A stretch of 64,000 bases of DNA from Microbacterium sp. (GTDB lineage: Bacteria > Actinomycetota > Actinomycetes > Actinomycetales > Microbacteriaceae), in contig JAFKIL010000006.1 of assembly GCA_017306415.1 (NCBI GenBank), positions 149,410 through 213,409 on the forward strand. The letters are read 5' to 3'. Both the position numbers and the translations under genes were made by a program. Position 1 is the first letter of the stretch, and each line of letters opens with the position of its first letter. Under the pieces are notes generated by a model. It did not search any database. It was not told where the DNA came from and was given only the letters and a program-made list of their open reading frames with translations. This document shows, in pieces, positions 1 to 64,000 of the stretch.

Positions 1-1464
1 GTCGGCGTCGCCGACGTCGGCGACCGGCGACAGACCGGCTCGGACGATCGCGCGTGCGTCGACGTCTTCGGAGTAGACCCGGAGCCCCTCCTGCAGCGGA
101 ATTCGCGCCGCACCGGGCGGCGCGGCATTCACGAGTAGGGTGGTCGCGCGCGCCTGCGCGGAATGACCGAGGGCCCGGAGCGGCGGCGTCCCCACGCTAT
201 CGACCCCCTCCGATGTGACGTACGGATCGTCGAACAGCCCGAGCTCGAACTTGACCCGCAGGACCCGCGCGACCGACTCATCGATACGCGACTCGTCGAC
301 CGCTCCGCTCTCGACCAGTCGGATCACCAAGGAGGGGTCGTCCTCACCGCCGAACTGATCACAGCCGGCGTCGAGGATGCGCCGCGCCCTGTCGAGCGCG
401 GACAGGTGCTCAACCCCCCATGCCCGTGCCGGGAGGGATCTGTCGCCGATCTGCGACCCGGTGACCAGCCCCCAGTCGGTGCTGACGACGCCGGTGAATC
501 CGAGGCGCTCGCGCAGCAGACCGGTCACGATCTGCCGGCTGAAGGCGAAACCGACGGGTTCCACGGGCTCTCCGTCGAGGACGAGGCCAACGGGCATGCC
601 GTAGTAGAGCATCATCGCCGAGACGCCGCGATCTATGACCGCGCGGAACGGCTCCAGGTGGTAGTCGAACATCCCGCCGGGGTAGACCTGCTCGCGCCCG
701 TAGGGGAAGTGCGGATCCTCGCCATCGAGCTGGGGACCGCCACCGGGGAAGTGCTTCGCCATGCATGCGACGCTCCCGGGTCCGAGTCGAGGTCCCTCGA
801 ATCCATCGATGTAGGCAGCCGCGAGCCGGCGGACCAGCCCGGCGTCCTGCCCGAAGGTGCTGTACTGCCGGGGCCATCGCGGCTCGGTCGCGAGATCGAG
901 GGTCGGATGCAGGGCGGCGCGAATTCCGACCGCGGCGTATTCCGCCCTCGCCGTGCGCGCGAACTCCCGGACGACGTCGGGGTCGCCGATCGCACCGAGA
1001 CCGATCGGCTCCGGCCAGGCGGAGAAGAATCCCGCGTGGAAGGAGGCACCCCAGTTCTCCAGGAAGGAGTGACGCGGGTCGGTCGAGATGGTTACGGGAA
1101 TACCGTGCGGCGCCTGTTCGGCCAGTTCCTGGACCTCGTTCACCCAGCGGACCGTGGCCTGGGCGGAGGGCAGCTGATGGACATTGATATGGGTGACGTG
1201 TCGCCCGCCGACGAGCTCGCGGATCCCGGTCCGGTAGTCGCGATCGAGCGGGCCGTCGAGGTCGCCGCTCTCCGGCACGCTGATGATCGAATGGAAGAGC
1301 AGCCCCGCCTTCTCTCGGAGGGACAGCCGCGGAACGAGGTCGGCAACCCGCTCGTCCGCACTCAGCCGCGGGTCCTCGAACGGGTCCATCCGGCCGTTCC
1401 GATTCAGGTCGCGATATCGCGTCCCGTCGTGGTGCGTCTGGAAGAGGCTCGTGGGCGCGCTCAC
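1..1464 (-). CDS. Glycoside hydrolase family 3 beta-glycosidase (C-terminus cut by window edge)
   Basis: Hydrolyses terminal beta-linked sugars, probably from oligosaccharides or glycosides brought in by the adjacent importer. The first 488 residues are visible and the rest lies left of the window. The substrate-binding motif KHFPGGGP has Lys237/His238, and the nucleophile region reads GFTGVVSTDWG with Asp330, as in GH3 beta-glucosidases. The wording after the KH motif (DG-DPHFPYG-QVYPGG) fits the beta-glucosidase branch rather than NagZ. No signal peptide is visible, so it is probably cytoplasmic. The GTG start at 1464 overlaps the stop of the upstream ATPase gene (GTGA), so the two are translationally coupled. 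Family assignment is firm; the substrate is inferred from context. Confidence 0.9.
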   Translation of the reverse strand, partial: MSAPTSLFQTHHDGTRYRDLNRNGRMDPFEDPRLSADERVADLVPRLSLREKAGLLFHSIISVPESGDLDGPLDRDYRTGIRELVGGRHVTHINVHQLPSAQATVRWVNEVQELAEQAPHGIPVTISTDPRHSFLENWGASFHAGFFSAWPEPIGLGAIGDPDVVREFARTARAEYAAVGIRAALHPTLDLATEPRWPRQYSTFGQDAGLVRRLAAAYIDGFEGPRLGPGSVACMAKHFPGGGPQLDGEDPHFPYGREQVYPGGMFDYHLEPFRAVIDRGVSAMMLYYGMPVGLVLDGEPVEPVGFAFSRQIVTGLLRERLGFTGVVSTDWGLVTGSQIGDRSLPARAWGVEHLSALDRARRILDAGCDQFGGEDDPSLVIRLVESGAVDESRIDESVARVLRVKFELGLFDDPYVTSEGVDSVGTPPLRALGHSAQARATTLLVNAAPPGAARIPLQEGLRVYSEDVDARAIVRAGLSPVADVGDAD

Positions 1465-2309
1465 CTTTCGGGCTCGCTCGCCTCGAGTGCGAGCTCTCGC
1501 CGTGCCGCGCGGCGCGCACGCTGCAGCTCCACGTTCGGCACCGGAGCCGACATGAGCAGTTGTCGCGTGTACTCCTGGCGCGGCGCGGTGGTCACGGTCG
1601 AGGATGATCCTTCTTCGACGATCTCGCCGCGGTAGAGCACGATCACGCGGTGGCTGATGTGACGGACGACGCTGAGATCGTGGGAGATGAACAGATATGA
1701 GACCCCGGTGCTGTCCTGGATGTCGATGAGCAGCTGCAGGATCCGGGCCTGAGTGGTCAGGTCGAGCGCGGAGACGGGTTCATCGCAGACGATGAGGCGC
1801 GGATCCAGTGAGAGCGCGCGGGCGATCGCCACGCGCTGGCGCTGGCCTCCGGAGAACTCGCGGGGCCGACGCGAACGCGCATCGGCCGGTAGGCCGACTT
1901 GGTCGAGCAGCGCGCGGACCCGCTGTCGCGCATCCCCCGACGTCCATCCCTGGATCCGCAGCGGCTCGGACAGGATGTCCTCCACCGTCATGGCAGGGTT
2001 GAGGGAGCTGTACGGGTCCTGGAAGACGACCTGGACGTCCTTGGCTGTGCGTCGCCGCTCCCGTCGCCGCAGCTGCGTGATGTCTCGTCCGTCAAATGTC
2101 ACCGTGCCGTGCGAGACCGGCACGAGACCGAGGAGCGCCCGACCGATGGTCGTCTTTCCCGACCCCGACTCGCCGACCAGCCCGACGGTCTCGCCGGGAC
2201 GGATGTCGAAGCAGATGTCCTTGAGCGCGTGGAACGTCGTCCTCCCGCGGCCCTTGTAGATCACGTTCAGGTCACGGACGCTCAGCAGCGGAGCCGCGGG
2301 ACCGGTCAT
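1461..2309 (-). CDS. Oligopeptide/dipeptide-type ABC importer, second ATPase (OppF/DppF-like)
   Basis: ATPase of about 282 residues that energises the importer encoded upstream. It has Walker A GESGSGKTTIGRAL, signature FSGGQRQRVAIARAL, Walker B LIVCDEPVSALD and the switch His in LFISHDLSVV. A C-terminal oligopeptide-transporter extension follows. The ATG at 2309 overlaps the stop of the permease-ATPase fusion (ATGA), which fixes the start; longer upstream readings of this frame are antisense noise. It pairs with the ATPase domain fused to the permease to give the usual two-ATPase importer. The downstream GH3 gene suggests the cargo may be a glycoside or oligosaccharide, as seen for some members of this importer family. 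Confidence 0.93.
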   Translation of the reverse strand: MTGPAAPLLSVRDLNVIYKGRGRTTFHALKDICFDIRPGETVGLVGESGSGKTTIGRALLGLVPVSHGTVTFDGRDITQLRRRERRRTAKDVQVVFQDPYSSLNPAMTVEDILSEPLRIQGWTSGDARQRVRALLDQVGLPADARSRRPREFSGGQRQRVAIARALSLDPRLIVCDEPVSALDLTTQARILQLLIDIQDSTGVSYLFISHDLSVVRHISHRVIVLYRGEIVEEGSSSTVTTAPRQEYTRQLLMSAPVPNVELQRARRAARRELALEASEPER

Positions 2310-4084
2310 GATGCACCCTCCGTGTGCGCGGCAGGCGCGTCGAGATCCGGTCTGACGTACGCCTCTTCGAGCATCGAGCCGAGCAGCTCTCTGGTGTACT
2401 CGTGTTGCGGGTTCGTCAGGATGTCCTCGACGCGACCGGTCTCGACGATGCGGCCGCGGCTCATTACCGCGACCCGGTCGCAGATGTCCGCGACGACGCC
2501 GAAGTTGTGAGTGATCAGAAGCATCCCCATGCGGAATTCGCTCTGCAGATCGCGCAGCAGATCGAGGACCTCGGCCTGGACGGTCACGTCCAACGCCGTG
2601 GTGGGTTCGTCGGCGATGATCAGGCGCGGGTCGCACGAGACGGCTCCGGCGATGAGGACCCGTTGCGCCATCCCCCCGGAGATCTCGTGCGGATAGGAGC
2701 GGAAGGTCGCCGCCGGGTCCGGCAGCCCGACGCGGGCGAGCAGGGCGAGGGCGCGGTGCTTCGCCTCCCGTCTGCTGACGCCGAGGCACGCTCGAATCGG
2801 AACCGTGAGCTGCTGACCGATCGTGAAGGAGGGGTCTAGATTGCTCATGGGCTCCTGCGGGACGTACGCGATGCCGGTGCCGCGCAGCGCGCTGCGCTCG
2901 GCGCGGGTGGCGGTGGTCAGTTCCACGCCGGAGAAGCGGATGCTGCCGCCTGTGACCGCCCCGCCCGCTGCGAGCAGGCCGAGCACCGCGAACGCGGTCT
3001 GACTCTTGCCCGATCCCGACTCCCCCACGAGGCCGAGAACTTCCCCCTCGGCGACCTCGAGGGAGACGTCCTCGACGACGATCTTCGTCGACTCGCCCAG
3101 GCCGTATCCGACGCGGAGGTCGCGCACCGTCAGCAGGGCCCGCGCATCGTCCGCGACGCCCTGAACCGGCGCGGCATGCGCCGACCGCTCCACTCGGGTG
3201 TTAGCCCGACGGCGAACGACGACGTCTCGGTCTTCCAGGGCGTCGCGGATGGCACCGCCGAGGAGCATGAGGGCGACGATCACGAGACCGACCACGAGGC
3301 TCGGCCAGAAGATCAGGAGCGGCGCGCTGTAGATCCGTCGGAACGCGTCATTGAGCATGCCGCCCCACGAGGGGACATTGCTGCTGATGATCCCGAGGAA
3401 CTCGAGCCCGGCCTGCACGGCGATGGCGATACTCGCGAGACGTGCGCAGGCGATCACGACGGGAGCGCGGACCACCCACATCACGTGGCGGCCGATGATG
3501 CGCGCATCCCCCAACCCAGACACCCGCGCGGCGTCGACGTACAACTCGTTGCGGACCGATTGCACGGCTGCGCGCACGATCCGGAAGACGCCGGGCGCGA
3601 GCAGGACGCCGAAGATCGCCATCGATATCCACACCGATGGGCCGACCACGGCGCGCACCGCGATGAGGAGAACGATGCCCGGCAGTGCCATGTTGAGGTT
3701 GGTCACCCAACTGGCGACGGCGTCGAACCAGCCGCCGTAGTAGCCGGCCACCAGGCCGCTCGGGAGACCGACCACCACGGCGACGCCGGTGGCGAGCGCG
3801 GCACCGAGCAGTGCGATCTGCGATCCCCAGACCAGCCGACTGAGCACGTCCCGGCCGGAGGCGTCCGTCCCGAGCAGGTGGCCGTGGCCCGGCGGAAGCA
3901 GGGAGTCGCGCAGGCTGACGAGGTTGGGGTCGTGCAGGGGGAGGACGGGCGCAAGGACGGCCGCGAGGATCGCGATGAGCAGGATGGCGATGCTCACGAC
4001 CCCGAGCGGATTGCGCAGCAGCCGCTGAACCACGCCGCGGCGTGCAGCGGGGACCTCCACGGCGGACAGGTCGGCGACGGTCAT
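2306..4084 (-). CDS. Fused ABC permease (DppC-like) and ATPase (DppD-like)
   Basis: One open frame of about 592 residues encodes both a membrane permease and an ATPase. Residues 1-283 are DppC-like, with a first membrane span at about 28-50, the binding-protein-dependent transport domain, and an EAA-loop-like segment DAARVSGLGDARIIGRHV. A charged linker of about 30 residues leads to an ATPase with Walker A GESGSGKSQTAF, signature ISGGMAQRVLIAGAV and Walker B LIIADEPTTALD. No stop or restart separates the halves. The start at 4084 overlaps the upstream permease stop (ATGA), and the end overlaps the next ATPase gene in the same way. Such fusions are known in actinobacteria. The coupling would fix one permease per ATPase in the complex. 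Confidence 0.93.
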   Translation of the reverse strand: MTVADLSAVEVPAARRGVVQRLLRNPLGVVSIAILLIAILAAVLAPVLPLHDPNLVSLRDSLLPPGHGHLLGTDASGRDVLSRLVWGSQIALLGAALATGVAVVVGLPSGLVAGYYGGWFDAVASWVTNLNMALPGIVLLIAVRAVVGPSVWISMAIFGVLLAPGVFRIVRAAVQSVRNELYVDAARVSGLGDARIIGRHVMWVVRAPVVIACARLASIAIAVQAGLEFLGIISSNVPSWGGMLNDAFRRIYSAPLLIFWPSLVVGLVIVALMLLGGAIRDALEDRDVVVRRRANTRVERSAHAAPVQGVADDARALLTVRDLRVGYGLGESTKIVVEDVSLEVAEGEVLGLVGESGSGKSQTAFAVLGLLAAGGAVTGGSIRFSGVELTTATRAERSALRGTGIAYVPQEPMSNLDPSFTIGQQLTVPIRACLGVSRREAKHRALALLARVGLPDPAATFRSYPHEISGGMAQRVLIAGAVSCDPRLIIADEPTTALDVTVQAEVLDLLRDLQSEFRMGMLLITHNFGVVADICDRVAVMSRGRIVETGRVEDILTNPQHEYTRELLGSMLEEAYVRPDLDAPAAHTEGAS

Positions 4085-5019
4085 GACAGACGCACCTTTG
4101 GGTTGAGCCACGCGACAGCGAGGTCGACGAGGAGGTTGACGATGACGACGATGAGGACGTATGCCAGGACCGTCCCGAGGATGATGGGCAGGTCCGCGCG
4201 GGCGGTCGCCTCGATCGCGAGGCTCCCGAGCCCCGGGAGCGCGAAGATCTGCTCGACGACGACCGCGCCGCCCAGGATCCCGACCACCTGGATCGCGAGG
4301 GCGGTGAGCCCGGTGGTGGAGGCGTTGCGCAGCACGTTGACGAGGATGATCCGCTTCTCGGACAGTCCACGGCTGCGCAGCGTGCGGACGAAGTCGCGGT
4401 CGAGGGTGGCGATCGTCGCACTGCGCACCTGCTGCGCCACACCGGCGATGCCGACGATCGTCAGCGCCACGACGGGAAGGATCAGGCTGCGGGCCCAGTC
4501 CACCGGGGAATCGGCCAACGGCGTATAGCCGGTCGGCGGAAGGAGCTTCCATTGGACGGCGACGACGGTGACGAGGAAGAGCGCGATGATGAAGGCCGGC
4601 AGGGCATCTCCCACGGTGGTCGCGATCTGAAGGATCCGGTCGAGCCATCCGCGACGCACGGCGGCGAGGACGCCCACCGCGAATCCGATGAGACCGCTGA
4701 ACACGGTGACGAGCAGCACGAGACTCACAGTCACCGGGATTCTCGCCGCGATCACATCCCACACCGGCTGGCTGGTGAAATACGACGTACCGAGGTCACC
4801 GGTGAACACATGCCCCAGCCAGTGGGCGTACTGAACCAGGACGGGCTGATTCAATCCCAGCTGCTCGGTCAGCTTGACGATCTGCTGCTCGGAAGCGTTC
4901 TCGCCGAGGATGTTGCGAGCCACGTCGCCGAACGCCGGCGACAGCAGCACATAGACCAGGAGCGACGCCGCGAACAGCAGTATCACCGCGGAACCGACGC
5001 GCCTCAGAACGAATCTCAT
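4081..5019 (-). CDS. ABC importer permease (DppB/OppB-like)
   Basis: Integral membrane permease of about 312 residues with six predicted spans. The first lies within residues 8-30 and is followed by the long extracytoplasmic loop typical of OppB/DppB. The motif FGDLGTSYF-type segment and the EAA loop (DFVRTLRSRGLSEKRI) support the family. An in-frame GTG lies two codons upstream, but ATG at 5019 has a GGAGG ribosome site five bases away, so it is preferred. It is translationally coupled to the fused permease-ATPase through an ATGA overlap. It forms the pore with the DppC-like half of the fusion protein. Confidence 0.92.
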   Translation of the reverse strand: MRFVLRRVGSAVILLFAASLLVYVLLSPAFGDVARNILGENASEQQIVKLTEQLGLNQPVLVQYAHWLGHVFTGDLGTSYFTSQPVWDVIAARIPVTVSLVLLVTVFSGLIGFAVGVLAAVRRGWLDRILQIATTVGDALPAFIIALFLVTVVAVQWKLLPPTGYTPLADSPVDWARSLILPVVALTIVGIAGVAQQVRSATIATLDRDFVRTLRSRGLSEKRIILVNVLRNASTTGLTALAIQVVGILGGAVVVEQIFALPGLGSLAIEATARADLPIILGTVLAYVLIVVIVNLLVDLAVAWLNPKVRLS

Positions 5020-5079
5020 CTTCACCTCCCGTCATGCGTGGAGCCCCGACGCAGGGGCGCCGGGGCTCCACGGATCGAA

Positions 5080-6621
5080 CTAGCCCTTGGCCGGCGTGTA
5101 GTTGTAGATCGACGGAACGACCTGTTGCGCCTGCGGCTTGACATCGACCTTCTTGTCCCAGAAGAGCCCCTGAACGGGCCGCATGACTGGTGCGAACCAG
5201 TACTGGTCGACGATGAACTTGTTGATCTCCTGTGCGAGCTCCACCTGCTTCTTCGCGCTTGCCGTCGGATACTGCGCGATCAGCGCATCCAGCTTGGGGC
5301 TCTCCGAGTGGAAGGGGTTCCACGGCGCGGTGGGAGAGAGCATGAACTGGATATGCGACCAGTCGTTTCCCTGGGCAAGTGACATGTACGCGAGGGGGAC
5401 ATCCCCGCGCTGCATCGAGGGCACCGCCTCCCCGGGGCCCCACTGCGTGCGCTTCACTGTGACGCCGATGTTCGCCCAGTCCTGGAAGATCGCGTCGTAC
5501 ACGAGCGGGTCGAACACGCCGCTGGTGTGGAACTCGAAGGTGAGGTGGGAGGCGCCCGCCTCGGCCAGCAGCTGCTTCGCCTTCTTTGGATCGTAGCCAT
5601 AGGCGTCTTCCAGGCTCGGAATGAACCCCCCCGTGTCCGGACCGAACGTCTGCGACGTCCGCTCGCCGCGGCCGAGCGCGACCTTCTTGATGAGCGCGTC
5701 ACGGTCGATGGCCAGGGACAGCGCCTCGCGCACGCGGACATCCTTGAGCTGCGGGACCATTTTGCCGTCGCGGTCGAAGAAGAGGATTCCCTCGAACCCG
5801 GTGGTGTAAGGCGTGGTCAGGAAGCCCGCGGACTTCGCCTCGACCGAGTTCGCGGGGCGGTTGAAGTACGCGACATCCACCTGGCCCGCCAGTAGCGCAT
5901 TCAGGCGTGCGGACTCGTCCGTCATGATCCGGAACTCGATCCGGTCATACGGCAGCCGGTCTCCCCAGTACTTCTTGTTCCTGTCGTAGACGATCGTGGA
6001 ACCGGGCACCGAGTCGGCCTTGTCCAGGACATACGGACCCGTGCCGTCGGGCTGCGTGGTGATCTCCTTGGTGCCGAGCGCCTTCGGGCTGCCCATGTAG
6101 CCGGCGGCGCTCGACAGGGAGGTCTCGAGTGCAGGATCGGGCTGGCTCAGGTGCAGGACCACGGTGTGCGTGTCAGGCGTGTCGACCGAGGTGACGCTGC
6201 GCAGCGTATTCACCAGCGGACCGTTCGCCGACTTGAAGTGCTCGATGTTCGCCTTCACCGCGGCCGCGTCGAATGTTGCGCCGTCGGTGAACGTCACGCC
6301 GGAGCGGAGCTTCAGGGTGAGGGCGCGACGATCGGTGTCCCATTTCCAGCTCGTGGCGAGCATGGGCGAGAGGCTGCCGTCCGGGTCGCGCTTGATCAGC
6401 GTGTCGTACACCGCCTGGTACAGCGGGGCGTAGTGGCCCTCGTTGGCCTGGGCGGGGTCGTAACTGGTCGGCTCGATGATCGAGGTGAGTGTGAGCAGAG
6501 GCGCCGTGGCAGGTCCGCCGCCGGTCGGCGTGGTGGAACCACCGCCCGAACAGGCGCTGAGCGCGAGGGTGGCGGCGACCAACCCGGCCGCAGCGATGGT
6601 GAGTGAACGTCGTGATCGCAA
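5080..6621 (-). CDS. Solute-binding lipoprotein of oligopeptide-type ABC importer (SBP family 5)
   Basis: Captures the cargo outside the membrane and delivers it to the importer encoded downstream. The N-terminus is a lipoprotein signal: basic RSRR, a hydrophobic stretch and a lipobox ending LALSAC, followed by a Gly/Ser/Thr-rich linker. The rest is the SBP_bac_5 fold, with the typical opening of the mature part (LTSIIEPTSYDPAQ) and conserved GTGPY and DRDALI segments. The chosen start is TTG at 6621, with GGGAG six bases upstream; the frame stays open to 6687. It is the first gene of the importer-GH3 operon, with a perfect palindrome about 70 bases upstream. Cargo is unknown; peptide or beta-oligosaccharide are both possible. 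Confidence 0.9.
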   Translation of the reverse strand: MRSRRSLTIAAAGLVAATLALSACSGGGSTTPTGGGPATAPLLTLTSIIEPTSYDPAQANEGHYAPLYQAVYDTLIKRDPDGSLSPMLATSWKWDTDRRALTLKLRSGVTFTDGATFDAAAVKANIEHFKSANGPLVNTLRSVTSVDTPDTHTVVLHLSQPDPALETSLSSAAGYMGSPKALGTKEITTQPDGTGPYVLDKADSVPGSTIVYDRNKKYWGDRLPYDRIEFRIMTDESARLNALLAGQVDVAYFNRPANSVEAKSAGFLTTPYTTGFEGILFFDRDGKMVPQLKDVRVREALSLAIDRDALIKKVALGRGERTSQTFGPDTGGFIPSLEDAYGYDPKKAKQLLAEAGASHLTFEFHTSGVFDPLVYDAIFQDWANIGVTVKRTQWGPGEAVPSMQRGDVPLAYMSLAQGNDWSHIQFMLSPTAPWNPFHSESPKLDALIAQYPTASAKKQVELAQEINKFIVDQYWFAPVMRPVQGLFWDKKVDVKPQAQQVVPSIYNYTPAKG

Positions 6622-6692
6622 GGTGGGCTCCCATACATCGTCGTGAAGGTATCGCTTCGTCTTCGAATCGACATGACCGCCCCCCAAGACTA

Positions 6693-6708
6693 AACACTGT
6701 TCAGTGTT
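6693..6708. promoter_or_regulatory. Perfect palindrome AACACTG-TT-CAGTGTT, likely operator of the importer-GH3 operon
   Basis: Seven-base arms with a two-base centre lie in the 150-base gap between the binding-protein gene and the PaaX-like gene. The spacing upstream of the binding-protein start suits a repressor site overlapping the promoter. The bound regulator is not known; the neighbouring PaaX-like protein and an off-window repressor are both candidates. Confidence 0.55.
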
Positions 6709-6844
6709 CGCGCAACCCTGGTCACTCGTGACGCGCCGAACGGCCCCGACTCGAGGCCAGGCAGAGGTGGACCCCGCCGCAGGCGGAGCCCACCCGCGGA
6801 CACTCCCGCGAATCGCGTCGGTCAGTCGGTCCGGCGGTTCTCCG

Positions 6845-7696
6845 TCAGCGGCGGATCGCCGCGAAGAAGCGATCGTGCGCCGACCGCATGAACTCGTCGC
6901 GCCGTGACCGGTAGATCTGTGTGGAGAGCTCCGCCGGCCAGTCGTCGCCGAGATAGTCCGACGGCAACCGCGGGTCAGTCCGGACGAGCGCGTACCAGTC
7001 CGCCCCGAGGAGCATCAGACGGGCGAGGTCGGTCAGGTCGTCCATGTCGGTCGCATCCGGTCCCCACAGACCGGCGAAGGTCTCATGGGCCGACCGAGCG
7101 TTCTCGATATCCCACGTGCGCGCCGCTGTCCCGGCGAGCGAGTAGCGCGCCAGATCCTGCGCTCGGAAGGCGATGACGCTCGAACCGACGAGCTCCTCCG
7201 CCATCGGGTCCAGCGCCGCGTCGAGGTCGGCTTCACCCGGGGCCACCCACAGACCGTCACGGACGGGGACGAAACCCTCCCAGGTGAGTGCTGCGCGAAG
7301 TCGCTGTCGGGCCGCGCGATGGTTCTCCGGTACCGAGAAGGTCACGAGCGTCCAACCGGAGCCGTTCGGAGCGAACGGTCTGGGGGCATCCATCCGGTTC
7401 TGGATGGCGCGCAGTGTGTCGTCCCCCGGGCCGGTGAGCGAGTATTCCACGCCCCGCGACCCGCGCATCCGCGAGAGATACCCTTCGACGACGAGTCGAT
7501 CGAGCTTCGCCCTCGTTGTCGCAGGATGCACCCCCGCCTCGCCCAGCACAGCGATGTACGTGGACGCCCGAAGCGGAGTACGCACGCCCATCAGTCGCTG
7601 CTCTGCGAGGGCCGCGAACAGGAGTTGCTTGGGGCTGCGCGAGCCGAGCGGGTCCGCCACGTCCGTCCTCACCGGTTGGTTGATCACACCTATCAT
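6845..7696 (-). CDS. PaaX-like transcriptional regulator
   Basis: Protein of about 283 residues with the PaaX domain order. An N-terminal winged helix (about 20-90) contains TTRAKLDRLVVEGYLSR. The central PaaX-like domain begins WTLVTFSVPENHRAARQRLR and continues to GLWVAPGE. A C-terminal helical domain ends DEFMRSAHDRFFAAI. PaaX in E. coli represses phenylacetate genes in response to phenylacetyl-CoA; PaaX-like proteins elsewhere sense other acyl-CoAs. No phenylacetate genes are in this window, so the ligand here is open. It is the last gene behind the sugar-type ABC, DUF3237 and esterase genes, about 50 bases after the esterase, and is probably in their operon. The start could be slightly downstream. 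Confidence 0.88.
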   Translation of the reverse strand: MIGVINQPVRTDVADPLGSRSPKQLLFAALAEQRLMGVRTPLRASTYIAVLGEAGVHPATTRAKLDRLVVEGYLSRMRGSRGVEYSLTGPGDDTLRAIQNRMDAPRPFAPNGSGWTLVTFSVPENHRAARQRLRAALTWEGFVPVRDGLWVAPGEADLDAALDPMAEELVGSSVIAFRAQDLARYSLAGTAARTWDIENARSAHETFAGLWGPDATDMDDLTDLARLMLLGADWYALVRTDPRLPSDYLGDDWPAELSTQIYRSRRDEFMRSAHDRFFAAIRR

Positions 7697-7747
7697 CGCG
7701 GGAAGCGACTCATTCCTGCAGAGCCGACGCGCCGCACCCGCCGATCA

Positions 7748-8707
7748 TCACCGATGCGCCCAACGGCGCGCTCCGCGAACGAGATCCTCGACGAATCGGC
7801 GGGCAGAGACACTCAGGTCGGTGAGCGTGAGGAAGTTGTGGGTCATCCCGGAGTAGACCTCTAGGCTGACGGGCACGCCGGCGGCGGCGAGCGCTACGGC
7901 GTATGCGATGCCCTCGTCCCGCAGCGCATCGCACTGACCGACGGCGACGAACGTGGTCGGCAGGAGCGAATAGTCCGCGATCGATCGGAGCGGGCTCGCT
8001 TCGATCTTTGCCGTGCGGTTCGGGAAGTACGACGCCATGAAGCCCCGCATCGTCTCCGTGCTGAGCATCGGACTTTGTCCGTAGAGGCGGTGCGAGCCGA
8101 CGAGAGCGCCGTCGAGCGCGAGGAAGTCGAGCACGGGATTGATCAACGCCTGCCAGGTGAGTTCGGGACCATCCGTCGTCGCCGCCCAATGCGAGAGCAG
8201 AGCCGTCAGATTGCCCCCGGCGGAGTCCCCGGCGATTCCGAGCGGCTTTCGCGGCCCGTCCAGGTGCTCCCGATGGGCATTAGCCCATACAAGCGCGTCC
8301 TGGCATTGCTCGTAGGCGACCGGATACATGTGCTCCGGCGCGAGAGCGTACGACAGCGAGAGCACCGACACGCCCGCCTCGCGACTTACTGCATGGAGAA
8401 CGGGATCGGGGCTGTCGAGATCGCCGACGGCGAATCCTCCGCCATGCATGTAGACGAGAAGCGCTGCCGAGTCCTCGGGGCTGTAGAGGCGCGCGGGGAT
8501 CGCCCCGTGCCGGGTCGGGATCGACAGATCGCGGGTGGCGACAGCCGCCCCGAGCGCCGAACGCTCAGCAAGGAGACTCGCGTACCGTTCGCGCGCGTCA
8601 TCGATCTCGAGTCCCGGTTCCGCCATGAGCGCGTCGAAGCGGGCGATATGCCGCTCGATCGCGGGATCTACGGCTCGCGGTGCGATCTCGCTCTTGAAGT
8701 CGAACAT
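7748..8707 (-). CDS. Alpha/beta hydrolase, hormone-sensitive-lipase family esterase
   Basis: Carboxylesterase of 319 residues. The oxyanion-hole motif HGGG (MHGGGFAVGD) and the nucleophile elbow GDSAGG (LGIAGDSAGGN) mark the HSL (bacterial type IV) family. The catalytic Asp lies in VGQCDALRDEG and the His in GMTHNFLTL. No signal peptide is visible, so it acts in the cytoplasm. It follows the DUF3237 gene by 15 bases, and both sit behind a sugar-type ABC importer. It probably removes an ester group from the imported compound. The substrate cannot be read from the sequence. Confidence 0.92.
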   Translation of the reverse strand: MFDFKSEIAPRAVDPAIERHIARFDALMAEPGLEIDDARERYASLLAERSALGAAVATRDLSIPTRHGAIPARLYSPEDSAALLVYMHGGGFAVGDLDSPDPVLHAVSREAGVSVLSLSYALAPEHMYPVAYEQCQDALVWANAHREHLDGPRKPLGIAGDSAGGNLTALLSHWAATTDGPELTWQALINPVLDFLALDGALVGSHRLYGQSPMLSTETMRGFMASYFPNRTAKIEASPLRSIADYSLLPTTFVAVGQCDALRDEGIAYAVALAAAGVPVSLEVYSGMTHNFLTLTDLSVSARRFVEDLVRGARRWAHR

Positions 8708-8722
8708 GTGGTGACCACCTTC

Positions 8723-9172
8723 TCAGTCTTCGTCGTCGGGGGGCTGGATCTCGTAGATGTCGATCGTGGTGGCGGCAGGCGTCGAGGTGGCCCAGCCGAC
8801 GAAGACGCTGCGATTCATCCACTCGAGGCGATCACCCGAGACCCGGAAGACGGGTCGGGTGGCGAAGTAGCCGATGGGACTGTCGAAGCCGTCGACATGC
8901 CTGGCGATCCCGGTGTTCACGACGTCGATGACGATGCCGTCATCGGTCTGCATCAGGTATCGCGCCTCCACCGCGACGTGGTCGGAGCTGATAATCCGCG
9001 CCCAGTCCCCACCGCCGGGCAGCACCTTCCCGCTGATGCTCCCGGAGACGGCACCGCCCGTGATGGGCACGAAGACCAGTCGCTCTGCGTCGACGGGGCC
9101 GACCTCGACCCAGGGCGCGAGCTCGGCGGTGATGCGGCACACGTGGCGTAGCTGCGGGGCAGGAGTGGTCAT
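8723..9172 (-). CDS. DUF3237 family protein
   Basis: Small protein of 149 residues of the DUF3237 family, a beta-rich single-domain fold of uncertain function. Family-like features are the opening LRHVCRITAELAPWVEVG, the GGAVSG and GGGDWARI segments, DHVAVEARYLMQTDDG, and the tail RSVFVGWATSTP followed by IDIYEI. The ATG at 9172 overlaps the permease stop (ATGA). DUF3237 genes often sit in catabolic clusters beside hydrolases, as here with an HSL esterase. A binding or isomerase-like role is only speculation. Confidence 0.85.
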   Translation of the reverse strand: MTTPAPQLRHVCRITAELAPWVEVGPVDAERLVFVPITGGAVSGSISGKVLPGGGDWARIISSDHVAVEARYLMQTDDGIVIDVVNTGIARHVDGFDSPIGYFATRPVFRVSGDRLEWMNRSVFVGWATSTPAATTIDIYEIQPPDDED

Positions 9173-10245
9173 GACGTTCCTTGCGGAGAACGGACGGCGC
9201 CGGCGCGACGCCAGAGGACGCTCAGCCGGGCGAAGCCCACGGCGATGAGGAGCGCCGCCCCGTTGAAGACCTGACTGACCCAAGCCGGAGTTCCCAGCAA
9301 CGTGAGCCCGCTCACGCTGACGGCGACGAAGAGGATCCCGATGACCGTGCCCAGCACGGACGGGCGGCCGACGTCAATGACGATCGTGCTGAGCAGGACG
9401 GCCGTGAGGGCGGGAAACAGCATGGACATCCCGTTGTCCGAGGTGGCAGCCCCCTGTCGCGCGAGCAGGAGCACCCCCGCGATGCCGGCGATCGTCCCGG
9501 AAGCAGCGAATGCGAGCATCCTCTGTCGTGCGACGCGCGTTCCCGTGAGCTCCGCGGCCACCGGGTTCGCGCCGATGGCGAACAGCCGGCGTCCGAACGG
9601 GGTCTGGGACATCACGTACCAGACGACGAGGGCGACGACCGCAGCCGCGAGGGCGATGACGGGCACACCGACGATGGACTTCGAGCCGAAGTCGGTGAGC
9701 TCGGCGGGGATGCCGCTGGTGATCTGCAGACCTCCGGTGTAGGCGAAGATCGCACCGCCCAGGAGGGTCGCGACGCCCAGCGTCGCGATGAACGCGTTCA
9801 TCTTCAGGTAGGACACGAGCGCCCCGATGACGGTGCCGATCAGCAGGCCGAAGATGATCGCCATGACGACGGCGACGACCAGCGGCAGCCGGAACTGCGA
9901 CAGGGCAGCCGCAGCGACCACCGAGGATGCGGCCGTCAGCGCGCCGACCGAGAAGTCGAAGAACCCGGCGGCCATCGGCAGCAGCAGCGCGAGGGCGACG
10001 ACGAGTCCTACCCCTTGGTTGGCGATGGCGGCTTGGAAGTTCGCGACACTCCAGAACGCGCGACCGGAGGCGGGGAGAAGCGCGAACAGCGCGATGAGAG
10101 CGACGAGCAGAACCAGGAGGCCGTAGCGCTCTGCCCAGGACTCTGCCCGGACCCTGGCGGGAACCTCGCCGCCGCGGTAGTCGCTCCTCGCCCCGGTGGG
10201 GCGGATTCCGGAGGCCGCGGTGCGCGCGTTGCCGGAGTCGCTCAT
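9169..10245 (-). CDS. Ribose-type (RbsC-like) ABC importer permease
   Basis: Integral membrane protein of about 358 residues with roughly eight to ten spans after a hydrophilic N-terminus of about 40 residues. It belongs to the branched-chain/ribose permease family. Typical segments are FFDFSVGALTAASSVV, AFIATLGVATLLGGAIF and GRRLFAIGANPVAAELTG. The ATG at 10245 overlaps the ATPase stop (ATGA). The ORF frame extends further upstream, but that part is antisense coding of the ATPase. Works with the ATPase and lipoprotein encoded upstream. Cargo unknown. Confidence 0.92.
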   Translation of the reverse strand: MSDSGNARTAASGIRPTGARSDYRGGEVPARVRAESWAERYGLLVLLVALIALFALLPASGRAFWSVANFQAAIANQGVGLVVALALLLPMAAGFFDFSVGALTAASSVVAAAALSQFRLPLVVAVVMAIIFGLLIGTVIGALVSYLKMNAFIATLGVATLLGGAIFAYTGGLQITSGIPAELTDFGSKSIVGVPVIALAAAVVALVVWYVMSQTPFGRRLFAIGANPVAAELTGTRVARQRMLAFAASGTIAGIAGVLLLARQGAATSDNGMSMLFPALTAVLLSTIVIDVGRPSVLGTVIGILFVAVSVSGLTLLGTPAWVSQVFNGAALLIAVGFARLSVLWRRAGAVRSPQGTS

Positions 10246-11810
10246 GATGCTGTCGCCTCGCTTTTGTACTGAGTCAGGTAGGACAGGCGGTCCGCGTCGA
10301 GATCGGACGCGTCGCGCTCCTCGGCGACGCGGCCGCCGCGGAGCACGAGGATGCGGTCGCACAGGTGGAGCAATTCGTCGAAGTCGGAGGAGGCGACCAG
10401 GGCAGCGCACCCGGAGCGCACGTGCGCGCGGACGAGGGAGTGAATCTCGGCGCGGGCCACGACGTCGACGCCCTGCGTCGGCTCATCGAGCAGCACCACA
10501 CGCGGCCCGGTGCGCAACCACCTCGCCAGGACGGCCTTCTGCTGGTTACCGCCGGAGAGAGCGCGGATGGGGGCATCCGGACCGGGGGATGCGATTCGGA
10601 AGCGCTCCATCAGGCCGGCCGAGTCCGCACGCTCGGCGCGGCGCCGGAAGAACCCGCCACGCCAGTAGCGCGCGAGCACGACCGTCGAGATGTTCTCCCA
10701 CACCGGCCGATCGAGAAAGAGCCCCTCGCGCTTGCGGTCCTCCGGCACCAACGCGAAGCCTCGCTCGATGGCGTCGGCGGGACCGGGGAGCTCCGCCCGC
10801 GACCCATCGATGAGGATCGCGCCTCCGGTCGGCTTCTGGACGCCGAAGAGCGTCCGCAGCAGGGAGCTGCGTCCTGACCCGCTCAGGCCGGCGAGACCGA
10901 CGATCTCCCCCGCGCGGACGGCGAGGTCGACCTCTCGCAGGGGACCCGTACTCAGCCCCTCGACCCGCAGAAGAGGGTCCGCGAGATCGACGGACGACCG
11001 TCCCCGTGGGGTGACCGAGTCGACAGGGGCGTTGCCGGTCATGAACGAGATCACTTCGCGCTCGTTTAGGGCGGCTGTCGGCTCCGTGGCGACCAGGCGA
11101 CCGTCTCGGAGGACGGAGATGGTGTCGGCGATGTCGAAGACCTCGGGCAGCCGATGGCTGACGTAGAGGATCGTCTGCCCCCCACGCCGGCAGGCACGGA
11201 TCGTCTCCAGAAGCAGGTCGACCTCGGAGGCGGGAAGGCTGGCGGTCGGCTCGTCCAGCACGATGGTCAGGTTCGCTCCGTCACGGGACGTGCCCAGTGC
11301 TCGGGCGATCGCGACCATCGTCTTCTCGCTCGGAGAGAGGACCCCGACCTTTCGTCGGGGATCGACGCGGATGCCGAGCGAGCCGAGCGCAGAGACGGCG
11401 TCTCGTCGCAGCGCGGACCACCGGATGCCGCCGAGCCGGGATCTCGGAAACCCGTTGGCGAGCCCGAAGTTCTCCATCACGGTCAGGTCCTCGACGAGAC
11501 CGAGGTCTTGATGGACGAACCGCAAGCCGGAGTCGTAGGCGATCTGGGGAGCCCAGGCGGACGCATCACGTGCCGTCCCTGCGACCTCGATCCGGCCGCC
11601 TGGGTCGGCGGCGTACACCCCCGCCAGGAGCTTGAGGGTCGTGGACTTGCCCGAGCCGTTCCCGCCGAGGATGGCGTGCACCGTCCCGGCGGCGACCCGC
11701 AGACTCAGGTCGGACAGGACGGTGACACCGTCGAAGGTCTTGCTGACGCCGTCGAGGACGACGGCGGAAGGGCGAGACGCGAACTCGGCCTTCGACGATG
11801 TCACCGTCAC
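10242..11810 (-). CDS. Ribose-type (RbsA-like) tandem-domain ABC ATPase
   Basis: Double ATPase of about 522 residues for the ribose-type importer. The N-terminal domain has Walker A GGNGSGKSTTLKLL, but the usual signature is replaced by VLSPSEKTMVAIARAL. Its Walker B is LTIVLDEPTASL. The C-terminal domain has a Walker A GLSGSGRSSLLRTL (Arg in place of the usual Lys), the signature LSGGNQQKAVLARWL and Walker B RVVLLDEPTQGVD. This degenerate second site is normal for the family. The GTG start at 11810 has GGAGG seven bases upstream, inside the end of the lipoprotein gene. It overlaps the permease gene by an ATGA. Confidence 0.92.
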   Translation of the reverse strand: MTVTSSKAEFASRPSAVVLDGVSKTFDGVTVLSDLSLRVAAGTVHAILGGNGSGKSTTLKLLAGVYAADPGGRIEVAGTARDASAWAPQIAYDSGLRFVHQDLGLVEDLTVMENFGLANGFPRSRLGGIRWSALRRDAVSALGSLGIRVDPRRKVGVLSPSEKTMVAIARALGTSRDGANLTIVLDEPTASLPASEVDLLLETIRACRRGGQTILYVSHRLPEVFDIADTISVLRDGRLVATEPTAALNEREVISFMTGNAPVDSVTPRGRSSVDLADPLLRVEGLSTGPLREVDLAVRAGEIVGLAGLSGSGRSSLLRTLFGVQKPTGGAILIDGSRAELPGPADAIERGFALVPEDRKREGLFLDRPVWENISTVVLARYWRGGFFRRRAERADSAGLMERFRIASPGPDAPIRALSGGNQQKAVLARWLRTGPRVVLLDEPTQGVDVVARAEIHSLVRAHVRSGCAALVASSDFDELLHLCDRILVLRGGRVAEERDASDLDADRLSYLTQYKSEATAS

Positions 11811-11814
11811 AGGA

Positions 11815-12990
11815 TCACCTCCAGATCGCCGCATAGGCGCTGCGGTAGTCGATCGACCCGTCGTAGTCCTTGCCCTTCGGGGGCAGGTTGTGCGTCGCGT
11901 CGACGAGCTGCCATCCGAGCCCCTCGGTCCCCGGCTTCTCGCCCGCCCAGAATCGGTTCAGCTCGTCCATCGCCGCGTAGGACATGTGCCCGAGCGACTG
12001 GCCTATGCACATCTGCTGCCCGCCGCCAGAGCGGATGTAGCCCAGGTTGTCCAGCCCGCACTCGCCACCGGCGACGACGAGACCCTTGCGGTCCGAGGTG
12101 ACAAGCGTCTGCTGGATGCCCGCAGAGAACATGAAGTCGACATCGACGGAGACGGCATTGGCATCGCTCGCCTGGATCAGCGCCGTCTCGAACTTCTGGC
12201 GGATATTGCCGATATCGGTCGGAGCGATCGCGAGCGACGACACGATCGAGCATCCCTTGCAGGTCTTGAGCTCCTCCTCGAACCCCTTCGCGAGATAGGA
12301 ACCGAAGGACACGCCGTCGAAGAACACCTGCAGAACCTTCGCATGGCCCCCGGTCTGATTGATGATCCATTGCGCGCGCAGACGCCCCATCGCCTCGAAG
12401 AATTCGGCCGGTGTGGTCACGTCGGGGAGGAACGAGATCCCGACGTCGAAGAGCGGCGTCGAGCCGCCCTGCGTCGGGTCGTCGCAGTCGAACGACGTCA
12501 GCGAGACGATCGCGATGCCTGCGGCGCGCGCCTCCTCGAGCGGCGCCTTGACGGGCGCGCAGTCGATCGACAGCAGGACGATCGCGTCCGCTCCGGCCGA
12601 GGTCGCCTGCCGCACGCAGTTCGCCCAGCCCCCACCGGCGTTGTTCAGGCCGTCGCAGACCTTGCTCTTCCAGCCGAGCGCCGACGCCGCCGCGCCGACC
12701 TCTTCGGTCAGCTTGACCAGCCCGTACACCTGCTGAGTCGCGGAGAGAATCCAGACCGTCTTATCCTTCGCGGGCGTCGGACCGGTCGAAGGCGGATCCT
12801 GAGATGTGCCGGCGTAGCCGGCATCCAGTGCCGCGCGGATCGCCGTCGAGCCCGGATACGCGGTCGACGAATCCGGGCTCGACGAAGCGGTTGCATCCGA
12901 CCCGGAGCACCCGGTCAAGATGAGCGCGCACGCGCAGAGCACGGCGCCGATAATCAGAGCGCCGCTGCGGCGCCCCACCGATTGGACCAT
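11815..12990 (-). CDS. Periplasmic-binding-type lipoprotein of ribose-type ABC importer
   Basis: Solute-binding lipoprotein of about 391 residues. It has a signal with lipobox ILTGCSGS at about residues 23-28 and a Ser/Thr/Asp-rich linker. The binding domain opens KTVWILSATQQVYG and contains SAGADAIVLLSIDCAPV and SVDVDFMFSAGIQQ, as in type 1 periplasmic binding proteins for sugars. Several Cys pairs (for example CDGLNNAGGGWANC and TCKGC) are unusual for a sugar binder and may form disulphides. The ATG at 12990 has GGAG upstream. First gene of the operon, behind a strong predicted promoter. Ligand unknown. Confidence 0.88.
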   Translation of the reverse strand: MVQSVGRRSGALIIGAVLCACALILTGCSGSDATASSSPDSSTAYPGSTAIRAALDAGYAGTSQDPPSTGPTPAKDKTVWILSATQQVYGLVKLTEEVGAAASALGWKSKVCDGLNNAGGGWANCVRQATSAGADAIVLLSIDCAPVKAPLEEARAAGIAIVSLTSFDCDDPTQGGSTPLFDVGISFLPDVTTPAEFFEAMGRLRAQWIINQTGGHAKVLQVFFDGVSFGSYLAKGFEEELKTCKGCSIVSSLAIAPTDIGNIRQKFETALIQASDANAVSVDVDFMFSAGIQQTLVTSDRKGLVVAGGECGLDNLGYIRSGGGQQMCIGQSLGHMSYAAMDELNRFWAGEKPGTEGLGWQLVDATHNLPPKGKDYDGSIDYRSAYAAIWR

Positions 12991-13060
12991 CTCACACTCC
13001 TGTCGGAAACTGCGAGCGACGATGCCCGCAGAGCGGCTGTGGCTTCGATGCCACGAGGGC

Positions 13061-13089
13061 ACGCTATGTCAAGCCGACACGGGTGTCAA
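13061..13089 (-). promoter_or_regulatory. Predicted sigma-70 promoter with internal palindrome
   Basis: On the minus strand, TTGACA (plus 13089-13084) is followed after exactly 17 bases by TAGCGT (13066-13061). It points at the ABC lipoprotein start at 12990. The palindrome GACAC-CC-GTGTC (13076-13087) overlaps the -35 box and spacer, a classic repressor position. The rest of the 330-base gene-free stretch 12991-13320 holds only this site and the terminator hairpin of the opposite neighbour. Confidence 0.6.
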
Positions 13090-13264
13090 CAATTTTAGTC
13101 GTTCGTCGCCTATTCGTGATATCGAGGCGCGGACTCATCCTTTCCTAGGCAGCTACTCGTATGACGCGTCCGCATCTGCTGGATTTGTATTTGATAGACG
13201 CGCGTCACTAATTCTTGATATCAGGTTCGCCGCGACAAGAGGTGCATCCGCCTCTCCCGCACAC

Positions 13265-13302
13265 GGCGGTGGCCGGGAGCGCAGACGCTCCCGGCCACCG
13301 CC
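13265..13302 (-). terminator. Strong hairpin terminator after the flavin oxidase operon
   Basis: Perfect 17-base arms (13265-13281 and 13286-13302) with a four-base loop CAGA lie 18 bases beyond the stop of the oxidase gene. There is no T-run, which is common in high-GC actinobacteria. Confidence 0.8.
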
Positions 13303-13320
13303 CGACCATTCTGCGCGCTC

Positions 13321-14574
13321 CTAGATCGTCTTCCTCTGGAGCGCGAAGAAGTCGATGCTCTCGATCGCGGAGTCTCGAAGCTCGCCGGGCTCGCGGCCCT
13401 GGAAGCGGCGTGCGTCGACGGCCGATGCATCGAACGTCGAGCTCTCACCGTCGACGATCCACTCTGCCAGCGCTGCGGCCGCACCGGCCGAATGCGTGAC
13501 CCAGATCGACTGCCCGAACCACAGGCCGTCGGTCACCGACGACGGGCCGATGATCGGGAGGTAATCCGGCGTCGTCGACATGAGCCCATGTTGACCGCGC
13601 TCGTAGTCGAGTCCGCGCGTGTCCGGGACCAGCCGTTGCATGCGCGGCCAGCCGTCGTCCACATAACGAGGTGAGAAGTCGCGCATGCTCGGCATGATCG
13701 GCGCCTCCTCGTTCGAGAGGAGATCGTATGGATCCACCGGGGTCGCCTCGTGTCGCGAGTAGCCGAACTCCACCGTCTCTCCGCGTTCGCGCCAGGTGAG
13801 CGCGGAGTCCGCGAACCGGACGATCGGTCCGCGTGCGTCGGCGGTGGAGCCGGCCAGAGTGGCGAGCGGTGGGGTGTGGGCGCCGGGAGCGATGAAGGGC
13901 ACGACCGGCAGGTACTCTCCCGCCAGCGCGGCCAACGGCCCCCCCCACAGCCCTCCGCATATGACCACGACGTCCGCCTCGAAGTCGCCTCGATTCGTCT
14001 GGACGGCGCGCACCCGACTCCCTTCGCGCACGACTCCGATGACCTCGGTGTCGGCGAGCAGGTGTGCACCGCGGCTCTCCGCCGCGGCCAGCCGTCTCTT
14101 CACGACCTCGACCGAACGGGTCACCCCGTCGGTGGGGTTGTAGATCCCCATTCGGAACGCCCCCGGATCGAGCAGCGGCTGGAGCTGCGCGCACTGGTCA
14201 GGAGTGAGGACCTGCATGGCGAGTCCCGCCTCGACACCGTGGTCGTATCGCCTGCGCAGGGTCTCGCACCATTCGTCGTCGTCTGCGAGCTCGAGGCTCC
14301 CCGTCTCCGTCCACAGCGACGCGCCGTCCGCGTCGACGAGACCGCCGAGGAGCGACACCGTGTACTGGGCCATCTGAGACATCACGGGGACCTGGTGCAG
14401 CTGGAACACCATGCCGGGCGCGTGCGTCGTCGAGCCTCCGAACCGCGGGAACGGACCCTTGTCGACGACGAGGACGTCAGCCACCCCGCGAAGGGTGAGC
14501 TCATCCGCGAGCGAAGCGCCGACGATCCCCGCGCCGATGATGACGACGCGGAGATTCCGTGCGACGTCCGTCAC
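13321..14574 (-). CDS. DAO-family FAD-dependent oxidoreductase (dimethylglycine-dehydrogenase-like N-terminal half only)
   Basis: Flavoprotein of 417 residues that should oxidise a C-N bond of an amino acid or N-methyl amino acid. It has the dinucleotide motif VVIIGAGIVGASLADEL at about 9-25 and the FAD/active-site segment GGSTTHAPGMVFQ, which resembles dimethylglycine dehydrogenase and sarcosine dehydrogenase. It ends with the FAD-closing motif DGLWFGQSIWVTHSAGAA. The folate-binding GcvT half of those enzymes is absent, so one-carbon transfer is not expected. The GTG start overlaps the stop of the binding-protein gene (GTGA), so it is co-translated with an amino-acid-type importer. An amino-acid oxidase or dehydrogenase feeding the 2-oxo-acid decarboxylase upstream is the favoured reading. 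Confidence 0.85.
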   Translation of the reverse strand: MTDVARNLRVVIIGAGIVGASLADELTLRGVADVLVVDKGPFPRFGGSTTHAPGMVFQLHQVPVMSQMAQYTVSLLGGLVDADGASLWTETGSLELADDDEWCETLRRRYDHGVEAGLAMQVLTPDQCAQLQPLLDPGAFRMGIYNPTDGVTRSVEVVKRRLAAAESRGAHLLADTEVIGVVREGSRVRAVQTNRGDFEADVVVICGGLWGGPLAALAGEYLPVVPFIAPGAHTPPLATLAGSTADARGPIVRFADSALTWRERGETVEFGYSRHEATPVDPYDLLSNEEAPIMPSMRDFSPRYVDDGWPRMQRLVPDTRGLDYERGQHGLMSTTPDYLPIIGPSSVTDGLWFGQSIWVTHSAGAAAALAEWIVDGESSTFDASAVDARRFQGREPGELRDSAIESIDFFALQRKTI

Positions 14575-15410
14575 TTCGCGACCGGTCCGGCGAGCGCGGG
14601 ATCGATGTTGTAGCTCTTCAGGATTCCGGCGATCGTCCCGTCGTTGAGGAGGCTCTGCACATCGGCGTTCACGGCCGACTCGATGGCGCTCGCCCCCTTC
14701 TTGGTCGGAATGGCGACCTCGCCGAAGCCCTGCGATCCTGCCACCGAGTCCGTCGGCTCGAGCAGTTCGATCTTCAGCCCGCTCTTCGGGAACTGCGTCT
14801 TGCGGTATCCGGCCTCCGCCGTGCTCGACACCGCGACATTGATGCGACCGGCGTCGAGATCGGCGAACATCGCGTCAGAACCCTGGTACTGCTTGACGCG
14901 GTCGTTGCCGAGGACCTTGATCAGATCGTCGTTCCAGAAGTAGCCCTGGACCACACCGATCGTGAGGGTCTTCAGCTGATCGATGGTCTTGTACCCCTCT
15001 TTGGACATCAGCGCCATGCCGTCACGGTACGTCGTCGTGCTGAGCCCCATGACTTTCGCCCGCTCCTCGGTCTTGCCCACGCCGCCCGCCGCGGTGTCGA
15101 CGCGTCCCGATTGAACGCTCTGCAGGCCCGCGGCGAAGCTCATCTCCTGGGTGGAGAGGGAGAGGCACTCCATCTTGGCGATCTTCTGCAGGATCTCGAT
15201 GTCGAGGCCCTTGTACGAGCTGCCGTCCTTGATCGAGTAGGGGGGCGACACAGGGGTCGCGACCGTGAGCTTCCCCGACTCGACGGTGTCGAACTTATGG
15301 GCCGGCGTACAGCCGGCGGGCACGCTGGCCGACCCGCCCCCGCTGGATGCGCAGCCTGCGAGTGCGAGCGATGCTGCTGCGATGAATACCGCGATTGATG
15401 CCTTGCGCAT
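14571..15410 (-). CDS. Polar amino-acid-type ABC binding lipoprotein (SBP family 3)
   Basis: Lipoprotein of 279 residues with signal and lipobox LALAGCASS. The mature domain is SBP_bac_3: KLTVATPVSPPYSIKDG, then YKGLDIEILQKIAK, GRVDTAAGGVGKTEERAK and a C-terminal GTIAGILKSYNI. These match glutamine/arginine-type binders. AGGAGG precedes the ATG at 15410 by a few bases. It is co-transcribed with two permeases and one ATPase. The ligand may be an aromatic amino or hydroxy acid, given the enzymes encoded in the same direction, but that is inference. Confidence 0.92.
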   Translation of the reverse strand: MRKASIAVFIAAASLALAGCASSGGGSASVPAGCTPAHKFDTVESGKLTVATPVSPPYSIKDGSSYKGLDIEILQKIAKMECLSLSTQEMSFAAGLQSVQSGRVDTAAGGVGKTEERAKVMGLSTTTYRDGMALMSKEGYKTIDQLKTLTIGVVQGYFWNDDLIKVLGNDRVKQYQGSDAMFADLDAGRINVAVSSTAEAGYRKTQFPKSGLKIELLEPTDSVAGSQGFGEVAIPTKKGASAIESAVNADVQSLLNDGTIAGILKSYNIDPALAGPVAK

Positions 15411-15450
15411 GATTCCTCCTGATGTGTTGTGGTGCGGACAGATCGGTCGC

Positions 15451-16095
15451 TCAGTGGGTTGCGACACGACGACGAAGCCGCAGGCTCTGATGAACGAGCC
15501 CGACGGCAAGCAGTGAGACTCCGAGGTAGACGGCGCCCGCGACGATGAAGGCGAGTCCGTACTCGTAGGTCGACGTCGCGAAGTCGTACGCCCGGCTGAT
15601 GAGTTCGGGGACGCTGATGGCGAAGGCCAAGGACGTGGCCTGGAAGAGGAGGACCGACCAGCCGATGAGCGGGGGGATGACGACCGAGACGGCCTGGGGG
15701 ATGATGACCAGCCGCGCCGTGGAGAAGTAGCTCATCCCGAGCGATTCACACGCCTCCCACTGCCCCTTCCCGACCGCTCTGAAGCCGGCGACGAAGATTT
15801 CGCTCGTGTAGGCGGCCGTCATGATGCTCAGGGCGACGACCGCCGACGGAACGGCGTCGATCGTGAAGCCGATCTGCGGCAGGGAGAAGTAGACCAGATA
15901 GAGCAGGACGAGCCCCGGCGCTCCCCGTCCGAGCTCCACCAGTGCGATGGCCGGCCAGCTCACCCACCGGGACGTCGCCAGGGACGCCATGGCGGCCAGC
16001 AGGCCGCCGGCGAGTCCGAACAGAAGACTGAACACCGTGAGGACCAGCGAGATGCCGAGTCCGGATGCGTAGGACAGCAGGGTGTCGAGGGTCAC
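15451..16095 (-). CDS. Polar amino-acid-type ABC permease (HisM/GlnP-like), second subunit
   Basis: Membrane protein of 214 residues with about five spans. The EAA-loop segment is GKGQWEACESLGMSYFSTARLVIIPQAV without breaks in the family pattern. The GTG start at 16095 overlaps the stop of the sister permease gene (GTGA). The open frame extends further upstream, but that part is antisense to the sister gene. It forms the pore as a heterodimer with the product of 16092-16736. Confidence 0.92.
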   Translation of the reverse strand: MTLDTLLSYASGLGISLVLTVFSLLFGLAGGLLAAMASLATSRWVSWPAIALVELGRGAPGLVLLYLVYFSLPQIGFTIDAVPSAVVALSIMTAAYTSEIFVAGFRAVGKGQWEACESLGMSYFSTARLVIIPQAVSVVIPPLIGWSVLLFQATSLAFAISVPELISRAYDFATSTYEYGLAFIVAGAVYLGVSLLAVGLVHQSLRLRRRVATH

Positions 16096-16736
16096 AGTCC
16101 GCTCCTCATCTGCGACGCGAGGCGGGCGCCCGTGTAGCGGGCGAGGATGGCGATCGGGATGCTGAGCGCGATGTACAGTGCGGCGGCGACCAGGAACGCG
16201 GCCAATCCGTTCAGGTTCGACTGCGCCTCCTGATAGGCACGGAAGGTGACGTCCTGAGCACCGATGATGGAGGCCACCGCGCTGTCTTTGAGCAGCCCGA
16301 TCGCGTACGACGCGAGCTGCGGGATCACGACGACGACGGCCTGCGGGAGGATCACGTGACCATAGAGCGGTACCGCCCTCATCCCGAGCGCCTCGGACGC
16401 CTCCCACTGGCCGGAGGGCACCGCGTCCAGCCCTGAGCGGTATATCTCCGCGACGATCGCGGCGCTCACGATCCCGAGACCTATGATGGCGGCCTGGAGC
16501 GTGGTGAGCTTGATCACGGAGGTCCCGAGGGCGAAGTAGATCAGCAGCAGCCATACGATGACCGGCACTCCTCGCACGATCTGGATGAAGGTGATCGCGA
16601 TCGCCCGGACGAACGCGGACGCGGATCGGCGCATGAGCACGATCGGGACGGCGAGGATCATGCCGAAGAGGAGGGCGCCGCCGGTGATGGCGAGGGTCTG
16701 ACCCACCCCGCTGAGAAGCGTGAGGAACAGCTCCAT
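16092..16736 (-). CDS. Polar amino-acid-type ABC permease, first subunit
   Basis: Membrane protein of 214 residues paired with the next gene. Family features are VRAIAITFIQIVRGVPVIVW near the centre and the EAA loop SGQWEASEALGMRAV followed by VILPQAVVVVIPQL. Its start lies one base from the stop of the ATPase gene, so the whole importer is one transcription unit. Both permeases have the same length and probably arose by duplication. Confidence 0.93.
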   Translation of the reverse strand: MELFLTLLSGVGQTLAITGGALLFGMILAVPIVLMRRSASAFVRAIAITFIQIVRGVPVIVWLLLIYFALGTSVIKLTTLQAAIIGLGIVSAAIVAEIYRSGLDAVPSGQWEASEALGMRAVPLYGHVILPQAVVVVIPQLASYAIGLLKDSAVASIIGAQDVTFRAYQEAQSNLNGLAAFLVAAALYIALSIPIAILARYTGARLASQMRSGL

Positions 16737-16737
16737 G

Positions 16738-17502
16738 TCATCGACCCCGGACGGCGGAGAAGAAGCGCTTGGCCCGATCGGAGCTCGGGTTGTCCATCAC
16801 CGTCGATGCGGGCCCGCGCTCCAGAATCCTTCCGTCTGCCATGAAGACGACCTCATCGGACACCTCTTCCGCGAAGTGCATCTCGTGTGTGACGACGATC
16901 ATGGTCATGCCCTCGTCCGCGAGCCTCTTCATCGTGTTGAGCACCTCGACGCCGAGTTCCGGATCGAGGGCGCTGGTGGGCTCATCGAAGAGCATGAGCT
17001 TGGGATCCATCGCGAGCGATCGGGCGATCGCGATGCGCTGCTGCTGACCCCCGGAGCACTGCGCCGGCTTCTTGTCGGCCTGGGCCTCGAGACCCACGTG
17101 CCGCAGTTCCTGCAGCGCCCTCTCCCGGGCGGCGCTGCGCGAACGCTTGAGCGTCTGCATCTGAGCGAGCATGACGTTCTCGAGGGCCGAGAGGTGCGGG
17201 AACAGATTGAACTGCTGGAACACCATGCCGACGTCGCGCCGATGTCCGGACAGCACACGGTTGCGGCGGGCCGGCGAGTACTTCCGGGGCACCCCGACGG
17301 GGCGTCCCTCGAACAGGATCTGCCCGGAACTCGGGACCTCCAGGAAGTTGATGCTGCGCAGCAGCGACGACTTCCCCGCCCCGGACGGCCCGACGATGGC
17401 GATGACCTGGCCGAGCGCAACATCCAGGTCGACGTCGCGGACCACCTGGTGTCCGTTGTAGCTGATGCAGATGTCCTTCAGTTGGAGCAGCTTCTCTGTC
17501 AA
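16738..17502 (-). CDS. Polar amino-acid-type ABC ATPase (GlnQ-like)
   Basis: ATPase of 254 residues with Walker A GPSGAGKSSLLRSI, signature CSGGQQQRIAIARSL, Walker B LMLFDEPTSALDPE and switch His VVTHEMHFAEEV. An insert RKYSPARRNRVLSGHRRD before the Q-loop is longer than in GlnQ. The start is a TTG at 17502 with only a weak GGGATGG upstream, so the exact start is uncertain by a few codons. It lies 71 bases after the benzoylformate decarboxylase gene on the same strand with no hairpin between, so read-through from the mandelate-like genes is likely. Confidence 0.92.
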   Translation of the reverse strand: MTEKLLQLKDICISYNGHQVVRDVDLDVALGQVIAIVGPSGAGKSSLLRSINFLEVPSSGQILFEGRPVGVPRKYSPARRNRVLSGHRRDVGMVFQQFNLFPHLSALENVMLAQMQTLKRSRSAARERALQELRHVGLEAQADKKPAQCSGGQQQRIAIARSLAMDPKLMLFDEPTSALDPELGVEVLNTMKRLADEGMTMIVVTHEMHFAEEVSDEVVFMADGRILERGPASTVMDNPSSDRAKRFFSAVRGR

Positions 17503-17573
17503 GACGCACCATCCCGGGGTCGATGACCGGGCTCTGCCGGTCCATGTGAGTATGAGCGGCGACCGTCCATCGC

Positions 17574-19172
17574 TCAGCGCGCCGATCGCTGTGGGACGAC
17601 TGCCAGTCGAGGGCCCTCGGCCGAGGTGCCTGCGCGGACGAACGACTCGAGTTCATCAAGGGACTCGATCGACCGCGAATCCACGCCGTACCCGCGCGCG
17701 ATCGATGCGATGTCCAGGCCCGAGATGTCGAGGTAGTCCGCGTCGGGAACCTCCATGACTCGCGCGAATCTCTGCAGCGCGCCGTACTCCTCGTTCTGAC
17801 AGACGACGAATGTCACCGGGATCGAGTACCGAGCAGCCGTCCACAGTGCGGCGGGTGTGTACTGCATGGCTCCGTCGCCGATGAGTGCGAGCACCGGCCG
17901 GTCCGGGGACCCCAGCGCCATGCCGAGCGCCGCCGGCATCCCCCAACCGAGTCCGCCCGAGGCGGGAAAGTGGTACGAGCCCGGCTGGGTGAACGTCAAT
18001 CGCGGCCACAGGGCATCGGCCGAGGTCCACTCGAGGACGACGATCGCACTCTCGGACTTCCCCCTGTCGACGGCATCCAGGATCGCCTCGGCCGCGAACG
18101 GGGCGCCCGAGACCGGAGCAGCCTCGACGAGACGCGCCGGTACGGGCCCGGCCGAACGGGACTGCCGGCTGGCCAACCGCTCAAGCGCATCCACGGGGTC
18201 CCCGACCAGGAGCGTCCCGGCTGCGGCGCGTGCAGCCTCGTCCGGGTCGGATGTCACTCCGATCAGCCGCGTTCGCTCCGGGAGCAGCGAGCCGTCCACG
18301 AACTGGTGGTAGCGGAACACCGCAGCCCCGAAGGTCAGGACGAGATCGTGCGCGGACAGAGCGTCCGCAACCGCGCCGAGGCCGGTGGGCAGCACGCCTT
18401 CGAACAGGCCGTGGCGGGTCGGGAACGGGGCTCGCGAGGGACTCGGCGCGACCCACACCGGGATGCCGCGCGACTCGGCGAGCCGGACTCCGGCCTCCCA
18501 CCCCCCGACGGAGTCGACGCCAGGACCCACGACGAGGACCGGATCGGCAGCAGAGGCGAGCGCCTCGACGAGCGATTCCACGTCGCGATCGGCAAGAACG
18601 GGGTGCGCCGTCGTGCCACGGCGCACCAGATGCTCCTGCGTCATCGCATCGGCAGGACGAGCCCAGTCGTCGAGGGGGACGGAAAGGAAGACCGGGCCGG
18701 TCGGGGCTGCTCCCGCGAACATCAGCGCCCGCGAGGTGAGGACGGCGACGTCCTCCGGGCGCAGCGGTTCGCCCGTCCACTTGACGAGAGGGTCGTAGAG
18801 CTTGGTCGCACCGACGTTGGTCAGCATCGCGTTGTACGGCACATACCGTCGACTCTGCTGACCGGCGACGATGAGCAGCGGCGCATGGCCCGCTGCGCTG
18901 TTCGTCAGGTTCCCCATGGCGTTGCCCGCACCGGAGCTGGAGTGCAGGTTCACGACGCCGACCGTGCCCGTCGCCTGCGCGTACCCGTCCGCCATCGCGA
19001 TCGCCACCCCCTCCTGAAGTGCGAGGACGTATTCGATGTCATCGGGAAGGTGCTTGAGCATCGTCAGCTCATTCGAACCGGGATTGCCGAAGATCCGCGT
19101 CACGCCGTGCGCCCGGAGGACCTCGTAGAAGGCAGCCGCGACGGTCATCTGGTCGTTGTGGACTTCGGCCAT
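17574..19172 (-). CDS. mdlC: Benzoylformate decarboxylase (thiamine diphosphate enzyme)
   Basis: Decarboxylates phenylglyoxylate (benzoylformate) or a similar 2-oxo acid to the aldehyde. Length (532 residues) and motifs track the well-studied Pseudomonas enzyme. The active-site Ser is Ser33 in FGNPGSNEL, the cofactor Glu is Glu54 in LALQEG, one catalytic His is His77 in NLHSSSGAGNAMG, and the second is His289 in VFRYHQ. These sit 7-8 residues after Ser26, Glu47, His70 and His281 of the Pseudomonas protein as I recall it. The ThDP site GDGAMQYTPAALWTAA ends with an Asn in VCQNEEYGAL. Acetolactate synthase is less likely because VRYHQ and NLHS are decarboxylase features. The benzaldehyde-type dehydrogenase gene lies just upstream. 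Confidence 0.85.
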   Translation of the reverse strand: MAEVHNDQMTVAAAFYEVLRAHGVTRIFGNPGSNELTMLKHLPDDIEYVLALQEGVAIAMADGYAQATGTVGVVNLHSSSGAGNAMGNLTNSAAGHAPLLIVAGQQSRRYVPYNAMLTNVGATKLYDPLVKWTGEPLRPEDVAVLTSRALMFAGAAPTGPVFLSVPLDDWARPADAMTQEHLVRRGTTAHPVLADRDVESLVEALASAADPVLVVGPGVDSVGGWEAGVRLAESRGIPVWVAPSPSRAPFPTRHGLFEGVLPTGLGAVADALSAHDLVLTFGAAVFRYHQFVDGSLLPERTRLIGVTSDPDEAARAAAGTLLVGDPVDALERLASRQSRSAGPVPARLVEAAPVSGAPFAAEAILDAVDRGKSESAIVVLEWTSADALWPRLTFTQPGSYHFPASGGLGWGMPAALGMALGSPDRPVLALIGDGAMQYTPAALWTAARYSIPVTFVVCQNEEYGALQRFARVMEVPDADYLDISGLDIASIARGYGVDSRSIESLDELESFVRAGTSAEGPRLAVVPQRSAR

Positions 19173-19220
19173 GCGATGCTCTCTCTCGTCGGGTGGGCGT
19201 GATCGCGTGGAGACGCGGGA

Positions 19221-20681
19221 TCAGAACGGGTATCTCGCGATGTCGGACTGCATGGTGACCCACTGCGTCTCGGTGAAGGCCTCGATGTTCGCCTCATGAC
19301 CGCCGAATCGCGCGCCCGTGCCCGAGAACCCGACCCCCCCAAAGGGCGCCTGCGACTCGTCGTCGACCGTCTGATCGTTGATGTGCACGATTCCGGAGGG
19401 AAGCCGGTCGGCCAGCTCGAACGCCCGCAGCGCATCGGGTGCCAGCACGCCGAGCGAAAGGCCGTATTCGCTCGCATTCACGAGCTCGACGAGCTCATCG
19501 ACCGTCGAGAACGTGCTCACCGGGGCAACAGGGCCGAAGATCTCGCGCTGGAAAGCCGCGTGCTCGGGCTGCACATCCGCCAGAACCGTCGCCGCGTAGA
19601 ACAGCCGGTCGTAGTCGCCGCCGGCCACCAGCCGGGCGCCGCTGCGTACCGAATCGGTCACGATCTCGTGCACCTTGTCGCGCTGCCGCTCGTCGATGAG
19701 CGGTCCGAGCGGCGTGCCGCTCGACGGGTCTCCCGCCGGGAGCGCGCGGGCCCTGCGTGCCAGCGCCTCTACATACTCGTCGTAGATCGCGGCGTGGACG
19801 ATGTGGCGACCGGTCGTCATGCAGATCTGACCCTGGTGGAGGAAGGAGCCCCATGCGCCTGCGGATGCGGCGGCCTCCACATCGACGCCGTCCAGCACGA
19901 CGAGCGCGTTGTTGCCGCCCAGCTCGAGATGGACGCGCTTGAGCAGTTCGCCGCCGCGTGCGCCGATGGCGCGACCGGCCTCCGTCGAGCCGGTGAAGGA
20001 GATGACCGGGATGCGCGGATGATCGACGAGAGCGGATCCGACCTCGACGGCTCCGGGCAGGACGTTGAAGAGCCCCTCGGGGAGACCGGCCGAGCGGAGG
20101 GCAGCGGCGAAGAACAAGCCGCCGGAGACGGCGGTTCGCGGATCTGGCTTGAGGATGACGGCGTTTCCGAGGGCGAGCGCGGGAGCGATGGATCGCGCCG
20201 AGAGGATGGCCGGGAAGTTGAACGGGGAGATGATCCCCACCACGCCGACGGGACGTCGTCGACTCATGCTCAGCCGGGGCCGGGACGTCTGCAGTAGCTG
20301 GCCGTACGGCATCATGGCGGTCGCCGCAGCCAGATGGAACTCGTCGGCGACGAGCCCGGCCTCGAACGCCGCCTTGCCACCGCTCGACCCGGCCTCGTCC
20401 ATCAGCCACCGGGCGAGTTCGTCGGCGTTCTCGGAGATGAGCTCTCCGGCCCGCCTGAGGATCGCCGAGCGCTCGCCCGCGGGACGCGCCGCCCAGGCCC
20501 GCTGCGCCTCGACCGCACCGTCCACGGCGGCGTCCAGGTCGGCGGCGCTCGCGACGCCGTATTCGGCGAGACGCTCACCCGTCGAGGGCGAGATCACCTC
20601 GCCGACGGAGGAGCCGGCGCGCCACCCGGATGCGTAGAGCTTTCCGGTCCACGTTGCGATATCGAAGAACGTCATCGTCAT
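19221..20681 (-). CDS. Aldehyde dehydrogenase, benzaldehyde/vanillin dehydrogenase type
   Basis: NAD(P)-dependent oxidation of an aldehyde to its acid; here most likely the benzaldehyde-like product of the neighbouring decarboxylase. It has about 486 residues. Cofactor and active-site motifs are IISPFNFPAILSARSIAPAL, FTGSTEAGRAIG, catalytic Glu in LELGGNNALVVL, catalytic Cys in GQICMTTGRHIV, and the C-terminal EIFGPVAPV. The HQGQICM and NDQTVDDE segments fit the benzaldehyde/salicylaldehyde dehydrogenase branch. ATG at 20681 is preferred over GTG at 20687 because of the position of the purine-rich ribosome site. It lies between the decarboxylase and LDH-family genes in one operon. Confidence 0.88.
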   Translation of the reverse strand: MTMTFFDIATWTGKLYASGWRAGSSVGEVISPSTGERLAEYGVASAADLDAAVDGAVEAQRAWAARPAGERSAILRRAGELISENADELARWLMDEAGSSGGKAAFEAGLVADEFHLAAATAMMPYGQLLQTSRPRLSMSRRRPVGVVGIISPFNFPAILSARSIAPALALGNAVILKPDPRTAVSGGLFFAAALRSAGLPEGLFNVLPGAVEVGSALVDHPRIPVISFTGSTEAGRAIGARGGELLKRVHLELGGNNALVVLDGVDVEAAASAGAWGSFLHQGQICMTTGRHIVHAAIYDEYVEALARRARALPAGDPSSGTPLGPLIDERQRDKVHEIVTDSVRSGARLVAGGDYDRLFYAATVLADVQPEHAAFQREIFGPVAPVSTFSTVDELVELVNASEYGLSLGVLAPDALRAFELADRLPSGIVHINDQTVDDESQAPFGGVGFSGTGARFGGHEANIEAFTETQWVTMQSDIARYPF

Positions 20682-20721
20682 CTTCACTCTCTCATCGGGT
20701 TGCTGGCAGGGATCGGGCGGA

Positions 20722-21678
20722 TCAGAGCAGGACGGCGGGCGCGCGTGACGCGAGCGATTCGGCGGCGGCGCGAACCAGGTCGCGCTCGTCCCAGCTCGGG
20801 TTGGAGGGGTCGGGTACGACGCGTTCGGCGTCGACGATGGCCGGCAGCGTCACGTGCGCGTCTGGAAGGTCCTCGATCGAACCGGTCCACACCGCGACGG
20901 GAACCGAACGGCCGCTCGAGAGGAGTTCGATGGTCTTCACCGCGCCGAGCGGTGTCGTCCATCCCGAGCTGCGACCGGGACGCAGCTGAGACCACCGCCG
21001 GAACCAGCCTCTGACATCGTCGTCGATTCGTGCGCGCTGCGTCGCGGTGAGCGAGACGAGCTCGCCCGACACGCGCAGGGCGCTGTAGACGGGCACCTGT
21101 CCGTCGCCGTGCTCGCCGAGCACCAGTGCATCGACCAAGGAAGGATCGACGCGGAGCTCGCGGGACACTGCCGCGGCGAATCGGACGCTGTCGTTGAGGC
21201 AGTACCCGAAGATCCGGCCCGGGTCGATCGCGCTCATCCGGCTCATTGCCGTCGCCAGCAGATCCGCAGGGTTGGTGAGCAGCATCACGAGTCCGCCCTG
21301 ACCGGCGAGGGACTCGATCGCCGGCGTGAGGGAGCGCAGCACGCCGAGGTTGCCGTCGAGAAACGCCCCGCGATCACCATCAGGCGTCTCGGGCAGCGAT
21401 GCCGCCACGACGACGAGATCGACCTCTCCGCATTCGTGCACACGGTCGAGCGAGCCCCGGACGAGCCTGGTCGCGGTCCGTCCCGTGACGATCTGGGCCT
21501 CCTTCATGTCGACGATGTGCGCCTGCAGGACGTTCTCCTTGAGGTCGAACAGGATGACCTCGTCGACGGCGTCGTTCTGCGCCAGGTTGTGGGCGAGACC
21601 GGATCCGGTGAGCCCCGAGGCTCCGAGGATCGCGACGCGGCGCGCGCGCCAGCCGGAGGATCTGTTCGCGTCCACCAT
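20722..21678 (-). CDS. Lactate/malate dehydrogenase family 2-hydroxyacid dehydrogenase with atypical specificity loop
   Basis: NAD-dependent oxidation of a 2-hydroxy acid to a 2-oxo acid. The 318 residues include the nucleotide motif VAILGASGLTGSGLA. The proton-relay Asp and substrate-binding Arg lie in LNDSVRF and the catalytic His in GEHGDGQVP. In the mobile loop, the residue aligned with position 102 (Gln in lactate, Arg in malate dehydrogenases) appears to be Glu (LPETPDGDR), while the following catalytic Arg is kept. So neither lactate nor malate is the expected substrate. As the first gene of an operon with benzoylformate decarboxylase, a mandelate-like substrate is a reasonable inference. 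ATG at 21678 has GGGAG seven bases upstream and is preferred to 21708. Confidence 0.8.
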   Translation of the reverse strand: MVDANRSSGWRARRVAILGASGLTGSGLAHNLAQNDAVDEVILFDLKENVLQAHIVDMKEAQIVTGRTATRLVRGSLDRVHECGEVDLVVVAASLPETPDGDRGAFLDGNLGVLRSLTPAIESLAGQGGLVMLLTNPADLLATAMSRMSAIDPGRIFGYCLNDSVRFAAAVSRELRVDPSLVDALVLGEHGDGQVPVYSALRVSGELVSLTATQRARIDDDVRGWFRRWSQLRPGRSSGWTTPLGAVKTIELLSSGRSVPVAVWTGSIEDLPDAHVTLPAIVDAERVVPDPSNPSWDERDLVRAAAESLASRAPAVLL

Positions 21679-21773
21679 CGGGTTCTCCCTCATGCTGCAA
21701 TGCTCCATCGGTGTGTTCGACCAGTGAATGCGAGGTGAACGCCCCGGTCCAGACGAGAGATCCGATCGTCTCG

Positions 21774-21788
21774 ATAGAGAGCGTCTAT
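21774..21788. promoter_or_regulatory. Inverted repeat ATAGA-N5-TCTAT in the LysR divergent promoter region
   Basis: A 15-base inverted repeat lies 10 bases before the LysR start and about 95 bases before the divergent LDH-family start. LysR proteins usually bind T-N11-A-like dyads in such shared regions, so this is a candidate site. The short arms make it only suggestive. Confidence 0.35.
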
Positions 21789-21798
21789 AGTTTCAGCT

Positions 21799-22707
21799 GT
21801 GTCGCTGGACCTGAATCTGCTCCGGACATTCCTGTCGATCTACGAGAGACGGAGTCTGACTCGCGCCGCCGCAGATCTGCATGTGACACAGCCGTCCGTC
21901 ACATACGCGCTCAATCTCCTGCGGTCGGCCCTCAGCGACCCGTTGTTCATCCGGTCGGGGCGGCGCATGGAGCCGACCCCGCGCGCCGATGCGCTCTACG
22001 GAGTCGCGCGTGAGACGATCGACAACGTCGATGCGATCGTCGACCAGTCCGAGTTCGCCCCCGCGACCTCGACGGCGAGGTTCCGGCTGTCGCTCACGGA
22101 CATGGGCGAGTATCTCTACCTCCCACCCCTGATGGAGCGCCTGGCCCGCGAGGCGCCCGCCGTCTCGATCGACGTCATCCCGCTCGATTCCGACGCCCTC
22201 GACGAATGGATGCTGCGCGATGAGATCGACGTGGCCATTTCGAGCGCCCCCGCGACGGGACGGGTCCCCTGGCGAGTGCTCTTCGAGGAGACCTATGTCT
22301 GTGTCGCCGTGAACCCCCCGGCAGGGCACGGTGCGCGCCTCACCGACGAAGACCTTCGTGATATGCGGTTCGTGGTGATCGATCCCACTGCCGGGCACTC
22401 TCGCGCCTACGGCTCGCTCGCCGCTGCTACGGGACGCGAGAACGCGATCCTCAAGGTGCACCACTTGGCGACGCTGCCGGAGACGCTCGTGCGGGGCGAT
22501 CTCGCTGCGATCGTGCCGTCGCGAATCGGACGGTCCTTCGCTCGGCGCTGGCCTCTTCAGGTGCGTGCTCTGCCTCCTGCCTTCACACCCTTCGAGGTCA
22601 ACCTCTTCTCCGGAGCAGGGACGGGGCGATCCGAGGCGCGCAGATGGTTCGTGGAACTCATCACGGACACGCTCCGCCGCGTCGCAGGCGAGCCCGACCA
22701 CGCCTGA
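21799..22707 (+). CDS. LysR-family transcriptional regulator
   Basis: Regulator of 302 residues with the N-terminal winged helix of LysR proteins: DLNLLRTFLSIYERRSLTRAAADLHVTQPSVTYALNLLR broken into its usual segments, then DPLFIRSGRRMEPT. The effector domain runs from about residue 90 to the end (RFRLSLTDMGEYLYLPPLM and GDLAAIVPSRIGRSF). The DPLFVR and MGE-type wording resembles the NodD/LinR/aromatic-catabolism branch. GTG start. It is divergent from the LDH-ALDH-decarboxylase operon, so it is the likely activator responding to a hydroxy or oxo acid. It may also read into the downstream aldehyde dehydrogenase gene. Confidence 0.9.
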   Translation: MSLDLNLLRTFLSIYERRSLTRAAADLHVTQPSVTYALNLLRSALSDPLFIRSGRRMEPTPRADALYGVARETIDNVDAIVDQSEFAPATSTARFRLSLTDMGEYLYLPPLMERLAREAPAVSIDVIPLDSDALDEWMLRDEIDVAISSAPATGRVPWRVLFEETYVCVAVNPPAGHGARLTDEDLRDMRFVVIDPTAGHSRAYGSLAAATGRENAILKVHHLATLPETLVRGDLAAIVPSRIGRSFARRWPLQVRALPPAFTPFEVNLFSGAGTGRSEARRWFVELITDTLRRVAGEPDHA

Positions 22708-22853
22708 CTCGGTGCCCGGGCGCACAAGCAGAGTGCACGCATACGCAAGGCCACTGGGACGTCGTGCGTAGCGTGGACGGAGAACGATCGAGTGCGTGCA
22801 CGCCGGGCCGGGCCCGGCGCCGCTCGGGCCAGAGCACCGACAGGAGCAGTGAA

Positions 22854-24293
22854 TTGTCGAACAGCCTTTACATCGACGGAGAGTGGCGGACCGCGGGCGG
22901 GGCACCCTTCGTCACATCGGATCCGGCATCCGGCCGTCCGATCGCCGAACTCGCCGCCGCTTCCCAGGCCGACGTGGACGCGGCGGTCGCCGCCGCTCGC
23001 GCGGCCTTCCGCGCCTCCGCCTGGAGCGACATGCTGCCCGTCGATCGGGCGCGGCTGCTGTTCGAGCTCGCCGCGGTGATCGAGGCGCACTCGGAGGAGC
23101 TCGCGGAGCTCGAGACGACGGATCAGGGACAGCTGCTGAGCATCTCGAGGTCGGTCAGCGTCGCCGGCGCCGCCGAGCACTTCCGCTACTACGGCGGCTG
23201 GGTGACCAAGATCCAGGGAGCCGTGAACCCGATCTCGTTCCCCGATACGCTGCAGTACACGCGGCGCGAGCCGATCGGGGTGAACGCGCTGGTGACGCCC
23301 TGGAACTTCCCCCTGATGATCCTCGCGTGGAAGCTCGCCCCGGCGCTCGCAACAGGCAACACGGTGGTGATCAAGCCGAGCGAAGTGACGCCTCTCAGCA
23401 GCATCCGCCTCGTCGAGCTGGCCCACCAGGTCGGGTTCCCGCGGGGCGTGATCAATCTCGTGAACGGGGCCGGCGACGTCGGCGCGATGCTGTCCGAGCA
23501 TCACGACGTCGACCACCTCTCGTACACCGGCTCGACGGAGGTCGGCCGGATCATCACCCGCGCGAGCGCGAACTCGAACCTGAAGCGGCTGACGCTCGAG
23601 CTCGGCGGAAAGGCGCCGAGCATCATCGCCGCCGACGCGGACATCGAGGCTGCGGTGGCGGGGAACGTCATGGGTTCGACCCTGAACAGCGGGCAGGTCT
23701 GCGCGGCGTACACACGCTTCTACGTGGACCGCAGCAGGGAGGACGAGTTCGTCGACAAGCTCGCCCGCGGCCTCCAGGCCCTTCGGGTCGGCCCGGGCCG
23801 GGACGAGTCCACGCAGATCGGTCCGCTCGTGTCCGCGAAGCATCTCGGACACGTCGAGGGCCTGGTCGAAAGCGGCCGACGTGACGGCGCGGAGCTGATC
23901 ACCGGAGGCCGCCGTCTCGACCGCGACGGATACTTCTTCGAACCGACCCTCTTCGCAGGCGTGCGCGACGATATGGCGATCATGCAGGAGGAGATCTTCG
24001 GTCCCGTCCTCGCCGTGACCGCCTACGACGGGCCCGACCACCTCGAATCGCTCATCGACCGCGCGAACGACACCCCGTACGGGCTCGCCGCAACGATCTG
24101 GACGCGCGACATCGCGACCTCGCAGAGGCTGGCGAACGGGATCAAAGCCGGCGCGGTGTTCGTCAACATGCCTCCGATCCCCGACATGGCCGCGCCATGG
24201 GGGGGCTACAAGGCGTCAGGCTGGGGCCGCGAGATGGGGCCATGGGCGATCGACGCGTACACCGAGCTGAAGTCGGTCTGGCTGCACTACTGA
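22854..24293 (+). CDS. Aldehyde dehydrogenase (betaine-aldehyde-like branch)
   Basis: NAD(P)-dependent aldehyde dehydrogenase of 479 residues. Motifs are ALVTPWNFPLMILAWKLAPAL, YTGSTEVGRIITR, catalytic Glu in LELGGKAPSII, catalytic Cys in NSGQVCAAYTR, EEIFGPVLAV and the C-terminal GGYKASGWGREMG. The start is TTG at 22854 with GGAG seven bases upstream; the frame extends upstream into LysR but without ribosome site. It lies 146 bases after lysR on the same strand and converges on the AraC gene. It may be a second dehydrogenase of the aryl route, or belong with sarcosine/betaine metabolism on the other side. The sequence does not decide between these. Confidence 0.9.
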   Translation: MSNSLYIDGEWRTAGGAPFVTSDPASGRPIAELAAASQADVDAAVAAARAAFRASAWSDMLPVDRARLLFELAAVIEAHSEELAELETTDQGQLLSISRSVSVAGAAEHFRYYGGWVTKIQGAVNPISFPDTLQYTRREPIGVNALVTPWNFPLMILAWKLAPALATGNTVVIKPSEVTPLSSIRLVELAHQVGFPRGVINLVNGAGDVGAMLSEHHDVDHLSYTGSTEVGRIITRASANSNLKRLTLELGGKAPSIIAADADIEAAVAGNVMGSTLNSGQVCAAYTRFYVDRSREDEFVDKLARGLQALRVGPGRDESTQIGPLVSAKHLGHVEGLVESGRRDGAELITGGRRLDRDGYFFEPTLFAGVRDDMAIMQEEIFGPVLAVTAYDGPDHLESLIDRANDTPYGLAATIWTRDIATSQRLANGIKAGAVFVNMPPIPDMAAPWGGYKASGWGREMGPWAIDAYTELKSVWLHY

Positions 24294-24298
24294 GTGGA

Positions 24299-24339
24299 GC
24301 CGCCCTCGCGCGTTCATGACGCGAGCGCATGAGGGCGGC
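24299..24339. terminator. Bidirectional hairpin between convergent ALDH and AraC genes
   Basis: Outer arms GCCGCCCTC (24299-24307) and GAGGGCGGC (24331-24339) enclose an inner CGCG-N7-CGCG stem. It begins five bases after the ALDH stop and overlaps the last codons of the AraC gene on the other strand, so it can serve both. Confidence 0.6.
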
Positions 24340-25204
24340 CTCCGGCGGCGGCGCGCAGAGAGGACGGAGTGACCCCGAAGTGGCGCCGGAAGAGCCGACT
24401 GAACTGCGCGGCGTCGATAAGACCGTGATCCGAGGCGATCGAGGCGATCGATCGCGGATCCGACGACGGATCGACGAGGCTCGCGTAGCATCTCTCCAGC
24501 CGGCGTCTTCTGATGACCCCGGCGACCGTGATCCCTTCGTTGCGGAACAGCGCGTGGAGGTACCGCAGGGAGATGAAGTGGGCGCGGGCGATCCGGCCCG
24601 GCCCGAGGTCCGGGTCCGACAGATGAGCCTCGATGTACTGCATGATCTGCGAGCGCAGCACGTCGGCGCGCGTTGCCCTTCCCCGCATCTCGCCGAACGC
24701 GCGGTTCGCCATCTCGAAGGCGAGTCGGATGTACGCCGCCTCTGTGTCGGATTCCAGCTCCCCCACCTTGATCGCGACGGCGCGCAGGTATTCCGCGAGC
24801 ACTTCGGCTGCCGCCGAATCCATCTCGAGGACCCGCTCCGCGCGGCCCTCGGCTCTCAGGGTCGCCGCGTCGATCAGCTCGGCGGGAATGCTGAGCGCGC
24901 AGAAGCTGGACCCGGTCGGCATCTCCACGTCCAGAGCAGATCGGGGCCACACGATGCACACGCTGGTGAGCCCGAGCGCGATGCGACGGTCCTCGACGAG
25001 GAGGGCCGCCTCGCCCTGGACCGACGTCATCAGCATGATCGCGTCCGCGTCCGGGAGCCGAGCTGAGGCGGGGGCGCTCGGCGCGCGCTCGCCGGAGGCG
25101 TGGACGACGGCGAAGCGCAGGGCCCCGGACTCGACGGTGTGTATGCTCATCGTCCGCGCGAGTGCCGCGCCGCTGCGTGGACGTGATTCGCTGTGCTCAG
25201 CCAT
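24314..25204 (-). CDS. AraC-family transcriptional regulator
   Basis: Regulator of about 296 residues. The N-terminal half resembles the AraC-binding-like domain (sensor) and the C-terminal 100 residues form the double helix-turn-helix, with LGPGRIARAHFISLRYLHALFR in the first and IASDHGLIDAAQFSRLFRRHFGVTP in the second. ATG at 25204 follows GGAGCGGG. It lies 18 bases after sdaA on the same strand, so it is probably the last gene of the sarcosine operon. The effector is unknown. Confidence 0.88.
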   Translation of the reverse strand: MAEHSESRPRSGAALARTMSIHTVESGALRFAVVHASGERAPSAPASARLPDADAIMLMTSVQGEAALLVEDRRIALGLTSVCIVWPRSALDVEMPTGSSFCALSIPAELIDAATLRAEGRAERVLEMDSAAAEVLAEYLRAVAIKVGELESDTEAAYIRLAFEMANRAFGEMRGRATRADVLRSQIMQYIEAHLSDPDLGPGRIARAHFISLRYLHALFRNEGITVAGVIRRRRLERCYASLVDPSSDPRSIASIASDHGLIDAAQFSRLFRRHFGVTPSSLRAAAGGRPHALAS

Positions 25205-25222
25205 GCATCCCGCTCCACGCAT

Positions 25223-26602
25223 CTAGCAGTCGACCATGGCGACGTTCAGAGCGAGCCCGCCCTCGGCGGTCTCCTTGTACTTCGCACTCATATCCGCACC
25301 CGTGTCTCGCATCGTTCTGATGGCTGCGTCGAGCGAGACATGGTGCTCGCCGTCACTGCGGACCGCCATCCGTGCGGCCGTGATCGCCTTGACGCTGGCG
25401 ATCGCGTTCCGTTCGATGCACGGGATCTGAACGAGCCCACCCACAGGATCACAGGTGAGGCCGAGATTGTGCTCGATGCCGATCTCGGCGGCATTCTCGA
25501 TCTGCTGAGGCGTCCCGCCGAGCACCTCGGCCAGACCTGCGGCGGCCATCGAGCACGCCGAGCCGACCTCTCCCTGACAGCCGACCTCCGCGCCCGAGAT
25601 GGACGCGTTCTTCTTGAACAGCATCCCGATCGCCGAGGCCGTGAGGAGGAAGCGCACCACGCCGTCATCATCGGCCCCGCGGACGAACCGTCGGTAATAG
25701 TCGAGCACGGCCGGGATGATGCCGGCCGCACCGTTGGTGGGAGCAGTGACGACGCGTCCGCCCGCGGCGTTCTCCTCGTTCACGGCGAGCGCGGCGAGCG
25801 TAACCCACTCCATCGCGTGCAGGGGATCGTCCGTCCGGCCCGCAGCCTCGAGCTGCTCGCGCTGGATCGCTGCCCGGCGACGCACGTTCAGGCCCCCGGG
25901 GAGGACGCCCGTGCGGCGGGTGCCGTTCTCGATGCACTCCGCCATGACGGACCAGATGCGCAGGATGCCCCCGCGTACGGCGACTTCGGATCGCTGCGCG
26001 AGTTCGTTCGCGAGAACGATGTCGCTGATCCGCTTCCCCGTGCGGACGGCGGTGGCGACGAGCTCGTCTGCGGAGTCGAAGGGGAAGGGGACCGGGGCCT
26101 GGTCCTGGGGCGATTCCGCGGCGGCGATCTCCTCCTGATCGGCGATGAAGCCACCACCGACCGAGTAGTACTCGCGACTGTCGAGCAGTCCGCCCTCCTC
26201 GTCGAAGGCGTCGAACCGCATCCCGTTCGAATGGAAGTGCAGACGCTCCCGCAGGTGGAGGATCACATCGCGTCGAACGTCGAACGCGACGGTCCCGGTC
26301 CCTCCGAGTTCGAGCAGGCCCCGCTTCTGCGACTCCTCGAAGCGCCTCTCGGCCTCGATCGGCTCCACGAGGTGCGGGTGCTCCCCCTGCAGACCGAGGA
26401 CGACCGCCTTGATCGTTCCATGCCCCTGTCCCGTGAGCGCGAGGGAGCCGAAGAGGTGGGTCTGCACCCGCGCGACCCGATCGAGCAGACCTGCTGCCCG
26501 CAGCCTGTCGACGTAGGTAACCCCGGCCCGCATGGGACCGACGGTGTGCGAGCTCGACGGCCCGATCCCGATCTTGAAGAGATCGAAGACGCTGATCGAC
26601 AC
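25223..26602 (-). CDS. sdaA: L-serine ammonia-lyase, single-chain iron-sulfur type
   Basis: Converts L-serine to pyruvate and ammonia, draining the serine made by GlyA in this operon. The beta domain (about 1-160, with [13 protein letters not shown]) and the alpha domain ([15 protein letters not shown] onward) are in one chain of 459 residues. The [4Fe-4S] ligands are Cys342 (GCQGEVG), Cys384 (LTCDP) and Cys395 (IPCIER). The last residue is Cys459 (AMVDC), matching the C-terminal Cys that sits on the cluster in the Legionella enzyme until substrate displaces it. GTG start. It is three bases downstream of soxG. Confidence 0.96.
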
Positions 26603-26604
26603 GT

Positions 26605-27213
26605 CTAGCCCTCCGCCTGTGCGGGGTAGGCGAGCGGATCGGAAGCGGCGTCCCTCAACCAGTCCGCGACGTACCGGGCGAACGAGGTCCGCACGAGCAG
26701 TTCCACCGTCCGGGCGTTCTCGGATCGCGCGAGGAAGACGACGACGGCCTGCGCGAGGAGTCCCTGCAGCGCGACTCCTGGGCCGAAGCCGTCACCACGG
26801 AGGTCGAGTCCCGTCCCCTTGGCCAACAGCCCGGCCGCATCCCCGGAGACGACGAGCGAGAGACGCTGACCCGACTGCTCCACGACCGCGCCGTGGCTGC
26901 CGACCGCGTCGCGAAGGGACTGCTCGAGGGACGGCGACATCGCGGGATCGATGACGAGCCACTCGTCGGGGCCGAGCCAGACCACGGTCCTCCCGTCGCC
27001 GCTCGCGAAACGGGAGGCCGCGGGCAGGGGCAGTCCCAGCACGTCCTCGACGGCGAGCAGCGCCGACGTCGTCGGGTCGACGCGTAGATCGAACGTCCGC
27101 GCCGGCGCTCCTACCTCGACGGTGATGCCGTGTCCCAGGCTCGAGAGTCGTTCGGCATAGCCGTAGAGTGCGCCCCTCGGCGCGATCTGACCACCGTCGG
27201 CGCTCTCAGCCAT
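26605..27213 (-). CDS. soxG: Sarcosine oxidase gamma subunit
   Basis: Small subunit (202 residues) of heterotetrameric sarcosine oxidase. It has the typical WLGPDEWLVI segment and the C-terminal GLLAQAVVVFLAR and LVRTSFARYVADWLRDAA. Its start overlaps the end of soxA by eight bases. It has no catalytic motif of its own; in known enzymes it stabilises the complex. Confidence 0.93.
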   Translation of the reverse strand: MAESADGGQIAPRGALYGYAERLSSLGHGITVEVGAPARTFDLRVDPTTSALLAVEDVLGLPLPAASRFASGDGRTVVWLGPDEWLVIDPAMSPSLEQSLRDAVGSHGAVVEQSGQRLSLVVSGDAAGLLAKGTGLDLRGDGFGPGVALQGLLAQAVVVFLARSENARTVELLVRTSFARYVADWLRDAASDPLAYPAQAEG

Positions 27214-30067
27214 CGCGACGGGCTCCTTCCGGGTCGAACAGCACATGACTGGTGATGGTGGCAGGGACGATCCGGCCGTCCACGACGGCGTTGATCCGCT
27301 CCCCTATCCGCGCGTGCCCCCCGGAGACGAGCGCGAGGGCGAACGTGCTGCTCAGCGCCCGGCTGTCATAGCTGGACGTGACGAAGCCCTCCATCGGGAC
27401 GGGCCCCGCTGCGGTGTCAATCGCCTCGACCGAGACCAGCTGCGAACCCTCCGGGATGAGCTGCGCGCCGTCGCAGGGAAGAAGTCCCACGAGTTGGCGC
27501 CGCGTGGTGTCCCGGTTGGCGACGCGGTCGAACGATCGCTTTCCGATGAAGTCGGTCTTCTTCCTGGACACGACCCATGACATCCCGAGATCGTGCGGAG
27601 TGATCGTGCCGTCGGTGTCCTGTCCCACGATCGGGTATCCCTTCTCGGCACGCAGCACGTGCATGGTCTCGGTCCCGTACGGCGTGATCCGGTGCTTCTC
27701 GCCCGCTGCCATCAGCCGTTCCCACAGATCGAGACCGAACCAGCTCACGGCGGACACCTCGTACGCGAGCTCGCCCGAGAAGCTGACTCGGGCGAGGCGG
27801 ACCGCGACGCCGTCGAGCACGGTGTCGCGCCAGGTCATGAAGGGGAACGCCTCGTTCGAGACATCGACCTTCGGGAACAGCGACGCGATCACGTCGCGGG
27901 ATCGAGGCCCCACCACGGGGAAGGTGACCCAGTGCTCCGTGACCGACGTGAGATAGACGTTCAGATCCGGCCACTCCGTCTGGAGCCATTCCTCCATCCA
28001 GTCGAGGATCTTCGCCGCACCGCCGGTCGTCGTGTAGACGAGGAACCGGTCGTCTTCGAGGCGGAGGACCGTCCCGTCGTCGATGACCATGCCGTCCACA
28101 CCGCACATGACGCCGTACCTGATGGAGCCGACCTTCAGCGTGCTCATGAGATTGGTGTAGATCCTGTCGAGGAACTCCGCCGCATCCGGTCCCTGCACAT
28201 CGATCTTGCCGAGGGTCGACCCGTCCATGATCGCGACGCCGTTGCGTGCGGCGACGGTCTCGCGTGCCACGGCGGCGTGGATGTCCTCACCTTGTTGCGG
28301 GTAGTACCACGGCCGCTTCCATTGACCGACATCCTCGAACCGCGCGCCATGAGACACATGCCAGTCGTGGACCGCGGTCACGCGCACCGGGTCGAAGAGT
28401 TCTCCCCGGGCCCGCCCCGCGAGCGCCGCGAAGGCGACGGGAGTGTAGGGCGGGCGGAACCGCGTCGTACCGACACCCGCGATGGGCTCCCCCGAGATCG
28501 TCGCTGCGATGCCGGAGGCGACGATCCCGGAGGTCTTGCCCTGATCGTGGGCGGTCCCGATGGTGGTGTAACGCTTGATGTGCTCAACCGATCGCAGCCC
28601 CGCCCCCAGGGCACGGCCGATGTCTGCAACGGTGGCGTCGCGCTGCAGATCGACGTAGTGGTCGGTAAGGGTCGACGGATCCCCGTTCGGGACGAACCAG
28701 AGCACCGCGCCCGGGTGGTGATCGAGGTCCGGCGCGACGACCGGGATCCGGGACTCCGCGGGTGCGAGGCCCAGTTCGGCGACGACGCGCGACGCGGTCG
28801 CCGCAGCACCTTCCAGCACCGCGCCCAGTCCGAAGTCGCCGGCCGCGGATCCGGTCACCGCGAGGGTGGGGAGCGTCGCGGCCGGCACGAATGCGCCGCT
28901 CCGCCGGTCGTACCGGAGGGCCCCGCCCGCCTGGCTGTGAAGGTGGACGGCAGGGTTCCATCCACCACTCATGAGGAGGGCGTCCGTCGCGATGGTCGTG
29001 GCGGCGCCGAAGTCGGTCCCGTCGAACGCCCGCACGGTCACGGACTCGATCCGCTCGCGACCGGCGGTGTCCACGACCACGCTGCCGTGGTGCAGTGCGA
29101 TGCGCCGATCTCGGGCGCCACCGATCCAGTGGTCGGCGATGATGCTGCGCGAGTCGATGATCGCGGCGATCTTCGTGCCGGCGTCGTGCAGTTCGAAGGC
29201 GACGCTGTATGCGCTGTCGTTCGTCGTGAAGACCGTGACATCATCGCCGACCCGGACGCCGAAGCGGTGGAGGAAGGTCCGCGCGGCGCCGGCGAGCATG
29301 ATGCCGGGCCTGTCGTTGTTGGCGAACACGACCGGCCGCTCGTGCGCTCCCGTTGCGACGACCGTCCGCTTCGCCCGGATCCGCCAGATCCGCTGACGAA
29401 GCGCGTGTGCCGGCGCAGTGTCGCCGAGATGGTCCGTACGTCGCTCGACCGCGAGCGCGAGACCGTCGTCGTAGACGCCGAACACCGTGGTGCGGGGAAG
29501 GTGGATCCCCCCGAGTCCTCGGAGGCGGTCCACCTCGCCGACAGCCCATTCGGGCCCTTCCCGCCCGTCGACTGCCCGATGCATGCCCAGGAGAGCGCCG
29601 CCGGGTATCGGCTGCTCGTCGACGAGGACGACCCGCGCACCGGAGCGCGCGGCGTGAATCGCTGCCGTCAGGCCGGCCGGACCGGCGCCGACGACGAGCA
29701 CGTCGACATGCAGATGCACCGAGTCGTAGCGGGCGGGATCGGGCTCGGTCGGCAGGGCCCCCTGGCCCGGGACGCCGTGGGCGGAGATGCCGGGCGCGAG
29801 TTCGACCAGTGTCGCGAGCTGCATGGGATCCGGGAACGGCGTCGTGATCTGGATGAGACCGCTCGGATCCTCGGCTCCGGCTGCGCCGATACCGCGCGAT
29901 CGGCCGAATTTTATGCTGGTCGTCACTTCGTGGCGGCCGTTCGCGAGGAGAGCGGACGCCAATGTGTCTCCGGCGTAACCCTCGAGGGGGGAGCCGTCGA
30001 AGACGAAGGACACCGGACGGGCCCGGTCGACGAGACCGCCGGAGGGGTTGCGGTGGGTCTGGGTCAT
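27206..30067 (-). CDS. soxA: Sarcosine oxidase alpha subunit
   Basis: Large subunit (953 residues) of heterotetrameric sarcosine oxidase, which oxidises N-methylglycine to glycine, 5,10-methylene-tetrahydrofolate and hydrogen peroxide. Order: an N-terminal ferredoxin-like domain (FVFDGSPLEGYAGDTLASALLANG region), an NAD-binding pyridine-nucleotide-disulphide-like domain beginning VDVLVVGAGPAGLTAAIHAA at about 121, a linker with RFRPPYTPVAFAALAGR, and a C-terminal folate-binding GcvT-like half (from about residue 600). The ATG at 30067 overlaps the soxD stop. A very long antisense frame over this gene is an artefact of GC-rich codons. Confidence 0.97.
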   Translation of the reverse strand: MTQTHRNPSGGLVDRARPVSFVFDGSPLEGYAGDTLASALLANGRHEVTTSIKFGRSRGIGAAGAEDPSGLIQITTPFPDPMQLATLVELAPGISAHGVPGQGALPTEPDPARYDSVHLHVDVLVVGAGPAGLTAAIHAARSGARVVLVDEQPIPGGALLGMHRAVDGREGPEWAVGEVDRLRGLGGIHLPRTTVFGVYDDGLALAVERRTDHLGDTAPAHALRQRIWRIRAKRTVVATGAHERPVVFANNDRPGIMLAGAARTFLHRFGVRVGDDVTVFTTNDSAYSVAFELHDAGTKIAAIIDSRSIIADHWIGGARDRRIALHHGSVVVDTAGRERIESVTVRAFDGTDFGAATTIATDALLMSGGWNPAVHLHSQAGGALRYDRRSGAFVPAATLPTLAVTGSAAGDFGLGAVLEGAAATASRVVAELGLAPAESRIPVVAPDLDHHPGAVLWFVPNGDPSTLTDHYVDLQRDATVADIGRALGAGLRSVEHIKRYTTIGTAHDQGKTSGIVASGIAATISGEPIAGVGTTRFRPPYTPVAFAALAGRARGELFDPVRVTAVHDWHVSHGARFEDVGQWKRPWYYPQQGEDIHAAVARETVAARNGVAIMDGSTLGKIDVQGPDAAEFLDRIYTNLMSTLKVGSIRYGVMCGVDGMVIDDGTVLRLEDDRFLVYTTTGGAAKILDWMEEWLQTEWPDLNVYLTSVTEHWVTFPVVGPRSRDVIASLFPKVDVSNEAFPFMTWRDTVLDGVAVRLARVSFSGELAYEVSAVSWFGLDLWERLMAAGEKHRITPYGTETMHVLRAEKGYPIVGQDTDGTITPHDLGMSWVVSRKKTDFIGKRSFDRVANRDTTRRQLVGLLPCDGAQLIPEGSQLVSVEAIDTAAGPVPMEGFVTSSYDSRALSSTFALALVSGGHARIGERINAVVDGRIVPATITSHVLFDPEGARRDG

Positions 30068-30402
30068 CGTGCATCTTCGCCTTCTGCATCGAGCGACGCG
30101 TCTTCCGCGGGGTCCACGCGCGCGCCGCGATGCAGCGTCGGGCGGGACCCGATGGGATAGACCTCGAGGAATCGGTACGTGATGGTGTCGCGCAGCGCGT
30201 TGAACCAGCGTCGGCACCCCGCCGCGTGGACCCATCGCTCGGCGAACACCCCCTTCACGTTGGCGCGGAAGAAAACATAGTGCGCCCACTCGAGGTCATC
30301 GAGCTCCGCGGGATCTTCCGGGTACGGGACGTGCGCTTCGCCCCCGTAGGTGAATTCGATCTCCTCGCGGGCTCCGCACCACGGGCAGTCGATGAGTTGC
30401 AT
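30064..30402 (-). CDS. soxD: Sarcosine oxidase delta subunit
   Basis: Zinc-binding small subunit of 112 residues. The zinc ligands are Cys6 and Cys9 (DCPWCG) with His59 and Cys63 (WVHAAGCRRWF). Core family wording is ELDDLEWAHYVFFRANVKG. A 13-residue acidic tail (EDASLDAEGEDAR) extends past the usual end. It overlaps soxA by four bases and follows soxB by 20. Confidence 0.96.
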   Translation of the reverse strand: MQLIDCPWCGAREEIEFTYGGEAHVPYPEDPAELDDLEWAHYVFFRANVKGVFAERWVHAAGCRRWFNALRDTITYRFLEVYPIGSRPTLHRGARVDPAEDASLDAEGEDAR

Positions 30403-30422
30403 CGTCGTTCTCCGATCTCGCG

Positions 30423-31676
30423 TCAGTGCGCGACGGCGGCGGCGCCGTGCTCATCGACAAGCCGGCCCGAGACGAACCGGTCCAGGGTGAACGGCGCGAT
30501 GAGGGGGTGCGGCTCGCCGGTCGCGATCGTGTGGGCAAAGGTGTCGCCCACGCCGGGGGTCGCCTTGAATCCGCCGGTGCCCCATCCGCAGTTCAGGAAT
30601 AGGTTCTCGTACGGCGTCAGCCCTACGATCGGCGACGCATCCGGCGAGACGTCCACGATGCCCGCCCACGTCCGGAGAAGGTGCGCCCGCGCGAACACGG
30701 GAAACAGTTCCACAGCCGCCGCCATCTGTCGCTCGATGATGTGGAACGCTCCGCGCTGGCCGTAACCGTTGTAGGAATCGATGCCGGCACCCATCACCAG
30801 CTCGCCCTTGTGGGCCTGGGACACGTAGACATGCACCGCGTTCGACATCACCACCGTCGGATGTACGGGCTCCAGCAGTTCCGACACCAGGGCCTGGAGG
30901 GGGTGGCTCTGGATCGGGACGCGGATCCCGAGCGTATCGGTGAGCGTGGAGGTGTGACCTGCCGCGGCCAGGGCGACACGGCCGGCGGCGATGTCGCCGC
31001 GACTGGTCCGCACACCGATCACACGGTTCCCCTCGGTGAGGAACCCGGTCACCTCGGTGTCCTGGATCAGGTGAACTCCTGCGGAGGCCGCCTTCCGCGC
31101 GAAGCCCCAGCCGACGTAGTCATGCTTCGCGATCCCCGCCCGCGGTTGGTACGTCGCCCCGAGCACCGGGTACCGGATATCGCTCGAGATGTTCACCAGC
31201 GGACACAATTCCTTGACGCCCTCGGCGTCGACCCATTCGGCGTCGATTCCGTTGAGCTTGTTCGCTTCGACCCGGCGGCGAGAATCACGCACGTCCTGGA
31301 GCGTGTGCGCCAGGTTGAGTACTCCGCGCTGGCTGAAGAGGATGGGGTATTCGATATCCTCCTCGAGACCCTCCCACAGCGTGAGCGCATGCTCGTAGAT
31401 GGCTGCGCTCTCATCCCAGAGGTAGTTGGAGCGGATGATCGTGGTGTTCCGCGCCATGTTGCCCCCGGCGAGCCAGCCGCGTTCTATCACGGCGATGTCG
31501 GTGATCCCGTGGTTCTTCACGAGATAGTGGGCGGTGGCGAGACCGTGTCCGCCGCCTCCGACGATCACGACGTCGTAGCGCTTGCGTGGTTCGGGACTCT
31601 CCCACAGGAACGTCGGATGTTCGGGCAGGTCCGCACCGGGGGTGCGCGGTTCGGTCTTCGGCACGAGCCTGCTCAC
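30423..31676 (-). CDS. soxB: Sarcosine oxidase beta subunit
   Basis: Catalytic FAD/FMN subunit (417 residues). The FAD motif is [19 protein letters not shown] at about 34. His185 in [15 protein letters not shown] probably corresponds to the His that carries covalent FMN in known SoxB proteins; this rests on recalled alignment. The C-terminal FAD motif is [18 protein letters not shown]. The GTG start overlaps the glyA stop (GTGA), coupling folate chemistry to sarcosine oxidation. Confidence 0.96.
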
Positions 31677-32974
31677 TGTCCGTCTCCGGGGTACAGCGGG
31701 AACCGCGCGGCCAGGTCGTGGACCTCTTCCCTCGCCCTCGATACGATTCGCGCGTGCGGCTCGGGCTGGAGCACCGCGAGAATCAGATCTGCGACGCGTG
31801 CGAATTCCGTATCGCCGAACCCGCGCGCCGCAAGTGCGGGGGTTCCGATGCGTACACCTGAGCTGATCATGGGCGGACGGGGATCGAAAGGAACCGCGTT
31901 GCGGTTGACCGTGATGCCGATCTCGTGAAGACGGTCTTCCGCCTGCCTGCCGTCGAGCGGCGATTCGCGGAGGTCAACGAGCACGAGATGCACGTCCGTG
32001 CCCCCGCTCACGACGCCGAGACCGGCGGCCCGCGCGTCGGGCTGCTGCAGCCGGTCCGCGATGATCTTCGCGCCGCGGAGGGTGCGTTCCTGGCGTTCCT
32101 TGAATGCCGGCTCGGCGGCGAGCTTGAAGGCGACCGCCTTCGCAGCGATCACGTGCTCGAGCGGTCCGCCTTGCTGCCCCGGGAAGACCGCGCTGTTGAA
32201 TCGCTTGCCGAGCTCCGCCGTCGCGAGGATCACGCCGCCGCGGGGTCCGCCCAGCGTCTTGTGTGTCGTAGAGGTGACCACATGCGCATGTGGGAAGGGG
32301 CTCGGGTGCAGTCCGGTGGCCACCAGGCCGGCGAAATGGGCCATGTCGACCATGAGGTAGGCGTCCACGAGGTCGGCGATCCGGCGGAACTCGGCGAAGT
32401 CGAGGTGCCTCGGGTACGCCGACCACCCTGCCACGATGAGCTTCGGTCGGTGCTCGAGGGCGAGCTGCTCGATCTCGCCGTAGTCGATCCTGTGGTCGTC
32501 CTCGCGCACGTGATACGCGACGGCGTTGTAGAGCCTTCCTGAGAAGTTCAGACGCATGCCGTGGGTGAGGTGTCCGCCGTGCGCGAGGTCGAGCCCCAGG
32601 ATCGTGTCCCCGGCGCTGATCAGCGCGGACATGGCGGCAGCGTTGGCCTGCGCCCCGGAATGCGGCTGAACGTTCGCGTACTCGGCGCCGAAGAGCGCCC
32701 TGAGCCGGTCGATGGCGAGCTGTTCGATCACGTCCACGTTCTCGCACCCGCCGTAGTATCGGCGCCCGGGATAGCCCTCCGCGTACTTATTGGTGAGGAC
32801 CGAGCCCTGCGCCTCCATGACCGCGAGCGGAGCGAAGTTCTCGCTCGCGATCATCTCGAGCGTGGTCCGTTGACGGGAGAGCTCCGCCTCGATCGCGGCA
32901 TGCACCTCCGGGTCCGCCGCGCGCAACGATGCGGTGAGGACATCCGCGCGGGGAACCGACATCGACCTTGTCAT
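31673..32974 (-). CDS. glyA: Serine hydroxymethyltransferase
   Basis: PLP enzyme that joins glycine and 5,10-methylene-tetrahydrofolate, the two products of sarcosine oxidase, into serine. About 433 residues, with [35 protein letters not shown] split over its usual segments, and the PLP lysine in [14 protein letters not shown]. The start is given as ATG 32974; ATG at 32962 is also possible. First gene of the glyA-soxBDAG-sdaA operon. This is likely a dedicated second copy rather than the housekeeping one. Confidence 0.96.
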
Positions 32975-33001
32975 GGCATCCGATCTAAAAGCCAATTGAT
33001 A

Positions 33002-33021
33002 TATCTGTTTCGTGTCAGATA
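33002..33021. promoter_or_regulatory. Inverted repeat TATCTG-N8-CAGATA between glyA and gntR
   Basis: Perfect six-base arms lie in the AT-rich divergent gap, 28 bases before the longest glyA start and about 70 before gntR. It is a candidate binding site for the adjacent FCD-type GntR repressor, which would then control both directions. Confidence 0.5.
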
Positions 33022-33091
33022 CTATTGAGCACGGCCGGTCTTGTCAACGCGAGCCGCGGCCCCGCAGGGCTTCACCGACGGAAGGGTGGAT

Positions 33092-33790
33092 GTGCGCACC
33101 GCCTCGAGTCCTCTCGACTCCGCATCCCCGCCGACTCCCGCCCTGGCGGACCGAGGCGGCCTATCCCTCGCGGACTATGCGACGAAGACGCTGCGCGATC
33201 GGCTGATCGTCCTCGACATCCCGCCCGGCACTCCGCTCAACGACGAGCAGATCGGCCGCGAGCTCGGAATCGGCCGTACGCCCGTGCGCGAAGCGCTCAA
33301 GCGGCTGGAGAGCGAGCACCTCGTCGCGGTCTACCCGCGACGAGGGACGTTCGCGTCATCGGTCGACATCACCGATCTCGCGGAGATCGCCGAGATCCGG
33401 GCGCAGCTCGAGCCACTGGCGGCCTCCCGTGCGGCGATGCACGCGAGCGCCCACGCTCGCGAGGCGATGAGGGCACTGGCGGACACGCTTGACGATGGCG
33501 ACCTCTCCCGCGACACACCCGCAACGCTGATGCGCTACGACCTGGAGGTGCACCGCAGCATCTACGCCGCCAACGGCAACGCGCATCTGGAGGAGGTGCT
33601 GGTCACCTACGACAACCTGGCCACGCGGATCTGGTGCATGGTGATCGACCGCCTGCCGGACGTCAGCTCCCACATCGCCGAACACGTGGCGCTTCTGCGC
33701 TCGATCGCGGCCGGCGACGCCGAGCTGGCCGGCGCGATCGCGCACGAGCACGTCAACTCCTTCGAGGCGCTGGTCCGGTCCGTGCTCTAG
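33092..33790 (+). CDS. FCD-domain GntR-family regulator
   Basis: Regulator of about 232 residues. The winged helix (GTPLNDEQIGRELGIGRTPVREALKRLE) is followed by the all-helical FCD sensor domain. That domain keeps the metal/ligand residues in YDLEVHRSIY, AEHVALL and AHEHV. The start chosen is GTG 33092, with GGAAGG five bases upstream; GTG 33086 and TTG 33041 are in frame. Divergent from the sarcosine operon, so it is the likely repressor of it. Its TAG stop overlaps the stop of the convergent SDR gene. Confidence 0.9.
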   Translation: MRTASSPLDSASPPTPALADRGGLSLADYATKTLRDRLIVLDIPPGTPLNDEQIGRELGIGRTPVREALKRLESEHLVAVYPRRGTFASSVDITDLAEIAEIRAQLEPLAASRAAMHASAHAREAMRALADTLDDGDLSRDTPATLMRYDLEVHRSIYAANGNAHLEEVLVTYDNLATRIWCMVIDRLPDVSSHIAEHVALLRSIAAGDAELAGAIAHEHVNSFEALVRSVL

Positions 33791-34572
33791 CCGCGTCCAC
33801 TGCTGTCGGTGCTGAAGTCCAGCTCTCCGAGGGCTGCTCGCGCGAGGTAACCGAAGTCGGACGCCAACGTCGTGGCATTGATGGGCGCGCTGACCGGGGA
33901 TGCGAGGAAGATCGCGTGTCTCGCGATCTGCTCCGGCGCCATCACAGGCAGCCCCGTGCCTGCGAAGCCCGTCGGCCGTCCGAGATCCTTCCGGGACATC
34001 GGCGTGTCGACGATCCCTGGACACAGCGCGTTGGACCGGACGGCTGGATGGTCGACGGATACTGCCTTGGCCAGCATGGCGACGGCACTCTTGGAGACGC
34101 TGTACGGCCCCATGCCCTCGAACGCCACGAACGCGGAGTCCGACGCGATGTAGACGATGGTCGCGACGTCGCTCGCGCTGAGAAAGGGCAGGGAGTGCTT
34201 CGTGACGAGGAAATTCCCCCGCACGTTGACGGACATCACCCGGTCCCAGTCGTCGACGGCGACCGTTCCCAGAGGTTCCCCCACCGGGCCGGAGATTCCG
34301 GCGCATCCGAGAACGCTGTCGAGCCGTCCGAAGGAGGATGCCGCAGCGTCGACCGCAGCGCGGACAGCGTCTTCATCCGTCAACTCCGCTCGGAAGAATC
34401 GAACATCGCGCCCGGCTGCGGCGAGCTCCTGCGCCACCCGTGCGCCGTCCGCGGCGCGGTCGACGATGGCCACGCGGGCTCCCTCGTCGAGCAACGCATG
34501 GACACAGGCGCGCCCGATGCCCGACGCACCACCCGTCACGAGCGCGACCCGATCGCGGAGTCCGAGGTCCAC
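33787..34572 (-). CDS. SDR-family oxidoreductase
   Basis: NAD(P)-dependent short-chain dehydrogenase of 261 residues. It has cofactor motif TGGASGIGRA at about 14, a structural motif GCAGISG in place of NNAG, catalytic Ser in IASDSAF and the pair YSVSK. Family tail: NALCPGIVDTPM. The C-terminus is less typical (ASDFGYLARAALGELDF), without the usual DGG segment. Last gene of the five-gene APC transporter operon, two bases after the previous SDR. The substrate is unknown, probably an alcohol or ketone from amine breakdown. Confidence 0.88.
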   Translation of the reverse strand: MDLGLRDRVALVTGGASGIGRACVHALLDEGARVAIVDRAADGARVAQELAAAGRDVRFFRAELTDEDAVRAAVDAAASSFGRLDSVLGCAGISGPVGEPLGTVAVDDWDRVMSVNVRGNFLVTKHSLPFLSASDVATIVYIASDSAFVAFEGMGPYSVSKSAVAMLAKAVSVDHPAVRSNALCPGIVDTPMSRKDLGRPTGFAGTGLPVMAPEQIARHAIFLASPVSAPINATTLASDFGYLARAALGELDFSTDSSGRG

Positions 34573-34574
34573 GA

Positions 34575-35387
34575 TCAGCTCCGAGCGTTCGCGAGCGCGA
34601 GAGTGGGCACGTCGACGATGTGAGCACCGCCGTCGATGACGAGTGTCGATCCCGTGATGTACGAGGACTCGTCAGAGCCGAGGAACCGGACTGCTGCGGC
34701 GACCTCCTCTGGGGTGGCGACGCGGCGAAGCGGGATGTCGACGGTGACGGCGGCGTAGGCGTCGAATCGCGACGCGGCGCGACCGCTGTCGACGAGCTCG
34801 TCCATCTCGGCGTCCGCCATCGGGGTTCGCACCCAGCCGGGGCAGACCGCATTCACCCGGACTCCGCGCGGGCCGTAGTCGCGAGCTAGCGAGACCGTCA
34901 GTCCTATCAGGGCGTGCTTGGCGGCCGTATAGCCGGCCATCGACGGGCCGGCGCGCAGTCCGGAGAGCGAGGAGACCATCACCACCTTCCCTCGGGGCTT
35001 CTCCAGGAGCGGCAGGAACTCCCTCGCCATGACGAAGGCGGTCGTGAGGTTCGCGTGCAGCGACTCTCCCCACTCCGCATCCGTCGTCTCTCCCGCCGCG
35101 CTGAAGCCGCCGCCACCCGCATTGCAGACCAGCGTGTCGACGCGACCGAATCGGTCTCGCACCTCGTCCCTCAGCGCCTGGACGGATGCCGTATCCCCGG
35201 CATCGGCGACTCTCGCCTCTGCTCCGATCTGAGCGGCGACTCCCTGGAGGGGTTCGGCGCGCCGACCCGTGATGATCACGATCGCGCCCTCGGCGGCGAA
35301 TCTCGTCGCGATGGCCGCTCCGATCCCCGTGCCTCCCCCGGTCACGATCACAACATCGCCGTCGACCTCGGTTCCTACGGACACCAT
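34575..35387 (-). CDS. SDR-family oxidoreductase
   Basis: Short-chain dehydrogenase of 270 residues with [12 protein letters not shown] cofactor motif, CNAGGGG in the NNAG position, catalytic Ser in MVSSLSG and YTAAKHA. The substrate end reads CPGWVRTPM and [16 protein letters not shown]. That tail closely matches the SDR at 46911-47747 (PVDGGASVVDV), so the two may handle related substrates in the same TetR regulon. It starts 12 bases after the ALDH gene. Confidence 0.9.
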
Positions 35388-35399
35388 ACGACCGCCGCG

Positions 35400-36806
35400 T
35401 CAGCGGCTGATCACCTTCGGTGCAGCGACAGCCTTCAAACCCGCCGCGCCGAACTCCTGCCCGTAGCCGGACTGCTTGGTGCCGCCGAACGGCACGGCCG
35501 GATTCAGAGCGCCGTGCTGGTTGATCCACACCGTCCCGGCCTGGAGCCGCTTGGCGACCTCCACTGCGGTGTCGACGTCGTCCGACCACACCGATGCGCC
35601 GAGCCCCTGTTCGGAAGCGTTGGCGCGCGCGACGGCGTCGTCCACATCGGCGTACTTGATCACCGGGATCGCCGGACCGAACTGCTCCTCATCGACGAGG
35701 CGTGATCCATCGGTGATATCGGCGACGACCGTCGCCCGGTAGAATAGCGGACCCAGCTCCGGGGCGGGTTCGCCGCCGACCACGATGCGAGCACCCTGGG
35801 CGCGCGCATCGTCGACGAGGTCGCGGACGATGTCGAACTGGTTCTGATTCTGCAGGGGTCCGAGCACGTTGCCGGCATCGAGACCGCGTCCCATCGGCAT
35901 CGCCGTCGCGAGGTCGGCGAGCGCGTTCACGACCGTCTCGTAGACGGACTCGTGCACGTACAGGCGCTTGAGCGCAGCGCACGTCTGGCCCGTGTTGATG
36001 AAGCATCCCCAGAAGAGGTTCTCCGCGATCGCGGAGACGTCGGTGTCGGGAAGCACGATGCCCGCATCGTTCCCGCCGAGCTCGAGCGTCAGCCGGGCGA
36101 GGTTCCGCGCCGACGACTCGACGATCTTGCGCCCTGTCTCGGTCGAGCCGGTGAACATGATCTTGTCGAGACCCGGGTGGGACGCGATCGCCGCGCCCAC
36201 CTCACGATCGCCCGTGATGACGGACAGGACGCCGGAGGGAAGGTGTCGGTTGAAGATCTCGCCGAGCGCCAGCACGGACAGCGGGGTGAATCCGCTCGGC
36301 TTCACGATCACCGTGTTGCCCATGCGAAGGCTGGGAGCGATCTGCCAGACGGTGATCATCATCGGCCAGTTCCAGGGTCCGATGGCTCCGACGACCCCGA
36401 GCGCGTCGTAGTGGACCTCGGCCCTGGCCGGTCCGTCCTCGAAGACCGTCTCCGGTTCGAGGACGGTGTCGGCGGCGCTTCGCGTCCACACCGCACACGC
36501 TCCGACCTCGAACCGCGCATTCGGACCGTCGAGCGGCTTGCCCTGCTCCCGCGAAAGGATGACCGCGAGCTCCTCCGCGTGGGCTTCAATGTCGTCGGCG
36601 ATGGCATGGAGGAGGCGAGACCGTTCCGCGTGACCGAGCGCGTTCCACGCGGGCTGTGCGGCGCGGGCTCTGCAGATCGCGTCCTCGAGGTCGTCCAGCG
36701 TATGGACGGGCGCGTGTCCGATGATCTCCCGCGTGGCAGCGTCGGGGACGCTGCGGCCCGTCCCGGCGGGAACGGTGATCGCATCGAGAAGTGATGGGGA
36801 TGACAT
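35400..36806 (-). CDS. Aldehyde dehydrogenase
   Basis: NAD(P)-dependent aldehyde dehydrogenase of 468 residues. Motifs: AIGPWNWPMMITVWQIAPSL, FTGSTETGRKIV, catalytic Glu in LELGGNDAGIVL, catalytic Cys in NTGQTCAALKRLYV, EEQFGPAIPV and KQSGYGQEFG. The WNWP and FGPAIPV wording matches aldehyde dehydrogenases of amine and betaine-aldehyde breakdown. ATG at 36806 lies 26 bases after the MoaF-family gene. It is the natural second step after the flavin amine oxidase encoded at 40351 under the same predicted operator. Confidence 0.92.
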   Translation of the reverse strand: MSSPSLLDAITVPAGTGRSVPDAATREIIGHAPVHTLDDLEDAICRARAAQPAWNALGHAERSRLLHAIADDIEAHAEELAVILSREQGKPLDGPNARFEVGACAVWTRSAADTVLEPETVFEDGPARAEVHYDALGVVGAIGPWNWPMMITVWQIAPSLRMGNTVIVKPSGFTPLSVLALGEIFNRHLPSGVLSVITGDREVGAAIASHPGLDKIMFTGSTETGRKIVESSARNLARLTLELGGNDAGIVLPDTDVSAIAENLFWGCFINTGQTCAALKRLYVHESVYETVVNALADLATAMPMGRGLDAGNVLGPLQNQNQFDIVRDLVDDARAQGARIVVGGEPAPELGPLFYRATVVADITDGSRLVDEEQFGPAIPVIKYADVDDAVARANASEQGLGASVWSDDVDTAVEVAKRLQAGTVWINQHGALNPAVPFGGTKQSGYGQEFGAAGLKAVAAPKVISR

Positions 36807-36832
36807 GATGGCTCCTGGCGTCGAGTCGGTGA

Positions 36833-37645
36833 TCAGTCGGTCGGGTACGGGACGTCCGAGAGCACGGTGAATCGGCTGTCGAACGGCAGATGAACGGTGT
36901 CGAGGGTCGGGCCGTCCCAACAGAACATGCGGCCGATGGATCGATGCTCGCGCAGGTCGATGGTGACGATGGATTCGACGGGCATGACCGACTCGCTCCA
37001 GTGCAGGATGACGATGCCGTCGGCGAGCTCGAAGACCTGGATGGGGTCCGCTGACGCGAGCCCCGCCTCCCCACCGCGAACGCAATGCCACACGAAGGTG
37101 CCCGCGTTGAGGTAGATGTGCTCGTAGTGCTCGGTCGGGCTGTAGCGGTAATAGATGCGCTTTCCGACGAGTTCGCTGCTGCGCGCACGCGGCTCGATCT
37201 CACCGGTGCCGACGACGCGTCCGGAGAGGATGTCGGTGTGCATCCGGACGCGCCCGTCCCGGTCGACGAAGCCGGAGTCGGCGACCGTGACCCGCCCGTC
37301 GGCCGTGTCGAGGATCATGGTGACGTCGTGGGACTTGACCCCGTCGCCCTTGATGAAGTCGATGAAGAAGACCCCGGGACGGATCTCGACGGCGCGGTAC
37401 GGGTGAGTTCCGGTCTCTCCTTGTCCGTCGCCGGAGGTGATGGTCCATGTGATCTCGCCGTTAGAGAGGGTGTGCCGGATGGTCCATCCGTTCTCGAACC
37501 GGACGTCGATCGGGTCGCCTTCGAGGGCGGTGCTGTGAGGGAGGCTGGGCTCGCCGAAGCCGTCGAGCATGACCGTCACGTCCGGCCACTCGTCAGTGGG
37601 TACGTACCCCTGTTCGAGCGGTGAGAGCTGCGGAGCGGAGGACAT
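36833..37645 (-). CDS. MoaF-family protein
   Basis: Protein of 270 residues of the MoaF family (N- and C-terminal MoaF domains, lipocalin-like barrels). Family-like segments are GWTIRHTLSNGEITWT, YRAVEIRPGVFFIDFIKG, then in the second half VGKRIYYRYSPTEHYEHIYLNAGTF and HWSESVMPVESIVTIDLREHRSIG. Despite the name, MoaF is not a molybdenum cofactor enzyme: it was named for the monoamine-regulated (moa) genes of Klebsiella. That fits a cluster with an amine oxidase. Its biochemical role is not established; a ligand-binding or carrier role is a guess. It starts with ATG at 37645, 25 bases after the transporter. Confidence 0.8.
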   Translation of the reverse strand: MSSAPQLSPLEQGYVPTDEWPDVTVMLDGFGEPSLPHSTALEGDPIDVRFENGWTIRHTLSNGEITWTITSGDGQGETGTHPYRAVEIRPGVFFIDFIKGDGVKSHDVTMILDTADGRVTVADSGFVDRDGRVRMHTDILSGRVVGTGEIEPRARSSELVGKRIYYRYSPTEHYEHIYLNAGTFVWHCVRGGEAGLASADPIQVFELADGIVILHWSESVMPVESIVTIDLREHRSIGRMFCWDGPTLDTVHLPFDSRFTVLSDVPYPTD

Positions 37646-37670
37646 GGCGTTCCTTTCAGGATGGATGGCG

Positions 37671-39116
37671 TCAGCTGCCGGCGGAGGTGACGGTGTCGAA
37701 GTCGACGTTCTTCTTGAAGATGGGCAGGATGGCGCCGAGGACGAACGCGATCGGGATCGCCCACAGGAGCAGCTTCGCGATGGCACCGTCGCCGAACAGC
37801 AGCGCGTCGTAGTTGAGCAGCGAGATGACGAGCACAGTCACCATGAGGATCACGGCCGCGATCGGCGCCACGCGCGTGGTCCAGAATCCGCGTTCGAGCT
37901 TCTCGCGGACGAAGAAGACGATGATCGCGACAGACGCGAAGCCCATCATGACGACGAATCCGACGGTACCGAGCGCGACGAACCACGCGAAGACGACGGT
38001 GATCGGGTCTGCGCCGGCCCAGAGGAACACCATGAGGATGATGCCGATGACCAGGCCGTTCACGAGCGCGGCGGCGGAGGGCGCCTGCGACCGCTTCGAG
38101 ACGTGGGAGAGCTGGCGTGGGAGAGCGCGTCCTCGGGACAGGGCGAACACGTACCGGGAGAACATGTTCTGCACACCGATCAGCATCGCGATGAAGCTCG
38201 ACACCACGAGGATCTGCATGGTGATGTCCAACCAGGGCCCGACGTACTGACGGGCAACTGCGAAGATGATCCCGGCGAGGTCTTTGGCGGCGGCGTTCTG
38301 CACCTTGTCCGGCCCGACCGCGTAGCTAACCGCCCAGGTCGCGAGCGTGTAGAAGATGCCGACGAAGATGATCACGGCGAACAGAGCACGTGGGATCGTC
38401 TTGCGCGGCTGACGCGCTTCCTCGCTGAACACGGTCGTCGCCTCGAACGTCGTGAAGCAGGCGAAGACGAACAGGATGGCGACGCCGAGGCCCGGCTGCA
38501 CCAGCTGCGACGGAGCGAAGCTGATCAGCGAGGGATCCTTCCCCCCGGACCCGATGACGACACCGACGACGAAGACCGCGACGGCCGCGATCTCCAGGAT
38601 GAGCAGCACGCCGAGGACCCTCAGGTTGAGGTCTACGCCGCGCATCGTCAGCGCGGTGGTGATGATGAGGAACACAAGCACCCAGACCCACACGGGCAGG
38701 TCGACGCCGAAGAGATGATCGACGAGTTGCGCGGCGAAGACGCCGAACTGCGACCACAGGCCGACCTGCAAGGCGACATACGTGACGAGCACGATCCCTG
38801 CTGCGCCCGTCGCCGCGTGCCGGCCGAGGCCACGCGAGATATAGGCGACGAAGCCACCCGCGCTCACGACATGTCGGCTCATCTTGAGGTAGCCGATGGC
38901 GAATACCGCGATGACGGCGGCGACCAGGATGTAAACCAGGGGGACTCCGGGCCCCATGATCGAGAAGATCACGGGACTCGCACCGACGAATGCGGCCATC
39001 GGCGCGGCGGCGGATACGACGAAGAAGGCGATGCCGATGAAGCCGAGGCTGTTCGACTTCAGTCTCACCTCACCGATCGAGGGGGGAATGACCATCTGTT
39101 CGGTCTGCTTGCTCAC
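37671..39116 (-). CDS. APC-superfamily amine/amino acid permease
   Basis: Twelve-span transporter of 481 residues. The APC signature at the start is SNSLGFIGIAFFVVSAAAPMAAF, then FVAYISRGLGRHAA at the second-third span and CFTTFEATTVFSEEARQPRKTIPRAL in the middle. The GTG at 39116 has AGGAGG six bases upstream. First gene of the operon with MoaF, ALDH and two SDRs, with a palindromic operator about 85 bases before it. It probably imports the amine that the flavin oxidase attacks. Confidence 0.92.
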   Translation of the reverse strand: MSKQTEQMVIPPSIGEVRLKSNSLGFIGIAFFVVSAAAPMAAFVGASPVIFSIMGPGVPLVYILVAAVIAVFAIGYLKMSRHVVSAGGFVAYISRGLGRHAATGAAGIVLVTYVALQVGLWSQFGVFAAQLVDHLFGVDLPVWVWVLVFLIITTALTMRGVDLNLRVLGVLLILEIAAVAVFVVGVVIGSGGKDPSLISFAPSQLVQPGLGVAILFVFACFTTFEATTVFSEEARQPRKTIPRALFAVIIFVGIFYTLATWAVSYAVGPDKVQNAAAKDLAGIIFAVARQYVGPWLDITMQILVVSSFIAMLIGVQNMFSRYVFALSRGRALPRQLSHVSKRSQAPSAAALVNGLVIGIILMVFLWAGADPITVVFAWFVALGTVGFVVMMGFASVAIIVFFVREKLERGFWTTRVAPIAAVILMVTVLVISLLNYDALLFGDGAIAKLLLWAIPIAFVLGAILPIFKKNVDFDTVTSAGS

Positions 39117-39198
39117 GGGTCCTCCTTTGGACCTTGGCTTCCTTCGCGAATGCGGGCACGAGGCGGTCGGCAGGGTCGACAGGCTCGGAAGGGAAATA

Positions 39199-39214
39199 CT
39201 AAGCACTTGCTTAG
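39199..39214. promoter_or_regulatory. TetR operator 1: CTAAGCA-CT-TGCTTAG
   Basis: Perfect palindrome with seven-base arms, 83 bases upstream of the APC transporter start and 93 upstream of tetR. Nearly the same 16-mer occurs in front of the amine oxidase unit and the SDR-ABC unit. Confidence 0.8.
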
Positions 39215-39298
39215 CGAGCACTGTACGCAGCCACCCCCCGCAGTGTCAAGCGCCGCGGGCCCGTCGGATCGACTGCCGGTTGATCCGCAGGCCGGAAA

Positions 39299-39314
39299 CC
39301 GTGCATATGCTTAG
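39299..39314. promoter_or_regulatory. Degenerate TetR operator at the tetR start
   Basis: CCGTGCA-TA-TGCTTAG keeps one complete arm and four of seven bases of the other. It overlaps the tetR start codon, which would suit weak autorepression. Confidence 0.4.
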
Positions 39315-39897
39315 GAGGATGACCAATGCAGCCCGCTCGCTGAACTACGGGCAAGGAAAGGAAGCGCTTCTCGGCGCAACGATTCGGGTGGTCGCCACCA
39401 GGGGTCTGCGAGGATTGACCTTCCGCGCGGTCGCCGAGGAGGCGGGCGTGAACAACACGCTCATCGCTCACCACTTCGGCACCCGCGATCGCCTGCTCGC
39501 CGCAGCTCTCGACTGGACGCTGGATCGCTCGATCGCAGCCGCGGATCTCTCGGAGTACGCCACCGATGCACACGCGTTCCGCGAGGCGCTGGTGGAGAAC
39601 GTCCTGTCAGCACCCGACGAGGAGATCTTCCAGTTCGAGATGATTCTGGAGTCGAGTCGCCGCCCAGAGCTGCGACCTGCGGTGCGGCATCTGTACGAGC
39701 GATATGTCGAAGCCCTGGCGAAGGGTCGCGAGGCCCTGGGCGCGGACACGAGCGACGCACTCAATCTGGCCATGTTCGCGGCCCTCGACGGCCTGATGCT
39801 GCAGTACCTGAGCCACGCCATCACGGCGGAGCAGCTCGCCGATGCCGTCGAGGCGCTCGGCGTCGCCGTGGGCAACGTCTCCGAGCCCGCCGACTAG
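39307..39897 (+). CDS. TetR-family repressor
   Basis: Regulator of about 196 residues. The helix-turn-helix is in LTFRAVAEEAGVNNTLIAHHFGTRDRLLAAAL, an unusually His-rich recognition region (IAHHFG rather than LYYHF). The C-terminal ligand domain has FQFEMILESSRRPELRPAVRHLYERYVEAL in pieces typical of TetR proteins. Start uncertain: ATG 39307 is given; GTG 39301 and ATG 39319 are in frame, and AGGAGG sits directly against the last. It is between the two divergent operator-bearing promoters, so it is the obvious owner of the TAAGCA-N2-TGCTTA sites. Confidence 0.9.
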   Translation: MLRRMTNAARSLNYGQGKEALLGATIRVVATRGLRGLTFRAVAEEAGVNNTLIAHHFGTRDRLLAAALDWTLDRSIAAADLSEYATDAHAFREALVENVLSAPDEEIFQFEMILESSRRPELRPAVRHLYERYVEALAKGREALGADTSDALNLAMFAALDGLMLQYLSHAITAEQLADAVEALGVAVGNVSEPAD

Positions 39898-39949
39898 CCG
39901 CGGCGCTGGCGCCCCAGGGAGCTCGCAGAGTTCCCTCTTGTCAAGCGTA

Positions 39950-39965
39950 CTAAGCAGATGCTTAA
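39950..39965. promoter_or_regulatory. TetR operator 2: CTAAGCA-GA-TGCTTAA
   Basis: Palindrome with six perfect base pairs per arm, 50 bases upstream of the cupin gene start and 53 after the tetR stop. Same core as the sites at 39199 and 47793. Confidence 0.78.
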
Positions 39966-40015
39966 ATCTCAGCGGTGCGCCGAGTCGCACGCTGGAGACC
40001 GTCGAGGAGGACATC

Positions 40016-40354
40016 GTGTCGGATCAATTCGTCATCAGTGGCAACCTGGATCGTGCCGCGGCCGAACCGTTCGAGGTGGGAGTCGTGCAGTGGATCCGTC
40101 GTCCCGGCCAGGGCGACCGGGACGACCTCTCGGCCGGATACTGGTTCATCAGTCCCGAGGAGACTCCCGGACCGATGCGCGTCGTGGGCGATGCCGACGA
40201 GACGGTGCACATCCTCGAAGGGCGGGTGCGCATCGAGGTCGAGGGGCAGGACCCGATCGAACTCTTCGCCGGAGCATCGGCATCGTTGAACAAGGGCGTG
40301 CCCGCGACGTGGACGGTGCTCGAACCGACGGTCGAGTTCTTCGTCTACTCATGA
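40016..40354 (+). CDS. Small cupin-domain protein
   Basis: Single cupin of 112 residues of the ureidoglycine-aminohydrolase-like (cupin_3) type. Segments GYWFISPEETPGPMRVVGDADETVHILEGRVRIEVEG-like in two blocks and PATWTVLEPTVEFFVY are the barrel strands. A classical metal-binding HxH pair is not obvious (DADETVHILEG has one His). GTG at 40016 with GAGGAGG upstream. It overlaps the amine oxidase gene by an ATGA. It may be a sensor-like or accessory protein of amine catabolism; no reaction is assigned. Confidence 0.75.
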   Translation: MSDQFVISGNLDRAAAEPFEVGVVQWIRRPGQGDRDDLSAGYWFISPEETPGPMRVVGDADETVHILEGRVRIEVEGQDPIELFAGASASLNKGVPATWTVLEPTVEFFVYS

Positions 40355-41691
40355 ACGCGGAGGCCGTGTCTACGTCCGAGTACGACGTCATCGTGGTCGG
40401 TTCGGGTTTCGCCGGCCTCACCGCCGCGCGGGAGCTCGCTCACTCCGGAAGACGCGTCGTCGTCCTCGAGGCGCGGGACCGCATCGGCGGCCGCACCTGG
40501 CTCGACCAGCGGATGGGCCTGCCGCTCGAACTCGGCGGGACGTGGGTGCACTGGGTCCAGCCGCACGTGTGGAGCGAGCTGCGCCGGTACGGGATCGGCC
40601 TGTCACCGAGCCCCGCGCCCGAGAACGCCTACTGGTGGGATGGTGAGCGAGCCGCTGTGGGTACCCCGAGCGCGCTCCTGGAGCTCCTCGATCGACCGAA
40701 CGAACTCCTCGCGGCGAGGTCGCGGAACGTCTTCCCACATCCCTTCGCCCCTCTCGACTCCGAGATGGCGAGGTCGGTCGATGAGGTGTCGCTCCTCGAC
40801 CACCTCGATCGGCTACCGCTGTCGGCCACCGAACGCGCACTCCTGGAGTCCTTCTGGACGCTGAACTTCAACGGCCGGCTCGACGACGCCGCATACACCC
40901 AGGCGCTCAGGTGGATCGCGCTCGCGAACGGCGACTGGAAGGTGATGTTCGAGGCGTGCGCGACATACAAGATCGCCGGAGGCACCGCCGCGCTTCTCGA
41001 GGCGATACGGCGTGACACCGCTGCGGAATTCGTGTTCGGAGCCGACATCCGCAGCGTCTCGGCCTCGCCGGAGGGAGCGTCCGTCGAGACCTCCGACGGG
41101 CGCTCATGGGATGCGCCCGACGTGATCGTCACCGTTCCACTGCACGCGCTCCATCGGGTGTCGTTCACTCCTGCGCTTCCTCCTGCCGTCGCGGACGCCA
41201 CCGCGGCCGGACAGCTCGGTCTCGGCACCAAGATCTGGTTCACGATCGCCGGCGAGCAGCGCCCGTTCGTCGCGCTCGGCGCTGCCGACTGGCCGCTCAA
41301 CTTCTTCCAGTCCGAGTATGCGAAGGACGGGACGACGTTCGTCATCGGCTTCGGTCGGGACGCCTCGGTGATCGCGCCCGACGACCGCTCCGCGATCCAG
41401 GAGATCCTGCGTCGCCTGGTGCCCGACGTGGAGGTGCTCGACAGCGCGGGGCACGACTGGGTCGCGGACGACTTCGCGCAGGAGACGTGGCCGATGCACC
41501 GTCGCGGCTTCCTCAGCCGGTCTCTCCCAGCCCTGCGGGCGGGACACGGCGCCGTTCGCTTCGCCGGTTCGGACGTCGCGGAGGGGTGGGGAGGATTCAT
41601 CGACGGCGCGATCGAAAGCGGTCTGACGGCCGCGCGCGACGTGCTGTCCCGCATCGATGCCCCGCGGGAGGCCCTCGCCGCGACGACGTGA
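40351..41691 (+). CDS. Flavin monoamine oxidase family protein
   Basis: FAD enzyme of 446 residues that oxidises an amine to an imine/aldehyde with hydrogen peroxide. The FAD motif is YDVIVVGSGFAGLTAARELAHSG, then VLEARDRIGGRTW and LELGGTWVHWVQP. The C-terminal FAD motif is VRFAGSDVAEGWGGFIDGAIESG. The covalent Cys of mammalian MAO is absent, as in many bacterial members. It is coupled to the cupin gene and lies downstream of TetR operator 2. The aldehyde product would go to the ALDH at 35400. Primary-amine substrate is inferred. Confidence 0.9.
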   Translation: MNAEAVSTSEYDVIVVGSGFAGLTAARELAHSGRRVVVLEARDRIGGRTWLDQRMGLPLELGGTWVHWVQPHVWSELRRYGIGLSPSPAPENAYWWDGERAAVGTPSALLELLDRPNELLAARSRNVFPHPFAPLDSEMARSVDEVSLLDHLDRLPLSATERALLESFWTLNFNGRLDDAAYTQALRWIALANGDWKVMFEACATYKIAGGTAALLEAIRRDTAAEFVFGADIRSVSASPEGASVETSDGRSWDAPDVIVTVPLHALHRVSFTPALPPAVADATAAGQLGLGTKIWFTIAGEQRPFVALGAADWPLNFFQSEYAKDGTTFVIGFGRDASVIAPDDRSAIQEILRRLVPDVEVLDSAGHDWVADDFAQETWPMHRRGFLSRSLPALRAGHGAVRFAGSDVAEGWGGFIDGAIESGLTAARDVLSRIDAPREALAATT

Positions 41692-41702
41692 GCGAGCGCC
41701 GA

Positions 41703-43286
41703 TCAGCTCCCCTCGCCGGGCGCCCCCGCGTCACGCGCGTAGACGCGACGCCCCTCCACATATGTCTCCAGAACGACGGCGTCGCCGATCTGGTCATCGT
41801 CGACGGCGAAAAGATCCCGATCCAGGAGGATGAAGTCCGCGGACTTGCCCACCCCGAGCGTTCCGCGATGGTGCGCCCGACCGACGGCTTCCGCCCCGAC
41901 GCGGGTGACCGCCTCCAACGCGGTGCGAAGATCGATCGGCTGCGTTGCGTGCTGGACCGCTCCCTGGATGCCGGGAAAGAGATTGGGGTTCGGAGTGATG
42001 ATCCAGTCGGAGCCGATCGTCATCCGAACGCCTCCGCGCACCATGCGCGCGAAATGGAAACCCGCACCGAGCCCGTATTCGGGGATGTGCCACAAGGCGG
42101 GGGACATCTCAGCGGTCGCGTCGACTTCGGTGAACCGCGCGAAGTCGTCGTCGGCCACGAAGCCGGCGTGGGCGACCTCGTGCGGCACGCCTGCTCCGTT
42201 CCTGGATCGGACTGTCTTCAGTGCATTCAGACAGGTCCGCACGGCCCCTTCGCCCGCACAGTGCACCTTGACGGTCCGGCCCGCGGCATCGAACGTCGTC
42301 AGTATGTCCGCGAGAGCGTCCTCCGCCACGAGGAGCCAGGAGCCGTCGACACGGCCGTTCTCATCCAGCGTCGCGTGGGTGGGAACAGGCGGGAGCGGAG
42401 CCCCGTCGATCCAGATCTTGACGAACCCGGGATCGAGGTGTCGCGTGCGCCACTGCTCGGCATTGGCGAGGTGCGCGTCGAGTTCGGCGGCGGTTCCCAT
42501 GCCGAACCCTTCATTGCGCCAGACGAGATGCGCGGCCACGTGGAGATCGAGTTCGCCCGCGTCATCCAGGTCGCGATAGGCGTCAAGCGCCTGGCGGGAT
42601 GCCGAGGCCTCCTGGACCGACGTGATCCCGAACTGATGGCAGACCGATATCGCCCACCGGAGCGCGGAGCGATACTCCTCAGCGGTGCGATCCGGGATGG
42701 CGTGCAGCACCTTCCACGTCGCCTCCTCGATGAGCTCCCCGGTGAGCCGTCCCGAACCGTCGCGCCGGTACACGCCCCCGTGGCCGAACTCGGCATCCTC
42801 ATCGATCCCCGCGAGCTCGAGCGCCGTCGAGTTCGCCACACCGTGATGGATCGAGTAGTCGAAGAGATACACGGGCTGGTCCGGATACGCCTCATCCAGC
42901 TGCGATCGGGTCAATGGCAGATCACCCGCGGCCGGGGGGAACACCTCGCCGCCGACGTGCCACGCGCAGCATTCCACACCCGGTGTGCTGGCCGGTGAGG
43001 CGGCCAGAGTCGCCACGACACGGTCGGCGGAGGCGAATGGCGGCAGACGAGTCTCATAGAGATACTTAACCCCGCTCGCCAGCAGGTGCGTGTGCGCGTC
43101 GTGGATTCCGGGCATGAGCATGCGCCCCTCGAGGTCGACAGCCTCCGCGTCCGCACCCGCCGCGGCGAAGGCATCGGCCGCCGTTCCGACGTAGACGATC
43201 GTCTCACCGTCTGACACGAGGGCCTCGACGAAGGGCTCGTCGCGGTCCGCGGTGAAGATGGTCCCGTTGAAGAAGATCCTGCTCAT
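41703..43286 (-). CDS. Amidohydrolase, YtcJ-like (amidohydrolase_3)
   Basis: Metal-dependent hydrolase of 527 residues. The metal site begins MPGIHDAHTHL, followed by SIHHGVANSTALEL, later KVHCAGEGAVRTCLNAL, HAGFVADDDFARF and IGSDWIITPNPNLFPG, which carry further metal and substrate ligands of the family. ATG at 43286 is four bases from the permease stop, so it is the last gene of the SDR-ABC operon. It converges on the amine oxidase with an 11-base gap. Such enzymes cleave amides, ureas or imidazole-like rings; here probably the imported amide or N-acyl compound. Confidence 0.9.
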   Translation of the reverse strand: MSRIFFNGTIFTADRDEPFVEALVSDGETIVYVGTAADAFAAAGADAEAVDLEGRMLMPGIHDAHTHLLASGVKYLYETRLPPFASADRVVATLAASPASTPGVECCAWHVGGEVFPPAAGDLPLTRSQLDEAYPDQPVYLFDYSIHHGVANSTALELAGIDEDAEFGHGGVYRRDGSGRLTGELIEEATWKVLHAIPDRTAEEYRSALRWAISVCHQFGITSVQEASASRQALDAYRDLDDAGELDLHVAAHLVWRNEGFGMGTAAELDAHLANAEQWRTRHLDPGFVKIWIDGAPLPPVPTHATLDENGRVDGSWLLVAEDALADILTTFDAAGRTVKVHCAGEGAVRTCLNALKTVRSRNGAGVPHEVAHAGFVADDDFARFTEVDATAEMSPALWHIPEYGLGAGFHFARMVRGGVRMTIGSDWIITPNPNLFPGIQGAVQHATQPIDLRTALEAVTRVGAEAVGRAHHRGTLGVGKSADFILLDRDLFAVDDDQIGDAVVLETYVEGRRVYARDAGAPGEGS

Positions 43287-43290
43287 GTGC

Positions 43291-44325
43291 TCACTCCACC
43301 GACGCCGTCGCCGATTCGACCGTCCGGGGCTCCGCATCGTCGCCGCCGCCTCGTGGACGGGACCGCCACGCGGATTTGACCGCGCGCTGGATCGACTTGT
43401 CCATCGCCACCGCCAGGACGAGCGTGAGCCCGACGAGGACCGTCTGGAGGAACGCCGACACGCCCGTGATGATGAGGCCGTCCTTGAGCACCCCGATGAA
43501 CAGCAATCCGGTGATCACTCCGCTGATCCGGCCGACGCCTCCTTCGAACGCGACGCCTCCGAGCAGGACGACGGTGAGCGCGCTCAACTCCATCCCGGAT
43601 CCGAGAGTGGGGCTGACGGCGGTGAGCTTGGCGGCGAGCATCATTCCCGAGACAGCCGACAAGGCACCGGTGATGACGAAGACGAGCACACGTGTGCGCC
43701 GCACCTGTACGCCCATCAGGTGCGCCGCCCGCTTGTTGCTTCCGATCGCGAGGATCTGCTTGCCTGCGCCGGTCCTGTTCAGGACGTACCACGCCACGAC
43801 CGCAGCGAGCACCAGCAGCACGATCTGGATCTTCACCCCGAAGAAGTTGATCTGGGCGAAGTCCGTGAACGCCGACGGCAGCCCCGTGATCGTGGCGCCG
43901 TTGGTGAGAAGCAATGCGAGGCCGCCCCACACGCTGAGGAATCCGAGCGTGACCACGAACGTGTTCAGATTGAGAGAGGCCACGAGGAAGCCGTTGATCG
44001 CTCCCGCGACGAGGCCAAATGCGAATCCGGCCGCGACCCCGAGCAGGGCGTTGCCTGAGCTCGTCATCACACCTCCGGCGATCACGGCGGAGCACGAGGC
44101 GATCGCGCCGACCGACAGGTCCGCGCACCCCATCATCACGACGAACGCGACGGGGAGACAGATGATTCCGAGCTCCGCGATCTGGGAGAGCACCGTCTGC
44201 CCATTGCCGACGCTGAAGAAGTTGGGATTGATCAGGGAGAAGATCACAACTAGAACGACGAGGGCTGCGAAGACGCCGTTCTGTGCGAGGAACACCTTGA
44301 CCTTGGTGGAGCTAAAGCTAGACAT
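43291..44325 (-). CDS. Ribose-type ABC importer permease
   Basis: RbsC-like permease of 344 residues, eight to ten spans. Core segments: GCADLSVGAIASCSAVIAGGV, TFVVTLGFLSVWGGLALLLT, GKQILAIGSNKRAAHLMGV and LSALTVVLLGGVAFEGGVG. The ATG at 44325 overlaps the ATPase gene by eight bases. A charged cytoplasmic tail of about 30 residues is longer than usual. Confidence 0.93.
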   Translation of the reverse strand: MSSFSSTKVKVFLAQNGVFAALVVLVVIFSLINPNFFSVGNGQTVLSQIAELGIICLPVAFVVMMGCADLSVGAIASCSAVIAGGVMTSSGNALLGVAAGFAFGLVAGAINGFLVASLNLNTFVVTLGFLSVWGGLALLLTNGATITGLPSAFTDFAQINFFGVKIQIVLLVLAAVVAWYVLNRTGAGKQILAIGSNKRAAHLMGVQVRRTRVLVFVITGALSAVSGMMLAAKLTAVSPTLGSGMELSALTVVLLGGVAFEGGVGRISGVITGLLFIGVLKDGLIITGVSAFLQTVLVGLTLVLAVAMDKSIQRAVKSAWRSRPRGGGDDAEPRTVESATASVE

Positions 44326-45832
44326 CGTTCGTCCCGTCGACAGGAATGGGGATTTCGGGGATCGGGTTCGCGAGCGCCAGGAGGGCGTCCAGCAGGTTCT
44401 GGTCGCTCAGATCGGCGCCGGCCGTGAGCGTCGCCGTTCGCGACTGATAGAGCACGTACGCCCGGTCGCACATGCTCGTGATCTCGTCGGACTCCGCAGA
44501 GGCGACGACGACCGTCGTGCCCGAGGCGGCGAGTTCGCGTACGGCCCGGACGATGTCCGCCTTGGCCGCGACATCGACACCCTGAGTGGGCTGGGAGAGG
44601 AGCAGCACGGTGGGGGTCTCGGGGAACATCCATCGAGCGAGCAGATGCTTCTGGCGGTTGCCGCCACTGAACTCCGAGATCGGCGCATCTCCACCGGGCC
44701 CCTGGACGTTCAGTGCGACCCGGCTTCTCTCATAGACGTCTGCTCCAGAGCGTTCGTCGATCCACCACGGATTGATGCGAGTCCCGTACCAGGGCAACAG
44801 CACGTTCTCTCGGGCGGGCGCGGTCGCCAGAAGCCCGTCGGTTTCACGGTCGGCCGGTACGAAATAGACGCCGGCCTTGATCGAGTCGGCGGGGCTTCGG
44901 GGTCGGTACGGCTGCCCGAGCAGCGACGCGTGACCGTCACCGGCACGGAGGCCGAAGTACGACTCGAGGAGGGAGAACTGATCGCTGGCGGCCATCCCGA
45001 ACAGCCCGACGACCTCTCCCTGTCGGGCGGTGATCTCGGTCTCGCCGTAACGGCATTCGAACCCTGTGCTGTCCCGCGCTGTGGAATCGACGCTCTGTCG
45101 AACGGTTCCGGGCGCTAGAGCCTCGGAGAGGTCGGGGGTGTGCAGACCGGCGGCCGCACGGTCCATGACCACGCGGCCGGAATTCATCACGACGATCCGC
45201 GTACATACGTCCAGGATGTCGGGGAGCCGGTGGGACACGTAGAAGACGACGGTGCCGGAAGCCGCGAGAGAACGGATGAGTTCGTGCAGCGCGACGGTCT
45301 CGGCCGCACCCAGCGCGGCCGTCGGCTCGTCGAGGAAGAGCACCTTGATCTCGCCCTCGAGGTAGCCGCGCGCAAGGTCCACCAGTTGACGCTCACCGAG
45401 GGAAAGCACACCAACCGGAAGATCCAGGGGCAGCTCGGACCCGACTCGCTTGAGCGCTGCCTTCGCCTGAATCACCCGGTCGCGTCGTCGGCGCGGGTGG
45501 GTCCGCCCCAACTCGAGATTGTCCAGAACGCTGAGATTCGGGGCGAGCGCAGGTTCCTGGTGGACCACTGCGACGCCGAGCTTGGCGATCTGTCTCGGTG
45601 AGCTTCCGTGTGCGATCTCGGCTCCGTCGATCGTGACGGTGCCGGTCGTCCAGGGGACCGCGCCCGTCGCGACGTTCACGATCGTGGACTTCCCGGCGCC
45701 GTTGTGGCCGAGCAGGCCGATGACCTCGCCGGGCTGTGCCTCCAACTGGAATCGGTCCACCGCTCGGGTGGCACCGAACACCACGGACAGCTCGTCGAAG
45801 GCGATGCGCGGAGGTGGGATGGGTGATGCCAT
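44318..45832 (-). CDS. Ribose-type tandem-domain ABC ATPase
   Basis: Double ATPase of about 504 residues. Domain 1 has Walker A GHNGAGKSTIVNV, signature LSLGERQLVDLARG and Walker B VLFLDEPTAAL with YVSHRLPDI. Domain 2 is degenerate: Walker A is replaced by GLFGMAASDQFSLLESY, lacking the Lys, and Walker B reads VLLLSQPTQGVD with Ser-Gln in place of Asp-Glu. Its signature FSGGNRQKHLLARW is kept. Thus only one composite site can hydrolyse ATP; loss of both motifs is more extreme than in RbsA. Confidence 0.9.
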   Translation of the reverse strand: MASPIPPPRIAFDELSVVFGATRAVDRFQLEAQPGEVIGLLGHNGAGKSTIVNVATGAVPWTTGTVTIDGAEIAHGSSPRQIAKLGVAVVHQEPALAPNLSVLDNLELGRTHPRRRRDRVIQAKAALKRVGSELPLDLPVGVLSLGERQLVDLARGYLEGEIKVLFLDEPTAALGAAETVALHELIRSLAASGTVVFYVSHRLPDILDVCTRIVVMNSGRVVMDRAAAGLHTPDLSEALAPGTVRQSVDSTARDSTGFECRYGETEITARQGEVVGLFGMAASDQFSLLESYFGLRAGDGHASLLGQPYRPRSPADSIKAGVYFVPADRETDGLLATAPARENVLLPWYGTRINPWWIDERSGADVYERSRVALNVQGPGGDAPISEFSGGNRQKHLLARWMFPETPTVLLLSQPTQGVDVAAKADIVRAVRELAASGTTVVVASAESDEITSMCDRAYVLYQSRTATLTAGADLSDQNLLDALLALANPIPEIPIPVDGTNDV

Positions 45833-45852
45833 AGGTCTTCCCTTGCGAGTCG

Positions 45853-45896
45853 GCCGGTGGAACGGGAGCCGTGTTCTGCCTCTCCGTTCCACCGGC
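45853..45896 (-). other. Intercistronic hairpin between binding-protein and ATPase genes
   Basis: Arms GCCGGTGGAACGG (45853-45865) and CCGTTCCACCGGC (45884-45896) pair perfectly across an 18-base loop. It starts 9 bases after the binding-protein stop and ends about 20 before the ATPase start. This kind of stem protects or attenuates RNA so that more binding protein than membrane subunits is made. Confidence 0.7.
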
Positions 45897-45904
45897 GTGC
45901 GACA

Positions 45905-46870
45905 CTACTTCGAGATCATCGATTCCGCATTGGAGGAGTCGACCTTCGTGACACCGATCGACACGTCGCTGACCTTCTTGCCTTCAGCTGCGTCCATGAG
46001 CATCTTGAACTCCGCGTCGGCCAGGCTCTTGGGAGTCCACACGTAGGCCTCCCGCCACATGTCCTTGCCCGATGCGATCAGCTTGTACGCCTCGTCGCTC
46101 GCGTCGGTCGCACCGATGTAGTAGGACGGGTCGTCCGCCTTGACTCCGGAGTCGATGATCGCCTGCCGCGCTCCGAGCATCATGTCGGCACCGATTCCCA
46201 GCCATACCGTCGCATCTTTGTGGGCGACCAGCTCGCTCTGCGCGACCTTGTAGCCGTCGTCGCGGCTCGAGGCCTCGAGCTTGTCGACGACGACGTCAGC
46301 GCCGCTGTCCTTGAGGCCCTGCAGGATTCCCTGCTGCTGTGAGCGTCCGAGATCAGCGGTGGTGTCCGCCAGAAGTCCCACGCGGACCTGGCCGCTTGTG
46401 TTCTTCTTGATCCAGTCGCCCGCGGCCGCGCCGACCTTGGTGCCGGCGTCGACAGTGTCGAGCTTCAGCTGAGCGGCCGCCCCGTCCCAGGTGCCCGCAT
46501 AGCCCATGACCGGGATGTTCGCGGCCTTCGCCTGCGCGGTCACCGGCACCATCGAATCCGCCTGCACGGGGAAGCCCATGATCGCCTTGACGTCGCCGCG
46601 CTGCACCCAGCTGGTCCAGTCGTTGACCTGTGTCTGCACGTCGAAGTTCGGGTTGTCGGTCAGGAAGGTGTAACCCGCCTTCTCAACCATGGGCTGAAGG
46701 AGATCGAGCTGCTGCTTCCAGACGTTGACGTTCTGGGTGGGAAACGAGAACGCGATGGCGCCCTTGCTCGCTCCTGCGGAGCTTCCCGTGCCGCTCGATC
46801 CCGAGCATCCTGTGAGCAGCATTGCCGCCGCAGCGACGACGGCGAATCCTGCTGCGATCTTCTTGTTCAT
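45905..46870 (-). CDS. Sugar-type ABC binding lipoprotein (type 1 periplasmic binding protein)
   Basis: Lipoprotein of 321 residues with lipobox LLTGCSGS at about 19-24. The periplasmic_4 domain opens AIAFSFPTQNVNVWKQQL, then GDVKAIMGFPVQADSMVPV, GAAAGDWIKKN, GLKDSGADVVVDKLEASSR and DATVWLGIGADMMLGA. Family members bind ribose, autoinducers or related small polar ligands. It lies 40 bases after the SDR gene. Given the amidohydrolase and amine oxidase of the same regulon, a nitrogenous ligand is plausible. Confidence 0.9.
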   Translation of the reverse strand: MNKKIAAGFAVVAAAAMLLTGCSGSSGTGSSAGASKGAIAFSFPTQNVNVWKQQLDLLQPMVEKAGYTFLTDNPNFDVQTQVNDWTSWVQRGDVKAIMGFPVQADSMVPVTAQAKAANIPVMGYAGTWDGAAAQLKLDTVDAGTKVGAAAGDWIKKNTSGQVRVGLLADTTADLGRSQQQGILQGLKDSGADVVVDKLEASSRDDGYKVAQSELVAHKDATVWLGIGADMMLGARQAIIDSGVKADDPSYYIGATDASDEAYKLIASGKDMWREAYVWTPKSLADAEFKMLMDAAEGKKVSDVSIGVTKVDSSNAESMISK

Positions 46871-46910
46871 GGTTGCGTTGCTCCTTGCGTGTGATTGCGG
46901 GTATCGGATT

Positions 46911-47747
46911 TCAGGGAGTCTCGTAGATGAGCGCGGCGACATCGACCACGCTTGCCCCGCCATCGACGGGGATGATGGCGCCCGTGAGATAGGAGGCAGC
47001 GTCTGAGAGCATGAAGCGTGCGACTCCCGCCACCTCGGAGGCCGCCGCCGCGCGTCGAAGAGGCACGTTGCGCGTGGCGATCTCGTAGGCCTCGTCCAGG
47101 GAGATGCCCTTCGCATCGGCGACCGTCGTAAGGGAAGCGGCCGACATCTCGGTGCGGATCAGCCCGGGACAGAGGAGATTGGCGCGAACACCGTACTTGC
47201 CGTACTCCACGGCGATCGACTGCAGCATCAGTCCCAGACCCGCCTTGGACGCGGAGTAGCCGCTCAGGAGCGAACTCGCCCGGAGGGCGGCGAGAGAGGC
47301 GATGCCGACGATGGAGCCGCGGCTGTCGATGAGGGCCGGCATCGCCGCGCGGGCGAGGCGCGCTGCGGCGATGAGATTGGTCTCGAGCATCTCGCGCCAC
47401 ACGTCGTCGCCCTGTGCGGCGAAGGACCCGCCGCGAGCGATCGCCGCGTTCAGCACCACTGCGTCGATACGTCCGAACATCTCGAGCGTCGAGGCGACGA
47501 GCCGATCCGCCCCACCGTCCGCCGTGATGTCGACCGCGAGCGCCTCCGCCCCGATATCCGATGCCACGGATTCGATCTGCGCGCGACGCCGTCCGCAGAT
47601 CACGACGTCCCACCCGTCCTGACGAAGCTCGAGCGCGGTTGCTGCGCCGATGCCGGTCCCTCCGCCCGTGACGATCGCACACCGACGCGCACCCGAGTTC
47701 CGCACGCGGTCGGCGTCGGTCATGGCCTGGGGTGCGCTGAACGACAT
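46911..47747 (-). CDS. SDR-family oxidoreductase
   Basis: Short-chain dehydrogenase of 278 residues: [13 protein letters not shown] cofactor motif, LNAAIARGG in the NNAG region, catalytic Ser near GIASLAALR, YSASKAG, and CPGLIRTEM followed by LTGAIIPVDGGASVVDV. ATG 47747 has GGAGG six bases upstream. First gene of the SDR-ABC-amidohydrolase operon, with TetR operator 3 46 bases upstream. It resembles the SDR at 34575 in its tail. Confidence 0.9.
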   Translation of the reverse strand: MSFSAPQAMTDADRVRNSGARRCAIVTGGGTGIGAATALELRQDGWDVVICGRRRAQIESVASDIGAEALAVDITADGGADRLVASTLEMFGRIDAVVLNAAIARGGSFAAQGDDVWREMLETNLIAAARLARAAMPALIDSRGSIVGIASLAALRASSLLSGYSASKAGLGLMLQSIAVEYGKYGVRANLLCPGLIRTEMSAASLTTVADAKGISLDEAYEIATRNVPLRRAAAASEVAGVARFMLSDAASYLTGAIIPVDGGASVVDVAALIYETP

Positions 47748-47792
47748 TCGTGTCCTCCTCAGGGGATTGCGCCACAATGCGCATGGGCAAAT

Positions 47793-47808
47793 TTAAGCAT
47801 CTGCTTAG
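47793..47808. promoter_or_regulatory. TetR operator 3: TTAAGCA-TC-TGCTTAG
   Basis: Palindrome with six perfect base pairs per arm. It lies 46 bases before the SDR start on the minus strand and 36 before the fragment gene on the plus strand. It is 8 kb from tetR, which makes chance recurrence of the 12-base core very unlikely. Confidence 0.78.
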
Positions 47809-47843
47809 TATTTTTCCAAGCACCAGTTTGGAGGAGACGACGA

Positions 47844-48123
47844 GTGGCGCATCCGTTACCGGCCGGCGCGCGGGCGAACGGCGGCGCTCACGCGGACTCG
47901 GCCATGCGATGCGCGAAGCCGAAGGTGCGCCGCCCTACATCCGCGTCCTGGTCGCCGTCGATCTACCACTGGCCGAGCTGGACGGATGCCTCGACGACCT
48001 CCTGCGTGCGGGAGTCGGCGGGCATGGAAGTCATCCCAAGGCGCCTGATCGAGGTGTTCGCGTCGGGTCAGGAGTTCGACGAGCACGATGACATCTTCCA
48101 GGCCCTGTGCCGCACCCTGGACG
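47844..48123 (+). pseudogene. 5' fragment of an unrecognised gene, cut by IS3 remnant
   Basis: A frame begins GTG at 47844 with GGAGGAG upstream and reads about 90 codons before it runs into transposase-like sequence. The stretch SIYHWPSWTDAS followed by GMEVIPRRLIEVFASG and EFDEHDDIFQALCRTLDA looks like real protein (balanced amino acids) rather than noise. I cannot place it in a family. It shares the TetR operator gap with the SDR gene, so it was probably a divergent member of the regulon, now truncated. Confidence 0.45.
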
Positions 48124-48870
48124 CCTCAGGAGCTCCGCAAGGACATCGTCGCGGTCGCGAGACGTCGTGAGAGCGGCGTCACTCTCAAACAGGTCGCCAC
48201 TGACTTCGGTATCAGCGAGGCAACGGTGCAGAACTGACTCCGCCGAGCCGATGTCGAGGACGGTAACCGTCCGGGGTGAAACCGCCGCGGACGCGGCTGA
48301 GGCCCGTGAGTTGAAGAAGCGGATCCGGTTGCTCGAGCAGGAGAACGAGGTCCGCCGTCGTGCTGCAGCGTATCTGTCGCAGGCGAACCTTGAGCAGGAG
48401 GTCGAGATCCTCCGGCGCGCGGCGGCGTATCTGTCGCAGGCAACCCTGTCCGGCCCAAAAGGCTCTACCCGCTCGTGAATGAACTCGCCGCCGACGGTGT
48501 CCACGTCGCGGTGACGTGCCGGGCGCTGAAGTTCACGAAGCAGCCCTACTACCGGTGGCTGCAGGATCCTGTCTCGCGGCGGGACAGGGACGACGCGCAC
48601 CTGATCAACGCGGCGATCGACGTGCATGCCGACGATCCCGCGTTCGGGTACCGGTTCATCGCCGACGAGCTCGCCGAGGCTGGGTTTACTGCGTCGGAGA
48701 GGCGGGTGTGGCGGGCGTGTTCGGAGAACGAGATCTTCAGCGCATTCGTCCGCAAAGCGCCGCGGCAAGAGACGTCTTGTCGGTCCTCCCGTGCGCGACG
48801 ATCCCGTCCGGCGCGAGCTCACCGCGGCCGACCCGAACCGGCTCTGGCTCACTGACATCAAGCTCTCATG
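48124..48870 (+). mobile_element. Decayed IS3-family transposase (orfA and orfB remnants)
   Basis: The orfA part reads PQELRKDIVAVARRRESG and TLKQVATDFGISEATVQN, then a TGA at 48235-48237 where a Trp is expected, LRRADVEDGNRPG, another stop and a frame change into RELKKRIRLLEQENEV. The orfB part starts RLYPLVNELAADGVHVAVTC, PYYRWLQ, FGYRFIADELAEAGF, shifts frame near 48755, and continues GKRRLVGPPVRDDPVRREL and NRLWLTDI. The DDE core beyond its first Asp is missing. The remaining 48871-49049 holds no gene that I recognise. Terminal repeats were not found. Confidence 0.85.
48335..48448 (+). repeat. 57-base tandem duplication inside the decayed orfA
   Basis: Two 57-base units (48335-48391 and 48392-48448) encode EQENEVRRRAAAYLSQANL and EQEVEILRRAAAYLSQATL. 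The units have diverged but keep GCGTATCTGTCGCAGG exactly. Intact orfA proteins of this group have the segment once. Confidence 0.75.
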
Positions 48871-49049
48871 GGGCACCAATCCATCCCCGTCGAGCGTTCC
48901 ATCACGACCGACCGTGCTCTCGATTTGGTCTGGCGCGGAATCGGCGCTACCGGGCCAGGCAGCCGCCCCACGGATCGAGTGACCTGCTCGCCCCCACCGG
49001 AAGCCTCTGCGGTCAGCGGCGCCAGTCATTGATACTGCTGGTCGTCGCG

Positions 49050-50177
49050 CTATTGTGTCCCGTTCGGATACCGCGCATCCAGCCAGGCTGCAAGGGTCGA
49101 CTCGAAACGCTCCGGATCGACGTTCGCCTCCCACCCATGCGGGGCCGAGGCCGTTTCGACGAGCGACACCGTTTCATGGTTCGATGCGAACACTTCGGTG
49201 AGATGGAACGGGATCTCGTCGTCGCCCCGCGAATGCAGCACAAGCGTCGGAACTGTGAGCCAAAAGTTCTCGCTCCAGTTGAGCCTCCGGAAGTCGAGCG
49301 GCGAGGACATACCGATCAGACGGCTTGCGACGTCAGACCCCATGGCCCATGACACTACTGGCGCCAAGAAGCTTGGTAGACCAGCCTTCTGGATACCGTG
49401 TTGCACGATTCCAGACCAGTCGGTCGCGGGCGCAATGAGGGCAAGGCGATCGAAGGCTTGCGGGTCGCGGCGAAGCAGTTCGAACGCGAGCCCTGCACCC
49501 ATTGACCAGGCGACAACGTCGATCCCGACCGCGCCATGCGCGCGTGCATAGGCAATCGCGTCCGCGAGATCGGTCCACTCTCTCTGGCCAAGGGCCGACA
49601 ATCCCTCCGAAGGACCATCTCCTGCACCTCGATATGTGATGACGAGCGACGTCAGTCCGGCGCGCTCAACCACTTCGACAGAGCGCAACGCCACCCGCCG
49701 CGAGGTGCGAATCCCCTGGATGTGGATCACCCAGCGAGATGCGGCACTCGCGCCCGGGAAGAGCCACGCCGGAGCCGACGTGCCATCGCGCAGTGGCACA
49801 TCGACGTTCTGCCAGTTGGGGTCTATGTCGGCAGGACCACTCAACGTGTGGCCGGTTAGTTGCGCAATGAATGGCTCCGTCGGAACAGCCGCTGTTGATT
49901 TCACAACCTGTCGGACGACTTTGCGCAAATCCTGGTCGTTCACGGCTCCGACCAGCGCATGCTGCTCAAAGTTCTCGCCAAACCAAAGTCCGTACCGGCC
50001 CACGGCAGTCGTCTGATCGTTCGAGGGGAATTGGACAGACTTCCCCACGCCCCGAGCCTCGAGCGCCTTCCGTCGAGGCTGAGTACTCAGCACGCGCAGA
50101 GCGAGGATTCGAATCAGAATCGCGAGTGGTGCGACCAGGATCGCGACACATCCAAGCGCGACGTACAGATAGATCAC
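49050..50177 (-). CDS. Membrane-anchored alpha/beta hydrolase
   Basis: Protein of 375 residues with one N-terminal membrane span (about 2-28, YLYVALGCVAILVAPLAILI) and an alpha/beta hydrolase domain from about 125. The nucleophile elbow is VVAWSMGAGLAF (Ala-Trp-Ser-Met-Gly, not the standard Gly first). Asp lies in LHSRGDDEIP and His in SAPHGWEAN. The oxyanion/GIR segment is IHIQGIRTSRRV. The domain would face the cytoplasm or outside depending on topology, which the sequence does not fix. GTG 50177 overlaps the upstream membrane-protein gene (GTGA). Last gene of the XRE-ImmA module. Substrate unknown; lipid, peptide or signal ester are all possible. Confidence 0.85.
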   Translation of the reverse strand: MIYLYVALGCVAILVAPLAILIRILALRVLSTQPRRKALEARGVGKSVQFPSNDQTTAVGRYGLWFGENFEQHALVGAVNDQDLRKVVRQVVKSTAAVPTEPFIAQLTGHTLSGPADIDPNWQNVDVPLRDGTSAPAWLFPGASAASRWVIHIQGIRTSRRVALRSVEVVERAGLTSLVITYRGAGDGPSEGLSALGQREWTDLADAIAYARAHGAVGIDVVAWSMGAGLAFELLRRDPQAFDRLALIAPATDWSGIVQHGIQKAGLPSFLAPVVSWAMGSDVASRLIGMSSPLDFRRLNWSENFWLTVPTLVLHSRGDDEIPFHLTEVFASNHETVSLVETASAPHGWEANVDPERFESTLAAWLDARYPNGTQ

Positions 50178-51124
50178 GTCACAACTCCTGCTCCGCTGCA
50201 CATGCGCACGACCGCCGGAGCCTTCATCTGCCGATCCAGCACCTGTGCTGCAGCGCGCAGCAACATCCGCTCCCGCCGTGTGAGCGGTTCACTGTTCGCG
50301 ATGTCGGTCAGGCGAACGGCGAGTCGGTACGTCTCGTGGACGGGGTCCTCACCGGGGATCGGCATCAGCACCATCCCCCTGCTGACGTTCGCGCGCGTCA
50401 GCAGGTTGCTCAGCACCGTGTTCATCGATCTCCGCCCCGCGCGTGCAAGGGAGAACACCGTAATGCCGGCGCAGACCAGCACCACTCCGCCGTAGAACGG
50501 GACCGTGAATAGGCCACCCACGAACTCAACGGCCGGGGTACGACCGTGCCGGAGGACGCGAAGCGTGAGGTACACAATCTCGATCAGGCTTGCGACGAGG
50601 ATCGCCCACGCGCCCACGCGGATGAGAATGTACGGTCGCGGCTGTCGTCCACTGACGCCGATGAGCATGCGTGTCATGATCAGCACGACGCAGCCCATAT
50701 AGATCGACGCGTACGCCCACAGTCCCGGTTGATCGGCTGTCTCCTTGATGAAGTCGGTCGATGTCGGCCGGCGATCGGCTATCAGGATGAACGGCACGGC
50801 GAACGCGGCGATCATCGTCGGGAGCTCCCACAGAGTGCGAGCATTGAAGCTGCTGCCGTCGAGGGTGCGGGCCGCTTCCATGACGAACCAGAACGCGACG
50901 ATGGCAAGAGCATTCTGAACCAGGTTTGCCACGTTGGAGCCGCCGAGCCAACCATCAATGATCGGCAGTGGCACCACCACGCCGACCATGAATATGGCGG
51001 CAAGACCCGTGATTGTGGCGAACCAGGTGAGCCGGCCCGAGGGTCGTCGCACCGCCGACGGCAGACGAATCAACGTCAGCAGCAGCAGAGCGAGGAACGC
51101 AACCGACTCAATGCGAACCAGCAT
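50174..51124 (-). CDS. Multi-span membrane protein, MAB_1171c-like
   Basis: Protein of about 316 residues with about seven membrane spans in the first 230, then a cytoplasmic tail of about 85 residues. The tail (TYRLAVRLTDIANSEPLTRRERMLLRAAAQVL) resembles the conserved C-terminal region of the MAB_1171c family of actinobacterial membrane proteins. Genes of that family are usually found next to an XRE regulator and an ImmA/IrrE protease, exactly as here. The protein's function is unknown; 'transporter' in database names is not supported by experiment that I know. The ATG at 51124 shares a base with the immA stop. Confidence 0.7.
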   Translation of the reverse strand: MLVRIESVAFLALLLLTLIRLPSAVRRPSGRLTWFATITGLAAIFMVGVVVPLPIIDGWLGGSNVANLVQNALAIVAFWFVMEAARTLDGSSFNARTLWELPTMIAAFAVPFILIADRRPTSTDFIKETADQPGLWAYASIYMGCVVLIMTRMLIGVSGRQPRPYILIRVGAWAILVASLIEIVYLTLRVLRHGRTPAVEFVGGLFTVPFYGGVVLVCAGITVFSLARAGRRSMNTVLSNLLTRANVSRGMVLMPIPGEDPVHETYRLAVRLTDIANSEPLTRRERMLLRAAAQVLDRQMKAPAVVRMCSGAGVVT

Positions 51125-51639
51125 CAGCCGAAGACCGCTTCGTCGCGGATATGCCGAGGCCGCAGGACCAGTCGGGACAGCAACTGAGACAGTTTCTCCG
51201 CCTCCGCCTCCATCACCAACCTGCTGTCGCTGAAGTCGAGGTCGACCTCGAAGTCGGGTGTCGCGACTCCACGTGCCAGCACGGTCTGACCAGCCCTCAT
51301 GTGCTCGCTGGCCGGATGCTTTACCGGCAGAGTTGCGCAGCCGGTGTGCTCGAATAGGACGTGCGACAGCTCGTGAAGGACGGTGTGGAATTGGTACCAC
51401 CGAGGGTCGGACTTGCGCACCAGGATTCGCGCCGCGTCCGGGCTGAGCAGGACGAGTCCGGTGACGTTCTCCCAGTCCTTATCGCCGACCGGCTCGATGT
51501 CGATCTGCTTGCCCGTCGCCACCGCGACGTGGCGGACGATGTCAGCCAATCCCACCTCGGCAGGCAAATTCAGCCGGAGGAGTTGCTGCTCGGCGCGCGT
51601 GCGCAGTTCATTCTTGTCCAGCGAAGCGCTGTACGTCAT
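51124..51639 (-). CDS. ImmA/IrrE-type metallopeptidase
   Basis: Zinc protease of 171 residues. The catalytic motif is HTVLHELSHVLFEH (HExxH), with Glu further on in RLVMEAEAEKLSQLLS as third-ligand candidate. In ICEBs1 of Bacillus, ImmA cleaves the XRE repressor ImmR to switch on transfer; IrrE/PprI proteins do the same in DNA damage responses. Here it lies directly downstream of an XRE gene and divergent from a conjugation operon, so the same logic is likely. ATG at 51639; a 90-base gap follows the XRE gene. Confidence 0.9.
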   Translation of the reverse strand: MTYSASLDKNELRTRAEQQLLRLNLPAEVGLADIVRHVAVATGKQIDIEPVGDKDWENVTGLVLLSPDAARILVRKSDPRWYQFHTVLHELSHVLFEHTGCATLPVKHPASEHMRAGQTVLARGVATPDFEVDLDFSDSRLVMEAEAEKLSQLLSRLVLRPRHIRDEAVFG

Positions 51640-51729
51640 GGCAGTCCGTCTTTCGATCGCTCATTTACGAAGCCATCAGCCGGCACGATCAACTGTACGC
51701 GTGTGCGCAGTCAATTGCGAGGTATTGCC

Positions 51730-52404
51730 TTATTGCGCAGAGATTGAACGGAGGGACTGTGCAATTGCGCGGAGCGCCGCGGGTGACACCTCTCCCACGG
51801 CGCGGGCGGACACTGAGTCTGCCCCCGATGCTTTGAGCGCGTCGCGGAACTCGAATCCAGCCTCGGCGGCGTCTTTGGCCTCCTCATCCTCGAGGTCGAG
51901 GAGGTATGCGGAAGAGATGCCCGAGTATCCCGCCACTCCGTCCAGCAGCCTCGAGCGCACGGCGGCATCCGAATCGCCACTCACGAGTAGCCCCCACTCC
52001 TCTTGCTCCAGGGACACTCCCCGCTCGGCCAGGTCCTGGATCAAACCGCTCAGGTCGAACGCAGATCCGTCCGCCCTCGGCGAGCGGGCAATGAGCGTCA
52101 GCCGTCGACCGAGCTCGCGAGGCTCGGTCCCCACTTCTGGTTCGATCCGATTCGCCCCACTGAGCGACGCAGCAACACGCGAGATCTCGTGAGGATGGGT
52201 ACCGAGCGCCCGGGCGAGCTTCTCGATGTCATTCGTATCGAAAGGGGCCGCCCCGCGCATTCGCGCGTAGTAGTAGGTCACCGACATGTCGGAGCGTTCG
52301 ATCAACTGCTGGTTGGTGATACCGGCGCTGTCCCGCAGTTGCGCGATCGCGCGCACGAGATCCATCGACCAGGCACCCGCCTCCCCGAGTGAACGTCTAC
52401 CCAT
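51730..52404 (-). CDS. XRE-family helix-turn-helix regulator
   Basis: Regulator of 224 residues, longer than phage-type repressors. The helix-turn-helix is residues about 15-75: AIAQLRDSAGITNQQLIERSDMSVTYYYARM in pieces, then FDTNDIEKLARALGTHPHEI. The C-terminal 130 residues (VEVGTEPREL to SISAQ) are acidic and helical, a candidate sensor or cleavage region for the ImmA protease encoded next. Start is ATG 52404 or ATG 52365. No close known family for the C-terminus. Confidence 0.88.
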   Translation of the reverse strand: MGRRSLGEAGAWSMDLVRAIAQLRDSAGITNQQLIERSDMSVTYYYARMRGAAPFDTNDIEKLARALGTHPHEISRVAASLSGANRIEPEVGTEPRELGRRLTLIARSPRADGSAFDLSGLIQDLAERGVSLEQEEWGLLVSGDSDAAVRSRLLDGVAGYSGISSAYLLDLEDEEAKDAAEAGFEFRDALKASGADSVSARAVGEVSPAALRAIAQSLRSISAQ

Positions 52405-52461
52405 ATAAGAAGACTACCGCTTGGAATCACAGCGCGAATACCTATTGAGGCAATGGTTGAC

Positions 52462-52482
52462 GTACGCTTTGCTCATGTACGC
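52462..52482. promoter_or_regulatory. Direct repeat GTACGC upstream of the XRE gene
   Basis: GTACGC at 52462-52467 and 52477-52482 are spaced 15 bases apart, about 60-80 bases upstream of the XRE start. The repeat is short, so it is only a candidate operator. Confidence 0.3.
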
Positions 52483-52534
52483 AATGTGGGCGAGAATACT
52501 GCGCAAATCAGCAGCGGCTGCGGCAGCTGAGTTC

Positions 52535-52852
52535 TCAGAACTCTCCGAGCACCTGATTGAGCCGCATGACCATCTCGGTGACCTGGGCGTCGTCGACGCT
52601 ATAGCGGATGCGCTGGCCGCGGACAGCGACATCCCGTGGCGGATCGGCAATGACGAGCCCCGACGCAACGAGGTTCTCGAGCCCGTTCGCGACGGTCATC
52701 TTCGGGATCTGCAGGGCGTCCGCGATCTCCATCCGAGTCTGACCAGGGCTCTTGCGCAGATGGCCGATGATGGCCGCCTGCAGCATGTTTCCGAGAGCCT
52801 TGATCGGATCCTCCGCGTATTCGCTGTTCACGGGGCGGGTGTATCGAGGCAC
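52535..52852 (-). CDS. Small winged-helix regulator (ArsR/MarR-like)
   Basis: Single-domain DNA-binding protein of 105 residues. Core: GNMLQAAIIGHLRKSPGQ, TRMEIADALQIPKMTVANGLENLVASGLV, then the wing RGQRIRYSVDDAQVTEMVMRLNQVL. The sequence has no cysteine or histidine cluster for metal sensing. GTG start at 52852. It is divergent from and closest to the type IV secretion operon, with a GCTTCAC direct repeat in the shared promoter gap, so it probably controls conjugation genes. Confidence 0.85.
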   Translation of the reverse strand: MPRYTRPVNSEYAEDPIKALGNMLQAAIIGHLRKSPGQTRMEIADALQIPKMTVANGLENLVASGLVIADPPRDVAVRGQRIRYSVDDAQVTEMVMRLNQVLGEF

Positions 52853-52907
52853 AGCTTCAGTCTTACCGACGCCCGACGACCTCGTCCAGGAGACCGAAGC
52901 AAATTGC

Positions 52908-52943
52908 GCTTCACATTCTCGAGTGTAGCGTTATATGCTTCAC
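52908..52943 (+). promoter_or_regulatory. Candidate promoter of the conjugation operon with GCTTCAC repeats
   Basis: TTCACA (52910-52915) and TATATG (52932-52937) are 16 bases apart, and would start transcription about 100 bases before the VirB8-like gene. Direct repeats GCTTCAC at 52908-52914 and 52937-52943 bracket the spacer, overlapping both boxes. Confidence 0.45.
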
Positions 52944-53055
52944 TCATGTCCAGGCTGGCAGTGTCGATGCGGACCCCGCTCCTGGCGCGGGCGGGGTGGG
53001 CTCGCGATTCCGGGGCAGTCGATCGCTTCCAGACCGATCATGAGAGTCGACCGTG

Positions 53056-53787
53056 ATGGCACAGGGTGCGCGCAGAACTGGTCTCGTTTGGGCAGTCGTC
53101 GGAGCGGTTGTCTTGATCATCGGCGTAGTCGCGATCATGGTCGCGCTAGCCGGGGCTCAACCCACGTCCGCACCTAATCGCACCAGCGTCACACCAGCCT
53201 CGCCATCGCCGCCGGCATCCTCGTCCCCGCCCTACGGTGCGGTCGTCGACCCGAGCGTGGCGAAGCGGGGTTGGGTCGCGGAGCCGATCACGACGGATCC
53301 GAAGAGATACATCGAGTCAGCGCTGGAGGCAGCGAGCACCTTCGACACGACGAAGAGCGACCGAGATGCATGGCTTGCCTACCTCGATTCTTGGTTCACG
53401 CCAGACACCCGCTACACGTCGACAGCCGATCAGGATGCAGCGATGCAGAGCTCCAGGCTGGAGCTGCGGCAGGGTGTTGTGCTGCCGGAGTCGGACTGGA
53501 ACTCACTCGGCAGCGAGCAGGGACGTGTGAAGTCGAGGGTGGAAGGCGAGGTGACGTTCGTCCCTGTTTCCGATGACGCATCCGGCGACATGCGCATTGG
53601 CACTGCGAACGTGACTCTTACCTACACCCGCTCGAACGGTTCGGGTGGGGAGACCTCGTACGAGGATCATGCGCGGGTGAGCGTCCAGCTGCTGTGCGGA
53701 CCCGGGTCGGTGCCGACGCCCGACACTGCGCAGCAGGCCGGGGACTGCAAAGTGGTGCGGTACTTCACCGGACCGATGGAGCCCTGA
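53056..53787 (+). CDS. VirB8/TcpC-like conjugation protein
   Basis: Protein of about 243 residues with one membrane span at about 10-33 and a Pro/Ser/Thr-rich linker (about 38-60). The extracellular domain to the end looks NTF2-like. The position before the M23 peptidase gene and single-span type II topology match VirB8/TcpC-type assembly proteins of Gram-positive conjugation. There is no catalytic motif. ATG 53056 is used; GTG 53053 is one codon longer. First gene of the plus-strand operon. Confidence 0.65.
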   Translation: MAQGARRTGLVWAVVGAVVLIIGVVAIMVALAGAQPTSAPNRTSVTPASPSPPASSSPPYGAVVDPSVAKRGWVAEPITTDPKRYIESALEAASTFDTTKSDRDAWLAYLDSWFTPDTRYTSTADQDAAMQSSRLELRQGVVLPESDWNSLGSEQGRVKSRVEGEVTFVPVSDDASGDMRIGTANVTLTYTRSNGSGGETSYEDHARVSVQLLCGPGSVPTPDTAQQAGDCKVVRYFTGPMEP

Positions 53788-53788
53788 C

Positions 53789-54406
53789 ATGGGCGCCCCG
53801 CTGATGATTGCCGGCACGGTCGCCAAGTCCAAGACCGGCCGCAGGATCATCGCCGGGATTGTCGCCGCCGCTGTCCTCGTGAACCTTCTCCTGTTCACAC
53901 CATTGATCGCGATCCCTTTCGCCGTCGCGGGACAGTCCGTCGCGGCCCCAGCAGACGGGTCGACGCAGAACATCCCGGCTGTGCAGGGCGACTGGCGGTA
54001 CCCCCTCGCCGGCGGGTATACGAAGGGTCGGGGGTACGGCTACAACCCGGTCGTCGGCTGCAGTTACTGCTCGACGTATCACGAGGGCTACGACATGGCG
54101 CAGGGCTGCGGGGCGACGATCTATGCGGCTGGCCCCGGCATCGTGAAGGTCGCTGGCGTCTACCAGGGGTATGGCAACGCGGTGATGATCGACCACGGCG
54201 GCGGCCTGGAAACCCTCTACGGCCATATGCAGTGGGGACCCCTCCGCGTGCATGTCGGCGACCGGACTACTGCTGGCACTCCGTTGGGTGCGGAGGGCAA
54301 CACGGGCAACTCGTTCGGCTGCCACCTGCACTTCGAGGTGCGCGTGGGCGGGCATGCGGTGGATCCGCAACCCTTCATGGTCGCGCGCGGCCTTCCTCTC
54401 ACCTAG
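53789..54406 (+). CDS. M23-family peptidoglycan endopeptidase (LytM-like)
   Basis: Cell-wall hydrolase of 205 residues that opens the peptidoglycan for the secretion channel. One N-terminal span at about 20-45, then the M23 domain. Zinc ligands are in STYHEGYDM (His, Asp) and CHLHFEV (His of HxH), with a catalytic His in LYGHM. The insertion NPVVGCSYCSTY before the first zinc His carries two Cys. Starts one base after the VirB8-like stop. Confidence 0.93.
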   Translation: MGAPLMIAGTVAKSKTGRRIIAGIVAAAVLVNLLLFTPLIAIPFAVAGQSVAAPADGSTQNIPAVQGDWRYPLAGGYTKGRGYGYNPVVGCSYCSTYHEGYDMAQGCGATIYAAGPGIVKVAGVYQGYGNAVMIDHGGGLETLYGHMQWGPLRVHVGDRTTAGTPLGAEGNTGNSFGCHLHFEVRVGGHAVDPQPFMVARGLPLT

Positions 54407-54428
54407 ACGCGTCAAAGGAGCGAACATC

Positions 54429-54725
54429 ATGACTGGTCTTGCGGCTCTACCTGTGGCGGACATGCCGCCGATCACCCCGGACTTCTCGGCACCGTTCTTC
54501 CACGGGTTCCAGGTGATCGCGTCCTACATTCTCGCTGGAGCAATGATCGTGGTCTTCATCATGCTGGTCATCGCCGGCGCGGCCCTGGCGTTCCGCGGAC
54601 TCGCGTCGGATCGCGTCCGGACCTGGGCGGGCGAGAACATCCTTTGGATCTTCATTGCGGCGGCCGTCCTGGGGGCCGCGTCTGGCCTGTTCCAGTGGTT
54701 CATCAACTTCGACTTCGGCTTCTGA
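54429..54725 (+). CDS. Small two-span membrane protein of the secretion operon (VirB2-like size)
   Basis: Protein of 98 residues with membrane spans at about 29-55 (VIASYILAGAMIVVFIMLVI) and 72-92 (ILWIFIAAAVLGAASGLF). Two-helix layout and position just before the VirB6-like gene fit VirB2/TrbC-type or a PrgI-like subunit, but no sequence signature proves it. ATG at 54429 with AAAGGAG upstream. Its stop overlaps the start of the next gene (TGATG). Confidence 0.6.
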   Translation: MTGLAALPVADMPPITPDFSAPFFHGFQVIASYILAGAMIVVFIMLVIAGAALAFRGLASDRVRTWAGENILWIFIAAAVLGAASGLFQWFINFDFGF

Positions 54726-56170
54726 TGCACACCATCGCCGCCGTCCTGCTTAGCCTCGCTCTGGGTGCGAGTGCCGCCGTCGCGGCGCCCTCGGCCTCAC
54801 AGGCCGTGGCGTCCATCGAGACAGCATCGAACGTCGTGGGCGGCGCGGTCGTCACCGGTCAGCCGTGGACGAGCCCGGCGTACCCCGTGGTGTGCAGAGA
54901 GACGGACAAACAGATCAGCTGCACGCCCACCGACCCGCTGCAAGTCAAGGCGCAGCAGTGCTTCACGGATGTCGTCTATGCCGGCGGGCGGGCCACCGTG
55001 TGTACGACGTTCGATGGTCATACCAGCGCCATTCAGGCGGCGGGCGGACGACCGCTCCTTGTGCAGTACGGCTGCAGCGTGGGCGACGTGGTGTGTGTGA
55101 CGTTCGAGAACGCGGGCCGGGGAATGGCGTTGGCGGCGACCGGGATGATGTACGTCGTCGCGACGAATACGCGGTTCGACACAAGCACGTTGCTGTGGAC
55201 GGCAGCCGCGAACGAGTGGTCGTTCTGGCAGTGGGCAGTGCTCGTGGTGCTCTTTGCAGCCTTCGTATGGGCGATCTCTGCGGCCGTCGTCTCGGGCGAT
55301 CGAGAACAGTTGGTGGGTGCGATCGTGCGCTGCTTCATTGCCATCCCCGCTGTGCCGATCTCGCTCTGGTTGACCGGCAAGCTACTGAACTCAATCGATC
55401 AGATGACCTGGTACGTGATGAACCGCGGCAGCGAGATGGATCTGTTCGAGACGTTGCAGGGTGTGATGTGGGCGGGTGGGCAGGCGAACTACTTCTTCGC
55501 GTTCCTCATCCACGGGATGCTCATGCTCTCGATGATTCTGCTGATGCTCGTCTTCGCGTTCCGCAACATCGTCCTCGCCGCCCTCATCGCCGTCGGGCCG
55601 GTCGCGTGGATGATCTTCCCGCTTCGCGGTATCGGGCCGCAGTGGGTGGTGCGCTACTTCTCCGCGATCGTTGTCCTCCTCCTCACCGGACCTCTCACGA
55701 TCGGCTTCGTCTCCCTCATCGTCCGCGGACTGTCAGGGGTGAAGACGATCTGGGATCCGCAGTCCTGGCCGCTTCTGCTGGGCCTCGTGCTGGTCGCGTT
55801 CGCCCCGTTCGCGGTGTTCGGGCTGTTCAGCTTCGTCGGCGCGGTTGCCGCCGACGCGATCGGCTCTCGCCTCGGTTCGGGTGCACGGAGCATGTCGACG
55901 GGTGCAGCCCGCTCCGCGATCCGCATCCCCTCTCGCCTCGGCGCGTCTCCCGCGGGAATGGCGGCTAAGCGTGGAGGCGGTGGCAGTACCGGCCCCGCTG
56001 GACGGTCTTCAACGAGCTCGCGCCCGGGTGGGGCGACAAACCCGGCGGGTAAGCCAAGTACGCCAACCAGCTCCAGTGCACAGACATCGACGGCATCGCC
56101 GAACACGCAGCCGAGCTCGGCGAGCACGCCGGCCCCGAAACCGCCCGGGAGCGGTCGGAGCGGATCATGA
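54725..56170 (+). CDS. VirB6/TrbL-like polytopic conjugation protein
   Basis: Protein of 481 residues. It has a cleavable signal peptide (about 1-22), an extracellular Cys-containing region to about 155 (six Cys), and then six or so membrane spans (WQWAVLVVLFAAFVWAISA to VLVAFAPFAVFGLFSFVG). The C-terminal 100 residues are a low-complexity Ser/Pro/Gly/Thr tail. This is the layout of VirB6/TrbL channel proteins and the SCO6881 family of actinobacterial conjugative elements. It overlaps SCO6880 by four bases. Confidence 0.75.
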   Translation: MHTIAAVLLSLALGASAAVAAPSASQAVASIETASNVVGGAVVTGQPWTSPAYPVVCRETDKQISCTPTDPLQVKAQQCFTDVVYAGGRATVCTTFDGHTSAIQAAGGRPLLVQYGCSVGDVVCVTFENAGRGMALAATGMMYVVATNTRFDTSTLLWTAAANEWSFWQWAVLVVLFAAFVWAISAAVVSGDREQLVGAIVRCFIAIPAVPISLWLTGKLLNSIDQMTWYVMNRGSEMDLFETLQGVMWAGGQANYFFAFLIHGMLMLSMILLMLVFAFRNIVLAALIAVGPVAWMIFPLRGIGPQWVVRYFSAIVVLLLTGPLTIGFVSLIVRGLSGVKTIWDPQSWPLLLGLVLVAFAPFAVFGLFSFVGAVAADAIGSRLGSGARSMSTGAARSAIRIPSRLGASPAGMAAKRGGGGSTGPAGRSSTSSRPGGATNPAGKPSTPTSSSAQTSTASPNTQPSSASTPAPKPPGSGRSGS

Positions 56171-57672
56171 CCAGCACGACCTCTCCGTCGACGTCGCCTG
56201 AGCGTCCGGTCCGTCTTACGCGCCGGTCGGGTCAGGGCGTCGTGATGGGGATGGACCCGTGGCAGCTTGGTTTCCTGACCGCCGCAGGGATCATCCTGCT
56301 GATCTCGATCAACCGGTTCGGGCCCGTCGGGCTGCTCTACGGCGTCCCCTTCTATCTGCCGCTCGGCGCCGCGGCGTTCACCACGATCCGTGGGATCTCG
56401 GCCCCGAAGATGGCGGGACTGTGGGTGACCACGCAGGTCCGGCACGCGGCCGGCGCGACCGAGACGCGGTTCCGGCCCGAGCGGATCGCACTGGCTGGCA
56501 CCCTGAACCTCCCCGGAGTGCGCGCGTCGATCCAGCTGTGGGACGTCGACGGGATCGCGTGTGTCTACAACCCGCACGACCGGGCGGTATCCGTGACGGC
56601 GGAGCTCGAGGTGCAGGGGTTCCTCATGCACGACACCCCGGACCGATTCGACCTCGCCCAGCAGTGGGCGACTGTGCTCGCGTCGTTCACCCAGCGGCCG
56701 GGAGTCAAGCGCATCACCCTGCAGGAGCGCACCCTCCCGTCCACCATCCGCGCGGCGCGGGAGCACTACGACACCGTCGTGCGGCAGCGCGACCTCGATG
56801 CGGCGTCGCCCGTGGCGGAGAACTATCGAGAGGTCATGGATGGATCGGAGAGGTATGCCGTCGCGCACCGCAACTACCTCACCTTCACTTTGGACCTGGT
56901 CACGCTTGGCGCCCAGTTGAAGTCGCTCGGGGGTGGGGCGGATGCGGTCAAGACGCTCGCCCATGTGGAGGCACACAACCTCGCTGACGCGCTCCAAGCT
57001 GCCCACATCAAGGTGCGCCTGTGGCTGTCCCCGCGGGACGTCGCTGCGCTCGGCCGCACCGTATTCGACCCGGCGTTCGCCGCCGCAGTCCAGAATCGCG
57101 CCGTCGACCGGGCGGGGGTGGATCCGATCGCGATCGGTCCCATGTATCTCGCGGAGCCGCGCCACGACAACGGGGTCGTGATCACGGACTCCGGTGTGCA
57201 CACGACGATGTGGATCCACGAGTGGCCGCGATCGGATGCGCCGGTGGGTTTCATCAGCCCTGTCGTGTTCGCGCGGATGCCTCAGACGGGGGAGGCGATC
57301 ACACACATCTTCTCACTCGTACTGACCCCAGTACCGGTCTCGAAAGCGCTGCGGCGGATCCGGGATGAGAAGAAGGTGTGGCGGGGCAACGAAAAGCTGC
57401 GCGCGAAGCGCGGCGCCGACGGGTCCGCCGCGGACGCCGCGGACTGGGATGCCCTGGAGAAGCAGGAGGAGGAGATCGTCGCCGGGCATGGCGAGTTCCG
57501 ATACGGCGGCTACCTCACGATCACCGCCGGCGATCGGGAACAGCTTGACCAGGCCGTCGCCGGCATGCGCAACGCCCTCTCCCGGGCCGGCATGGAAGCG
57601 CAGATCCTGTACTGCCAGCAGGCGGAGGCGTTGATGGTGAACGCGTTGCCGATCGGGCTCGGGATGAAGTGA
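56167..57672 (+). CDS. SCO6880-family protein (VirB3-like span plus VirB4 N-terminal-like domain)
   Basis: Protein of 501 residues with two close membrane spans near the N-terminus (about 35-75, LGFLTAAGIILLISINRFGPVG and GVPFYLPLGAAAF), like VirB3/PrgI. A soluble domain follows, resembling the N-terminal part of VirB4/TraC: VYNPHDRAVSVTAELEVQG, then ENYREVM and RNYLTFTLD. There is no Walker A or B. With the next gene it equals a full VirB3-VirB4 protein split in two. Overlap with neighbours on both sides. Confidence 0.8.
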   Translation: MTSTTSPSTSPERPVRLTRRSGQGVVMGMDPWQLGFLTAAGIILLISINRFGPVGLLYGVPFYLPLGAAAFTTIRGISAPKMAGLWVTTQVRHAAGATETRFRPERIALAGTLNLPGVRASIQLWDVDGIACVYNPHDRAVSVTAELEVQGFLMHDTPDRFDLAQQWATVLASFTQRPGVKRITLQERTLPSTIRAAREHYDTVVRQRDLDAASPVAENYREVMDGSERYAVAHRNYLTFTLDLVTLGAQLKSLGGGADAVKTLAHVEAHNLADALQAAHIKVRLWLSPRDVAALGRTVFDPAFAAAVQNRAVDRAGVDPIAIGPMYLAEPRHDNGVVITDSGVHTTMWIHEWPRSDAPVGFISPVVFARMPQTGEAITHIFSLVLTPVPVSKALRRIRDEKKVWRGNEKLRAKRGADGSAADAADWDALEKQEEEIVAGHGEFRYGGYLTITAGDREQLDQAVAGMRNALSRAGMEAQILYCQQAEALMVNALPIGLGMK

Positions 57673-59255
57673 TGGCCAAGCGATCCGTCACCTTCACCCC
57701 GGCCACTACCAGCCGGAAGGACCGCCGCGACCTGCGCCGCCAGATCGCCGCCGCCATCCGGGACGAGAGACCTGCAACCTCCACTCGCTGTGACCGCGCC
57801 CTCCCCGAGGCGGCGGTCCCCGGCCCATTCGGCCCTGGGCTGACACAGGGCGGGTACTGGAATCTGGGGAAGACGTCGGTGCCGCCGCATCAGGCGACCA
57901 GCCAGCACCTCGCCGGAATCTACCCGTTCGTCGCCGACGCCGGCCTCGGCCACCGCGGCCCCATCGTCGGGGTCGATCTGAACGCGGACGCGCTGTGGCA
58001 CTTCTCGCCGTGGGAGGCTTACGGCGACGCCACCGAGCGAGGCACCTTCTCCACCAACATCCTCGTGCTCGGCGCCTACCGATCCGGGAAGTCCGCGACG
58101 GTGAAGACGCTCACGACCCGGTCGATCGCGTTCGGTCACCAGATCGTGGTCCCCTCCGATCCGAAAGGTGAATGGGTCGCGGTCGCTGATGCGATCCCGG
58201 GTGGGCGGGTGATCCGGCTCGGCGCCGGGACCAGCGCACGCCTGAACCCCCTGGACAGGGGGCCGCGACGGTCGGATGCGACGGATGAGCAGCACGAGCA
58301 GATGGTCAAGCAGCGCCGCATCGGCACACTGATCACGATCATCGAGATGACCCTCGGCACGAAGCTGTCGGCGGTGGAGCACGCCGCGCTCCACGACGCT
58401 CTCGACAGCTGCATCGGCGCCACCAATGACCGCCCCACCCTCCGCGGCGTGTACGAACATCTCGGCCTGCTTGCTGGGGGCAAGAGCGGCCGAGACTCCC
58501 GCGTCGCGGAGGGTGCGGTGCAACCCCGGTACGTGCTGCGACGGTTCGTCGACGGCGACCTGTCCGGACTGTTCGAGGACGAATCCACCGTCGCATTCGA
58601 CCAGGACGCCCCCATCGTCGTCACCGACACCTCAGAGTTATTCGCCCGAGGAGAGCTCGCCGCCCAACTCACCCAGGTGTGCTCCACCGCGTGGATCCAA
58701 GCCGTCATCTCCGACCGAGCCGCGCACCGCACCCGGTACGTGGTGCGGGAGGAGGGATGGCGGGACATGACCTCTCTGGCCTCGTTGCAGATGTTCCAGC
58801 AGTGGCTGAAACTGTCCCGCCACTACGGGATCAGCAACATCGTCATCCTGCACAAGATGGGCGACCTCGACGCCGTCGGCGACGAAGGCTCCCTCGAACG
58901 CTCCCTCGCCTACTCGATCGTCGGAGACATCGAGAACAAGTTTGTCTTCCGGGTCAACCACCAGGAGCAGCACGCCCTGCAAACCCGACTCAACATGCCC
59001 GCCCCGCATGTCGAGATGGCGAGGCAGCTGCGCAAGGGCGAGTTCGTCGCATACGTGGGGCAGTTCGCTTATTTGGTGGATTGCTTCGCCACGTCAACGG
59101 GGTGGGAATACGAACTGTTCAACACCGACGATGCGCTCACCATGACCGACAACGACGGCACCCTGCAGATGCCCGAGCCCGACACGCTCGATGATCTCTG
59201 GCCCACCGCCGACCCCGCCGCCCTCGACGGGTGGCTCTCCCCAAAGGAGTTCTGA
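57672..59255 (+). CDS. VirB4/TraC-like conjugation ATPase (catalytic half)
   Basis: Soluble ATPase of 527 residues. Walker A is VLGAYRSGKSATVKTL; the Walker B region reads RYVVREEGWRDM, with Arg where VirB4 proteins usually have Asp (LLVLDEAW). The Glu-Gly-Trp-Arg part corresponds to the EAW segment. Downstream conserved pieces are QQWLKLSRHYGISNIVILHKMGDL and LRKGEFVAYVGQ. ATG 57672 shares one base with the SCO6880 stop; GTG 57669 is also possible. It powers pilus-like channel assembly and substrate transfer. Confidence 0.85.
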   Translation: MAKRSVTFTPATTSRKDRRDLRRQIAAAIRDERPATSTRCDRALPEAAVPGPFGPGLTQGGYWNLGKTSVPPHQATSQHLAGIYPFVADAGLGHRGPIVGVDLNADALWHFSPWEAYGDATERGTFSTNILVLGAYRSGKSATVKTLTTRSIAFGHQIVVPSDPKGEWVAVADAIPGGRVIRLGAGTSARLNPLDRGPRRSDATDEQHEQMVKQRRIGTLITIIEMTLGTKLSAVEHAALHDALDSCIGATNDRPTLRGVYEHLGLLAGGKSGRDSRVAEGAVQPRYVLRRFVDGDLSGLFEDESTVAFDQDAPIVVTDTSELFARGELAAQLTQVCSTAWIQAVISDRAAHRTRYVVREEGWRDMTSLASLQMFQQWLKLSRHYGISNIVILHKMGDLDAVGDEGSLERSLAYSIVGDIENKFVFRVNHQEQHALQTRLNMPAPHVEMARQLRKGEFVAYVGQFAYLVDCFATSTGWEYELFNTDDALTMTDNDGTLQMPEPDTLDDLWPTADPAALDGWLSPKEF

Positions 59256-59261
59256 ACCCCA

Positions 59262-60569
59262 ATGTCTACCGCACGCGCATACGCCACCGTCACCGGTCCG
59301 ACCGCCACCTTCGTCGCCCCCGACGGACACACCGAACCCATCCATGCCGCCGGCCACGACGATATCCGCGTCGCTGTCGTCCGCCGCGCCGCCGACGAAG
59401 CCCGCCGCGCCGGAGTACCCCTCGAACTGGTCACCTCCGGTGACCGCGGTCAGCACCACCTTCTCGTTCATACGGACGGCTCCATCACCAGCCTCGACAC
59501 CACACCCGACCCCGATCCCGCGGCGGTCGACGACCAGCTCGCTGAACTCCTGGGACCCGAACTCGAAGGGCCAATCGCGACACTCCGCTCCGACAGTCGT
59601 GATGTTCCGGCGCAGACTGCCGAAGACACAGACTCCGGGATTTTGGAACCGCCGAAGCGCCGGACGTCGTTCATCGCCGAGCCGCAGGTCGCGCCCACAC
59701 CGACCAGCGGGATGCGTGTCCTCCTCGCCTCTGTCGGCATCAACGTGAAGCCGTCGGCGGCGGACCTGCGGCGGGAACAGGACACAGCCGTCGTGTCGCG
59801 CCAGTGGGCCGGATGCCGCACCATCGCGGTCGTAAACGGGAAAGGCGGGTCCGGGAAGACGATGACCACCGCCATGCTCGCCGCCGTCTACGCCCGAAAC
59901 GGCGGCGGCAACGTGCTGGCCTGGGACAACAACGACACCCGCGGCACCCTCGGCTGGCGCACCGAACCCGGCCTGTACGACACCACCATCCGCGACCTGC
60001 TCCCCGCCGCCGATGATCTCCTCGCCCCCGGCGCATGGGTGTCCCACATCTCCCGGTACGTGCACCACCAAGACGCAGACCGGTACGACGTGCTCCGCTC
60101 CAACCCCGAAATGCTCGCCACAGAGCAGCGGCTCAGTGCCGCGGAGTTCGACATGCTCATGCAGGTCGCCGCCCGCTACTACCGGCTCGTGATCTTCGAC
60201 TCCGGCAACGACGAATCCGCCGACCGGTGGATCCGGATGATCGACGACTCCTACCGACTCGTCCTCCCCACCCTGAAAGCCAACGAGTCCGCCGAGACCG
60301 CCGCTCTCCTCCTGGAAGAACTCCGCCGGCGGGACGAACGCTCCGCCGCCCTCGCCGACAACGCCGTGGTGGTCGTCAGCCAGTACGAGCCCGGCAGCCT
60401 CGCCGCGGAGCGGCGCATCGCGGATGGGTTCCGCGACCTCGTCCGGGACGTGCAGATCGTTCCCTTCGACCCGGCCCTGAAGTCCGGCCCGTTGCGGTTC
60501 GACACTCTCCGCCCTCGCACCCAGGACGCGTGGCTCCGGATCGCCTCCGTCACCGCGGAAAGCCTCTAG
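59262..60569 (+). CDS. ParA/MinD-like ATPase of the conjugation operon
   Basis: Protein of 435 residues. The first 170 are a divergent, Pro/Ala-rich region; the ATPase begins CRTIAVVNGKGGSGKTMTTAMLA, a deviant Walker A with the signature Lys of ParA/MinD. Switch and B motifs are WDNNDTRGTLGW and LVIFDSGND. Seven bases after the VirB4-like gene. Similar proteins occur in actinobacterial conjugation clusters; placement of the machine or DNA partition are both possible. Confidence 0.82.
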   Translation: MSTARAYATVTGPTATFVAPDGHTEPIHAAGHDDIRVAVVRRAADEARRAGVPLELVTSGDRGQHHLLVHTDGSITSLDTTPDPDPAAVDDQLAELLGPELEGPIATLRSDSRDVPAQTAEDTDSGILEPPKRRTSFIAEPQVAPTPTSGMRVLLASVGINVKPSAADLRREQDTAVVSRQWAGCRTIAVVNGKGGSGKTMTTAMLAAVYARNGGGNVLAWDNNDTRGTLGWRTEPGLYDTTIRDLLPAADDLLAPGAWVSHISRYVHHQDADRYDVLRSNPEMLATEQRLSAAEFDMLMQVAARYYRLVIFDSGNDESADRWIRMIDDSYRLVLPTLKANESAETAALLLEELRRRDERSAALADNAVVVVSQYEPGSLAAERRIADGFRDLVRDVQIVPFDPALKSGPLRFDTLRPRTQDAWLRIASVTAESL

Positions 60570-60578
60570 GGAACAGCC

Positions 60579-62378
60579 ATGCGCGAGGGCACGGCAGGCA
60601 AGGCGATCGCGATCCTGATCGCGGCCGCGGTGGTGCTCTCACTGCTGTTCGGACTCGTCGCGCAATCCATCACGCTGGTCGCCTGCGGCACCGGGCTGAC
60701 ACCACGCAACCTTTTCTCCGGACTCTGGCTCGCTGCCACCGGCGACCCGGCGGCCTACTTCACCACCTCAGGCTGCGAGCTGCCAATCACCCCCATCCGG
60801 ATCCTCGATGTGGTCGCCATCCTCCTCATTGCCGCCGTGGTCGTCTGGGGCATGAGGGTATGGCTGCGGTACCGGCAATCGGATCGGTCATTCATCGCCG
60901 ACTTGCGTAAGCGGCCGGGATTCGCTCCGGCCTCGGAGATCCGCCAGCACCTCTCCGGTGCCGCGGTGCTGCGGCGTGCCCGACAGCTGAGGCCTGACAT
61001 CGCCAAGCCGCGACCGACCGATGTCGGGTGGCGAGTCGGCCGTTCCCGCGCAGTGGACGTGTTCGTGTCGATTGAGGACTCCGTCGCCCTCGAAGGGCCA
61101 CCCCGCTCCGGCAAGGGCTACCGGGTGCTGATCTCCGCGATCCTGGACTGGTCCGGCCCGCTCATCACGACCTCGACGACGAACGACAACCTCACCGCGA
61201 CGATGCGGATGCGGCAGCACCGCGGCGACGTGCACGTCTTCGATCCGCAAGGGCTGTCCGGCGTCCGCCACCCGCTCCGTGTCTCCCCGATCGCTGGCTG
61301 CGAGGACCCGCTCGTCGCGATGCAGCGTGGAACCGCGATCATCACCGGCACCGCCCTCGGCACATCCTCCACCAATGGCGAGTGGGCGCAAGCATCCGGG
61401 GTCGTCCTCGGGCGGCTCCTGCACGCGGCTGCCGTGGGTGGTCGGTCGATCGCGGAGCTCTATAAGTGGGGAACCAGCCCCGCCCAAGCCCGCGACGCCG
61501 TCGACATCCTCCGCATGGACGGTGCGCCCGGCTGGGGTGACAACCTCGAAGCCACCATCGCCGGTGACGACAAGCTCGTCTCCTCCATCTGGTTCGGCGT
61601 CCAAGGAGCCGTCGCACCCCTCGCCGTTCCGCAGATCCGCGAGTCGCTCATGCCCGGCGCCGACGACCGCGTCTTCAACCCGCACGCCTTCCTCGACGCT
61701 CCCAACACGCTCTACCTGATCGGCTCCTCCTCCGGTGCAGCGGCGATGGGTGGATGGCTCGGCGCGTTGCTGGACGACATCGTCGAGGTCGCTCGGAACC
61801 GGGCGCTCGCCTCCCCCGGTTCGCGTCTCGCGCATCCGCTCGGTCTGATCCTTGATGAGATCGCCAACATGTTCCGGTGGGGCAACCTGCCCCGAATCAT
61901 GGCCGACGGCGGCGGCCGCGGAATCTGCACCTTCGTCGTCCTCCAAGCCCTCTCCCAGGCCGAGACTTCCTGGTCTCGCGCCGAGGCCGACACGATCTGG
62001 GCCGCCGCGACCGCCAAAGTCTTACTCGGCGGTGCGTCCCACGTCGACCACCTCCGCGACATCGAGACCCTACTCGGCACCCGCGAGACCCGCCGCACCC
62101 AACGGTCCTGGTCCACCCGCGACCCAGGTCACTCCACCAGCGAGCAGCACGAACGCCGCCCGCTGATGTCGGTGGACGAGATCCGGCGGATGCCGCAGAA
62201 CCTCGGGCTGCTCGCCTACCGCAACCGTCGCGGCGTTCTCCTCGACCTTGCAGGGTGGGATGAACGTCGCGACGCCCGCGACATCGCCACCGGCAAACGC
62301 GACACCGAACGCGAACAACAAGACGTCTTCACTGCCCGCACGAGACCCACACGGTACGAGGAGGTGGACGAGGCATGA
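60579..62378 (+). CDS. VirD4/TraG-like coupling protein
   Basis: Membrane ATPase of 599 residues that brings the DNA-relaxase complex to the channel. Two N-terminal spans (about 8-30 and 65-85) with an extracellular loop, then a P-loop domain. Walker A is EGPPRSGKGYRVLI and Walker B LGLILDEIANM. Motif GRGICTFVVLQALSQAETSW corresponds to the conserved segment III of TraG/VirD4 (QSLSQ). A TraM-recognition-like C-terminus follows. It overlaps the HNH gene by four bases. Confidence 0.92.
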   Translation: MREGTAGKAIAILIAAAVVLSLLFGLVAQSITLVACGTGLTPRNLFSGLWLAATGDPAAYFTTSGCELPITPIRILDVVAILLIAAVVVWGMRVWLRYRQSDRSFIADLRKRPGFAPASEIRQHLSGAAVLRRARQLRPDIAKPRPTDVGWRVGRSRAVDVFVSIEDSVALEGPPRSGKGYRVLISAILDWSGPLITTSTTNDNLTATMRMRQHRGDVHVFDPQGLSGVRHPLRVSPIAGCEDPLVAMQRGTAIITGTALGTSSTNGEWAQASGVVLGRLLHAAAVGGRSIAELYKWGTSPAQARDAVDILRMDGAPGWGDNLEATIAGDDKLVSSIWFGVQGAVAPLAVPQIRESLMPGADDRVFNPHAFLDAPNTLYLIGSSSGAAAMGGWLGALLDDIVEVARNRALASPGSRLAHPLGLILDEIANMFRWGNLPRIMADGGGRGICTFVVLQALSQAETSWSRAEADTIWAAATAKVLLGGASHVDHLRDIETLLGTRETRRTQRSWSTRDPGHSTSEQHERRPLMSVDEIRRMPQNLGLLAYRNRRGVLLDLAGWDERRDARDIATGKRDTEREQQDVFTARTRPTRYEEVDEA

Positions 62379-62767
62379 GCAACCAACGCAAGCCCGCCCT
62401 GTGGGACGCGTACCGGACCGAGTTCCTCCGGTCCGCCGTGTGGTTCGCCCGCCGCGACCGCTGGTTCGCGCACGAGACCGTGATCGCGTGGCCGCTGACC
62501 TGCGCGGGGTGCGGGCAGGAGGCGACCAAGCGGCAGCTCGAGCTGCACCATCTCGACTACGCCGGCGTCCGCCTCGACGACGGCACCTGGACCGCGCACG
62601 AACCCCATGAAGACATCCTCGCCATGCACCCCTACTGTCACGAGCTGCTACACCGGCTCATCGACCGCGACGCCGTCCTGTCCCGACACGTCTCTCGGCG
62701 GACCGCGTCCGTGCGGGCGCTAGCTCGGCTGCGGGCGAAGCTCACCCTTTTTCAGGAGTCAGGATGA
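62375..62767 (+). CDS. HNH-like nuclease-fold protein
   Basis: Protein of 130 residues with a compact HNH/zinc-finger core: CAGCGQEATKRQLELHHLDY, then HEPHEDILAMHPYCHELLHR. The first Cys pair and the final Cys-His supply zinc; HH in ELHHLDY is the catalytic type. It has no extra DNA-binding domain. Located between the coupling protein and a DUF4913 protein with 4-base overlaps. Its role in transfer or defence is unknown. Confidence 0.78.
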   Translation: MSNQRKPALWDAYRTEFLRSAVWFARRDRWFAHETVIAWPLTCAGCGQEATKRQLELHHLDYAGVRLDDGTWTAHEPHEDILAMHPYCHELLHRLIDRDAVLSRHVSRRTASVRALARLRAKLTLFQESG

Positions 62768-63243
62768 GCGCCGAGTACAACGAGGAAGAGGTCGAAGCGC
62801 TCATCGCCCAGCAGATGGCCCGGTTCAACCCCGCCGACCGGCACGGCAGCTCTGACCCGCTCGGCGCGCACGTCGTCGACTGGCGACACCTCACCGACAG
62901 CGCCGCCCCCGCCGAGTGGGCGGCGCTGCGCGACTGGGTCGAATGGTTCGTCGTCCGATACCGGATCGCCGAGTCTGTCGTCCCGTTCTGCTGGTACCGA
63001 CACGGGCAGCTCGTCGAAGAACTCTCCGCGTTGCACACAGCCCACACGGCTGCGTTCGACAGCTCCGACGGCGGGTTCGGGCCAATCGGATGGCACGAAC
63101 GCCTCTCCATGGCACTCCCCCGCCTCACCAGGGCCTACGCCGGCGGATGCGCCGACGGACACCGAGACGTCCGCTCCCGCAAGGTCGCACCAATCGACCC
63201 GCAGGAGTGGGACGCGTGGACCAACCAGGCCCACGCCCACTGA
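62764..63243 (+). CDS. DUF4913-family protein
   Basis: Hypothetical protein of 159 residues. The family core is WAALRDWVEWFVVRYRIAESVVPFCWYRHGQLVEELSALHTAH in consecutive pieces, then WHERLSMALPRLTRAYAGGC. DUF4913 is common in actinobacterial conjugative plasmids and ICEs and is not functionally known. Overlaps the HNH gene by four bases. Confidence 0.8.
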   Translation: MSAEYNEEEVEALIAQQMARFNPADRHGSSDPLGAHVVDWRHLTDSAAPAEWAALRDWVEWFVVRYRIAESVVPFCWYRHGQLVEELSALHTAHTAAFDSSDGGFGPIGWHERLSMALPRLTRAYAGGCADGHRDVRSRKVAPIDPQEWDAWTNQAHAH

Positions 63244-63281
63244 ACCATCTGCACGGGTGGTTCGAACGAAGGGAAGAAGGA

Positions 63282-63725
63282 ATGACCACCAGAATTCCGG
63301 TCACGATCGAGGGTAACCTCACCGGCGACCCCGAACACGGCACCGGAGACGCGGGCAACGAATACGCCCGCTTCACCGTCGCCGTCAACGACCGACGCCT
63401 CAACGAGACCACCGGAAGGTGGGAAGACGCCGGCACCGTCTTCCACCGCGTCGTGGTGTTCAACCTGCAGGCCCGGCACGTAGCTGACTCGCTCCACAAG
63501 GGCGACAGCGTCCTCGTCGCAGGCGACCTGCGGTTCGGCACCTACACGAACAACGACACGGGAGAGACGAGGGAGACCCGCGACATCGTCGCCGACAACA
63601 TCGGCGCCTCGCTGAAGTTCTCCAATGTTGAGATCGCACGCAGCCCAAAAGCTAGCGGCCCCGACGCATACGCGACGGGGCCGACAGCAATGCCGGTAGC
63701 CGCCGGCATCGAGAGTGTCCGCTGA
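63282..63725 (+). CDS. ssb: Single-stranded DNA-binding protein
   Basis: OB-fold protein of 147 residues. Strands are seen as IPVTIEGNLTGDPE, EYARFTVAVNDRR, FHRVVVFNLQARHVADSLHKGDSVLVAGDLR and DIVADNIGASLKF. The C-terminal tail lacks the acidic DDDIPF end of housekeeping SSB, so it may not recruit the same partners. It protects the transferred single strand in an incoming cell. GAAGGAA upstream of ATG 63282. Confidence 0.92.
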   Translation: MTTRIPVTIEGNLTGDPEHGTGDAGNEYARFTVAVNDRRLNETTGRWEDAGTVFHRVVVFNLQARHVADSLHKGDSVLVAGDLRFGTYTNNDTGETRETRDIVADNIGASLKFSNVEIARSPKASGPDAYATGPTAMPVAAGIESVR

Positions 63726-63741
63726 TCCAACACAACAAGTC

Positions 63742-63771
63742 GCGGGCGGGAGTCATAGTACTCCCGCCCGC
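63742..63771 (+). terminator. Hairpin terminator of the conjugation operon
   Basis: GCGGGCGGGAGT and ACTCCCGCCCGC pair perfectly over 12 bases around a six-base loop, 16 bases after the ssb stop. A short ATTT follows a few bases later. Confidence 0.8.
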
Positions 63772-63847
63772 ACTCCATTTCGACGCTCATGAGCATGGCG
63801 ACTCGCTTGTCGGTTTGCGCAGTGTTGCGCCCCGGGTTCATGGGAGG

Positions 63848-64000
63848 CTATTACGTCGACGAGGCGATCGGCAGTTCCTGGCAGATCGGTTCCACTCCGA
63901 ACTCGGACTTGCGCGCGTCGATGTAATCGACCACCAACTGTGTGGACGGTCGAACTCCGCCGCGAAGAAAGCCGAGGTGAACTCAACCCGTCAGCGCAAC
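63848..64000 (-). mobile_element. IS3-family transposase fragment (orfA/orfB junction, truncated)
   Basis: On the minus strand one frame carries TQLVVDYIDARKSEFGVEPI then CQELPIASST, the start of an IS3-family orfB. Two stops follow (63853-63848) where Tyr-Tyr is expected. Another frame has FTSAFFAAEFDRP, the usual end of its orfA. Sequence left of 63848 no longer looks like orfB. It differs from the IS3 group at 48.1-48.9 kb. The 5' part lies beyond the window. Confidence 0.7.

What the first reader, a model, noticed from the sequence alone, without database searches (positions are those of the whole stretch)
49050..52404. Four-gene XRE - ImmA - seven-span membrane protein - anchored hydrolase module in a conjugative element
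The genes overlap (immA-membrane protein-hydrolase) and lie divergent from a type IV secretion operon. XRE plus ImmA recalls the ICEBs1 switch, and the MAB_1171c-like partner is a recurring actinobacterial neighbour of unknown role. The hydrolase with an unusual AWSMG elbow adds an enzymatic output. It could be a membrane-signal-controlled transfer switch, an immunity/exclusion device or a defence system. This is my best candidate for an undescribed system.
Basis: partly seen in the sequence, partly recalled or inferred. Interest (0 to 1): 0.75.

Follow-up and report, generated by a model that had tools for sequence, protein, structure and literature searches.

The report
Membrane-sensor protease switch with swappable enzyme
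Four neighbouring genes on a bacterial conjugative element form a recurring set - a DNA-binding regulator, a protease that may cut it, a seven-span membrane protein that may be a sensor, and an exchangeable lipid-type enzyme - which turns up across actinobacteria and has no tested function.

Summary
Selecting only on the hydrolase, 67 of 79 loci kept from named genomes carry all four genes, 74 the membrane protein. The four genes co-vary (matrix r 0.88-0.95), far less so with replication or partition genes (0.14-0.41). Independent queries with the membrane-protein family and with the protease find the same triad elsewhere in actinobacteria. Two points change the reading. The 'XRE' protein carries an EspR-type domain, and in one genus EspR itself lies beside the protease/membrane-protein pair in 29 of 30 loci. 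The enzyme slot is exchangeable: in 24 of 25 fetched plasmid loci (one has a broken membrane-protein gene) it holds an alpha/beta hydrolase in 15, a PAP2 phosphatase in 8, something else in 1. Some copies lie among chromosomal-type genes, so it is not simply a transfer device. Best reading: a membrane-gated ImmA-type protease controls an EspR-type regulator, with an enzyme that makes or removes the cue. Cleavage, ligand and targets are untested. Library searches found no description of the triad. New variant of the regulator/ImmA kind.

The parts
51730..52404 (-). Regulator: N-terminal XRE-type HTH (about residues 16-75) and C-terminal EspR-type domain (about residues 98-224)
   Evidence: Pfam HTH_31 4.5e-9, HTH_3 2.1e-7; profile of the EspR-like partner proteins of other plasmids hits it at 9.7e-18 in a set of a few dozen proteins; that protein group, as alignment A6, hits solved EspR structures at 1e-13. 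The regulator alone finds no EspR structure, and a profile of EspR-proper proteins hits 6 of 10 relatives but not this one.
51124..51639 (-). ImmA/IrrE (M78)-like zinc metallopeptidase, HExxH...E...E
50174..51124 (-). Seven-span membrane protein, MAB_1171c-related, predicted N-out/C-in with an about 90-residue cytoplasmic tail
   Evidence: Hydropathy and positive-inside; AlphaFold2 model pLDDT 91.2, pTM 0.87; relation to MAB_1171c_fam
49050..50177 (-). Alpha/beta hydrolase tethered by an N-terminal membrane helix, predicted cytoplasmic; Ser225-Asp319-His347
   Evidence: S 93/93, D 92/93, H 92/93 aligned proteins; more positive charge after than before the helix in 73 of 78 relatives; model pLDDT 94.8; nearest folds Pf2001 esterase and a mycobacterial monoglyceride lipase
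52535..52852 (-). Winged-HTH regulator between module and T4SS operon (accessory; a relative lies beside the module in several Arthrobacter-type plasmids)
   Evidence: MarR_2 2.6e-6; profile hits somewhere in 13 of 79 genome loci and beside the module in L134-L137
53053..62378 (+). Type IV secretion operon running away from the module: M23 peptidase 53789-54406, SCO6880 family 56167-57672, VirB4-like 57669-59255, ParA/CbiA-type ATPase 59262-60569, TraG/VirD4 60579-62378
48475..48855 (+). Transposase-type fragment (HTH_21; IS3-type by recall) bordering the module on the hydrolase side
   Evidence: PF13276 6.4e-8

Best explanation
The cassette is a membrane-to-DNA signalling switch. The seven-span protein senses a cue at the membrane and gates the ImmA-like protease; the protease cleaves or inactivates the EspR-type regulator; loss of the regulator changes expression of the cassette and probably of neighbouring plasmid genes. 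The membrane-tethered hydrolase (elsewhere a PAP2 phosphatase) acts on a lipid-like molecule and makes, removes or tunes the cue. Shown: the gene set, its co-inheritance, conserved catalytic residues, exchangeable enzyme, EspR relation. Predicted: topology. Inferred: cleavage of the regulator (by analogy with ImmA/ImmR, CapP/CapH and PprI/DdrO), sensing by the seven-span protein, the enzyme's role, and control of transfer in this element.
For: Conserved set: of 79 hydrolase-selected loci 67 have all four genes, 74 the membrane protein, 72 ImmA, 67 the regulator; from a MAB_1171c query, ImmA in 16 of 18 wider stretches; from an ImmA query, membrane protein in 27, regulator in 24, both in 22 of 30 loci, own genome included. 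Co-inheritance r 0.88-0.95 against 0.14-0.41 for Rep/ParA. Protease residues 89 of 89. Regulator carries an EspR-type domain; EspR itself beside the pair in 29 of 30 loci of one genus. Enzyme slot: alpha/beta hydrolase in 15, PAP2 in 8, other in 1 of 24 plasmid loci. Membrane-protein residues D57, F112 (invariant) and G61, N64, F125 (nearly so) lie in or beside predicted outer loops; L68 and F168, also nearly invariant, do not. ImmA cleavage of ImmR: passages of PMC6540685 and PMC10233336.
Against: No cleavage site, ligand or target promoter is shown. No significant shared motif. Resemblance of the membrane protein to receptors is weak (best Foldseek E 0.055, TM below 0.5). Of 79 loci, 5 have the hydrolase alone (one on a 3.4-kb contig), 5 have no regulator hit, 2 near contig ends lack ImmA and regulator; the host's second hydrolase (28% identical) stands alone. 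Profiles of EspR proper and of MAB_1171c-group members do not hit the window's own regulator and membrane protein. Two more distant PAP2-like neighbours have no Pfam hit, and one lacks the SGH histidine.
Confidence: 0.5

Rival explanations
1. Envelope-lipid homeostasis cassette: the enzyme remodels a membrane lipid, and regulator, protease and membrane protein only adjust its level to membrane state; no dedicated signal and no link to transfer.
For: Enzyme is esterase/lipase-like or PAP2-like; copies among chromosomal-type genes, in Curtobacterium L067 beside GHMP kinase and HMG-CoA synthase; the MAB_1171c mutant of M. abscessus had about half the biofilm and lower listed clarithromycin and cefoxitin MICs (passages of PMC8707978).
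Against: In the wider family the neighbours of the membrane protein also include amidase, amidohydrolase and FAD enzymes, which need not act on lipids; whether these belong to the set is not shown.
Confidence: 0.22
2. Dedicated transfer switch of conjugative plasmids (ICEBs1-like): regulator represses the T4SS, protease lifts it on a recipient cue.
For: On many of the plasmids read it lies between T4SS and rep/par genes; divergent from the T4SS here; rep, ParA or SCO6880 homologues within the stretch in 32 of 79 loci.
Against: Copies among chromosomal-type genes; the Leifsonia copy lies near a T2SS/Tad-like operon; no shared motif; a separate winged-HTH gene sits at the T4SS start.
Confidence: 0.15
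3. Anti-phage defence system with the enzyme as effector.
For: Weak capH/capP similarity of regulator and protease (E 0.002); an exchangeable enzyme resembles effector swapping.
Against: No PADLOC match beyond weak component similarities for the triad and hydrolase. Defence-gene surroundings were not checked systematically; one Shedu gene was seen near a copy (L010).
Confidence: 0.06
4. Entry or surface exclusion device.
For: Membrane protein next to a T4SS operon.
Against: Also present among chromosomal-type genes without T4SS in the stretch.
Confidence: 0.04
5. Toxin-antitoxin pair (XRE antitoxin, COG2856 toxin).
For: COG2856-Xre pairs were listed as putative TA (passages of PMC2701414).
Against: All 72 loci with ImmA also have the membrane protein; ImmA of S. 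mutans had only a minor effect on growth of E. coli (passages of PMC10233336).
Confidence: 0.03

Closest known systems
ImmR/ImmA switch of ICEBs1 and TnSmu1 (also CapH/CapP, DdrO/PprI)
   Same: HTH regulator next to an M78-type metallopeptidase, on a conjugative element
   Different: Regulator has an EspR-type domain; the known inputs (RapI/PhrI, RecA, ssDNA) have no counterpart seen here, and a seven-span membrane-protein gene overlaps the protease gene; an enzyme gene follows
MAB_1171c family putative transporter (NCBIfam NF042915)
   Same: Homologous membrane protein over most of its length by profile comparison, also beside an ImmA-like gene
   Different: The window protein itself is below detection by the family model; 'transporter' is a name, not a tested function as far as I saw
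EspR (nucleoid-associated regulator, solved structures 3qf3 and others)
   Same: C-terminal half of the regulator is related; in one genus EspR itself neighbours the same kind of protease and membrane protein
   Different: Window protein has an additional N-terminal XRE HTH
Actinobacterial XRE-DUF397 pairs and conservon (cvn) systems
   Same: Recurring actinobacterial regulatory gene sets (recalled; XRE-DUF397 also in passages)
   Different: No DUF397 hit among the module proteins in the Pfam scan; otherwise not tested

Membership tests
ImmR/ImmA-type switch | Regulator with HTH next to an HExxH metallopeptidase | tested here: met
ImmR/ImmA-type switch | Protease cleaves the regulator | not testable with these tools
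   needs an assay
ImmR/ImmA-type switch | Regulator represses transfer genes | tested here: inconclusive
   no shared upstream motif beyond shuffles; binding not tested
MAB_1171c family (NF042915) | Score above the family cut-off | tested here: not met
   P0001 no match up to E 1; no place in the own genome over the cut-off
MAB_1171c family (NF042915) | Homology by profile comparison | tested here: met
   6 of 16 proteins of A2 match; hhalign probability 98%, 292 columns
EspR family | EspR-type HTH plus C-terminal helical domain | tested here: met
   Indirect: EspR-like profile on window regulator 9.7e-18 and regulator-group versus EspR-group hhalign probability 98.6%, 129 columns; A6 to solved EspR 1e-13. 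Direct hits of the window protein: none
M78/IrrE peptidase | HExxH with downstream Glu | tested here: met
   89 of 89
Known anti-phage systems | Match to a PADLOC system | tested here: not met
   Only weak component similarities

The most novel reading that the evidence does not exclude
A pan-actinobacterial receptor-protease-regulator pathway: a seven-helix membrane receptor for a hydrophobic signal gates an ImmA protease that removes an EspR-family regulator, with an exchangeable enzyme (hydrolase, PAP2, others) that writes or erases the signal. Plasmids have captured it to read host or neighbour membranes, and in about half the species of one genus EspR itself answers to the same pair.
Probability: 0.3. 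Interest if true: 0.85.

Novelty: new variant of a known kind. Interest (0 to 1): 0.62.

Why it matters
How EspR-type regulators are switched, what MAB_1171c proteins do, and how actinobacterial conjugative plasmids are controlled are, to my knowledge, open questions. The recurring linkage of all three gives one concrete, testable circuit, and the exchangeable enzyme points to a small lipid-like molecule as its input.

Tried and rejected
Rejected: unusual nucleophile elbow; module restricted to this element; phage origin (17 pattern matches, no relative). A motif shared between regulator, ImmA and T4SS upstream regions: the best 16-mer match was reached by 18 of 200 shuffles, the other eight comparisons by 78-198 of 200. 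Structure search of the membrane protein gave only weak GPCR-like matches. Single window proteins against solved structures gave nothing useful; of the profiles, EspR-like and hydrolase gave clear hits, ImmA one weak hit (E 0.00015), the membrane protein none. Literature, seen as listings unless said: MAB_1171c 1 paper (passages), DUF6545 0, EspR with ImmA 0; searches gave no paper on the triad by title or abstract; passages read in PMC2701414, PMC10233336, PMC6540685. Close relatives of the membrane protein are rare in whole genomes: 3 of 149 of the order, own included.

Dropped rows: of 208 hydrolase relatives the tool kept the best 80 (79 loci); of 32 listed MAB_1171c places 18 stretches were re-fetched, covering 21 places; the 11 others are mostly the weaker ones. 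Of 25 fetched plasmid loci L018 was left out of the slot count (membrane-protein gene broken by an IS). 15 Clavibacter records of 46 plasmid hits were listed but not fetched because some are virulence plasmids of a crop pathogen. L144 and L155 had no ImmA; L155 scores weakly and may be another family.
Full report
What is there. The window carries, on the minus strand, regulator (52404-51730), ImmA-like peptidase (51639-51124), seven-span membrane protein (51124-50174) and alpha/beta hydrolase (50177-49050), the last three overlapping by 1 and 4 bases. A winged-HTH gene (52852-52535) and then a plus-strand T4SS operon follow. The other side is a transposase-type fragment, then a dehydrogenase and sugar-transport-type genes. 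The contig ends at the window's right end, so the element's rep, relaxase and far border were not seen.

Each protein. Regulator: XRE HTH in front, EspR-type domain behind. The second part rests on profiles: EspR-like partner proteins of other plasmids hit it at 9.7e-18 and 8 of 10 regulators in all; the regulator group and the EspR group align with probability 98.6% over 129 columns; but a profile of EspR-proper proteins hits 6 of 10 regulators, not this one, and the protein alone finds no EspR structure, while the partner group does (1e-13). Peptidase: HExxH plus two glutamates in 89 of 89, M78 hits in 8 of 17. Membrane protein: seven hydrophobic segments, N-out/C-in by positive-inside, model pLDDT 91, related to the MAB_1171c group; fold search finds only weak GPCR-like matches. 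Hydrolase: N-terminal membrane helix with the domain predicted cytoplasmic, S225, D319, H347 in 93, 92 and 92 of 93 (the Leifsonia product of L006, frame-shifted near its end, lacks the last part), nearest to esterases and monoglyceride lipases.

Is it more than chance. tblastn finds the membrane protein in 46 and the hydrolase in 53 plasmid records. A scan of named genomes with the hydrolase alignment alone gave 208 relatives, 79 loci kept: 67 have all four genes, 74 the membrane protein, 72 the peptidase, 67 the regulator; 5 have the hydrolase alone (one on a 3.4-kb contig), 5 lack only a regulator hit, 2 near contig ends have hydrolase and membrane protein only. With starts chosen by script, ImmA and membrane-protein genes lie within -10 to +30 nt in 70 of 70; membrane protein and hydrolase do so in 43 of 54 codirectional cases, one overlaps by 19, and 10 have gaps of 419-552 nt, in which the ten class-C loci carry the EspR-like gene; 15 convergent cases lie -17 to +5 nt apart. 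Gene order and strand therefore change while the set stays. Distance matrices agree within the set (r 0.88-0.95, n 55-62) and much less with Rep (0.28-0.41, n 22-24) or ParA (0.14-0.15, n 27), though these too exceed permutation (p 0.001-0.023); part of the within-set value reflects deep classes, and Rep and ParA alignments are looser.

Beyond this hydrolase. Searching 296 genomes of the phylum with the MAB_1171c model gave 21 with a match. In 18 re-fetched stretches of 8-13 kb an ImmA-like gene is present in 16 and an EspR- or XRE-type hit somewhere in 10. Searching 296 genomes of the class with the ImmA alignment gave 75 with a match; of 30 loci returned (own genome included) 27 have the membrane protein, 24 the regulator, 22 both. 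In the genus of G220, whose EspR matches solved EspR end to end (E 1e-67; M. tuberculosis as its source is recalled), 40 of 78 genomes have the membrane protein and 77 of 78 EspR. In the 30 loci fetched EspR is adjacent in 29 (in L174 only a 42-residue piece) and ImmA in 30; the remaining one, L175, has an EspR end piece at its contig edge (G502). The core is thus regulator + ImmA + membrane protein, and the enzyme is a variable fourth member.

The enzyme slot. Of 25 fetched plasmid loci, 24 have a membrane-protein gene: an alpha/beta hydrolase goes with it in 15 (L006-L017, L019, L022, L136; L010's membrane protein is unannotated, found), a PAP2-type phosphatase in 8 (L020, L021, L134, L135, L137, L187, L188, L190), and in L189 an oxygenase annotated MpaB is next. 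Pfam scores for PAP2 in L020 and L021 (2.4e-5, 4.9e-5) lie just under the gathering score; SGH and SRxxLxxH motifs are kept in the 8 aligned proteins of plasmids and L002, while of two more distant ones L142 and L146 keep only the second. Next to MAB_1171c members proper, home-made gene calls and Pfam show alpha/beta hydrolases, FAD enzymes, an amidase and an amidohydrolase; whether those belong is not shown.

How it probably works. ImmA cleaves ImmR in ICEBs1 on input from RapI/PhrI or RecA (PMC6540685, passages); CapP/CapH and the Deinococcus pair are parallels (PMC10233336, passages). Here no such input gene is seen, and a membrane-protein gene overlaps that of the protease. I infer that the membrane protein gates the protease and that the regulator is the substrate. 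Most of the conserved membrane-protein residues lie near the outer face, and the choice of enzymes suggests a hydrophobic cue. A Microbacterium copy (L066) lies among LacI, amylase and mannitol-dehydrogenase genes and a Curtobacterium copy (L067) among mevalonate-type and glutamate-synthase genes, with similar neighbours conserved in other loci: the output is not transfer as such. On plasmids the position between T4SS and rep/par suggests that element genes are among the targets, but no shared motif was found.

Known or new. COG2856-Xre pairs are known, and the authors of PMC2701414 set aside Xre-membrane-protein pairs in their toxin-antitoxin survey (passages). The single paper naming MAB_1171c reports about half the biofilm and lower MICs for two of three drugs in the mutant (PMC8707978, passages). 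Searches for DUF6545, and for EspR together with ImmA, found nothing. The library lacks most subscription journals, so this is weak evidence of absence. I file it as a new variant of the regulator/ImmA kind, not as a member of the ICEBs1 switch, since cleavage and transfer control are untested.

Noticed in passing
L006 (Leifsonia plasmid) 1-5158: Here the module is near and divergent from genes annotated T2SS F and T2SS/T4P/T4SS ATPases (Tad-like by recall), not from an SCO6880-type T4SS.
   Followed up: no
L067 624-4277: Curtobacterium module, without a regulator hit, lies beside GHMP kinase and HMG-CoA synthase genes.
   Followed up: partly
L154, L156-L186: EspR gene converges on an ImmA/membrane-protein pair in one genus; 40 of 78 genomes have the membrane protein, a few copies with stops.
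   Followed up: yes
G493:C125 39032-39872, G490:C94 15513-16362: EspR paralogues (37-40% identical) in that genus also lie next to ImmA-like genes.
   Followed up: no
L018 (pTC1) 9723-10870: An IS element lies where the membrane-protein gene is expected; only fragments match.
   Followed up: partly
L191 6413-7645: The host's second, 28% identical hydrolase stands without the other module genes within 14 kb.
   Followed up: yes
L011 5598-6500, L016 1866-2774; L068 and L085 similar: Regulator variant with a MarR-type domain in front (for L011); its C-terminal part aligns with the EspR-type region by eye but is not hit by the EspR-like profile.
   Followed up: partly
window 48475-48855: Transposase-type fragment beside the hydrolase; the rep/par genes usual there on plasmids were not seen.
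   Followed up: no
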